Shown one piece after another: positions 1 through 32,656 of a stretch of 32,656 bases of DNA (position 1 is its first letter; every line of letters begins with the position of its first letter). Made by a program: the position numbers and the translations under genes. Source of the DNA: a bacterium. Its GTDB lineage: Bacteria; Patescibacteriota; Minisyncoccia; Sungbacterales; GWA2-42-14. The stretch covers positions 1 to 32,656 of the forward strand of contig JAUSFV010000029.1 of NCBI GenBank assembly GCA_030649305.1, written 5' to 3'. The notes beneath the pieces are model-generated. The model was not told the DNA's origin. It did not search any database and saw only the letters and a program-made list of their open reading frames with translations.

Positions 1-4
1 TTTT

Positions 5-96
5 ATACAGATAGATACAGATCACAGATGATACTAAAAAATAAAGAATCGTATCTGTGATTTGTGATAATCTGTAATCTATCTGTGCGCATCTGT
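5..96. repeat. Palindromic short-word repeat upstream of secY
   Basis: The left arm (about 5-34) is built from ACAGAT/GATAC words. The right arm (about 51-96) is built from their complements, such as GTATCTGTGAT and ATCTATCTGTG. The two arms form a long imperfect inverted repeat that ends 8 bases before the secY ATG. No Shine-Dalgarno sequence lies between repeat and start codon. It belongs to the same class as the elements at 1371, 2819, 16953, 17783 and 31843, although the words differ. Confidence 0.75.
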
Positions 97-103
97 TATT
101 ATT

Positions 104-1369
104 ATGGTAGAGAAGTTTATTCTCATTCTTAAAAATCAGGATCTCCGCAAAAAAATTCTTTTTGTGCTGGCGATGCTGGCACTCTTTCGGGTATCCGCCG
201 CGATTCCCGTGCCGGGGGTAGATCCGGAACGTCTTCGTTCCTTTATAGAAGGAAACCAGTTTTTCGGGCTTCTCAACGTCTTCTCGGGGGGTGTTTTGGA
301 TAATCTTTCGCTTGCGATGCTCGGTGTCGGCCCGTATATTACGGGATCCATTATTATGCAGCTTTTGACTATGATTTTTCCGCGTCTCAAAGAAATGTAT
401 CAGGAAGAGGGAGAAGCGGGGAGGCGGCGATTCAATCAGTACTCGCGGCTCCTCACCGTGCCTTTAGCACTTTTGCAATCTTACGGCCTTTTGGTTATTT
501 TGGTGCGTCAAGAAGTGCTCCAGCCCCTTTCTTTGTATGGGTTTGCGGGCAATATGATTATCGCGACTGCGGGTACTGTTTTTTTGATGTGGATTGGCGA
601 ACTTATTTCGGAAAAAGGAATCGGCAACGGCATCTCGCTTTTGATTTTTGCCGGTATCGTTGCGGGACTTCCGACAAGCATCCGGCAGGCGATTTTTGGA
701 TTTGAAGCGTCGCAGGCTCCCGCGTACCTTGCGTTTCTTTTGGTAGCGTTGATTGTTATTGTCGGAGTCGTTCTTATCGGAGAAGCACAGCGGAATATTC
801 CGATTCAGTACGCGAAACGCATACGCGGGAATCGGGTCTATGGCGGCGTATCCACCCATCTCCCGCTTCGGATTAATCAAGCCGGTGTTATTCCGATTAT
901 TTTTGCCGTATCCATTATTTTATTCCCCGGTCTTATTGGAAGCTTTCTCGCGGGCGCGGCAAATCCCGTGCTGAAAAGCGTTTCTAACTTTCTCATTCAG
1001 ATGTTTAATAATCAGTTGCTCTACGGCATTGTTTATTTTGTTATGGTGTTTGTGTTTACCTACTTTTACACGGCTGTTACCTTTGACCCGCAGGCGATTT
1101 CAGATAATATTCAAAAACAAGGAGGGTTTGTCTTGGGGATTCGTCCCGGAAGACAGACCGCGGAGTTTTTGTACCGGATTTTAAATCGTATCACGCTGGT
1201 AGGAGCCCTCTTTTTAGGCGCGATTGCGGTTTTGCCGCTTATTGTGCAGTCGGCATTCTCTATTAGCGCGCTTACCATTGGTGGTACCTCTCTTTTGATC
1301 GCGGTATCCGTTGTACTTGAAACCGTAAAGCAGATTCAGGCGCAGTTGGTAATGTATGAATATGAGTAA
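104..1369 (+). CDS. secY: Protein translocase subunit SecY
   Basis: This is the channel-forming subunit of the SecYEG translocon in the inner membrane, which exports unfolded preproteins and inserts membrane proteins. The 421-residue protein has the SecY pattern of about ten hydrophobic segments. Near the N-terminus it has the plug/TM2 region with GGVLDNLSLAMLGVGPYIT (about residues 62-80) and EEGEAGRRRFNQYSR. Later come GIGNGISLLIF and IPIQYAKR with a following cytoplasmic loop (about residues 170-245), then the FTYFYTAVTFDPQ and GIRPGR loop near residue 330. The length is normal for the family. It lies immediately upstream of adk, as in spc ribosomal operons. The ATG at 104 gives the conserved N-terminus; there is no SD, only the end of a palindromic repeat. 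The ribosomal genes expected upstream are outside the window. Confidence 0.97.
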   Translation: MVEKFILILKNQDLRKKILFVLAMLALFRVSAAIPVPGVDPERLRSFIEGNQFFGLLNVFSGGVLDNLSLAMLGVGPYITGSIIMQLLTMIFPRLKEMYQEEGEAGRRRFNQYSRLLTVPLALLQSYGLLVILVRQEVLQPLSLYGFAGNMIIATAGTVFLMWIGELISEKGIGNGISLLIFAGIVAGLPTSIRQAIFGFEASQAPAYLAFLLVALIVIVGVVLIGEAQRNIPIQYAKRIRGNRVYGGVSTHLPLRINQAGVIPIIFAVSIILFPGLIGSFLAGAANPVLKSVSNFLIQMFNNQLLYGIVYFVMVFVFTYFYTAVTFDPQAISDNIQKQGGFVLGIRPGRQTAEFLYRILNRITLVGALFLGAIAVLPLIVQSAFSISALTIGGTSLLIAVSVVLETVKQIQAQLVMYEYE

Positions 1370-1370
1370 C

Positions 1371-1461
1371 TCGCCACAAATACACCAATGACCACGAATG
1401 TCACGAATGCCGCGAAGTTTATTTGTGTCATTCGTGCAAATTTCGTGTATTGGTGTCGAGT
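1371..1461. repeat. Palindromic short-word repeat between secY and adk
   Basis: The element begins CGCCACAAATACAC and ends TTGGTGTCGAGT. The left half carries CACGAATG words and the right half the complement (GTCATTCGTG). It fills the whole secY-adk gap and ends right at the adk ATG. Its outer ends match the copies at 2819 and 17783, while the centre has diverged. Confidence 0.85.
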
Positions 1462-2130
1462 ATGAACGTCGTCTTCTTCTTTGGCCTTCCGGGTTCCGGA
1501 AAAGGCACGCAAGCCGAGAAGCTCGTGGAGCGCTTCGGCTTTTTTCATTTTGACACCGGAAAAGAGATTGAGCGCACGTTGTATGATTCATTGTTTCCTG
1601 ACGACCCTGTGATTAAAAGAGAACGCGCGATTTTTGACAGCGGCGTATTAAATACCCCTTCGTGGGTTGAAGCGATCGTTCGGGGCAGAATCCGCGAACT
1701 TTCGCAGGAAGAACGGAGTATTGTTTTTAGCGGTTCTCCGAGAACGCTTCCCGAAGCGGAAGGCATTACCCCGCTTCTTGAGGAGTTGTATGGAAAAGAA
1801 GCGCTCATCCCTATTTTTTTGGATATTCCCGAAGCAGTATCCATCGCGCGGAATTCAAAAAGAAAAATCTGTAAAAACCGCGTTTGCGCTCGTGTTGCCG
1901 CGTGGGATGCCATGCCTGATGCGATAGCGTGTTTTGTCTGCGGTAGCGCGCTCGGGAGGCGAAGCGTGGATGAGCCGCATATCATTCCGGATAGAATTAT
2001 GCAATATCGCACTCGAACCGCCCCCGTTCTTGATTTTCTGCGGCAGCGCGGAATTGGTATTATGGAAATAGACGGCACCTCGAAACCTGAAGCGGTGCAT
2101 AAGGAAATTATCAGCCGTTTTCATTTTTAA
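1462..2130 (+). CDS. adk: Adenylate kinase with four-Cys LID
   Basis: This enzyme catalyses ATP + AMP = 2 ADP in the cytoplasm. The 222-residue product starts with the P-loop GLPGSGKGTQ (residues 8-17), followed by the DTG of the AMP-binding region (31-33) and the SGSPRT segment (90-95). A LID carries two Cys pairs (C137, C142 and C157, C160), a likely structural zinc site. DRIMQYR (177-183) supplies the catalytic arginines. The open frame extends upstream to 1423, but those 13 codons lie inside the palindromic repeat; the ATG at 1462 gives the proper N-terminus (MNVVFFFGLPG). The wide Cys spacing in the first pair (C-x4-C) is unusual. A second, LID-less kinase follows at 2239. An adk next to secY and map is the usual spc-operon arrangement. 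Confidence 0.9.
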   Translation: MNVVFFFGLPGSGKGTQAEKLVERFGFFHFDTGKEIERTLYDSLFPDDPVIKRERAIFDSGVLNTPSWVEAIVRGRIRELSQEERSIVFSGSPRTLPEAEGITPLLEELYGKEALIPIFLDIPEAVSIARNSKRKICKNRVCARVAAWDAMPDAIACFVCGSALGRRSVDEPHIIPDRIMQYRTRTAPVLDFLRQRGIGIMEIDGTSKPEAVHKEIISRFHF

Positions 2131-2139
2131 TCAGTATGA

Positions 2140-2240
2140 ACCCCGTTAGAAGTCTGTAGCGAAAAAATAATGGGGTTATATAGTATTTTGTTTGTCTGAA
2201 ATTAATTATTCGTTATATAAAGACAAACTTCTAACGGGGT
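2140..2240. repeat. MITE-like element 1 (CCCCGTTAGAAGT inverted ends)
   Basis: The terminal inverted repeats are ACCCCGTTAGAAGT (2140-2153) and ACTTCTAACGGGGT (2227-2240). The interior is AT-rich and has an inner GTTTGTCT/AGACAAAC pair. The right end supplies the first two bases of the GTG start codon of the next gene. It is the same family as elements at 7687, 26681 and 28393. No transposase is encoded inside, so it looks non-autonomous. Confidence 0.8.
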
Positions 2241-2817
2241 GAAAAAGAAAAAACAATTTGTTATTCTTCTTATCGGTCCTTCCGGTTCCGGCAAGGGTAC
2301 GCAGGCTCAGTTTTTGCGACGCGCGCTTGGCCGAGGGACGCACTATGCGCAGCCGGGTTATTTATTGCGAAAATTCGTTAAGCGGGATTCTGAGGCAGCG
2401 CGCCGGATTCAAGCAATCATGCGGCGGGGCGACTTGGTTCCTGGTTTTGTCGCGGCATACATTTGGAAAGGCATTATTTTAAAAAATGTGAAGCAGGGTG
2501 AGAGCATTATTTTTGATGGTGCGGCGCGTACCTTCCGCGAGGCAGAAGAAATGGACGAGGTCCTGCGTTTTATCGGATTTCCTCTTCCCCTTGCCGTGTA
2601 TATTACTATTACTCCGGAGGAAACGATGCGACGGTTACTTTCCCGGGGCAGATTTGATGATACAGGAGCGGCAATCGTAAAACGCCTCCGTTTTTTCAAA
2701 AAAGATGTCATGCCGGTTATTACCTATTATAAAAAACATAAACGCCTCATTACGGTTAACGGGAATCAGCCGGTTGCGGATGTGTGGGCGGATATTAAGA
2801 AAGCCCTTCGGCTTTAA
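2239..2817 (+). CDS. Adenylate kinase-like NMP kinase, short LID
   Basis: This is a cytoplasmic P-loop nucleoside monophosphate kinase of 192 residues. It has the Walker A motif GPSGSGKGTQ (about residues 13-22), a G-Y-L-L-R stretch in the NMP-binding region where Adk has TGDLLR-like sequence, the core segment FDGAARTFREAEEMD (where Adk has GFPRT), and RGRFDDT in the LID position. There is no zinc-binding insertion, so the LID is short. It follows a full adk and precedes map, and may be a second Adk or a kinase for another NMP. The start is odd: the GTG at 2239 overlaps the right arm of the inverted-repeat element at 2140-2240, and there is no SD. Family assignment is firm; substrate specificity is not. 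Confidence 0.85.
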   Translation: MKKKKQFVILLIGPSGSGKGTQAQFLRRALGRGTHYAQPGYLLRKFVKRDSEAARRIQAIMRRGDLVPGFVAAYIWKGIILKNVKQGESIIFDGAARTFREAEEMDEVLRFIGFPLPLAVYITITPEETMRRLLSRGRFDDTGAAIVKRLRFFKKDVMPVITYYKKHKRLITVNGNQPVADVWADIKKALRL

Positions 2818-2818
2818 G

Positions 2819-2911
2819 CCCGCCACAAATACACGAATGGGCACGAATGACACTAATGAAAAATCGTATTCGTGACATTCGTGGGGATTTCGTGTATTGG
2901 TGTCGAGTATA
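2819..2911. repeat. Palindromic short-word repeat between the second kinase and map
   Basis: The element runs from CCCGCCACAAATACACGAAT to TTGGTGTCGAGTATA, directly in front of the map ATG. Its left half contains CACGAATG and CACTAATG words; its right half contains the complement CGTATTCGTGACATTCGTG. It is almost identical to the copy at 17783 (a handful of differences), 15 kb away. Confidence 0.9.
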
Positions 2912-3745
2912 ATGATTATTCATTCAGACGAAGAACTTAATATCCTACGTGAGGGTGGCAGGCGCTTGGCGCACGTACTTGAAGAAGTAAAACAAGCAGT
3001 AAGGCCGGGAATTACTACGAAAGAACTTGACCGTATTGCCGAGGAAGGAATCAGAAAAGCCGGCGGAGAGCCGGTTTTTAAGGGATACAAAACGCGCTAC
3101 GAAAAAAATGCATTTCCCGCGTCACTTTGTGTCTCTATCAATGATGAAATTGTGCATGGCGTTCCTTCGGAGAAGCGAATTTTGAAAGAAGGCGATATTG
3201 TCGGGCTTGATATAGGCATGCGCTGGCCAGTTTCGGCCACAAGCTACCCTAGGGCGACCGCGCCCGGGCTAGCCAAGCTACAAGCTACAAGCAAGAACGG
3301 TCTTATTACCGACATGGCTGTTACGGTTGGTGTTGGAAAAATTTCTGCGGAGGCAGAAAAATTGCTTCGGGTTACCGAAGAGTCGCTCGCAAAAGCAATC
3401 GCGATGTTAAAAGTGGGTGTGCATCTTGGCGATTTAGGACACATAATTCAATCGCACCTGGAGGCGCACGGCCTTGGCGTGGTGCGCGATTTGGTGGGGC
3501 ATGGGGTTGGAAAGGAATTGCATGAAGAGCCCATGATTCCTAATTTCGGAAAAAAAGGAACGGGCGAAAAATTTGTGGAGGGTCAAATTATCGCAATTGA
3601 ACCTATGGCAACCCTTGGTGATTATCACATTAAAGCCGCCCCCGACGGCTGGACTCTCAAAACCAAAGACGGAAGTTTGGCGGCTCATTTTGAACATTCA
3701 GTAGTCATTTTGAAAGACGGCGCGGAGGTATTGACAAAAGCCTAG
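2912..3745 (+). CDS. map: Methionine aminopeptidase, type I, with internal insertion
   Basis: This cytoplasmic dimetal enzyme removes the initiator methionine from nascent proteins. The 277-residue product carries all five metal ligands: D100, D134, H197, E230 and E261 (context LDIG, ITDMAV, GHGVG, AIEP, HFEHS). The two Asp ligands are 34 residues apart instead of the usual 11 or so, because about 22 extra residues (about 106-127, rich in Ala, Ser and Pro) sit between them. The extra DNA is a repetitive palindrome. The frame stays open and the ligands are intact, so the enzyme is probably functional. The start at 2912 lies just after the palindromic repeat; an upstream TTG at 2897 lies inside the repeat and is unlikely. 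The gene's 3' end carries a candidate promoter for the island that follows. Confidence 0.95.
   Translation: MIIHSDEELNILREGGRRLAHVLEEVKQAVRPGITTKELDRIAEEGIRKAGGEPVFKGYKTRYEKNAFPASLCVSINDEIVHGVPSEKRILKEGDIVGLDIGMRWPVSATSYPRATAPGLAKLQATSKNGLITDMAVTVGVGKISAEAEKLLRVTEESLAKAIAMLKVGVHLGDLGHIIQSHLEAHGLGVVRDLVGHGVGKELHEEPMIPNFGKKGTGEKFVEGQIIAIEPMATLGDYHIKAAPDGWTLKTKDGSLAAHFEHSVVILKDGAEVLTKA
3227..3292. repeat. In-frame palindromic insertion in map
   Basis: These 66 bases encode the extra residues between the two metal-binding Asp of MetAP. They contain an imperfect hairpin (AGCTACCCTAGGGCG opposite CGCCCGGGCTAGC) flanked by CAAGCTAC/ACAAGC repeats. The length is a multiple of three. Confidence 0.7.
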
Positions 3746-3759
3746 CCCTTATGTTATTT
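3731..3759 (+). promoter_or_regulatory. Candidate promoter for the first island gene
   Basis: TTGACA (3731-3736) lies inside the last codons of map. It is followed after 17 bases by TTATTT (3754-3759), or after 15 bases by TGTTAT. It sits about 35-60 bases upstream of the gene at 3793. The -10 is weak, but TTGACA recurs before other island units. Confidence 0.45.
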
Positions 3760-3792
3760 ATGTATTAGTTCTTTTCGCGAAAGGAGGGAATG

Positions 3793-4272
3793 ATGGATAA
3801 GGTCGTGCAAAATACCCGGTATGAATCGCTTACTATGCAGGAAGATGAAGCGCGCCAAACTGCTGTCGTAAAAGAGACGGAAGAAAAAGAAAGAAAAAGA
3901 AAAGAGAAAATTGAACAAAAGATCCGGGCGCGTCAAAAGAAAGAACGAAAATTTGTTGCTTCATATCTGACTCGCAAATTCCCCCATATTTTTAAGGATG
4001 CGGGCGGCTCAATTGAATACGTCAAAGTTCGCCAAGAGGTTCAGCGTTTGTCCCGGGAAGAATTTGAAAAATTGCGCCGGTTTGAAGTGGCGCGCATGTG
4101 GCTTGGCATTTTCCTCGTCGGAATAAACATTTCGCTCATGTTTTCCGGATTGGTTATCGGCCGGTGGTTTGGCATATGTCCCGTCGGACCATTTTTTCTG
4201 ACCGTGGCCGCGGGAATCGGGGGAATAGTTCTCTCTTCCCGTTTTTTCCCTCGGGATATTGATTATATTTGA
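3793..4272 (+). CDS. Small two-TM protein, VVQNT-motif family, member 1
   Basis: This 159-residue protein of unknown function is the first gene of the island. Residues 4-12 (VVQNTRYES) carry the N-terminal motif shared by ten island proteins. A highly charged helix or coiled coil follows (about 16-53, rich in Lys and Glu). Next is the subfamily block SYL-x-R-x-FP-x-x-F (57-67) with LS-x-x-x-F (86-91). Two hydrophobic segments (about 102-123 and 129-148) suggest a membrane hairpin. Members at 4385 and 12397 share the SYL/FP/LS block. AAGGAGG lies 5 bases before the ATG at 3793, so that is preferred to the in-frame ATG at 3790. The unit ends at a clear terminator. I know no family with this architecture. 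Confidence 0.85.
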   Translation: MDKVVQNTRYESLTMQEDEARQTAVVKETEEKERKRKEKIEQKIRARQKKERKFVASYLTRKFPHIFKDAGGSIEYVKVRQEVQRLSREEFEKLRRFEVARMWLGIFLVGINISLMFSGLVIGRWFGICPVGPFFLTVAAGIGGIVLSSRFFPRDIDYI

Positions 4273-4280
4273 AATAGCGA

Positions 4281-4308
4281 AGCGGCATTGTGCCGCTTTT
4301 CTTTTTTT
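4281..4308 (+). terminator. Intrinsic terminator after island member 1
   Basis: The stem AGCGGCA/TGCCGCT has a TTG loop and is followed by TTTTC and seven T. Confidence 0.88.
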
Positions 4309-4316
4309 GTAGCTAC

Positions 4317-4345
4317 TTGACACAAAATTTTCTTCGTGCTACTTA
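4317..4345 (+). promoter_or_regulatory. Candidate promoter for the 4385-6376 unit
   Basis: TTGACA (4317-4322) is followed by a 17-base spacer and TACTTA (4340-4345); TATTAT at 4344-4349 is an alternative with a long spacer. It sits directly after a terminator and about 40 bases before the next start, so a promoter is expected here. The -10 choice is uncertain. Confidence 0.45.
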
Positions 4346-4384
4346 TTATTTTAAGATGTTTCACAATTAAAAAGGGGACGTATT

Positions 4385-4954
4385 ATGGCTATGGATATGG
4401 ATGGCGGAAGTGCTTTTCCCGCGGAAGTAAAGAAAGAAACTACCGGCGTTGCGCGGAACACCTATTATGAATCAATGCTCATGCGTCAGGTCGCTGGGCG
4501 CGAAGCGGAGCAAAAAAGAAAGGCCGAAGAAGCACAAAGAAGGGCAGAAGAAACACGAATCAGTATGGAAAAAAGCCAGAGAGAAGCAAAAGAAAGATTC
4601 CATAATACTCTTGTCGCGAGTTATCTCATCCGTCATTTTCCGGATGCGTTTCGTGATAAAACAAGCGGTGCATTAATTCGGGGGGTTGTCTTTGGGGAAG
4701 TTTCTCGGCTTTCCGAGGAAGCATTTAATCAGTTTCTTCGTTCAGAAAAAATAAAGTTTATTTGCAGTAATTCTTTGGCGTGGGGGGGATTTGCGGTAGC
4801 GTTTTCTGGTTTCATAATGGCGCTTGTCGTGAATAGCTTCTTATATTGTTTGGGGATTCCCGCGGGAATTTTTATGGGAATGTTCGGGCATAGAGTGTTT
4901 TCGCCTAGGCATCAGTTAAATATGTTGGCTTCAGAAAAGGGGGGAGCGGAATGA
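4385..4954 (+). CDS. Small two-TM protein, VARNT-motif family, member 2
   Basis: This 189-residue protein of unknown function carries GVARNTYYES (21-30), the family's N-terminal motif. A long Arg/Glu/Lys/Ala-rich predicted coiled coil follows (about 35-72). Residues 79-89 have the SYL-x-R-x-FP-x-x-F block, and RLS-EEAF follows (108-114). Two hydrophobic segments (about 131-150 and 152-168) form a likely membrane hairpin. It groups with the members at 3793 and 12397. The ATG at 4385 follows an AAAAAGGGGA site; in-frame ATGs at 4391 and 4397 are possible alternatives. Its stop overlaps the next start (ATGA), so it heads a translationally coupled run. Confidence 0.85.
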   Translation: MAMDMDGGSAFPAEVKKETTGVARNTYYESMLMRQVAGREAEQKRKAEEAQRRAEETRISMEKSQREAKERFHNTLVASYLIRHFPDAFRDKTSGALIRGVVFGEVSRLSEEAFNQFLRSEKIKFICSNSLAWGGFAVAFSGFIMALVVNSFLYCLGIPAGIFMGMFGHRVFSPRHQLNMLASEKGGAE

Positions 4955-5430
4955 ATCAGGAAACGAACGCTATTGTCAGACAGAGCCGGAAAGAAATCGT
5001 GCTTGAAGCACGCGGAGAGCTTCTTCGTAAGGCGCGTCGGGTGAAAATGGAACGGCATAAACAATACCGCACGAAAATTTGTACAAAAATCATGCGGCGG
5101 ATCGCGCACAAGCTTGGGCTTGGGTCAGTATATGATCTGAAACCGGAAGAGAAGGAGGCGCTCTTTTTGTTGTCACGGAGTTATTGTGTACGAAGCCTTT
5201 GCTGGAATATATTTCTCACCGGAGGGGCTCCTGCTATTTTGTGGGGACTGGGGTATAGCACGGCAACCATTATTTTTTTGAGCGCGCGTTTTTCTTTGTA
5301 CTTTATCCTTAATGTTGTTTCTTCGGCGTTCTCTTCCGAGGCGTTAAATTTCGGGTTGCCGAATTGGTGGGAGAAAATCGCATTTCTTTGTTTTGGGAGG
5401 AAATATGAAACGAAAGGAGGTAGTGAATGA
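4951..5430 (+). CDS. Small two-TM protein, IVRQS-motif family, member 3
   Basis: This 159-residue protein of unknown function has the N-terminal motif AIVRQSRKEIVLEAR (7-21), almost identical to the next gene at protein and DNA level, which points to tandem duplication. A basic helix follows (23-55). Then comes the subfamily block P-x-E-K-x-ALxLL...C-x-R-SLC (65-84). Two hydrophobic segments (about 85-111 and 113-127) precede a C-terminal P-x-WW-x-KI-x-FL motif (137-146, PNWWEKIAFL). Start and stop overlap the neighbours by ATGA, so coupling is likely. The same N- and C-terminal motifs are shared with members at 5427, 6511 and 7047, and more loosely 11209. Confidence 0.85.
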   Translation: MNQETNAIVRQSRKEIVLEARGELLRKARRVKMERHKQYRTKICTKIMRRIAHKLGLGSVYDLKPEEKEALFLLSRSYCVRSLCWNIFLTGGAPAILWGLGYSTATIIFLSARFSLYFILNVVSSAFSSEALNFGLPNWWEKIAFLCFGRKYETKGGSE

Positions 5431-5912
5431 GCCACGAAACGACCGCTATTGTCAGGCAAAGTCGGAAAGAAATCGTGCTTGAAGCGCGCGATAGGATTTT
5501 GCGGGAAGTAGAGGGCGCGCGTCAGATACAAAGAGGGGCAGAAAGAAAAGAGAGTTTTCAAAAGTCATTTGCCGCGATAGAACGATGGACCGCCGCTAAT
5601 GTCGGTATAGAAAAAGAACGGGTATCCTCTTTCACCTCAGATGAGAAGCAGGCTCTTGTTCTTCTGATGAAACGCGAATGCCGGAAAAGTCTTTGTAAGG
5701 TTGGATTTTTCACTAGTGCCGTGTTCGGAGGTATTGGCCTTCTTTCGCGGGTACACCATCCGGCGCACATTTTTTGGATTTTGGGTCTCTTGCTTTTTCA
5801 GTGGTTTTCTGCTCACGTAAATTCTCAGGTTCCGGATTCTCCTAATTGGTGGACAAAAATTGCTTTTCTTCGACGGATAGGAATGTATACAAAAGAAGAG
5901 GATACAAAATGA
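5427..5912 (+). CDS. Small two-TM protein, IVRQS-motif family, member 4
   Basis: This 161-residue protein of unknown function has an N-terminus (AIVRQSRKEIVLEAR, 7-21) that repeats the preceding gene. A charged helical stretch follows, then S-D-E-K-x-AL-x-LL (71-80) and C-x-KSLC (85-90). Two hydrophobic segments (about 91-107 and 114-129) are followed by the C-terminal motif PNWWTKIAFL (139-148). AAAGGAGG lies 6 bases upstream of the ATG. The ATGA overlap with the previous stop supports the start. Most divergence from member 3 lies in the middle, so the terminal motifs appear to be the conserved working parts. Confidence 0.85.
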   Translation: MSHETTAIVRQSRKEIVLEARDRILREVEGARQIQRGAERKESFQKSFAAIERWTAANVGIEKERVSSFTSDEKQALVLLMKRECRKSLCKVGFFTSAVFGGIGLLSRVHHPAHIFWILGLLLFQWFSAHVNSQVPDSPNWWTKIAFLRRIGMYTKEEDTK

Positions 5913-6376
5913 GCCAAGAAACAACGGCCATCGCGTGTCAGAATACAAAGGAGCGTCTGCTCGCGCGTATTGATGAGATGAAAACGCGCGCAATAGAGCA
6001 GAAGCAAAGCAGTGTAAAAAAGGATTCTGTTATTGAACATCAGCGTATGCTTCAGAGATTTGGCGAACATTACTTTTCTTTTTCTGAACGTGAGCTTCGG
6101 GGATTGAATTCGGAAGAGCTGTGCGCGTTTGACGCGGTGGTGGCAGAGCGCGTGCGGCGTCCCATCCGGAGATTTTGGATTTTTGAGGCGGTTACGATAG
6201 GAATATCCGGTGCTCTCGGGGTGTTCTTGCATCCGGTGACTTTTTTTGGGTTCTTTATACCTTTTGCGGCATGGGCGACGGTGTGGCTTGATAGCCTGGG
6301 AACGCATCGCCGTTTTTTACGTACACAAGCGGCATGGTCCGAGGAACAGGAAGCGCGTCTTCCAAAATCGGAGTAG
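5909..6376 (+). CDS. Small two-TM protein, IACQN-motif family, member 5
   Basis: This 155-residue protein of unknown function has the N-terminus MSQETTAIACQNTKERLL, which matches the first residues of member 4 (MSHETTAIVRQSRKEI). A helical region (20-60) is followed by N-S-E-E-L-x-AF (67-74) where relatives have x-x-E-K-x-AL. Two hydrophobic segments lie at about 89-107 and 110-128. The C-terminal WW-x-KI motif is missing; instead there is an Arg/Glu-rich tail. The start at 5909 overlaps the previous stop (ATGA); an upstream in-frame codon at 5846 lies inside the previous gene. A terminator follows. Confidence 0.82.
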   Translation: MSQETTAIACQNTKERLLARIDEMKTRAIEQKQSSVKKDSVIEHQRMLQRFGEHYFSFSERELRGLNSEELCAFDAVVAERVRRPIRRFWIFEAVTIGISGALGVFLHPVTFFGFFIPFAAWATVWLDSLGTHRRFLRTQAAWSEEQEARLPKSE

Positions 6377-6404
6377 TTGCTACGTCATCAGATTCTAAAG
6401 ACAT

Positions 6405-6453
6405 ACTAGTCAGGAATTCCCGCCTACGGGCAGGGGTCTTGACTAGTTTTTTT
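6405..6453 (+). terminator. Intrinsic terminator after member 5
   Basis: The outer stem ACTAGTCA/TGACTAGT (6405-6412 and 6440-6447) encloses an inner CCCG/CGGG hairpin and is followed by seven T. The TTGACT in its right arm looks like a -35 but is explained by the stem. Confidence 0.7.
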
Positions 6454-6467
6454 ATTTGTGCTACAGA

Positions 6468-6473
6468 TATAAT
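6468..6473 (+). promoter_or_regulatory. Candidate -10 box upstream of member 6
   Basis: A perfect TATAAT lies 38 bases upstream of the ATG at 6511, between a terminator and a strong SD. No good -35 at 16-18 bases was found (TTGACT is 23 bases away), so this is only a candidate. Confidence 0.35.
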
Positions 6474-6510
6474 GAATGTTTTTTTGACATTTTTTAAGGA
6501 GGAACCGGCT

Positions 6511-7050
6511 ATGTGGTTTCCGGGAAGAGTAGCAGAAACCCCCGCATCAATTGTTTCCGTATCTTCGGAAAATGAGCAGGGAGTTGCGCGTCAAAATATT
6601 CGCGAGATAGGGCTTTCCGAGGCCGAAAAAATTAAGGAACAGAATAAGGCGCGGCTTCTGGAAGAAAAAAGAAAGCGGCCCCTTGCGGTACGGGAGAAGA
6701 AAGAAAAGGCCCGGAAGGAAGCATATGAAAAAATCATGCGGCGTGTCGCGGGAAAATTCGGAATTACATACTACGGAAGTGATAAAAATAAACTTCTCGG
6801 CCTTGAATTTCTTGCGCGCCGCTGGTGCGGATTGTCACTGCTTCGTGTCGGGTCATGCAATGCGGCGATGGTCGGGGTGGTGTCTTGGATTGCATCGCTA
6901 TTTCCCAGTTTCGGAATTCCGTTTCTTGCCATGTTCGGTGTGATTTTTCTACTCGCTCATCTCGTAAGATTTGACGAGCCCGCGACACCCACATGGCTTG
7001 AGAAAATCCGGTTTCTCCGGGGCGCAGAAAAAGAGGGCTGGAAATCATGA
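6511..7050 (+). CDS. Small two-TM protein, VARQN-motif family, member 6
   Basis: This 179-residue protein of unknown function carries the motif GVARQNIRE (24-32). A Lys/Glu-rich coiled coil follows (36-75), then KIMRRVAGKFG (75-84), which resembles KIMRRIAHKLG in member 3. Next come D-K-x-K-LL-x-LEFLARR (91-104), two hydrophobic segments (about 110-131 and 134-152) and the C-terminal motif TPTWLEKIRFL (159-169). TAAGGAGG lies upstream of the ATG at 6511; the open frame extends to 6334 but that overlaps the previous gene and the terminator. The stop overlaps the next start by ATGA. Confidence 0.84.
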   Translation: MWFPGRVAETPASIVSVSSENEQGVARQNIREIGLSEAEKIKEQNKARLLEEKRKRPLAVREKKEKARKEAYEKIMRRVAGKFGITYYGSDKNKLLGLEFLARRWCGLSLLRVGSCNAAMVGVVSWIASLFPSFGIPFLAMFGVIFLLAHLVRFDEPATPTWLEKIRFLRGAEKEGWKS

Positions 7051-7655
7051 GTGTTGACGGATTTGATTTCAGGTATGAAGCGCGCCTAAGCGATGGAACG
7101 AATGCGTTGGGTGAAACATCCGTTGCGCGCCAGAGTGTACGGGAGCGCGCAATCGCGCGCCGGGAAGAAATTCTCGAAAAAATCGGCAAACAAAAACATG
7201 AGGCGCGTCTGCGTCGCCGCGAAAAGTTTAAACGTTCCCTCAAGACGACGCAGGAGCGTGTATCGGAATTTCCGATATCCTTCGGCAGATTTCTGGCGAA
7301 GCTTCCCGTAACAAGCGCGGGGAAGGGAATAAAGAGGGCGAGTGATCGGCTGGGTTATTCTTGGTATAGTGCGAATGAAGAAACAAAATTGGCGCTTTGT
7401 TCTATTGCGAAACGAAGGGCGTTCAAGAGTTTGTGCATTGGCGGAGCCGCGGATGCTCTGATACTTTGGGGATCGTGGAGTTTTCTTCACACTTTCACTG
7501 CTATTATTTCTTCTGCGGTGCTTTTGACGACACATGCCATGTGGGCGTCGGTAATAAATCGCGAGGACGAGAGACCGCAATGGTGGCAGAAGTTAAGTTG
7601 TCTTCTGGTGCCGGTGCGGGTTATGCGAAAGGCGAGATGGTGGGGCTCGTATTGA
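7047..7655 (+). CDS. Small two-TM protein, VARQS-motif family, member 7
   Basis: This 202-residue protein of unknown function is the longest of the small family. TSVARQSVRERA (24-35) is the shared motif. A long Arg-rich helical stretch follows (36-72), then N-E-E-T-x-LAL (110-117) and F-x-SLC (126-130). Two hydrophobic segments (about 131-150 and 150-169) precede the C-terminal motif PQWWQKLSCL (177-186). It is coupled to the previous gene through ATGA. The downstream gap holds an inverted-repeat element and a strong promoter. Confidence 0.84.
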   Translation: MSVDGFDFRYEARLSDGTNALGETSVARQSVRERAIARREEILEKIGKQKHEARLRRREKFKRSLKTTQERVSEFPISFGRFLAKLPVTSAGKGIKRASDRLGYSWYSANEETKLALCSIAKRRAFKSLCIGGAADALILWGSWSFLHTFTAIISSAVLLTTHAMWASVINREDERPQWWQKLSCLLVPVRVMRKARWWGSY

Positions 7656-7686
7656 TCCCCTAAGGGGCAGACTCGTGATGGGGTTG

Positions 7687-7799
7687 ACCCCGTTAGAAGT
7701 TCCGAATTATGACCTGCTTTTCAATGGTTTTTGAGCGAAGCGGCTTACGCCTTGCGTCATCGTGGGTATCGAACCCTCCCCGTAAACTTCTAACGGGGT
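7687..7799. repeat. MITE-like element 2 (CCCCGTTAGAAGT inverted ends)
   Basis: The ends are ACCCCGTTAGAAGTT (7687-7701) and AACTTCTAACGGGGT (7785-7799), a perfect 15-base inverted repeat around 83 bases of unrelated interior. The base just after the right end completes TTGACA, the -35 of the next promoter. No open frame inside resembles a transposase. Confidence 0.85.
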
Positions 7800-7827
7800 T
7801 GACAGGCACTTTCTTATATGCTATACA
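7799..7827 (+). promoter_or_regulatory. Promoter for the 7881 gene
   Basis: TTGACA (7799-7804) with a 17-base spacer and TATACA (7822-7827) lies 54 bases upstream of the start. The first T of the -35 is the last base of the inverted-repeat element, so its right end abuts and partly forms the promoter. Confidence 0.75.
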
Positions 7828-7880
7828 TTATTTAGTTCGCCAAAGGGCGATTTACAAAAATAAAAAAGAAAGGAGGAACC

Positions 7881-8897
7881 ATGGGAGCATTAGCAATACG
7901 GCCGCGCCGGTATTCCCGGGCAACACCCGAATGGAAAGATATTTTTGCGGATCTTACCGAGAAGCGGGAACAGTTTGAAGAAACCACGCAGGATTTGCTT
8001 GCGCTTCTGGAAAAGAAGCCAACATTTCTTCAGCGCATTCTGCGGGGTGCCGGAAAGGCATTGCCGATTCGGCGTCTCCACGACTATATAGACGAGCAGG
8101 CAAGTCCGCTTACCGTTGCGGGTAAATTGATGCGCGAGCATCTTCTGGATTATCAGGAGGGAATTCTTCTCCTGAAAGATCGCGCGGAAATTACGCTTGA
8201 GGAACAAAAAGAGATCGCGCGTACGATCGCGCAAGCGAAAGCAGAGGGATGGGACGAGGAACAGCTTTTCGATTATGTCCTGAAGTCGCTTGCGGAAGAA
8301 GACATTAATCTTCAAGTAGACCCCAAGGTTGCGGGCATCATGCGCATTTTCAGCGAGAATGCTTCTCCGGAAGAGCGCAAAGCCCTTGCCGCGAAACTCA
8401 TGGAGCACTTTGAGGGGCTTCTTGAAACGTTTGAGAAATCGGAGCGCGCGGTCATTGCCGCGTGTGATACCACGATTAACGTCTTCATGCGCTATCTCCT
8501 TCAATACTGGGCCTATGCGAAGACGGAGCCGGTTGTCTCTGATATGCGCGAGGTTGCAATTAACATGACGCAGTCCGAACGCGCCGCATTCGTCGCAAGG
8601 GATCTTCTCATACGAACGGTGCAGGATTCCCGCCAAGCGATTATGGCGGTCATTCAAGCGGCAGAGGTGCTTGATAGGTCGCGCATCACCGGGGCGGAAC
8701 TTATGAAAGAATTACAGGCGATGGATCGGGATGTGACGGGACGCCTTCGGGCGTTGAACGCGGCACCCGCGCAACAAGCCATTGTGGCGGGCGCGGAAGC
8801 CCATGCGCAGGTGGTGGACGCGGAATTTATTGCGGTCGAGCGTGCGGATATTGAGCGTGCGGAGGATACCGCAACCACAAAGGAGGTGACGGAATGA
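7881..8897 (+). CDS. Helical 338-aa cytoplasmic protein, unknown
   Basis: I do not recognise this protein. It is 338 residues, without signal peptide or clear membrane segment, and almost wholly helical by composition (Ala, Glu, Leu, Arg). An N-terminal basic stretch (MGALAIRPRRYSR) precedes P-E-W-K-D-I-F. Coiled-coil-like stretches occur around 25-60, 155-190 and 250-300, and the C-terminus is acidic. The ATG at 7881 has AAAGGAGG 5 bases upstream and a strong promoter. Its stop overlaps the next start (ATGA). TelA-type helical proteins were considered but no signature was found. Position in the island suggests a scaffold or adaptor for the membrane proteins; this is a guess. Confidence 0.8.
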   Translation: MGALAIRPRRYSRATPEWKDIFADLTEKREQFEETTQDLLALLEKKPTFLQRILRGAGKALPIRRLHDYIDEQASPLTVAGKLMREHLLDYQEGILLLKDRAEITLEEQKEIARTIAQAKAEGWDEEQLFDYVLKSLAEEDINLQVDPKVAGIMRIFSENASPEERKALAAKLMEHFEGLLETFEKSERAVIAACDTTINVFMRYLLQYWAYAKTEPVVSDMREVAINMTQSERAAFVARDLLIRTVQDSRQAIMAVIQAAEVLDRSRITGAELMKELQAMDRDVTGRLRALNAAPAQQAIVAGAEAHAQVVDAEFIAVERADIERAEDTATTKEVTE

Positions 8898-9145
8898 GCA
8901 AGTTTTTTGGTTCTCGTTCGGGCAAGGATCCGGCTGAGAAGATCGGCAAAGGAATCGTGATTGCGAGCGGTGCCGCAGTTACCTATTTCGTGATATATCC
9001 CGTTGTCTCGGCTGTCGTCGGAATTGCAACGGGTATCGCTACCATCGGACTTGGTGTTGGTGCCGCCGCCTACGGGTATCGATGGATGACGAAACGGTAT
9101 CGTTCCGAGAATAGGGGTACATCGTTGCGGAGGTATCGCGACTGA
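8894..9145 (+). CDS. Small membrane protein, 83 aa
   Basis: This unknown protein has a basic N-terminus, a Gly/Ala/Val/Ile-rich hydrophobic region with two likely helices (about 20-43 and 45-62), and a strongly basic C-terminus (RWMTKRYRSENRGTSLRRYR). It overlaps the preceding gene by ATGA, with GGAGGTG upstream, and the next gene by TGATG, so translation is probably coupled. Confidence 0.75.
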   Translation: MSKFFGSRSGKDPAEKIGKGIVIASGAAVTYFVIYPVVSAVVGIATGIATIGLGVGAAAYGYRWMTKRYRSENRGTSLRRYRD

Positions 9146-9357
9146 TGACCTCTCCGGAACGGATGCTTTTGAAAGCGGCTCTTGCATACGCGAAAGGGAG
9201 AGGGGCGCTTTTCCTTCGCAAGCGCGGCGGTAAGGTTGTGGAGTGCGCAAAGCGCATTGCCGAAGACGCGGCGCATGAAGCGGGCCGCCTCAAAGCGCGG
9301 TTTGACCAAGGTATTGAGGAATACAGAAAAAGACAGGCGGAACAAAAAGATCCGTAA
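9145..9357 (+). CDS. Small basic helical protein, 70 aa
   Basis: This unknown protein is rich in Lys, Arg, Ala and Glu, with no membrane segment, and is probably one or two long helices. The start at 9145 overlaps the previous stop (TGATG) and a GCGGAGGT site lies upstream. The coupling and spacing are the main support that it is a real gene. Confidence 0.65.
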   Translation: MTSPERMLLKAALAYAKGRGALFLRKRGGKVVECAKRIAEDAAHEAGRLKARFDQGIEEYRKRQAEQKDP

Positions 9358-9358
9358 G

Positions 9359-9550
9359 ATGATAAAAATGAGTAATTGGTGGAAAATCGGTAAGGGCGTC
9401 CTAATAACTATTATTGGCAGTGGAGTTACTCAAGTCCCATTGGTATCTCTGTTGGGATATCTGATTATGCTTCCGGGCCTATATATTTTTATGAAAGGTA
9501 TTGACGGCATCTTGGGGGCAACAGGAGTCGGAAAAAACAACAAAAGATGA
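9359..9550 (+). CDS. Small membrane protein, 63 aa
   Basis: This unknown protein has a basic amphipathic N-terminus (MIKMSNWWKIGKG) followed by hydrophobic segments (about 13-32 and 33-46) and a basic tail. The ATG at 9359 lies one base after the previous stop; an in-frame ATG at 9368 is also possible. The open frame upstream overlaps the previous gene and is not used. A terminator follows, so this ends the 7881-9550 unit. Confidence 0.65.
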   Translation: MIKMSNWWKIGKGVLITIIGSGVTQVPLVSLLGYLIMLPGLYIFMKGIDGILGATGVGKNNKR

Positions 9551-9578
9551 GTTATCTAAAGATTAGGTACTAGCTTGG

Positions 9579-9601
9579 GGGCTTCTTAGGAAGCCCTTTT
9601 T
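9579..9601 (+). terminator. Intrinsic terminator of the 7881-9550 unit
   Basis: The stem GGGCTTC/GAAGCCC has a TTAG loop and is followed by TTTTT. Confidence 0.88.
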
Positions 9602-9661
9602 AATTTGCCCACGTCAGAAAATTACGGGAGTTAGGGTAATGAAGTTGTCGCGTTCGGTAAT

Positions 9662-9689
9662 TTGACAAAATTTGTATTTATGATAAAAT
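9662..9689 (+). promoter_or_regulatory. Promoter for the rhomboid gene
   Basis: TTGACA (9662-9667), a 16-base spacer and TAAAAT (9684-9689) lie about 55 bases before the start, downstream of a terminator. Confidence 0.75.
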
Positions 9690-9743
9690 ATACAAAGTTC
9701 AGATTATGTCTGTGGATCCTTGATAAACAAAGGAGATAGCGCC

Positions 9744-10313
9744 ATGTCGAGCCGTTCTTTGCGGATGACCTACAATGCTCCGGTGATTCTTACGTTTTCT
9801 CTTCTTGCCCTGACAGCACTTGTCGTAGATATGTGGACGTCCAAGACCATTATTACTCCGCTCTTTGCGGCAACTCCCTATTTTCGGTTTTGGTCGCCGA
9901 TTGATTATGTCCGTCTTTTCTCGTATATCGTGATTCACGCTGACTGGACCCATTTCTCTTCGAATTTTATTCTGATCCTCCTACTCGGCCCGATGCTTGA
10001 GGAGAAGTATGGTTCAATCATGATACTCGTTATGATGTTGATAACGGCGTTCGCGACCAGCATCATCAATGTGATGTTTTTCACGACGGGTCTCGTCGGG
10101 GCAAGCGGAATAGTTTTTCTGTTTATTGTTTTGAGTTCCTTCGCGAATAGCCGCGAGGGGGAAATCCCCGTGACGTTTCTTGTGGTGGGCGCGCTTTTTT
10201 TTAGCAATGAGGTGATGAATGCTTTGGCCAATGATAACGTGTCGCAATTCGGACATATTCTCGGCGGCGTGTGCGGGGCCGGCTTCGGCTATTGTTTCAG
10301 GAACCGCAGATAA
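9744..10313 (+). CDS. Rhomboid-family intramembrane serine protease
   Basis: This is an inner-membrane protease that cleaves transmembrane segments within the bilayer. The 189-residue protein has about six hydrophobic segments. The H-x4-H-x3-N signature is at H65, H70 and N74 (HADWTHFSSN). The catalytic Ser is in GASG (S121) and the partner His in FGHILGG (H171). The size is that of a minimal six-helix rhomboid. AAGGAGA lies 8 bases before the ATG at 9744; the frame extends a few codons upstream without support. It stands in the middle of the membrane-protein island, so island membrane proteins are plausible substrates (inference). Confidence 0.9.
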   Translation: MSSRSLRMTYNAPVILTFSLLALTALVVDMWTSKTIITPLFAATPYFRFWSPIDYVRLFSYIVIHADWTHFSSNFILILLLGPMLEEKYGSIMILVMMLITAFATSIINVMFFTTGLVGASGIVFLFIVLSSFANSREGEIPVTFLVVGALFFSNEVMNALANDNVSQFGHILGGVCGAGFGYCFRNRR

Positions 10314-10334
10314 AGCAGAAACGGAGGAACGAGC

Positions 10335-11174
10335 ATGGATTATGATGCGGTTGGTCTTGATTTTGATGATGCGCTCGTGTATCCGCGGGAGCATAGTATT
10401 TCCGATATGCCATCAGCACCGGACAACATTGTTTCTTCCGGGGAAGATATTCTCTCCCGTATCCGGTTTCTTACTGCAGAAGAATCGCTTACGCGCCTCG
10501 AACCCCTCGTTGATGCCGTGCGGAATTGCCGCGTGGCGCACGACGCGGGAAAGTGGGTGTCGTCTCTCATGAAGCCCGCGTTTCTTCTCCTACTTGAAGC
10601 GCACGCAAAGGCCGTTTCGTATCTTAAAGATTCGCCCGCACCCTCGCTTGTTCCGTGGGATGAGCGAACGGGGTTCCCGTCCGTATCGGCTCTTTTTGGC
10701 GATGCGGGTTGGTGGCGGAAGCAGAGCGAAGGCACGGAAAAAATTCTTCTTTCCTCGTGCGGTGATTGGGCTGTATGGAAGCGCGAGACGCTTCAGTGTG
10801 CCTGCGGCCGTCTGCGGAGCCGTCTGCGTCCGCTTGAGCTTGATATCATGATCCGCCACGACCTTTCAACGAAGGATGACGGCATGGTGCTCCGTGTCTC
10901 GGGGGGCGTGAAGAGTTCGGACAAGGCGTTTCGGCATCACTTCGGAAAAGAGTGGGCATATCGCGTGAACGATACGCTTATCGGGATTCCGCTTGATGCG
11001 TGTCTCCTGCGCATACGAAAGAAAGCAGTTTCAGGAACAATTGAAGTTGAGATACGGAAGTTCTCTGAGGAAAAAATCGGTGAAGAGTTCAATCGTGAGG
11101 CGTTGTATCGCATGTTGAGCGACGCGCTCGGGGGATGGGACCGTCCGGTGCGGGGCGGTGGTGTCGCGGCATAG
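10335..11174 (+). CDS. Unrecognised 279-aa soluble protein
   Basis: I do not recognise this protein. It has an acidic N-terminus (MDYDAVGLDFDDAL), a helical middle (about 45-105) and a probable beta-rich C-terminal half containing a C-x-C-G segment (LQCACGRLRSRL, about 154-165). No signal peptide or membrane segment is visible. ACGGAGGA lies 7 bases upstream of the ATG, so the start is secure. It lies 21 bases after the rhomboid stop and is probably co-transcribed with it. No catalytic motif was found. Confidence 0.8.
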   Translation: MDYDAVGLDFDDALVYPREHSISDMPSAPDNIVSSGEDILSRIRFLTAEESLTRLEPLVDAVRNCRVAHDAGKWVSSLMKPAFLLLLEAHAKAVSYLKDSPAPSLVPWDERTGFPSVSALFGDAGWWRKQSEGTEKILLSSCGDWAVWKRETLQCACGRLRSRLRPLELDIMIRHDLSTKDDGMVLRVSGGVKSSDKAFRHHFGKEWAYRVNDTLIGIPLDACLLRIRKKAVSGTIEVEIRKFSEEKIGEEFNREALYRMLSDALGGWDRPVRGGGVAA

Positions 11175-11208
11175 TCGCATAATAAGAGCCAAAAAGAAGG
11201 AGGAAACA

Positions 11209-11694
11209 ATGCCGAATATTGTTCAGCAAAACTCTTTTGATAAGATTGTGGCGATGCGCGAGGCGTCGTTTGTAAAGCTACGAGAAATAAAAAAACGTAA
11301 GCAGGAAGAGCACATCAGGGAACGCTACTCCGAACTTTTGCAGAGATTCCTGAATTACTATACGAAGTGTAGTTCGAATTCTCTTTCGTCAGACGTTAAG
11401 GTGGCACTGGAGGAGATGGTCACAAAGTCTTCATATAGAAAAATTTGTGCCGTAGCAGTTCCGTCGTGTCTTGGCACCGCATATCTCACGGTTGCATTTT
11501 CATGGGCGGGATTTGGGCTTGGTGTGATGGTGAGTATTTTGTATGCTTGCGCTGTGGGGCTGTTACAATTTTTTTCTTGCGCCTATGATTTTACCTGGGT
11601 TAATGCGATTCGCTTTCTTTTTGCGAAACATCGCGAGAAGAAGCGCATCGCGGAAAAAAGTAGCGAGCCATTTCCGCATGAGGTAACGTTTTGA
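11209..11694 (+). CDS. Small two-TM protein, IVQQN-motif family, member 8
   Basis: This 161-residue protein of unknown function begins with MPNIVQQNSFDKIV, the shared N-terminal motif. A charged helix (18-45) is followed by S-D-V-K-x-ALEEM (61-70). Two hydrophobic segments lie at about 79-97 and 101-121. The C-terminal block FTWVNAIRFLF (128-138) corresponds to the P-x-WW-x-KI-x-FL motif of members 3, 4, 6 and 7. AAGGAGG lies before the ATG; the open frame from 11158 overlaps the previous gene. Its stop overlaps the next start by TGATG. Confidence 0.83.
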   Translation: MPNIVQQNSFDKIVAMREASFVKLREIKKRKQEEHIRERYSELLQRFLNYYTKCSSNSLSSDVKVALEEMVTKSSYRKICAVAVPSCLGTAYLTVAFSWAGFGLGVMVSILYACAVGLLQFFSCAYDFTWVNAIRFLFAKHREKKRIAEKSSEPFPHEVTF

Positions 11695-12236
11695 TGGCTT
11701 ACGAAGAAATGGAATCGGGTGTTGCGCGGCAGAATTCGCGCGAGGAAATATTAACGCTTCGTAAGGAATGGCGGGTGCGCCTTGCCGTTGAAAAACGAGA
11801 ACTTGAGGAGCGCCGTCGGAAAGAAAGGGAGCAGGAGGCTCTGCGGAGAGAGGAAGAAGATAAGCGGGAAATACTTCTTCATCGCGCGCGTTCCTTTCGG
11901 GTCATGTATGAAAAACTTCTTGAACAGTTTTCGGACAGCTACTTTGGCACTCAGGGTGTATTCAAGAGTTTAAACGAGTTCCAAAAAGAAGCGCTTGCGG
12001 ATATCTGCGAAACGCGCTGTCGCTGGGGACTCTGGAGTGCGGCGGGGCTCTTCGTTCCGATGCTTTTCATGAAGTTGTATGCGTATCTTCATGCTCAGGA
12101 GGCAGTACAGTTTCTTTCTTGCCGCAGATGGTTGCGCCGTGTTGCGAAAGACTCCTCTCTTCAGGAAATTGTACGAGAGGAGCCGTCACACGGACAGTGG
12201 AAGTGCAGATTGGGGCGTAAGTCAATATATTGGTAG
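11694..12236 (+). CDS. Small membrane protein, VARQN-motif family, member 9
   Basis: This 180-residue protein of unknown function has SGVARQNSREEIL (8-20), the clearest example of the shared motif. A long Arg/Glu coiled coil follows (22-68), then F-Q-K-E-ALADI (96-104). Only one clear hydrophobic segment is seen (about 112-132). A tail with AVQFLSCRRWLRR (137-149) may be a degenerate C-terminal motif. The ATG at 11694 overlaps the previous TGA; an upstream TTG at 11691 is in frame but unlikely. A terminator follows. Confidence 0.82.
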   Translation: MAYEEMESGVARQNSREEILTLRKEWRVRLAVEKRELEERRRKEREQEALRREEEDKREILLHRARSFRVMYEKLLEQFSDSYFGTQGVFKSLNEFQKEALADICETRCRWGLWSAAGLFVPMLFMKLYAYLHAQEAVQFLSCRRWLRRVAKDSSLQEIVREEPSHGQWKCRLGRKSIYW

Positions 12237-12242
12237 TATTTC

Positions 12243-12270
12243 ACGGTCGTATTCCACGGCCGTTTTTTTT
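12243..12270 (+). terminator. Intrinsic terminator after member 9
   Basis: The stem ACGGTCG/CGGCCGT (one wobble pair) has a 7-base loop and is followed by eight T. Confidence 0.85.
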
Positions 12271-12327
12271 ATTTCACGTTGTTTGTCCTTGCGGTGTTTC
12301 GTATGGGTATTCAATTGTTTGCGTCTA

Positions 12328-12355
12328 TTGACACGAAAAGAAAATTGTGTAAAAT
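12328..12355 (+). promoter_or_regulatory. Promoter for member 10
   Basis: TTGACA (12328-12333), a 16-base spacer and TAAAAT (12350-12355) lie 42 bases before the start of the 12397 gene and after a terminator. Confidence 0.75.
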
Positions 12356-12396
12356 ATACTTAGAAACAATTTGTGTTGCGGAGAGGATAGAGTGCT

Positions 12397-12768
12397 ATGC
12401 GTGAGGTGCGTGCAATGCGGCGAATTGTCGAGAACACGTCCTTTGAGAAATTACTATTGGAGGAGGAAAAGAAAAAGCGGTGGGATAGTATTCGAAAGCA
12501 AAGGGGCCTCGCACGTGTTGAGAAATTTTCCGGTCGGGAAACGGTAGAAAGAAAGAAAATGACGTTTCGTCTGCTGTCGTGCTATTTGCGGCTCGCGTTT
12601 CCCGTGTTGTTCCGTAATCGTTCGTCCGGAGAAGTTATTAGTTATCTGAATACGCTTTCTCAATCTGCTTTTGATGATCTTCTCAAAAGAGCTCGCGCGC
12701 GACTGAAATTGCTCTTTGGCGCGGGGGCCGTCTCTCTTGGGGGGGTGCTGGTACTCCTTCTCTTATAA
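12397..12768 (+). CDS. Small one-TM protein, IVENT-motif family, member 10
   Basis: This 123-residue protein of unknown function has RRIVENTSFEKLL (8-20), the shared motif. A basic helix follows, then CYLRLAFPVLF (62-72) with TLSQSAF (86-92), the same SYL/FP/LS block as in the proteins at 3793 and 4385. It ends within the first hydrophobic segment (about 105-123), so compared with those two it lacks the second helix and tail; it may be a shortened family member. GGAGAGG lies 10 bases before the ATG. It has its own promoter and terminator. Confidence 0.78.
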   Translation: MREVRAMRRIVENTSFEKLLLEEEKKKRWDSIRKQRGLARVEKFSGRETVERKKMTFRLLSCYLRLAFPVLFRNRSSGEVISYLNTLSQSAFDDLLKRARARLKLLFGAGAVSLGGVLVLLLL

Positions 12769-12781
12769 ATAAGTATACTGT

Positions 12782-12807
12782 ATCGCCCCTCCGGGGCGAT
12801 TTTGTTT
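12782..12807 (+). terminator. Intrinsic terminator after member 10
   Basis: The stem ATCGCCCC/GGGGCGAT has a TCC loop and is followed by TTTGTTT. Confidence 0.85.
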
Positions 12808-12825
12808 ACGTTTTTTCGGGGGCCC

Positions 12826-12853
12826 TTGACAAATTTTATAGATTTGTTATCCT
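12826..12853 (+). promoter_or_regulatory. Promoter for the ubiquitin-like operon
   Basis: TTGACA (12826-12831), a 16-base spacer and TATCCT (12848-12853) lie directly after a terminator and about 58 bases upstream of the E2-like gene. All four pathway genes follow without another terminator until 16501. Confidence 0.65.
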
Positions 12854-12911
12854 TTTTTTAGTTTCATTAAAAAAACATATCGTATTCATGAGTGAAAAAG
12901 GAGCCGATTCT

Positions 12912-14261
12912 ATGGATGTTTTTGGCGATGGGCGTGTGGTATCTCAAAACTTGGCCGTAGTCCCGGAGGACATCGTTGAGAAAAAAGAGGTTTTATTTCC
13001 GCCCTCTCTTTTTCAGACGCCGCTTGTTGATGCGGGCGGAAATATCTGGATGATTGAGGAGCGGATAAAAAAGATTTTTGGCATCTGGTCGTCGCGGCAG
13101 TATCGTTTGGGGCGGTTTGCGGTCGGTTTCGGAGATTCGTTGAAAGCCATAATCCGTCTCGTGATTGAAAAAATTTGTCGCGTATGGATTGAGAAAGACG
13201 TGCGTCCGGCAACGGACATGTTGCGAAATGCGGCAGTACCTCTTTTGAATGAGTGCGTTACGCTTGGGGGGCGCCAGTTTCGAAGGGCGTTTATGGAGAA
13301 ACTCGGCGCGCACGGAGAAAGAATATGGACAAAGATTCTTGAGGAGCAGTTTGATGAAATTGGAAGTATCTGGAAGAGAAAACAGGAAAAAGATGAAGGA
13401 GGCATATTGGCGTCGGGCTTGCTTCCTCCGCAGACGCGCTTTTGGTGGCAATGGATGTCGGGGGGAAAGACGGTTACTCTTTTCTGCCTTGAGTCGCCTC
13501 CGCAGAAGCGCGTTATCACTCTTTTAGGAACGCGAAGACATCTTGCGTTTCCCTGGATATATTTTTTTATTCGTTTTGAGGATAACGCGTTCAGGATGTT
13601 GCATGCGTTTTATCGCGGGAGTCGTTTGCAGGGCGGGGGTGATATGCTGTATTTTCCCAATCTGCCGAATGTATATCCCGGTCCGCCATTTTCGGTTTGT
13701 CTTGGTCAGAATCGACCGACGATTAAACTCTCCGATCCGCTTTGGTGCGATACGCTCCTCGGATGGTTCTGGGATAGTAGTTTCAGGTCAGACGGAGCGA
13801 ATACCATGGATATATGGGAAACGTCGTGCCGTACCATTCCCGAGGTTGCAAGTGCGCAGCATTGGGCTGATTTTTCAAAAAAGGATCCTGATGCCGTGAC
13901 AAAACTTTCCTGGCTTTCCACCGGGAAGTCGTTGGATGCTTTTGTGTCTATCAGTCGGGATATAAAATCAGACGTTGTGCCTTCAGCAAAGGAGGATCTG
14001 GGTCGGCGGGAGCGGGGACTCATTAGCCGTTTCCGGACTCAATTGGAAGAAGAATTTCATTTTCTTGCCGGGCATTTCGGCGTTCCGGTTGATGTGCATG
14101 ATGCGGCTGTTCAATTTTTGCAAAAGCACACGGCCGAACTTGCTGAAGGAGTGACGAAGGCCTTGGATGCGCGATGCAGTGTGGCGATAGGAGATGAAGT
14201 ACAGGCGTGTATTGGAGACAATATTCGTCTTTCCAACGCGGTGAAAGGAGGATTGGTATGA
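12912..14261 (+). CDS. E2-like protein, PRTRC system protein B-like
   Basis: This is a candidate ubiquitin-conjugating-enzyme-like protein of 449 residues. Residues about 185-293 resemble the PRTRC protein B / prokaryotic E2 family: a strand-rich segment (VTLFCLES, ITLLG), AFPWIYFFI, then LYFPNLPNVY (246-255) and the core SVCLGQ (261-266). C263 is the candidate thioester Cys, followed by LGWFWDSSFRSD (283-294). The flanks are specific to this protein: an N-terminal 180 residues with RVVSQN (8-13), which resembles the island membrane proteins' motif, and a helical C-terminus. AAGGAG lies 8 bases before the ATG at 12912, preferred to the in-frame ATG at 12888. It is followed by JAMM, E1-like and ubiquitin-like genes. 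The E2 call rests on remembered family motifs and context. Confidence 0.7.
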   Translation: MDVFGDGRVVSQNLAVVPEDIVEKKEVLFPPSLFQTPLVDAGGNIWMIEERIKKIFGIWSSRQYRLGRFAVGFGDSLKAIIRLVIEKICRVWIEKDVRPATDMLRNAAVPLLNECVTLGGRQFRRAFMEKLGAHGERIWTKILEEQFDEIGSIWKRKQEKDEGGILASGLLPPQTRFWWQWMSGGKTVTLFCLESPPQKRVITLLGTRRHLAFPWIYFFIRFEDNAFRMLHAFYRGSRLQGGGDMLYFPNLPNVYPGPPFSVCLGQNRPTIKLSDPLWCDTLLGWFWDSSFRSDGANTMDIWETSCRTIPEVASAQHWADFSKKDPDAVTKLSWLSTGKSLDAFVSISRDIKSDVVPSAKEDLGRRERGLISRFRTQLEEEFHFLAGHFGVPVDVHDAAVQFLQKHTAELAEGVTKALDARCSVAIGDEVQACIGDNIRLSNAVKGGLV

Positions 14262-15478
14262 TTTCTATCTGGATTAAAGACGGGAGGACACAACCGCCTT
14301 CGGATAACGGGTATTACATTCTTGCGGCAAATGGGACATTCCTGAGGAAGGTGAATCCGTACTGGGAAGCTGTGGTGCCGGTGGATCGCATAAGCGTGCT
14401 TGAGAACGAATCGCAGAACCTTACTTTGTTTTTGCCGCAAATTCCGGCAGAATTGACCCAGGATATTATACGTTTTTTTGCGTGGGTCTATAAGACGCAC
14501 GGCACCGAAGCGATGCTTCTTTTGTGGATTCACGAGAAAGATAGGACATATCGTCTTTCGGCTCCCGTGCGGCAGATTGTTTCCTCCGCGCGTATTCATA
14601 CCTACGAGATTCCGACACGCATGCCGGGTGAGCGTTTAATCGGCACTTTCCATTCACACGGCGCCATGGGAGCGTTTCATTCGGGAACCGACTGTTCGGA
14701 TGAATTATCAATAAACGGAATTCACGGCACGATTGGCTGTCTTTCTCTCGGGAAAGATGCCATTGGGTATAATGTCAGCTTGGAAGCATCCGTGAATGGC
14801 ACCCGATTTTCGCTTGAGCCGGAGGCGTGGCTGGTGGGTCTTTCCCGTGAGCAGGAGGAAGCGCGGGACGAGTATGCCGGTGCTACTCTAGCGGTGGAGG
14901 ATTCTGAAAATTCCGATGGCGCGTCGCATGAGACGACACGTGAGCGGGAAGCGGATTCGCCCGCGGATAGTATTTTTCCGGCGGGAAATAAAGTTGTATC
15001 GTCTGACGCAAGCTTTGCGACAGATACGGAGAAGGAAGGCGTTGTGGAGATGAACGCTTTCGATGGCGGGGCATCTTCCAAAAACCTTTCTCTGAAATTG
15101 CGAAAGCGTTCTTTTGAGAGATATCGTTTCGCGCCAGCGTATCAAATGGCGCATGACGGTGCGTATGAACCGCCTCCAGTGTGGCGTGAAAGTATTGTGG
15201 TTCAGTCTTTCTGGTCTCCGTGGGCCGCTCGACGGGCTGAGGGTCATGATCCTGCGAGAGAACTGGCCGAATCAACAGCCGGCGTCGGGTCGGAACCGGC
15301 ACAATATGGGGATGGTATGATTTCGCTTCCGGGTAGGAAGAAATCTTATTTCTTTGTTGTACCTCGGCCCCGGGAGGATTCTCCCGGTGTGATAGCCGGC
15401 TTCAGATCATTTTTAGAACGTAGGAAGGCCACGCGGAAGAAAAAAAGAGAACAGCAAGGAGAACAAAAAAATGTCTAG
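14258..15478 (+). CDS. JAMM/JAB metalloprotease, PRTRC system protein A-like
   Basis: This is a likely zinc isopeptidase that processes or removes the ubiquitin-like protein. The 406-residue protein has a complete JAMM signature: H132-S-H134, seven residues, S142, two residues, D145. An upstream Glu (E84, TEAMLLLWI) is in the place of the catalytic Glu. An N-terminal domain (1-65) precedes the JAB domain (about 66-190), an order like PRTRC protein A. Residues about 195-290 are a Ser/Glu/Asp-rich linker, and the C-terminus is strongly basic. AAAGGAGG lies 7 bases before the ATG at 14258, which overlaps the E2-like stop. Its own end overlaps the E1-like start, so the three are translationally coupled. 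Confidence 0.9.
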   Translation: MISIWIKDGRTQPPSDNGYYILAANGTFLRKVNPYWEAVVPVDRISVLENESQNLTLFLPQIPAELTQDIIRFFAWVYKTHGTEAMLLLWIHEKDRTYRLSAPVRQIVSSARIHTYEIPTRMPGERLIGTFHSHGAMGAFHSGTDCSDELSINGIHGTIGCLSLGKDAIGYNVSLEASVNGTRFSLEPEAWLVGLSREQEEARDEYAGATLAVEDSENSDGASHETTREREADSPADSIFPAGNKVVSSDASFATDTEKEGVVEMNAFDGGASSKNLSLKLRKRSFERYRFAPAYQMAHDGAYEPPPVWRESIVVQSFWSPWAARRAEGHDPARELAESTAGVGSEPAQYGDGMISLPGRKKSYFFVVPRPREDSPGVIAGFRSFLERRKATRKKKREQQGEQKNV

Positions 15479-16178
15479 GGCGGTATTGATTGGGCTCGGA
15501 GGCATCGGTTCTCATCTTGCGGAGCCGCTTGCGCGAACGCTTGTGTTCACAGAGTATCCTCGCGCGCCGGATCGTTTATTGCTTATTGACGGCGATAGGT
15601 ACGAAGAGAAAAATATTTTGCGCCAGCGTGTTTTGCGTCATGGCAATAAAGCGGAGGAGACGGCGGAGATTCTCTCGGGGCTTTTCCCGAAACTTTCGGT
15701 AGAGGCAAAACCGCGTTATGTTGATGTTGAAAATATGTATCTTTTCGTGCGCGAGGACGATGTGGTTTTCCTTGCGGTAGACAATCACGCGACACGAAAG
15801 ATCGTTGCGGAACACGTCGCGACGCTTCAAAACATCCTTTTTATTTCGGGAGGCAATGAGGAATACGACGGCAATACGCAGGTGCATTTGCGGGAGGGCG
15901 GGCGTGACAGAACGCCTCCTCTCACGTGGCAGCATCCCGAAATTCAATCTCCGGCAGATAAGCATCCGGGGGAGCGCGCGTGCGGAGAATTAATCGCGGA
16001 GGGTTCCGCGCCCCAGCTTCTTGCCGTGAATTTCATGATCGCGGCGTTGATGCTTTCTGCCTTTACCCTCTGGCTTCAGGAAAAGCCGTTGTCCTACGGC
16101 GGTTGTTACCTGAATCTTTTGAGCGGCAATGTCAGGCCGGAGAGTTTAAAATATTGGAACGCGCGGGAGACGGCGTAG
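15471..16178 (+). CDS. ThiF/E1-like adenylating enzyme
   Basis: This enzyme likely adenylates the C-terminus of the ubiquitin-like protein and passes it to a Cys. The 235-residue protein is a single ThiF-type Rossmann domain. The nucleotide-binding loop is GLGGIGS (8-14). IDGDRYEEKNILRQ (39-52) holds the usual Asp, Asn and Arg residues for ATP/Mg, and AVDNHATR (102-109) is the conserved D-N-x-x-x-R segment. C171 (GERACGELI) is the candidate catalytic Cys. Eukaryotic-type extra domains are absent. No ThiG, MoaE or other cofactor genes are near, which argues against thiamine or molybdopterin synthesis. The start overlaps the JAMM stop and has AAGGAGA upstream. Confidence 0.9.
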   Translation: MSRAVLIGLGGIGSHLAEPLARTLVFTEYPRAPDRLLLIDGDRYEEKNILRQRVLRHGNKAEETAEILSGLFPKLSVEAKPRYVDVENMYLFVREDDVVFLAVDNHATRKIVAEHVATLQNILFISGGNEEYDGNTQVHLREGGRDRTPPLTWQHPEIQSPADKHPGERACGELIAEGSAPQLLAVNFMIAALMLSAFTLWLQEKPLSYGGCYLNLLSGNVRPESLKYWNARETA

Positions 16179-16252
16179 ATCTGTCTCGTAAAAATGAAAA
16201 ACCCAGCCGGAGGGAATTCGGTAAAAAACAAAACAAAAAAGGAGGAGTTGTC

Positions 16253-16495
16253 ATGAGCGAAGTACGAAGTGATAGGCCGGTTAAGGTGATTGCGGGTGCG
16301 GAAACCGAGTATTTTGACGAAATTGAAGGTATAACAGTTTTGGAACTCCGCGATAAATTGCGTGAAATTCTCAATATCACGCCGGATCACAAAATTGTAC
16401 TGGTGAATGGCCGCGAAGTGCTTGCGGGCGAATACCGCGTAGCGGGCGGTGACGAGGTGGAATTCAAAAAGCCATCCGGTGAGAAGGGTGTGTAG
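16253..16495 (+). CDS. Ubiquitin-like beta-grasp protein ending Gly-Val
   Basis: This is the candidate modifier of the pathway. It has 80 residues and a beta-grasp-like pattern: strand VKVIAG (10-15), strand TEYFDEI (18-24), helix VLELRDKLREIL (29-40), strand KIVLVNGREV (47-56), and the ThiS-like turn AGGDEVEFKK (64-73). The tail is PSGEKGV, so removal of one residue would leave a C-terminal Gly as in ubiquitin-like and PRTRC C-type proteins (which end G-x-K-G). GGAGG lies upstream of the ATG at 16253; the open frame to 15980 overlaps the E1-like gene. It is the last gene before a terminator. A ThiS/MoaD role was considered but the context points to the E1/E2/JAMM set. Confidence 0.78.
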   Translation: MSEVRSDRPVKVIAGAETEYFDEIEGITVLELRDKLREILNITPDHKIVLVNGREVLAGEYRVAGGDEVEFKKPSGEKGV

Positions 16496-16500
16496 TAGTA

Positions 16501-16530
16501 AGAGGGGTATTGCACCCCTCTTTTCTTTTT
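16501..16530 (+). terminator. Intrinsic terminator of the ubiquitin-like operon
   Basis: The stem AGAGGGGT/ACCCCTCT has an ATTGC loop and is followed by a T-rich run. It marks the island's right end. Confidence 0.88.
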
Positions 16531-16564
16531 GTTTTTTATACAAAAAATTGATACTATTACAATA

Positions 16565-16951
16565 ATGAAATATCTGGGCATTGATTACGGGAAAAAACGG
16601 ATTGGGTTGGCACTCTCTGATGAGGAAGGAAAAATTGCGTTTCCGCGCACACAACTTACAACCTACAACGCACAACTTACAACTAAAATAATCGGAGATA
16701 TTATTAAAAAGGAGGGGGTAGAAAAAATCGTTGTTGGGGTTCCCGTGACATTTGGCGGAAAAGAGTCGGCGCAAACGGTTGAGGCGCGCGCATTTGGTGA
16801 GAAGCTTCAAAAAGCGGTACAATTACCGGTAGAGTATGAGAATGAACTTCTGACGACGAAGATGGCGTTGAAGGGCGGTGTTGCGAAAAATAAAGTGGAC
16901 GCGGCATCTGCGGCGATTTTGCTGCAATCCTATCTTGATAAGTTGAATTAA
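16565..16951 (+). CDS. ruvX: Holliday junction resolvase-like RuvX/YqgF
   Basis: This is a small RNase H-fold nuclease implicated in rRNA processing or Holliday junction resolution. The 128-residue product has GIDYGKKRIGLALSD (5-19) with the catalytic Asp, VVGVPVTFGG (56-65), a conserved E-x-E-LLTT-x-MA segment (92-101), and KNKVDAASAAILLQSYL (108-124) with the last Asp. Residues about 29-40 (TQLTTYNAQLTT) replace the usual linker and are encoded by a direct repeat. The start at 16565 gives the family N-terminus; no SD is present. Confidence 0.92.
   Translation: MKYLGIDYGKKRIGLALSDEEGKIAFPRTQLTTYNAQLTTKIIGDIIKKEGVEKIVVGVPVTFGGKESAQTVEARAFGEKLQKAVQLPVEYENELLTTKMALKGGVAKNKVDAASAAILLQSYLDKLN
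16651..16684. repeat. Direct repeat inside ruvX
   Basis: ACAACTTACAAC occurs at 16651-16662 and again at about 16672-16683, with a related CCTACAACGC between. The frame reads through it. Confidence 0.75.
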
Positions 16952-16952
16952 A

Positions 16953-17041
16953 AAATACCCGAATATGTATGCGAATGTATGCAAATAGTATTCGAATTCG
17001 CATATCATTAGCATATATTTGCATATTTATTAGTGTAGATT
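16953..17041. repeat. Palindromic short-word repeat upstream of the glycosyltransferase
   Basis: The left half has CGAATATGTATGCGAATG and TATGCAAATA words. The right half has the complements TTCGCATATC and TATATTTGCATA. The imperfect palindrome fills the 90-base gap and ends close to the ATG at 17042. No SD is visible. Confidence 0.75.
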
Positions 17042-17782
17042 ATGTTTCTTTCCTGGCTCATTCCCGCCCACAATGAAGAGCGGCGCATTGAAAAAACCAT
17101 CCGCGAGGTGGATTCGTATTTGCGTACTAAAAAAAATCTTGATTCGTCGTTCCAATACGAAATTATTTTAATAAACGCGGGCTCAACCGACAAAACGCAG
17201 GAAATCGCGGAGCGTCTTACAAAAGAGGTTGCGAATTTTTCGATACTCGTAACAGACGGCCGCGGCAAGGGTTGGGCGGTAAAAGAAGGAATGTTGAAAT
17301 CGCACGGCGACATCCGTTTGTTTTCCGACGCCGATAACGCGACAAGTCCTGACCATTGGGACCGATTCGCCCCGTTGTTTACGAAAGGTTTTGACGTGGT
17401 TATCGGCTCGCGCCACTACCGGGACGTCCCCGGGGCGCAACAGCGGGTGGGAGAGCCTCTGGTACGGCGCATTGCCGGGCAGATGGGCAATCTTTGGATT
17501 CAGGCGCTTGCGGTTCCCGGCATCTGGGATACGCAGGCGGGGTTCAAGGCGTTTACGAAAAAAGCCGCGGAAGATATTTTCTCAAAAACCCTCATGTTCG
17601 GTTTTTCGTTTGATATTGAAGTATTGGCGCTTGCGCGTCGTCTGAAGTACAAAATCAATATCGTGGCACTTGATTGGAAACATGACCCCGATAGCAAGGT
17701 GACTATGAAATCATATATTCAGGTGCTGTTGGATGTAGTGAAGATTCGGTGGAATCTTATTACTAGAAAATATAGTCAGTAG
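17042..17782 (+). CDS. Family 2 glycosyltransferase, polyprenyl-phosphate sugar transferase-like
   Basis: This is a GT-A-fold glycosyltransferase of 246 residues, of the dolichyl/undecaprenyl-phosphate glucose or mannose synthase type by overall layout. Conserved parts are WLIPAHNEERRIEKTI (5-20), GRGKGWAVKEGM (about 76-87), the SDADNATS metal motif (about 97-104), VVIGSRHY, and a QAGFKAF acceptor-site region. Oddly, the normally conserved D-D-G-S-T-D near residue 47 reads N-A-G-S-T-D (LINAGSTDKT), so the nucleotide-binding acidic pair is missing. There is no clear C-terminal membrane anchor. The start lies right after a palindromic repeat. Confidence 0.88.
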   Translation: MFLSWLIPAHNEERRIEKTIREVDSYLRTKKNLDSSFQYEIILINAGSTDKTQEIAERLTKEVANFSILVTDGRGKGWAVKEGMLKSHGDIRLFSDADNATSPDHWDRFAPLFTKGFDVVIGSRHYRDVPGAQQRVGEPLVRRIAGQMGNLWIQALAVPGIWDTQAGFKAFTKKAAEDIFSKTLMFGFSFDIEVLALARRLKYKINIVALDWKHDPDSKVTMKSYIQVLLDVVKIRWNLITRKYSQ

Positions 17783-17873
17783 ACCCGCCACAAATACACG
17801 AATGGGCACGAATGACACTAATGAAAAATCGTATTCGTGACATTCGTGAAGATTTTGTGTATTGGTGTCGAGT
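17783..17873. repeat. Palindromic short-word repeat upstream of galT
   Basis: This is a near-identical copy of the element at 2819-2911, with the same CGCCACAAATACACGAATG start and the same TTGGTGTCGAGT end. It begins at the glycosyltransferase stop codon and ends at the galT start. Confidence 0.9.
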
Positions 17874-18881
17874 ATGATGAAATCTATCTCCGAACTCCGC
17901 CAAGACCTCGTTTCGGGCGACTGGGTTGTTATCGCGACCGGCAGGGCAAAGCGTCCGCATGAATTTTCCAAAACGAAGCGCCCTTCGTTTGTTCAGCCAA
18001 AAAAATTATGTCCGTTTGAAACGCTTCATAACGACGCGGTTTCGGTATACGCGATTGACGGAGAACGGGGTAAGGAAAATTGGTGGGTTGAAGTGATACC
18101 GAATAAATACCCCGCCTTCGGCAAGGGGGGAGTATGCGCGGTATTTCACAACGCGGGGCCATATCAGCGGACTGATGGCGTCGGATTTCATGAGGTGGTG
18201 GTAACGCGTGATCACGAGCGCTCTATCGGCCGCATGACGAAGGAAGAGGTTGAAGTGATACTCCGCGCGTATCAGGACCGTTATTTTGCCCTGAAAAACG
18301 ACGCCTGTGTTGAATATATTTCCGTATTTCATAATCATGGCGTTTTGGCGGGAGCTTCTATTTCTCATCCCCATTCGCAGATTATTGCGATTCCCGTTGT
18401 TCCGCCCGATATTCAGCGAAGTTTGGAGGGTTCCGCGCGCTATTTTCATAAACACCAGACCTGCGTCCATTGTGAAATGGTGCGTCATGAAATAAAAGAA
18501 AAAAAGCGTGTTATTTATGAGAATGATGTATTTGCGGTGTTCGCTCCCTACGCGTCAAAGATAGCATTTGAGATGCGCGTATTTCCGAAATTCCATTCTC
18601 CGCATTTTGAGGAAATGTCTAGTCGCGACCGCGAAGCGTGCGCTGATGCGCTTCGCGCAGCACTTGCGAAGTTGTATAAGGGATTAAAGAATCCTGATTT
18701 TAATTTTTTTATTCATACGGCACCCGTGGGGGAGTCGAAGGAATTTCGCCACTACCATTGGCATCTTGAAATTATTCCGAAAACCGGCATTTGGGCGGGG
18801 TTTGAAATCGGTACGGGCATTGAAATTTCCGTGATTGCGCCCGAAACCGCCGCTGCGTTTTTGAGAAAGATTAAGGTATAA
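17874..18881 (+). CDS. galT: Galactose-1-phosphate uridylyltransferase-like
   Basis: This cytoplasmic HIT-superfamily nucleotidyltransferase exchanges UMP between UDP-sugar and sugar 1-phosphate. The 335-residue protein has the catalytic HPHSQ (165-169) after VFHNHGVLAGAS, and the C-terminal FRHYHWHLEIIP. ELRQDLVSGDWVVIATGR (7-24) is the typical N-terminus. The zinc motif normally C-P-F-C reads C-P-F-E (46-49), while a later C-x-x-C (TCVHC, about 197) may compensate. The ATG at 17874 (or 17877) follows the palindromic repeat; the TTG at 17862 lies inside it. Confidence 0.9.
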   Translation: MMKSISELRQDLVSGDWVVIATGRAKRPHEFSKTKRPSFVQPKKLCPFETLHNDAVSVYAIDGERGKENWWVEVIPNKYPAFGKGGVCAVFHNAGPYQRTDGVGFHEVVVTRDHERSIGRMTKEEVEVILRAYQDRYFALKNDACVEYISVFHNHGVLAGASISHPHSQIIAIPVVPPDIQRSLEGSARYFHKHQTCVHCEMVRHEIKEKKRVIYENDVFAVFAPYASKIAFEMRVFPKFHSPHFEEMSSRDREACADALRAALAKLYKGLKNPDFNFFIHTAPVGESKEFRHYHWHLEIIPKTGIWAGFEIGTGIEISVIAPETAAAFLRKIKV

Positions 18882-18897
18882 TAAAAATAACTCAAAC

Positions 18898-19635
18898 ATG
18901 AAATATCATGATGATGCGTGGGGAGCGCAGTTACTTGCCCAGTATAAAAGCAGAAATCAAGATAAAACTTTTGAAATTATAGAGCGGGAGGATGGCTATA
19001 TTGCCGCTGGCTCTTCTCCCGGTTATTATTTTTGGAATTATTCAAGGTGGTCGCCGATGGAGAGGCGGGCGATTGTATATGCGCAAGGAAGGGTTTTGGA
19101 CGTTGGTTGTGGAGCGGGCAGACATTCTTTATATTTACAAAATCGAGGCTTCGATGTAACGGGCATAGACAATTCTCCGGGGGCAATTAGAGTCTGTAAA
19201 TTGAGGGGATTAAAAAAAGTAAAGGTTCTCCCAGTTGAGCATATTGAAAAATTTAGTTTGAACTCTTTTGACACAGTTTTGATGCTTGGAAATAATTTTG
19301 GGCTTTTCGGCAATCCTCGGCGAGCAAAAGTTCTTCTTAAAAAGATGTATAAAATTACTTCCCCGAAAGCGAAAATAATTGTTGAAAATAGAAATCCCTA
19401 TAAAACCAACGATTCAGCCCACCTGCAATATCATAAGTTGAATAAAAGAAGGGGAAGGATGCCGGGGCAAATTCGTATGCGTGTACGGTTTGATAAACTC
19501 ATTAGTGGGTGGTTTGACTACTTATTCGTTTCACCCCAAGAAATGCAACAAATTCTTAAGGGAAGCGGCTGGCGGGTAAAAAAACTTATTGTTTCAGGTG
19601 GCGCAGAATATTTTTCGATTATCGTGAAAAGCTAA
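18898..19635 (+). CDS. Class I SAM-dependent methyltransferase
   Basis: This methyltransferase has an unidentified substrate. It is 245 residues, with motif I LDVGCGAGRHS (67-77), the acidic post-I residue in VTGIDNS, and NSFDTVLMLGN as motif II/III. The N-terminal 60 residues (YYFWNYSRWSPMERR) may form a substrate lid. The coding sequence looks more AT-rich than the neighbours, which may indicate a different history, but I did not measure it. It stands 16 bases after galT without an SD. Confidence 0.88.
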   Translation: MKYHDDAWGAQLLAQYKSRNQDKTFEIIEREDGYIAAGSSPGYYFWNYSRWSPMERRAIVYAQGRVLDVGCGAGRHSLYLQNRGFDVTGIDNSPGAIRVCKLRGLKKVKVLPVEHIEKFSLNSFDTVLMLGNNFGLFGNPRRAKVLLKKMYKITSPKAKIIVENRNPYKTNDSAHLQYHKLNKRRGRMPGQIRMRVRFDKLISGWFDYLFVSPQEMQQILKGSGWRVKKLIVSGGAEYFSIIVKS

Positions 19636-19648
19636 TTCTTTGTTGTCT

Positions 19649-20413
19649 ATGAAGTCGATTGTTATCGCGAATTGGAAAATGAACCCCCAAATCCTGCGGG
19701 AAGCCTCGGGGCTTTTTCGCGCCGTCGCAAAAGGTGTCCGCGGTATAAAAAATATTGACGTCGTCATCGCTCCGCCATTTGTATATCTTCCATTGTTGGA
19801 AGTTGGTCGTGGGAAGTCGGTAGTTGCGCTAGCAGCGCAGGATTCTTTCTGGGAAGATCGGGGTGCTTACACAGGCGAAATTTCTCCGACCATGTTGAAA
19901 GCTCTCGGCGTAACGTACGTAATTATCGGCCACTCGGAGCGGCGGATGCATTTGGGTGAAACAGACGAGATGGTAAATAAAAAAATTAAAGCCGTGCTTA
20001 AGGCCGGTTTAACGCCAGTTCTTTGCGTGGGGGAACGGACGCGGGAGCGCGTGAACGAGATTCCGGTATTTGTGGGCGAGCAAGTAAAAAAAGCCCTCGT
20101 GGGGCTTAAAAAGGGTGAATTTAAGAATGGGGTTATCGCGTATGAGCCCGTCTGGGCAATTGGCACGGGAACGCCCGATACTCCCGAAGGTGCTACGCGC
20201 GCGGCATTGTATATCAGAAAAATAGTGCGCGATATGCTGGGCGGGAACGTTGCGGATTCGCTTCGCGTCATCTACGGCGGTTCGGTAAACGCGGGCAATG
20301 CGGCATCATTTATTTCGCGCGATATCCGCGGCATGGAAGGGATGCTTGTCGGCGGGGCGAGCCTGAAAGCGGAGGAATTTATTGAAATTGTACGGCGTGT
20401 TTCTGCGCAGTAA
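19649..20413 (+). CDS. tpiA: Triosephosphate isomerase
   Basis: This glycolytic TIM barrel interconverts dihydroxyacetone phosphate and glyceraldehyde 3-phosphate. The 254-residue protein has ANWKMN with K10, IGHSERR with H95, and the AYEPVWAIGTG loop with catalytic E166; the phosphate-binding GGSVNAGN and VGGASL follow. The start at 19649 gives the standard MKSIVIANWKMN; an in-frame codon at 19640 adds three residues and is less likely. No SD. Confidence 0.96.
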   Translation: MKSIVIANWKMNPQILREASGLFRAVAKGVRGIKNIDVVIAPPFVYLPLLEVGRGKSVVALAAQDSFWEDRGAYTGEISPTMLKALGVTYVIIGHSERRMHLGETDEMVNKKIKAVLKAGLTPVLCVGERTRERVNEIPVFVGEQVKKALVGLKKGEFKNGVIAYEPVWAIGTGTPDTPEGATRAALYIRKIVRDMLGGNVADSLRVIYGGSVNAGNAASFISRDIRGMEGMLVGGASLKAEEFIEIVRRVSAQ

Positions 20414-20447
20414 CTTTCGTTTCGTTGTACGTTTTTTTCCGCCCTTG

Positions 20448-20476
20448 TTGTACTATCCTTATTAGAATTGTATTAT
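20448..20476 (+). promoter_or_regulatory. Candidate promoter for the 20496 gene
   Basis: TTGTAC (20448-20453), a 17-base spacer and TATTAT (20471-20476) lie 19 bases before the ATG. Confidence 0.4.
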
Positions 20477-20495
20477 TGGTATTAATTGAAAAAAT

Positions 20496-21560
20496 ATGGG
20501 AAATGAAGAACTTAAAAATTATATAGAACAATCAAGAAAAGCAGGCATGGGTGATGCGCAAATAGGGGATGCTCTTCGCGGTGCGGGGTGGTCTGAGCCC
20601 ATGATTAGCGAAGCGTTTGGTATGTTTACAGAACCGGTAACTTCATCTGCCCAGCAAACCGGGGGTGGTATGGGTCTTCAGGTGCTTTCTATGCCCCCGA
20701 GGACGATTGGCCGGTTTAAGGCAAGCAAGCTTATCGCGATTTCAAGTTGGAATATTTTGAAGCAAGACAAGGAAATGCTTTTTTTTCCGGTGTTTGCCGT
20801 ACTCGCGGACATCGTGATATTAGCTATCGCCGGCGCGCTGTATTATTTTGTTTTCGGCGGCGATTTTAAGGCGTTGAGCTCGGTAGGCGACAGTTCATCT
20901 CCAAAATCAGACCCGTTTTTTACGGCCGTTGTTCTTGCGCTCTATTTTTTACTTTTTTTCATCGCGACATTTTTTCAAGCCGGCATGGTTTCTATCATTC
21001 GCGGCCGCCTATATGGGCAGAACCTTACGTTTGGTGACGGCATGAAGAATGCCGCGCGCCATATCGGAAAGATTTTTTTGTGGTCGTTGCTCTCTGCGTC
21101 GGTTGGCGTCATTCTTCAAAGCATTGCTGAACGCTCCAAACTTCTCGGCAGAATCATTGTCTGGATTCTCGGGTCCTTATGGAGTATTCTGTCGTTTTTT
21201 GTTGTGCCCGTCCTCATCATGGAGGACATTTCGCTTTTTGGTTCTCTAAAAAAATCAGCCTCGGTCATTAAAAAAACATGGGGAGAAATTATTATTCTTG
21301 ATGTTGGGGTGAGTTTCTTTTTTATGGTGATAGGGCTTTTGGCGGCACTCGTGTTTATCGCGACCCTGTTTACGGCGAATTTTCTTATCATATTGATTTC
21401 TGGAATATTACTGGCGATTTTTTTCATGTTGCTTTTGGTTATTTCCTCTGTGCTGGATGTGATATTTAAAGTCGTGCTGTATCAATTCGCAAATACCGGT
21501 ACGATACCCCAAGGATTTTCTCTTGAACTTATGCGGTATGCTTTCAAGAGCAAAAAGTAA
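20496..21560 (+). CDS. DUF6159-like polytopic membrane protein
   Basis: This 354-residue membrane protein of unknown function begins with a short helical domain (about 1-42, LKNYIEQSRKAGMGDAQIGD and AGWSEPMISEAF), a module common at the start of Patescibacteria proteins. After a linker comes IAISSWNILKQDKEMLFFPV (about 81-100), the opening of DUF6159-like proteins, then about six hydrophobic segments. No enzyme motif is visible. The start is supported by a promoter-like sequence nearby, not by an SD. Confidence 0.8.
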   Translation: MGNEELKNYIEQSRKAGMGDAQIGDALRGAGWSEPMISEAFGMFTEPVTSSAQQTGGGMGLQVLSMPPRTIGRFKASKLIAISSWNILKQDKEMLFFPVFAVLADIVILAIAGALYYFVFGGDFKALSSVGDSSSPKSDPFFTAVVLALYFLLFFIATFFQAGMVSIIRGRLYGQNLTFGDGMKNAARHIGKIFLWSLLSASVGVILQSIAERSKLLGRIIVWILGSLWSILSFFVVPVLIMEDISLFGSLKKSASVIKKTWGEIIILDVGVSFFFMVIGLLAALVFIATLFTANFLIILISGILLAIFFMLLLVISSVLDVIFKVVLYQFANTGTIPQGFSLELMRYAFKSKK

Positions 21561-21718
21561 CAAAGCGCTTGCGTGATACAAAATATCAGCAGGCGCGTGA
21601 TTCGTGGCTATTTTTTGACTGGAGAGTTATAAAAAAGTAAATATGATAGATGCATATAAGAAAATTCGCAATATAACGTATCGCGTTTTTTCTTCCTATG
21701 CTTCTCCATGTATAATTT

Positions 21719-22501
21719 ATGGAAATAATATTTGGATGGACAATCGGGTGGATAGTCGTTTTGGCGTTTTTTCTCATCCTTTCCGGTTTGAGAGTTATTG
21801 ACCAATATGAGCGGGGGGTTGTGTTGACGCTCGGAAAATATACGAGTACGCGCTCGCCGGGCCTTACGTGGATTTTCGTCGGTATTCAGCGGATGATTAA
21901 GGTTGATATGCGCATTACAACAACCGACATTCCGCAACAGGAAGTCATTACGAAAGATAACGTCCCGGCGGGTATTAATGCGGTTGTGTATTTTCGGGTT
22001 CAATCGGCCGAGAACGCAATTTTGAATATTCAGGATTATACTCTTGCTGTTTCGCAATACGCGCAGGCGGCACTTCGCGATGTTATCGGTGGTATTGAGC
22101 TTGACCCCCTGCTTTCCGAGCGGGAGAAAATCGCCGAAGAAATCCAAAAAATTGTCAGCCAGGCAACGCAATCGTGGGGGGTCTTGGTGACCGATATTAA
22201 AATTCAGGATATTGAGTTGCCCGCTGATATGAAACGCGTTATGGCGAAGCAGGCGGAATCCGAACGCGAGCGGCGGTCTGTTATTATCCGTGCGGAAGGA
22301 GAGTATCAGGCGGCAGCAAAACTTTCGGAAGCGGCGCAGGTTTTGAGTAGTGTCGCTGGCGGTATTGCTATGCGAACATTGCAGACAATCGAAAAAATAA
22401 ATCCCGACCCTTCAAAAACAGTCATTTTTGCATTGCCGATTGAATTTTTTGAGGGCATTAAATCACTCGGCCAATTTTTCAAAGATAAATCAAAACAATA
22501 A
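21719..22501 (+). CDS. Slipin / stomatin-like SPFH protein
   Basis: This 260-residue SPFH (band 7) membrane protein probably forms membrane microdomain oligomers. An N-terminal hydrophobic anchor (about 5-25) is followed by the SPFH start RVIDQYERGVVLTLGKY, TTTDIPQQEVITKDNV, and a C-terminal helical region (AKQAESERERRSVIIRAEGE). It ends at normal slipin length. No NfeD-type partner protease is adjacent in this window; the next gene is a small unknown. No SD is seen. Confidence 0.93.
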   Translation: MEIIFGWTIGWIVVLAFFLILSGLRVIDQYERGVVLTLGKYTSTRSPGLTWIFVGIQRMIKVDMRITTTDIPQQEVITKDNVPAGINAVVYFRVQSAENAILNIQDYTLAVSQYAQAALRDVIGGIELDPLLSEREKIAEEIQKIVSQATQSWGVLVTDIKIQDIELPADMKRVMAKQAESERERRSVIIRAEGEYQAAAKLSEAAQVLSSVAGGIAMRTLQTIEKINPDPSKTVIFALPIEFFEGIKSLGQFFKDKSKQ

Positions 22502-22519
22502 TAAAAATTTGCAATATGT

Positions 22520-22867
22520 ATGTCGTTTTTACAGAAAAGCGAATATGCGATTCAGCTTCTTCTTACAAACGGCCGCTCGCTCGTTGCGTTTGAGGATGTT
22601 TCGCTGGCATTTTTACAGGAGGAACAGCGTAAAAGTGGAACGCCTGAGGCATATGCAAAGCGGTTGTGGGAAATTTGTTTTTCTTTGATTGCGGTATATT
22701 TTGTTTTTAAAAAATTACGATTCCGAATTCCCCATGGGTGGGATTCGGCGTTTGCGCTCATTGGGCGAGAGTGGGATATTTTGAAAACAAAAGGCGTGGT
22801 AATAACCACACAGGAGAAGGAGAATGTGGGCGCATTGTTAGAGCAATTAAAAAAAGAACTCCCCTAA
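22520..22867 (+). CDS. Hypothetical 115-aa protein
   Basis: I do not recognise this protein. It is a soluble mixed-helix protein with a central aromatic stretch (LIAVYFVFKKLRFRIPHGWD, about 55-74). It starts 18 bases after the slipin stop and may be co-transcribed. The next gene is on the opposite strand with only 42 bases between, and no clear terminator was seen there. Confidence 0.7.
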   Translation: MSFLQKSEYAIQLLLTNGRSLVAFEDVSLAFLQEEQRKSGTPEAYAKRLWEICFSLIAVYFVFKKLRFRIPHGWDSAFALIGREWDILKTKGVVITTQEKENVGALLEQLKKELP

Positions 22868-22909
22868 TAGGGAGGCGACAAATGCGCGGGGGTCCGTGTT
22901 TTTTCCATA

Positions 22910-23737
22910 TTATTTTATTTCTTTGAGGAAACCGTTGACCAAATCAACGGTTTCTGTCGTTTGTTGATACACGGATTTCCAGACAACCACAATATCGGCA
23001 TCATTAAAGATGGAGCGCTGTACTTCCCGCAGTGTATCGCCGCCGGCAATAGCAATCATGATGTCGTAGTTTCCTTTGATACGCCGAATTTCATGTAGGG
23101 GAATTTGTTTTTCTTTATTGTCCCGTTCTTCATCTACGCCTCGGTGAAGAATAACTACGGGAGGTACTTTTTTGAGCGTGCGTAAAACGGCAAGAGGAAA
23201 CTCAACATTCATCATGTCTATCATTGCGTCAAGGCCGTTTGCTTCGCATGCCGCGACGAAACTATTGAGTGTTTCTGTCGGCGCGTGGCCTAGGGCGATG
23301 GCAGCGCTTGCCCCGGCTCGTGCGGCCATTTCAACCTCAGTTCCTCCCCGGTCCATTGTTTTTAAGTCCGCGACAACATAGGGAAACAACCCCTCTGCGT
23401 TTTTTTGAGTTGTTTTTGATTGTTTTGCGGGAGTTGTTCTGAGGGGCGCAGATGGAAAGAATAATGATAGTAACGAAAGCAGAGAGGGTATGGATGGGGA
23501 GGAGGAAGGGGCCAGCGTGAGAGTTCCGCCGTGCAGGCGCTCCTCATACCATCTATAAATTTGCCGTATTCCGTCTTCGCCGTATCTTTTTATGAATGGC
23601 GTTCCTGCTTCAACGATTACGCGGTCGCTTATTGGGAGAAGGTTGATAATTTTATATGCTTCTTCAAGCGTATTATTCAGCGCTACCTGTAGGTAGCGTT
23701 TTTTTTGATTTAGTTTTGATATTCGGTGGTGTGTCAT
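22910..23737 (-). CDS. Hexulose-6-phosphate synthase / OMP decarboxylase-family barrel with insertion
   Basis: This TIM-barrel protein of 275 residues is of the HUMPS/OMPDC suite, most like 3-hexulose-6-phosphate synthase. It has VEAGTPFIKRYG (42-53) and the catalytic VVADLKTMDRG (121-131) with D124, K126 and D129, then EMAARAGASAAIALG. Between residues about 70 and 116 is a Ser/Pro/Leu- and then Thr/Lys/Gln-rich stretch not expected in the family, where relatives go directly from the GTP-binding-like helix to the VADLK strand. The frame stays open. Substrate is uncertain. An 11-base inverted repeat (22927-22953) lies in the 3' end but has no T run. Confidence 0.82.
   Translation of the reverse strand: MTHHRISKLNQKKRYLQVALNNTLEEAYKIINLLPISDRVIVEAGTPFIKRYGEDGIRQIYRWYEERLHGGTLTLAPSSSPSIPSLLSLLSLFFPSAPLRTTPAKQSKTTQKNAEGLFPYVVADLKTMDRGGTEVEMAARAGASAAIALGHAPTETLNSFVAACEANGLDAMIDMMNVEFPLAVLRTLKKVPPVVILHRGVDEERDNKEKQIPLHEIRRIKGNYDIMIAIAGGDTLREVQRSIFNDADIVVVWKSVYQQTTETVDLVNGFLKEIK
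23395..23530. repeat. Low-complexity in-frame insertion in the HPS-like gene
   Basis: This segment codes for about 45 extra residues dominated by Ser, Pro, Leu, Thr and Gln. The DNA is purine-rich on the + strand with GGAGG-type and TTGTTTT-type runs, unlike the flanks. Confidence 0.55.
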
Positions 23738-23758
23738 AGGTTGGGTATGGTATATTTT

Positions 23759-25015
23759 TTAGTCGTTCGACATAAAATACTTCTCCCCCCGAAGCCATGT
23801 GCGAATGGCTTTTTTGATTGGCAGAATAAACAATAAATATCGGAGTTCCACGAGCTGTTTTAAAAACCAGCCCCAGAATCCGCAGATGCGGATGATGAGG
23901 AGGTCCGCAATCGCGTATTTTTTTCCAACCGCCAGAATAAACGGGTATTTTTTAAGCGGGACAAAACGCCTCAGGGGTTCATTGCGGATTGTGCGGATAA
24001 TGTTTTGCGCAACCACGCGCCCTTCCGCTTCCGCAATCGGTACGTTCCAGACAAGCGGTTTGCCTGTTTTCGGATTAATGAAACTTGCGTTGTCGCCAAT
24101 AGCAAAAAGCGATCTGTCAGCACCCTTGATGTGAAGCGTTTCTTCGATTTCAAGGCCGCCTTTTTGCGAGAGCGGGAATCCGAATTGCGAAAAAATAGCA
24201 GGACCCCGAACTCCTCCTGTCCAGCAGAGAATATCATAGGATTCGCGTTCGCCGTTTTTGAAGATGATTTCGCGCTCCTCCACGGCGCTGATTGCAGCAC
24301 TTGTTTTTATGCGTATGCCGAGGCGCGCCAAGCGCCGTTTTGTTTTTTTAATGGTCCATGCGTCAAATCCGGGGAGAATCTCAGGAGTTCCTTCTACAAG
24401 CAAGAATTCCGCATTGCAAATCTGTTTTCCTCCAAGCACTTTTTCTTTGATGGCGCAGACAAAATTGACGAATTCCGCGATAAGCTCGACACCGCTTGAG
24501 CCAGCTCCGCCGACCACGATTTTAATGTGGCCATCTTTTTTAACTTTTTCTTCAATGGTGTTGCGAAGGCGGAGCGCATCGTCAAAATTTTTTAGCGGGA
24601 GGCTGTGTTCGGTAAGGCCGGGAATGTTAAAGTAATTCGTTTCAGAACCAAGGGCGATGATGAGAAACTCATATGGGAGTGCGCCGCTTTTTTTCAGAAG
24701 CACCTTTTTTGTATCCGCCGCTAATCCGACAATTTCGTCCGTTAGTGCGGTAATCGGCTTTCCCGCGACAATGTCTGCAATCGGAATCAGTATTGAGGTT
24801 TTGAGCGCGACATCGGTTATGTTTTCATTCGGGATGGAGGCAATTTCGTAGAGTGCCGGCGTGTAAAGTTGGTGATGATGCCGGTCAATGAGGATGATTT
24901 GGTAGTCTGAAAGAAGACCGCCCATGTTTCGGGCGAGCTTGAGTGCTACGGTTATTCCTCCGAATCCCGCTCCCACGATTACAATGTTTTTCTTTTTTGC
25001 GTCAATAGCTTCCAT
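23759..25015 (-). CDS. Type II NADH dehydrogenase-like flavoprotein
   Basis: This FAD-dependent pyridine nucleotide oxidoreductase of 418 residues resembles NDH-2. The FAD-binding loop is IVIVGAGFGG (11-20), the NAD-binding loop is IKIVVGGAGSSGVELIAEF, and the second FAD contact is LFAIGDNASF. The C-terminus has a hydrophobic/amphipathic stretch (LLIIRICGFWGWFLKQLVEL) typical of membrane attachment. NDH-2 passes electrons from NADH to quinone; no other respiratory gene is in this window. The gene starts 38 bases from the divergent pgk start. Confidence 0.9.
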   Translation of the reverse strand: MEAIDAKKKNIVIVGAGFGGITVALKLARNMGGLLSDYQIILIDRHHHQLYTPALYEIASIPNENITDVALKTSILIPIADIVAGKPITALTDEIVGLAADTKKVLLKKSGALPYEFLIIALGSETNYFNIPGLTEHSLPLKNFDDALRLRNTIEEKVKKDGHIKIVVGGAGSSGVELIAEFVNFVCAIKEKVLGGKQICNAEFLLVEGTPEILPGFDAWTIKKTKRRLARLGIRIKTSAAISAVEEREIIFKNGERESYDILCWTGGVRGPAIFSQFGFPLSQKGGLEIEETLHIKGADRSLFAIGDNASFINPKTGKPLVWNVPIAEAEGRVVAQNIIRTIRNEPLRRFVPLKKYPFILAVGKKYAIADLLIIRICGFWGWFLKQLVELRYLLFILPIKKAIRTWLRGEKYFMSND

Positions 25016-25053
25016 GATATACAGAATATCATCTTTGCGTTATTATAGGAAGT

Positions 25054-26214
25054 ATGGAACTGCGGAGTATTAGAAAAACTGTCATAAAAAATAAGCGCGT
25101 GATTCTTCGCGTTGATTTTAATGTTCCGATTGCGCGGGGGAAGATCGCTGATGACTTTCGGATTCGTGAGACTCTTCCGACCGTCCGATTGCTTCTGAGG
25201 CATGGTAATGCCCTTGTTCTGGTTACGCATTTAGGCAGACCTGACAGCGTTCAGCGTTCAGCGTTTAGCGTTGCGCCAGTTGCTCGTCGCCTCTCGCGTC
25301 TTCTCAAGAAAAAGGTTCGGTTCGTCAAAGACCCCTTTTCTCGCGATGGATTTCGTGTGATTTGCGCTCTGAAGTCAGGAGAAATTGTGATGATTGAAAA
25401 CATCCGTTTTTGGAAAGGGGAGGAGCAAAATAGTCCTGTATTTGCAAAGAAATTAGCAACATTGGGTGACGTGTTTGTGAATGATGCATTCGGTGCATCG
25501 CATCGGGCGCACGCGTCAGTCGTAGGAATTGCGAAGTTTTTGCCGTCATACGCAGGTCTCCTCTTGGAACGCGAAGTGCACTTGCTTCTGCGTCTTACGC
25601 GTAATCCCGCGCGACCGTTCGTTGCAATCTTGGGGGGTGCCAAAATTTCTGATAAGCTTGCGTTAATTACGCGTTTGCTTCGCGATGCGGACGGCATTAT
25701 TCTCGGGGGGGCGCTCGCAAATACGATATTTGCCCACGTAGGGTTTGAGGTCGGAAAATCAGTTATTGATACAAAATTTCAGAATGGGAGGTCGCTCTAT
25801 CGCAATAAAAAAATATTGTTTCCGTATGATGTGGTTGTGGCGCGCGCGGTGCGAGAGGGTATTGCGACGCGCGTAAAAAAAATTGGTGAAGTTACTTCCG
25901 GCGATTTTATTCTTGATGCGGGACCGAAAACACTTGAATTTTTTGCAAAAAGTTTGCGCGGGGCAAAAACAATTGTCTGGAACGGCCCGCTTGGCATGAC
26001 GGATATTGAACAATTCAACAAAGGAACTATTGCGTTTGCAAAGATGTTAAAGAAAACCATCGCCTTCAAAGTCGTCGGCGGAGGCGATACGATTGCGGTG
26101 TTACGCAAGCATAATTTGCTTTCTGGCTTCTCCCATGTTTCCACCGGCGGCGGCGCCATGTTAGAATTTCTGGCAGGCAAGAAATTGCCGGGGGTTGAAG
26201 TGCTCAGAAAGTAA
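25054..26214 (+). CDS. pgk: Phosphoglycerate kinase
   Basis: This glycolytic kinase transfers phosphate from 1,3-bisphosphoglycerate to ADP. The 386-residue protein has RVDFNVP (19-25), THLGRP, ENIRFWKGEE, NDAFGASHRAHAS, ILGGAKISDK, WNGPLGMTD and GGGDTIAVL. After THLGRP (residues about 65-74) the usual loop is replaced by DNA made of four 7-base repeats. TATTAT lies 8 bases before the ATG, which with no SD suggests a leaderless or very short-leader message. The stop codon is part of a 9-base tandem repeat. Confidence 0.96.
   Translation: MELRSIRKTVIKNKRVILRVDFNVPIARGKIADDFRIRETLPTVRLLLRHGNALVLVTHLGRPDSVQRSAFSVAPVARRLSRLLKKKVRFVKDPFSRDGFRVICALKSGEIVMIENIRFWKGEEQNSPVFAKKLATLGDVFVNDAFGASHRAHASVVGIAKFLPSYAGLLLEREVHLLLRLTRNPARPFVAILGGAKISDKLALITRLLRDADGIILGGALANTIFAHVGFEVGKSVIDTKFQNGRSLYRNKKILFPYDVVVARAVREGIATRVKKIGEVTSGDFILDAGPKTLEFFAKSLRGAKTIVWNGPLGMTDIEQFNKGTIAFAKMLKKTIAFKVVGGGDTIAVLRKHNLLSGFSHVSTGGGAMLEFLAGKKLPGVEVLRK
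25246..25273. repeat. Four 7-base tandem repeats inside pgk
   Basis: AGCGTTC, AGCGTTC, AGCGTTT and AGCGTTG follow each other directly. The repeat lies in the loop after the THLGRP motif. Confidence 0.85.
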
Positions 26215-26268
26215 ATTAAGCGAGTTAAGTAAATTAAGTGAATTAAGTTTTGCGAATGATGCGAATAC
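26212..26268. repeat. 9-base tandem repeats at the pgk stop
   Basis: TAAATTAAG, CGAGTTAAG, TAAATTAAG and TGAATTAAG run in series from the pgk stop codon (26212-26247). After a TTT spacer come TGCGAATGA and TGCGAATAC (26251-26268). Confidence 0.85.
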
Positions 26269-26275
26269 TGTGCAA

Positions 26276-26302
26276 GTAAAAGAAAACGGCCTTACGGGCC
26301 GT
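26276..26302 (-). terminator. Intrinsic terminator of the minus-strand membrane protein gene
   Basis: On the minus strand, ACGGCC and GGCCGT form a stem followed by TTTTCTTTT. The stem overlaps the last codons and the stop of the gene at 26292-26612. Confidence 0.75.
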
Positions 26303-26612
26303 ATAGTTGGAACACTTCGAGTTTAAAGAAGTTGGGGTTGAGTGATGAAAGAATTCCCGGAAAACCTTCCGGCATAAATATATAAAGCGCGCTGGTAAAT
26401 GTAAACGCCCAAGTCCAATGCCACCAATTCTTTTGTTTCGTATCAACGGCGAGGCCGAGAGATAGCCCCGCTGTAAAGAGTGCGCCTACCGTGATTGTGA
26501 AAAAAGAAAAAGTGTTGAAAAGTAGTGTCATGACTTGCGCGTTTATCGTAAAGATGCTAAGAAGTTTGGTAAATACGACAATATTTTTGTCCTCGCGCTC
26601 AATCTCGATCAT
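26292..26612 (-). CDS. Hypothetical membrane protein, 106 aa
   Basis: I do not recognise this protein. The N-terminus is charged (MIEIEREDKN) and is followed by two or three hydrophobic segments (about 11-30, 33-52 and 63-78). AAGGAG lies just upstream of the ATG at 26612. The frame extends to a further ATG at 26654, but that one overlaps the -10 box of a good promoter, so it is not used. The gene stands alone on the minus strand between pgk and the PD-(D/E)XK gene, with its own promoter and terminator. Confidence 0.75.
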   Translation of the reverse strand: MIEIEREDKNIVVFTKLLSIFTINAQVMTLLFNTFSFFTITVGALFTAGLSLGLAVDTKQKNWWHWTWAFTFTSALYIFMPEGFPGILSSLNPNFFKLEVFQLYGP

Positions 26613-26652
26613 CGGATTCTCCTTTTTATATTTTGTTAGTGTTCTGACGACC

Positions 26653-26681
26653 ATATTATCACCCCTCTGATTTTTTGTCAA
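26653..26681 (-). promoter_or_regulatory. Promoter for the minus-strand membrane protein gene
   Basis: On the minus strand, TTGACA (26676-26681), a 17-base spacer and TAATAT (26653-26658). The -35 directly adjoins the end of the inverted-repeat element at 26681-26750, as at 7799. Confidence 0.75.
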
Positions 26682-26750
26682 CCCCGCTAGAGATAAGCCG
26701 CCCCATGTGGCTACCGCTACGCCACTAGCGGGGCGGATTTCTAACGGGGT
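26681..26750. repeat. MITE-like element 3 (degenerate)
   Basis: The ends are ACCCCGCTAGAGAT and ATTTCTAACGGGGT, an imperfect version of the family ends. Inside is a second hairpin, CCGCCCC...TGG opposite CCA...GGGGCGG. Confidence 0.75.
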
Positions 26751-26822
26751 CAATAGTTCGTGATTTTTTGAGTTTTTGAATTTATTTGAAATTTGGATTT
26801 TGATATTTGGATTTTTGCGATT

Positions 26823-27617
26823 ATGTGGTACTCCGATTTAGCGCAATTCAAGGAACAAAATGGCTACGAGGTAAATGGGATATGGTACCCTCGGGTAACC
26901 AGGATTTTGGATGTGAAAGCAAAACCCGCACTTGAGCATTTTTTTAAAGAAATGGAAAGCTATTCATCAGCCGAGGACGTAAAAAATAAATCAGCAGCCG
27001 AAGGAACGCTTGTGCATAATGCAATTCAGAAACTGGTAGTGGGGGAGGATGTGGCGATTGCTCCCGAAATTATGCCTGCCGTTAGGGCATTTCAGGAATT
27101 TAACGAAACGCGCGGGATTGCCTTTCATCCTGAATTTATTGAAAAACGGATTTGGTCTGCCCGTAATCGCTATGCGGGTACGATTGATGCGCTTGCCTCC
27201 GTTGACGGCAAATTCGGTGTCTTGGATATTAAAACCTCAACCGGATTTTATCCCGAATATAATCTACAGACCGCGGCGTATGTGTTGGCGCTTCAGGAGC
27301 CGGAAATTGCGCGCGCCTTATCACTTCCAACCGGCATTCAGACGCGCTGGATTCTGCGCGTTGACCAGAATCGTCCGTGCGCCAAATGCAACGCGACCCT
27401 TCGCGAAAAAGGGGGACGAAAAAAAACGCGAAATGGCAAAGCAGGTGCCACGGCACCTTGCGCTGAAGATGCCCATGAGTGGGGCGAGCTTCGCGGAATC
27501 GCGGAACTTCGTGAGTTTCCGTATTTATATAAAGATATCAAAGCATTTCTTGCCGCAAAAACTCTTTGGGAATGGGAAAATGATTATTGGCTGCGGCAGG
27601 CGGGGTATGCGGTATAG
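26823..27617 (+). CDS. PD-(D/E)XK nuclease-family protein with Cys cluster
   Basis: This 264-residue protein is of the PD-(D/E)XK superfamily, related to Cas4/RecB-type nucleases. Motifs are G-T-L-V-H (61-65), YAGTIDA with D122, GVLDIKTS with D135 and K137, and QTAAY (149-153). A Cys/His set (C185, C188, C213, H218) between the core and the C-terminus could bind zinc. A palindrome (27443-27458) lies in the coding DNA between C188 and C213. It is not associated with CRISPR genes here. The ATG at 26823 is chosen because the upstream region is low-complexity; an in-frame start at 26793 exists. No SD. Confidence 0.85.
   Translation: MWYSDLAQFKEQNGYEVNGIWYPRVTRILDVKAKPALEHFFKEMESYSSAEDVKNKSAAEGTLVHNAIQKLVVGEDVAIAPEIMPAVRAFQEFNETRGIAFHPEFIEKRIWSARNRYAGTIDALASVDGKFGVLDIKTSTGFYPEYNLQTAAYVLALQEPEIARALSLPTGIQTRWILRVDQNRPCAKCNATLREKGGRKKTRNGKAGATAPCAEDAHEWGELRGIAELREFPYLYKDIKAFLAAKTLWEWENDYWLRQAGYAV
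27443..27458. repeat. Perfect small palindrome inside the PD-(D/E)XK gene
   Basis: AGGTGCC and GGCACCT are separated by two bases. The site codes for the Gly-Ala-Thr-Ala-Pro stretch in the Cys cluster loop. Confidence 0.6.
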
Positions 27618-27653
27618 ACAAAGAAATATAAAAGTATCACGGTGTATAGAGAT

Positions 27654-27676
27654 AAAAAAAGAGCCGCAAGGGGCTC
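27654..27676 (-). terminator. Intrinsic terminator of the zinc-ribbon gene
   Basis: On the minus strand, the stem GAGCC/GGCTC is followed by seven T. It lies 20 bases downstream of the stop of the gene at 27697-27864. Confidence 0.7.
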
Positions 27677-27696
27677 TGATGGGTTGATGTATTAAA

Positions 27697-27864
27697 TTAT
27701 CCGAAGCCGCCCTTATTGGATTGGAAGATATGTTTGCATTTTGGACATCTTGCTGTAACTGAATTGGATATATCGGGATATGGAGATGGGTACGCCACGC
27801 GTTCTACAGGATCCTGACCACATTTGGGACATTTAGCTGGCCAATCAGACACTTTATAGAGCAT
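27697..27864 (-). CDS. Small zinc-ribbon protein, 55 aa
   Basis: This short gene encodes 55 residues with two C-x-x-C pairs (C12, C15 and C40, C43), the pattern of a zinc ribbon. AAAGGAGG lies 7 bases before the ATG on the minus strand and a terminator follows, which supports a real gene. Function is unknown; small zinc ribbons bind nucleic acid or protein partners. There is no obvious operon partner. Confidence 0.75.
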   Translation of the reverse strand: MLYKVSDWPAKCPKCGQDPVERVAYPSPYPDISNSVTARCPKCKHIFQSNKGGFG

Positions 27865-27932
27865 CTATTTACCTCCTTTTTGAAAACAGCCTTCTTTTGG
27901 TTCGCGTTTTCATATTATCATATACAAAAAAT

Positions 27933-28385
27933 ATGTCAAGTAATAATGAAAAAATCATCATTTACACCGATGGCGGCTCTCGGGGCAATCCCGGTCCCGC
28001 GGCGTTTGGCGTGGTGTTTTGCGACGTGCACGGGAAAACGTTGAAAAGCTACGGCAAGGCGCTTGGCGTGCGCACGAATAACGAAGCCGAATATGAAGGC
28101 GTTGTGTTTGCTCTGCAGAAAGCAAAAGCGATGTTGGGGGGGGAAAAAATAAAAAAAATTGAATTTGAAATCCGGAGCGACAGCGAACTTGTCGTGAGCC
28201 AATTAAGCGGGGAGTACAAAATTGAGAATGAAAAACTCCAGCCCTTGTTTATGAAAATCTGGAATCTCAAAATTGATTTTGGAAGCGTGAAATTTACGCA
28301 TGTGCCACGTGAGAAGAATCGTGAGGCTGACAGGTTAGTCAATGAAGCTCTTGATAAGGAGCAAACCAATTTATTTGGTGAATAG
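27933..28385 (+). CDS. rnhA: Ribonuclease HI
   Basis: This enzyme degrades RNA in RNA/DNA hybrids. The 150-residue protein has all four acidic residues: D13 (YTDGGSRGNPGPAA), E53 (NNEAEYEG), D83 (RSDSELVV) and D133 (READRLVNEA). The length matches the family. The ATG at 27933 has no clear SD; the frame from 27897 adds residues not expected in the family. A remnant of a second RNase H C-terminus lies just downstream. Confidence 0.95.
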   Translation: MSSNNEKIIIYTDGGSRGNPGPAAFGVVFCDVHGKTLKSYGKALGVRTNNEAEYEGVVFALQKAKAMLGGEKIKKIEFEIRSDSELVVSQLSGEYKIENEKLQPLFMKIWNLKIDFGSVKFTHVPREKNREADRLVNEALDKEQTNLFGE

Positions 28386-28392
28386 CCCGCTC

Positions 28393-28428
28393 ACCCCATT
28401 AGATGCGCAGAGCGCTATCTAACGGGGC
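28393..28428. repeat. MITE-like element 4 (short) between rnhA and the rnhA remnant
   Basis: ACCCCATTAGAT and ATCTAACGGGGC form the ends with only about 12 bases between, including a GCGCAGAGCGC palindrome. It separates intact rnhA from the remnant tail. Confidence 0.7.
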
Positions 28429-28497
28429 AAGAAAAATAAAGAAGCGGATCGCCTGGTGAACGAGGCACTGGATAAAGAACAGGGCGGACTTTTTTAG
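28429..28497 (+). pseudogene. C-terminal remnant of a second RNase HI
   Basis: Reading from 28429 to the TAG at 28495-28497 gives KKNKEADRLVNEALDKEQGG then LF. This parallels the intact RNase HI end, EKNREADRLVNEALDKEQ, at the same spacing to its stop. The DNA differs at many third positions, so it is not a recent copy. It has no start or upstream domain and begins right after the inverted-repeat element. Confidence 0.8.
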
Positions 28498-28501
28498 GCG
28501 C

Positions 28502-28529
28502 TTGCTTTTTATTTTATTTCTGCTATAAT
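28502..28529 (+). promoter_or_regulatory. Promoter of rnpB
   Basis: TTGCTT (28502-28507), a 16-base spacer and TATAAT (28524-28529), with an upstream TG making an extended -10. The predicted start near 28536 coincides with the 5' end of the RNase P RNA. Confidence 0.8.
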
Positions 28530-28536
28530 GAAAATA

Positions 28537-29093
28537 TCCTATGCTGGATGATCGCTCCGACCTCGGTCGGAGAGGAAAGTCCGAACACCATACTTTGATA
28601 TTTCAAAATGTCAAAGTAAAGCGATAGTGGCTAACGGCCACCCTCCGTCATTTTGTGACGGGAGCGGGCCGCCTATAAAATAGGCGAGCCTCGCCCCGCC
28701 ATTCGATGGCGGGGCGGGATAGTGTCACAGAGACTATACAGCTAATTGTCACAGGAAGGACCCTAAAAGTTCTTTCAGCGAAAAAAGCTACAGGTGAAAA
28801 GAGTGGGCCCGCCTTCGCGCGGGATATCCTTGTTTCGGCCCGCTTCGCCAAAAGCGATAGCGAGGTGAGCGAGGTAAAGTAAAAGCCCACAGCGCTGTTT
28901 GGCGACAAACAGCGTGAGAAAAACACCTATCCGGTGCAACCTGAATTGCTATATCAAAATTTCGATATTTCGATATGGCGAAACGGGGCTTGAGCTCGCG
29001 AGCAATCAAGGGCCTAGACAAATGATCGTCGCGATTTTGTTTGTGAATCATCGCTTACGAAATCGGCACAGAATTCGGCTTATAGGCATGGGA
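28537..29093 (+). ncRNA. rnpB: RNase P RNA, bacterial type A-like, enlarged
   Basis: This is the catalytic RNA that matures tRNA 5' ends. The 5' end TCCTATGC (28537-28544) pairs with GCATGGGA (29086-29093) as helix P1. The universal GAGGAAAGTCCGAACACC starts at 28572, and the 3' conserved ACAGAATTCGGCTTATAG lies at 29068-29085. GGCGACAAACAG and GGTGCAACCT segments are also in place. The length of about 557 bases exceeds the usual 350-400; extra length is in the middle (about 28655-28880, several GC-rich hairpins and a GCGAGGTGAGCGAGGT repeat) and in the 3' part. A promoter and a terminator flank it precisely. Confidence 0.93.
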
Positions 29094-29095
29094 TA

Positions 29096-29128
29096 ACCGC
29101 CCCGACGTCACGTCGGGGCGGTTTTTTT
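29096..29128 (+). terminator. Intrinsic terminator of rnpB
   Basis: The 12-base stem ACCGCCCCGACG/CGTCGGGGCGGT has a TCA loop and is followed by seven T. Confidence 0.93.
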
Positions 29129-29224
29129 CCGATATCGTATCGGTTTCGCTGTATCAAGGTTTATAACCTGTGTATAAGAATAGTTGCGCGAATATGTTGA
29201 TTTTCGTTACAATCAATAGGTATT

Positions 29225-29233
29225 TGCTATAAT
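29225..29233 (+). promoter_or_regulatory. Candidate extended -10 promoter for the 29287 gene
   Basis: TGCTATAAT has the same extended -10 as the rnpB promoter and sits 53 bases before the ATG. No good -35 was seen. Confidence 0.5.
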
Positions 29234-29286
29234 CATATGTCGTCAACGGGACCCCAAGCGGCCCTTTTGCGGCTTTTAAAAGATTT

Positions 29287-31806
29287 ATGGAAACTATTCT
29301 TTCATATCGTGAGGAATCATACGGTTCGGCGGGGGATTCGGTAGTCGTTGCCGAAACCGACAAGGACGTTTCGGGTCGGGGTTGGGGAAAAGAGATTGCA
29401 ACGTGGTGTTTGTACCTTGTTGCGTTCCTGACTCCCATATTCTTTTTGTCGTTAACTCCCTCCGCCATATACGCGAAAGAAACGATCATCTCTCTTATTG
29501 TGTTTGTTGCATGTTTAGCGTGGCTCGCGGAGTTTTTATCTTCGGGAGCATTTCGCTATACGCATACCCTTGTTAATGCGGTAACTGCCGTTTTTCTTGC
29601 GGTACTTTTTGTTTCCACAATTCTTTCAAAACATTTTTTCACGAGTTTGTGGGGGGCGGATGCAACGGGTGAAAAATTTCTTTCGTGGCTTGTGTTTGTG
29701 CTTCTATTCCTTCTGGTCGGTTCTTGTATCGACCGTCAAAAAAGCATTTGGATGATTGCCTTTCTCTTTTTGTCTTCTTCGCTTCTTGGGCTTGTTACCC
29801 TGTTGCAGCTTTTCGGGGTGAATGTTTTTTCTTGGTTCGGCGCTCCGGGTGATCAATTTAATCCGGTGGGTACGCTAAACGCTCTTATGGTTTTTTATGG
29901 TTTTATCGCGGTGCTGGGCGTTGGTATTCTTTCGCATTTTAACAAATTTGCCGGAGGCGAGAGCAGAATGGAACGATGGTTCCGCTACGTTGTTTTTGCG
30001 GGAGTGGGACTGCCGCTTCTCAACATGCTTTTGGTTAATTTTCAGGCCGTCTGGATTGCTTTTGCGGCAGGCATGGTAGTGTTTCTCGGATTTACGTTCA
30101 AGGATGCTTTCGGCGCGAGGCGTGAAGGAGGGGGACCGTTGCTCGCCGGGGCGTCATTCTATCTCCCGCTTTTTTTGCTTATTATCTCGGTTCTCCTCTA
30201 TCTTGTTCCGGGGCCGCTTTTTGGCATCAATTTGAGTATTCCCCTTGAAGTTAGTCCGAGTATGGGTGCGACATGGGATATCGCCAAAGCAGCTTTGACA
30301 GACCGTCCCTTCTTCGGTTCGGGCCCTTCAACGTTTCTTCTTGATTACAATCTCTTTCGGGACCCCGCGCTGAACCAGACTGATTTCTGGGCGGTGAAAT
30401 TTTTTCACGGATCTTCCTTCGCGCTGACCACGCTTGCGACTACGGGCATAGTGGGGATGGCAGCTCTTTTCGTATGGGTTGTAACACTACTTATTAGTTT
30501 TGTTCGCGCAATGTTTCGTGATGCGCGCGTGGATTCTGTTCGTTTAGCGCTCTTTTCAGCCCTTGTGTTTGGTGTACTCATGTGGGCGTTCTATTCTTCA
30601 ACATTTACCGCAAACCTTCTGTTTTTTATGTTTGCCGGTCTTTTTCTCGCGCGACATTCTCATGAGGGAGCGCATGATGAAGATGTGTCGTGGTGGCGTA
30701 TTCATCCGCGCGTAATCGGCGTATCATCGCCCTCCTTTATGTTTGTGGCGTCTCTTGTTTCCATTTTTTGTATGGTGCTTGGGGTGGTCGGTATTTACTA
30801 TGTCTCGCAAAAATATGTTGCCGAGATCTATTTTTCTCGCGGTTTGGACATAGCAAACGCGGGCGGCGATTTGGAGGCCGCGCAATCGTACTTTGCGCGC
30901 TCATCGGGTATTGACGCGAAAGATGACCGCTACGTGCGGGCAGAAGCACAAATTCTTTTTGCACGATTGCAGGGCGTTATTCAGCAGGCAGCTACTCGGC
31001 AAGATCCGGCGCTTCAGCAGCAGTTTCAGACGCTTTTGTCGCAAGCCATTGACCGTGCGCGTCTTGCGCAGTCCCTGAATCCGGGAGATTCGCAAAACTG
31101 GTCAACCTTGGCACTCGTGTATGAGGCGGTGATTCCGTATGTGCAGGGCGCTGATCAGTTCTCTATTGATTCGTATGATGCTGCGTCAAAATTTGACCCA
31201 TTGAACCCCGCACTCTTTTTTGACAGCGGGCGGATTCGGGTTGGTATTGGGGATCTTTTGTTTGTGCGCTCAAGCAATGCTTCGGGCGAGGCGCGTCAGA
31301 CCCTGCTTCGCGAGCGTGATACGCTTCTTGCGCAAGCACAACAAAAATTTGAAGAAGCGCTTCGTCTGAAACCCGACTACGCTCCAGCGCATTTTCTCTT
31401 AGCACAGGTGTTTGACCGCAAGGGCGACTTGAATTCCGCGATTCGTGCTGCGGAGAATACAAAAATTCTCGCGTTTTCCGATGTCGGCGTTGCCTTTCAG
31501 CTCGGGTTTCTCTACTATAAAGCTGATCGGCTTGCGAATGCGGCACAAGAGTTCGAGCGCGCGGTATCCTTGAATGAAAATTATTCCAATGCGCGCTACT
31601 TTCTCGGGCTGATTTATGACCGGCAGGGGAAGCGACAGGACGCGATTGAGCAATTTGAAAGAATTCTTGTATTAAATCAGGGTCACGCGGAAGTGCAGAG
31701 GATTCTTGCGAATCTTCGCGCGGGACGCTCCGCTCTAGCTGGCATTACACCACCGCCCGAACAGCGAACACAAGTTCCCGTTCCGGATAGCGGAGGAGCT
31801 CAATAA
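29287..31806 (+). CDS. O-antigen ligase-like polytopic protein with C-terminal TPR repeats
   Basis: This 839-residue membrane protein probably polymerises or transfers surface glycans. The first 500 residues hold about 11-13 hydrophobic segments. Between them a long loop contains GATWDIAKAALTDRPFFGSG (about 333-352) and LDYNLFRDPALNQTDFW, the kind of motif seen in Wzy/WaaL ligases. Residues about 515-815 are soluble tetratricopeptide repeats (for example ALRLKPDYAPAHFLLAQVF and AVSLNENYSNARYFLGLIYD), ending in a Pro-rich tail. This fusion is frequent in Patescibacteria. The start at 29287 has only a weak ribosome site. A substrate cannot be named. MurJ follows downstream. Confidence 0.85.
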   Translation: METILSYREESYGSAGDSVVVAETDKDVSGRGWGKEIATWCLYLVAFLTPIFFLSLTPSAIYAKETIISLIVFVACLAWLAEFLSSGAFRYTHTLVNAVTAVFLAVLFVSTILSKHFFTSLWGADATGEKFLSWLVFVLLFLLVGSCIDRQKSIWMIAFLFLSSSLLGLVTLLQLFGVNVFSWFGAPGDQFNPVGTLNALMVFYGFIAVLGVGILSHFNKFAGGESRMERWFRYVVFAGVGLPLLNMLLVNFQAVWIAFAAGMVVFLGFTFKDAFGARREGGGPLLAGASFYLPLFLLIISVLLYLVPGPLFGINLSIPLEVSPSMGATWDIAKAALTDRPFFGSGPSTFLLDYNLFRDPALNQTDFWAVKFFHGSSFALTTLATTGIVGMAALFVWVVTLLISFVRAMFRDARVDSVRLALFSALVFGVLMWAFYSSTFTANLLFFMFAGLFLARHSHEGAHDEDVSWWRIHPRVIGVSSPSFMFVASLVSIFCMVLGVVGIYYVSQKYVAEIYFSRGLDIANAGGDLEAAQSYFARSSGIDAKDDRYVRAEAQILFARLQGVIQQAATRQDPALQQQFQTLLSQAIDRARLAQSLNPGDSQNWSTLALVYEAVIPYVQGADQFSIDSYDAASKFDPLNPALFFDSGRIRVGIGDLLFVRSSNASGEARQTLLRERDTLLAQAQQKFEEALRLKPDYAPAHFLLAQVFDRKGDLNSAIRAAENTKILAFSDVGVAFQLGFLYYKADRLANAAQEFERAVSLNENYSNARYFLGLIYDRQGKRQDAIEQFERILVLNQGHAEVQRILANLRAGRSALAGITPPPEQRTQVPVPDSGGAQ

Positions 31807-31842
31807 TCTAAAATCATATAATGTGTATTTGGGGCTCGAATC

Positions 31843-31926
31843 AATTCAATTAGTATCATTAGTATTTATTCGTATATTAGTATCGATACCAATATACAAA
31901 TGGTACTAATGATACGAATGATTCGG
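31843..31926. repeat. Palindromic short-word repeat upstream of murJ
   Basis: The left half contains TTAGTATCATTAGTATT and the right half contains GGTACTAATGATACGAATG, joined around TATCGATACC. It ends directly before the ATG at 31928. Confidence 0.8.
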
Positions 31927-31927
31927 A

Positions 31928-32656
31928 ATGTTGTTTTCTCGCGAAATTACGTCTCTTCACGCGGCGGCTCTCCTCTTGGGAGCCGCCGGTTTGTTTTCCC
32001 GGCTTCTCGGGATTTTCCGCGACCGGCTTCTGGCGGGCACCTTTGGCGCGTCCCGCGAACTGGATATTTATTATGCCGCGTTCCAGATTCCCGACTTTTT
32101 GTTTAATGTGTTTTTAATCGGTGCTACCACGAGTGCCATATTGCCGGTATTTCTTGAATATTGGGAGCGAGATACCAAAGACGGCATTCAGTTCATATCG
32201 GGACTCCTTCGCTGGTTTCTATATTGTTCGGTAGTGTTTTCTTTTTTGGTTGTTTTCTTCGCGCCATTTCTCGTGCATCGTATTTTGGTGCCCGGTTTTG
32301 AAGAATCCGCGAAAGAGCAAACTATATTGCTTACGCGAATTATGATGTTGAGTCCGGTTCTCCTTGGACTTTCCAATATTATCGCGTCAGTGCTTCAGTC
32401 GCTCAATCGTTTTTTTATTTATTCGCTGACATCCATTTTTTACAATATCGGTCTTATCATTGGCGTAGTTGTATTTCTGCCGCTTTTTGGGATGAAGGGG
32501 CTCGCATACGGGGTTGTCTTGGGGGCGCTTTTGCATTTATGCATTCAGCTTCCCGCGTTTTACCGCCTCGGGTTTCGTTTTTCTTTCGCGACATCTCCGC
32601 CGCATGACGGCATTAAAAAAATTCTCCGGATTTCCGTACCGCGTACTATAACGCTT
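31928..32656 (+). CDS. murJ: Lipid II flippase MurJ/MviN, 5' part
   Basis: This inner-membrane flippase (MVF family) moves lipid II outward for peptidoglycan synthesis. The frame is open from the ATG at 31928 to the end of the window (243 codons, no stop), so the gene is truncated by the window edge. The N-terminus LLLGAAGLFSRLLGIFRDRLLAGTFGAS is typical of MurJ, followed by DIYYAAFQIPDFLFNV and FLEYWERD, and five or six hydrophobic segments are already visible. No SD is present; the start lies at the end of a palindromic repeat. A GC-rich hairpin (31962-31988) lies within codons 12-20. Confidence 0.93.
   Translation, partial: MLFSREITSLHAAALLLGAAGLFSRLLGIFRDRLLAGTFGASRELDIYYAAFQIPDFLFNVFLIGATTSAILPVFLEYWERDTKDGIQFISGLLRWFLYCSVVFSFLVVFFAPFLVHRILVPGFEESAKEQTILLTRIMMLSPVLLGLSNIIASVLQSLNRFFIYSLTSIFYNIGLIIGVVVFLPLFGMKGLAYGVVLGALLHLCIQLPAFYRLGFRFSFATSPPHDGIKKILRISVPRTITL

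Follow-up and report, generated by a model that had tools for sequence, protein, structure and literature searches.

The locus analysed here raises the question of whether four adjacent genes in a very small bacterial genome constitute a complete ubiquitin-like modification pathway and, if so, to which of the known bacterial systems this pathway is related. Patescibacteria cells are reduced and mostly host-attached, and it is mainly from defence operons that bacterial ubiquitin-like conjugation has been characterised. The genes are found in a stretch of 32,656 nucleotides, hereafter the window, from a CPR bacterium whose genome comprises about 1 Mb and is 94.7% complete. The original prediction had assigned E2-like, JAMM, E1-like and ubiquitin-like (Ubl) activities to consecutive genes bracketed by one promoter and one terminator. 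These assignments proved right, both signals were found, and the operon consists of the four genes only (12912-16495), arranged as follows:

12782..12800, plus strand: intrinsic terminator of the preceding gene, forming the upstream border of the operon (8-bp stem with 6 G-C pairs, T-rich tail)
12826..12853, plus strand: predicted sigma-70-type promoter, TTGACA-16-TATCCT with TG before the second hexamer (10/12 matches, by consensus match only)
12912..14261, plus strand: E2-like protein, 449 aa (P-N-V-Y...V-C263-L-G motif, profile comparison)
14258..15478, plus strand: JAMM/MPN+ peptidase, 406 aa (Prok-JAB 29.1 bits, over the cut-off)
15471..16178, plus strand: ThiF/E1-like adenylating enzyme, 235 aa (PF00899, Pfam ThiF, 1.1e-18)
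16253..16495, plus strand: Ubl, the anticipated 80-aa beta-grasp protein ending in GEKGV (C-terminal K-G, ThiS profile)
16500..16522, plus strand: intrinsic terminator of the operon, 3' of the Ubl gene (9-bp stem, T-rich tail)

The start of the E2-like gene was placed at ATG 12912, in preference to a longer frame from 12888 that is a mechanical call only, since AAAGGAG precedes this ATG at about 12896-12902. The JAMM gene begins at ATG 14258, which overlaps the E2 stop codon as ATGA, and the E1 gene, starting at 15471, has an 8-nt overlap with the JAMM stop. Each of the four frames is open and has a good ribosome-binding site, and the genes are coupled.

The E1-like enzyme carries GLGGIG at residues 7-12 and VDNHATR at 103-109, which, together with the Pfam ThiF match, confirmed the GLGGIGS and D-N-x-x-x-R motifs first noticed in it. 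Residues D40, N48, R51, K60, D104 and Cys171 are invariant in nine relatives, and Cys171, the predicted transfer cysteine, is also present in 14/14 PRTRC-type E1s. Profile comparison by hhalign aligned the E1 with PRTRC ThiF (P 9.3e-42), and TIGR03736 matched eight of the nine relatives, with a best value of 2.7e-16. In an E1 tree that took in two PRTRC-like phage hits and left out the Bil, Bub and CBASS E1s, the CPR E1s formed one clade (99/95) beside the PRTRC clade (93/95). A scan of viral contigs found no close E1 relatives, and tblastn in phages returned only distant ThiF-type matches, two of them PRTRC-like.

The JAMM peptidase has an alpha+beta domain at its N terminus and a long tail of low complexity at its C terminus. 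Its signature, H132-S-H134-x7-S142-x2-D145, is complete, as had been claimed, and intact in 8/8 relatives, E84 being invariant in them as well. The PRTRC_A profile (2.4e-10) matched all eight relatives, and hhalign to PRTRC A gave 3.5e-24, with the N-terminal domains of the two proteins aligned. Class 6d JAMM proteins were described as having strictly conserved Arg and Trp residues in this domain (PMC1779556), whereas in the CPR set neither residue shows such strict conservation.

Regarding the E2-like protein, its core spans residues ~165-300 and includes the predicted catalytic Cys263, and its long N- and C-terminal extensions are predicted, with low confidence, to be mainly helical. By itself, the window protein matched no Pfam family, and its profile matched no PDB sequence; Prok-E2_D (PF14460) matched three of nine relatives, best in L035 (1.8e-6, 28.2 bits, over the cut-off). 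The E2-like nature suspected from the V-C-L-G core was upheld by hhalign to PRTRC B (P 7.6e-12, Cys aligned), with a score of 87 versus at most 16.6 in 30 column-shuffled controls. Cys263 is invariant in 9/9 relatives and is one of only five invariant columns besides the start Met. An AlphaFold model from a three-sequence alignment (pLDDT 39.8) was too poor to judge the fold. In the window E2, L032 and L033, the column aligned with the downstream His described as absolutely conserved in class 6d E2s (PMC1779556) contains no His, and this residue is also absent from some plasmid members.

Relatives of the cassette were identified in eight other Patescibacteria genomes, and the search for the same four-gene order that had been suggested recovered it in full in L011, L032, L033 and L034. 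Variants were also observed, namely E2-E1-Ubl without JAMM (L012), a ubl gene in first place (L035), E2-JAMM-E1 in two copies with a degenerate ubl (L004), and a partial E1 with Ubl alone at a contig edge (L014); the ubl gene is usually last in CPR cassettes. Every predicted catalytic residue is invariant across all readable genes. The same genes are adjacent in unrelated CPR families, and since relatives of E1, JAMM and E2 neighbour each other in other Patescibacteria genomes, the cassette is not a chance assembly. Considering that L012 is devoid of JAMM and G108 of an intact Ubl, the gene set is therefore sometimes kept incomplete. Its distribution is sporadic, with occurrence in 5/380 genomes of a phylum draw and 6/384 of a class draw, own genome counted. 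No report of such a pathway in Patescibacteria was found in the literature, within the limited coverage available.

To our knowledge, the PRTRC systems of plasmids and phages are known from sequence alone, and no paper testing the chemistry of PRTRC/6d was found in the literature. As class 6d, these systems have been predicted since 2006 (Iyer et al. 2006; PMC1779556). On the profile and tree comparisons above, the E2, JAMM and E1 of the cassette are homologues of PRTRC B, A and ThiF in a separate sister clade. They are found in the identical order, the JAMM has an N-terminal domain in both systems, and both show a mobile, sporadic distribution; a small Ubl with Lys-Gly at or near its end may be a further likeness, the Gly being followed by Val in the window Ubl. 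Thus, of the layout originally compared with PRTRC B, A, ThiF and C, the B-A-ThiF order and homology stood, but the C component did not: the Ubl had no detectable hhalign match to PRTRC C, with the terminal Lys-Gly alone in common, and the CPR ubl gene lies last, whereas that of PRTRC lies ahead of B. Additionally, unlike PRTRC, the window cassette has no PRTRC E/F, no separate helical gene and, in agreement with the original prediction, no ParB among the ten neighbouring proteins screened; its E2 has long extra regions, and it resides in a chromosomal island of a CPR genome. Membership in PRTRC itself was rejected because the cassette proteins fall far below every NCBIfam cut-off (PRTRC_A, 40.3 bits versus 101.8; PRTRC_ThiF, 42 bits versus 144.75; no match of the PRTRC B and C profiles to them), in addition to the separate E1 clade, the unmatched Ubl and the position of its gene.

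The operon probably specifies a ubiquitin-like conjugation pathway that is compact, self-contained, reversible and a sister of PRTRC / Iyer class 6d, a reading to which we assign a probability of about 0.7. The gene set, the operon structure, the homology of E1, JAMM and E2 to 6d and the conservation of the required residues are read from the sequence, while we infer the individual chemical steps, the removal of Val80 and the protein nature of the targets. The C-terminal Lys-Gly is kept in 8/8 readable Ubls, and only the window Ubl has an extra residue after it (Val80); Gly79 is the predicted conjugation residue. The JAMM would first remove Val80, after which the E1 would bind ATP and adenylate Gly79; the Ubl would then move onto E1 Cys171 as a thioester and be handed to E2 Cys263. 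The E2 would attach it to an amine of target proteins without a dedicated E3, and the JAMM would cleave it back off these targets.

The possible role of this pathway was approached through its genomic context. The cassette had been described as embedded in a membrane-protein island, which was verified, as the island contains ten paralogues:

3746..16567, plus strand: lineage-specific island of ~12.8 kb holding the cassette, between map and ruvX (comparison with same-family genomes)
3790..7655, plus strand: seven small membrane/coiled-coil paralogues, at 3790, 4391, 4951, 5427, 5909, 6511 and 7047 (BLAST and alignment among themselves)
11209..12768, plus strand: three more membrane/coiled-coil paralogues, at 11209, 11694 and 12415, directly upstream of the operon (BLAST and alignment)

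In 5/5 other genomes of the same family, map, ruvX and a glycosyltransferase gene lie close together, with ruvX directly after map, and both the island and the cassette are absent from all of them. The island has no adjoining tRNA, because the window contains none. The third upstream paralogue (12415) has its own promoter at 12328-12355. Considering the acquired island, the sporadic distribution and the kinship with mobile-element systems, the pathway more likely serves in stress or in conflicts of the cell with mobile DNA than in housekeeping.

One proposed role, compatible with the conjugation mechanism, is anti-phage defence resembling Bil or CBASS, in which the Ubl would be joined to a phage protein or an immune sensor. 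This is possible but tentative: the sporadic distribution and the location inside an acquired island are in its favour, as are the precedents of Bil (PMC11354881) and type II CBASS (PMC10097602), but PADLOC, applied to ten neighbouring proteins, detected neither a CD-NTase nor a toxin nor any further defence gene. Furthermore, several PRTRC relatives on plasmids and phages have genes for replication, repair or partition as neighbours, suggesting element biology over host defence. As in Bil (BilABCD), the Ubl, E2, JAMM DUB and E1 are encoded by four separate genes; however, BilA has two Ub-like domains (PMC11354881), and the Bil-type likeness initially proposed was ruled out on this architecture, the window Ubl being a single domain of 80 aa. 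The JAMM profile is also only marginally similar to BilC (8tyx, E 0.81). With the Cap2/Cap3 proteins of type II CBASS and other E1-E2 fusions, the cassette shares the E1 Rossmann core (3.6e-6 to E1-E2 models), but its E1 and E2 are separate rather than fused.

It is unlikely that the pathway modifies envelope proteins, with the neighbouring coiled-coil membrane paralogues as substrates or partners. Such a function is suggested by the ten paralogues in the island, by a relative in which the E2 has four predicted TM helices (G480) and by another in which a two-TM protein gene overlaps the E2 gene (G046). However, the main paralogue subfamily is confined to the window genome and to the island locus, being missing from 8/8 other cassette genomes, and the window E2 has no TM segment. 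The suspicion that the E2 and the paralogues have an N-terminal motif in common was rejected, since 248 of 2000 shuffles scored equally high. The related proposal that Patescibacteria possess a conjugation family of their own, separate from PRTRC, Bil, Bub and CBASS, in which the modifier resembles ThiS/MoaD, the E2s are in part anchored in the membrane and envelope proteins are tagged, appears similarly improbable.

Less probable still is that the Ubl is a sulfur carrier of the ThiS/MoaD type, for which the E1 would generate a thiocarboxylate in a cofactor, tRNA or metabolite pathway, with the E2-like protein and the JAMM as accessories. The Ubl profile is indeed nearest to ThiS/MoaD, as ThiS matched 5/8 relatives (best 1.5e-5) and the window Ubl at E=0.0066, under the Pfam cut-off; a single-sequence AlphaFold model of the Ubl (pLDDT 62.5) was too poor to judge the fold, and Foldseek with it gave nothing significant. 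The E1 profile, in turn, had MoeB, Uba4 and ThiF as its top PDB matches, and the ThiS-ThiF and MoaD-MoeB pairs likewise combine a beta-grasp Ubl with an adenylating enzyme sharing active-site residues. Hence, the ThiS/MoaD resemblance on which the original prediction might have fallen is present, but the cofactor pathway is made unlikely by the absence from the genome of ThiG above threshold (12.3 bits versus a cut-off of 23) and of MoaE, and no second ThiF-type enzyme was found there. Moreover, a profile search found no rhodanese domain in the window E1, the CPR E1s have no zinc CxxC motifs, unlike E. coli MoeB and ThiF, and nearly all relatives have, alongside, a JAMM and an E2 homologue that contains the Cys. 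It is equally improbable that the cassette is a decaying mobile-element remnant no longer working as a pathway, as the loss of JAMM in L012, the merely degenerate Ubl of G108 and the unusual extra residue of the window Ubl might suggest, given its open, coupled frames with good ribosome-binding sites, its promoter and terminator and its intact catalytic residues.

The conjugation pathway sister to PRTRC/6d would thus be represented here by a minimal four-gene version, without replication or partition partners, in a 1-Mb CPR genome, which makes it the simplest test material for this branch. If this reading is correct, ubiquitin-like pathways would extend to organisms with very small genomes.

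The genome that holds the window (1.02 Mb in 54 contigs) encodes a single ThiF-family protein, which lies in a cassette of four coupled genes bordered by a promoter and by a terminator on either side. The features, in window positions, are the following:

12782-12800, upstream terminator
12826-12853, promoter
12912-14261, E2-like gene
14258-15478, JAMM gene
15471-16178, E1 gene
16253-16495, Ubl gene
16500-16522, downstream terminator

The start at 12912 assigned to the E2-like gene in the original prediction is backed by a ribosome-binding site read from the sequence, as are the starts of the other three genes. The cassette lies in an island that it shares with ten paralogous small membrane/coiled-coil proteins. 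In the window, map and ruvX are 12.8 kb apart, whereas each of the five other genomes of the family has both genes near a glycosyltransferase gene and near each other; the cassette is found in none of the five. The paralogues (3790-7655 and 11209-12768) combine an N-terminal [IV][VA]xx[QN][NST] motif with a coiled-coil stretch rich in charged residues and with hydrophobic segments towards the C terminus; their main subfamily was found in none of the other cassette genomes and was seen in no other genome tested. The island also holds a rhomboid-family protein and, across 7881-9357, three proteins in succession: one of 338 aa that fits no family convincingly, a hydrophobic one of 83 aa and one of 70 aa. 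Outside it, two adenylate-kinase-like genes, recognized by eye, stand in succession between secY and map (1423-2817).

The closest relative of the window that has a named record is a Parcubacteria group genome. Relatives of the E1 were identified in eight other Patescibacteria genomes. An identical set and order was found at loci L011, L032, L033 and L034 (genomes G046, G602, G480 and G537, respectively). The remaining loci vary: L012 (G163) has no JAMM gene, L035 (G571) has the ubl gene placed first, L014 (G313) is broken off at a contig edge, and L004 (G108) carries E2-JAMM-E1 twice in tandem (L004:137-6064), followed by a degenerate ubl. The start of the latter, at 5954-6064, is frameshifted and truncated, and no intact Ubl was found elsewhere in the 99%-complete G108 genome. 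At L034, a very divergent second ThiF-family protein of 376 aa is encoded directly 3' of the Ubl (L034:2856-3986), and beyond it an AMP-forming ligase-like gene and a histidine ammonia-lyase-like gene were noted by eye. Among the genomes compared, which are mostly draft assemblies, the cassette is rare, being present in 5 of 380 from a phylum-wide draw and in 6 of 384 from a class-wide draw, with the window's genome counted in both.

The window E1 matches PF00899 at 1.1e-18, and its residues D40, N48, R51, Q52, K60, D104 and Cys171 are invariant across nine CPR sequences. Cys171 is also present in 14 PRTRC-type sequences. Unlike E. coli MoeB and ThiF, the CPR E1s have no CxxC. In the E1 tree, they group as a single clade (99/95) next to that of the PRTRC sequences (93/95), and the two stand apart from MoeB and ThiF (90/94). 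With no E1 of a Bil, Bub or CBASS system in the tree, and with PRTRC sequences selected for their likeness to the window E1, this sister status is valid against MoeB and ThiF only.

Regarding the partner proteins, Cys263 of the E2 is invariant and lies, in the window, in the motif N-L-P-N-V-Y-x6-V-C-L-G, which is similar to the HPN...C-L motif known from classical E2s but has another residue in place of the His. The E2 assignment itself withstood a profile check, as the E2 profile matched plasmid PRTRC B with a P of 7.6e-12; Prok-E2_D matched three of nine E2 relatives, that of L035 exceeding the cut-off. The metal and catalytic positions of the JAMM protein are all invariant, and PRTRC_A matched its eight relatives without exception. 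The C-terminal Lys-Gly of the Ubl is likewise invariant, an extra Val following it in the window; five of eight Ubl relatives are ThiS-like by profile, and profile comparison detected no kinship with PRTRC C.

Comparable cassettes are found on Firmicutes plasmids, on cyanobacterial plasmids and in one Bacillus phage, and the PRTRC gene order on annotated plasmids is E, C, one further protein, B, A and ThiF. The features listed for class 6d by Iyer et al. (PMC1779556) are the E2 Cys, a downstream E2 His, the Ubl Gly, a strict Arg and Trp in the JAMM N-terminal domain and a separate helical gene. The cassette answers to this description in part only: the E2 Cys is present, and the Ubl Gly is conserved but followed by Val in the window, whereas the downstream His is absent from the window, L032 and L033, neither the Arg nor the Trp is strictly conserved in the CPR set, and the operon has no separate helical gene.

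The best reading of these sequences is a cycle of activation, conjugation and removal, in which the E1 would activate Gly79 of the Ubl and form a thioester with it on Cys171, the Ubl would then be transferred to Cys263 of the E2 and conjugated to an amine, and the JAMM peptidase would remove it. Because the Ubls of five JAMM-bearing relatives already end in Gly, the usual role of the JAMM protein is more likely deconjugation than maturation; a maturation step would concern Val80 of the window Ubl. In some plasmid or phage cassettes, the Ubl-like stretch has a tail after its KG or precedes the JAMM domain in one fused protein, an organization that fits JAMM processing. At L017:5979-6920 and L064:4547-5920, on Firmicutes plasmids, such a stretch, ending in KKG, is fused N-terminal to the JAMM domain, suggesting self-processing precursors.

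Possible roles in defence or at the envelope are not exclusive of this conjugation and removal cycle. A membrane link, not general among the cassettes, is suggested by the 768-aa E2 of G480 (L033:6858-9164, minus strand), whose fused N-terminal region has four predicted TM helices, and by a two-TM protein adjoining the E2 in G046. A cofactor role, with the Ubl as a plain ThiS or MoaD, was the alternative named in the original prediction, and it is opposed by the profile search of the window's genome, where ThiG was below threshold and MoaE absent.
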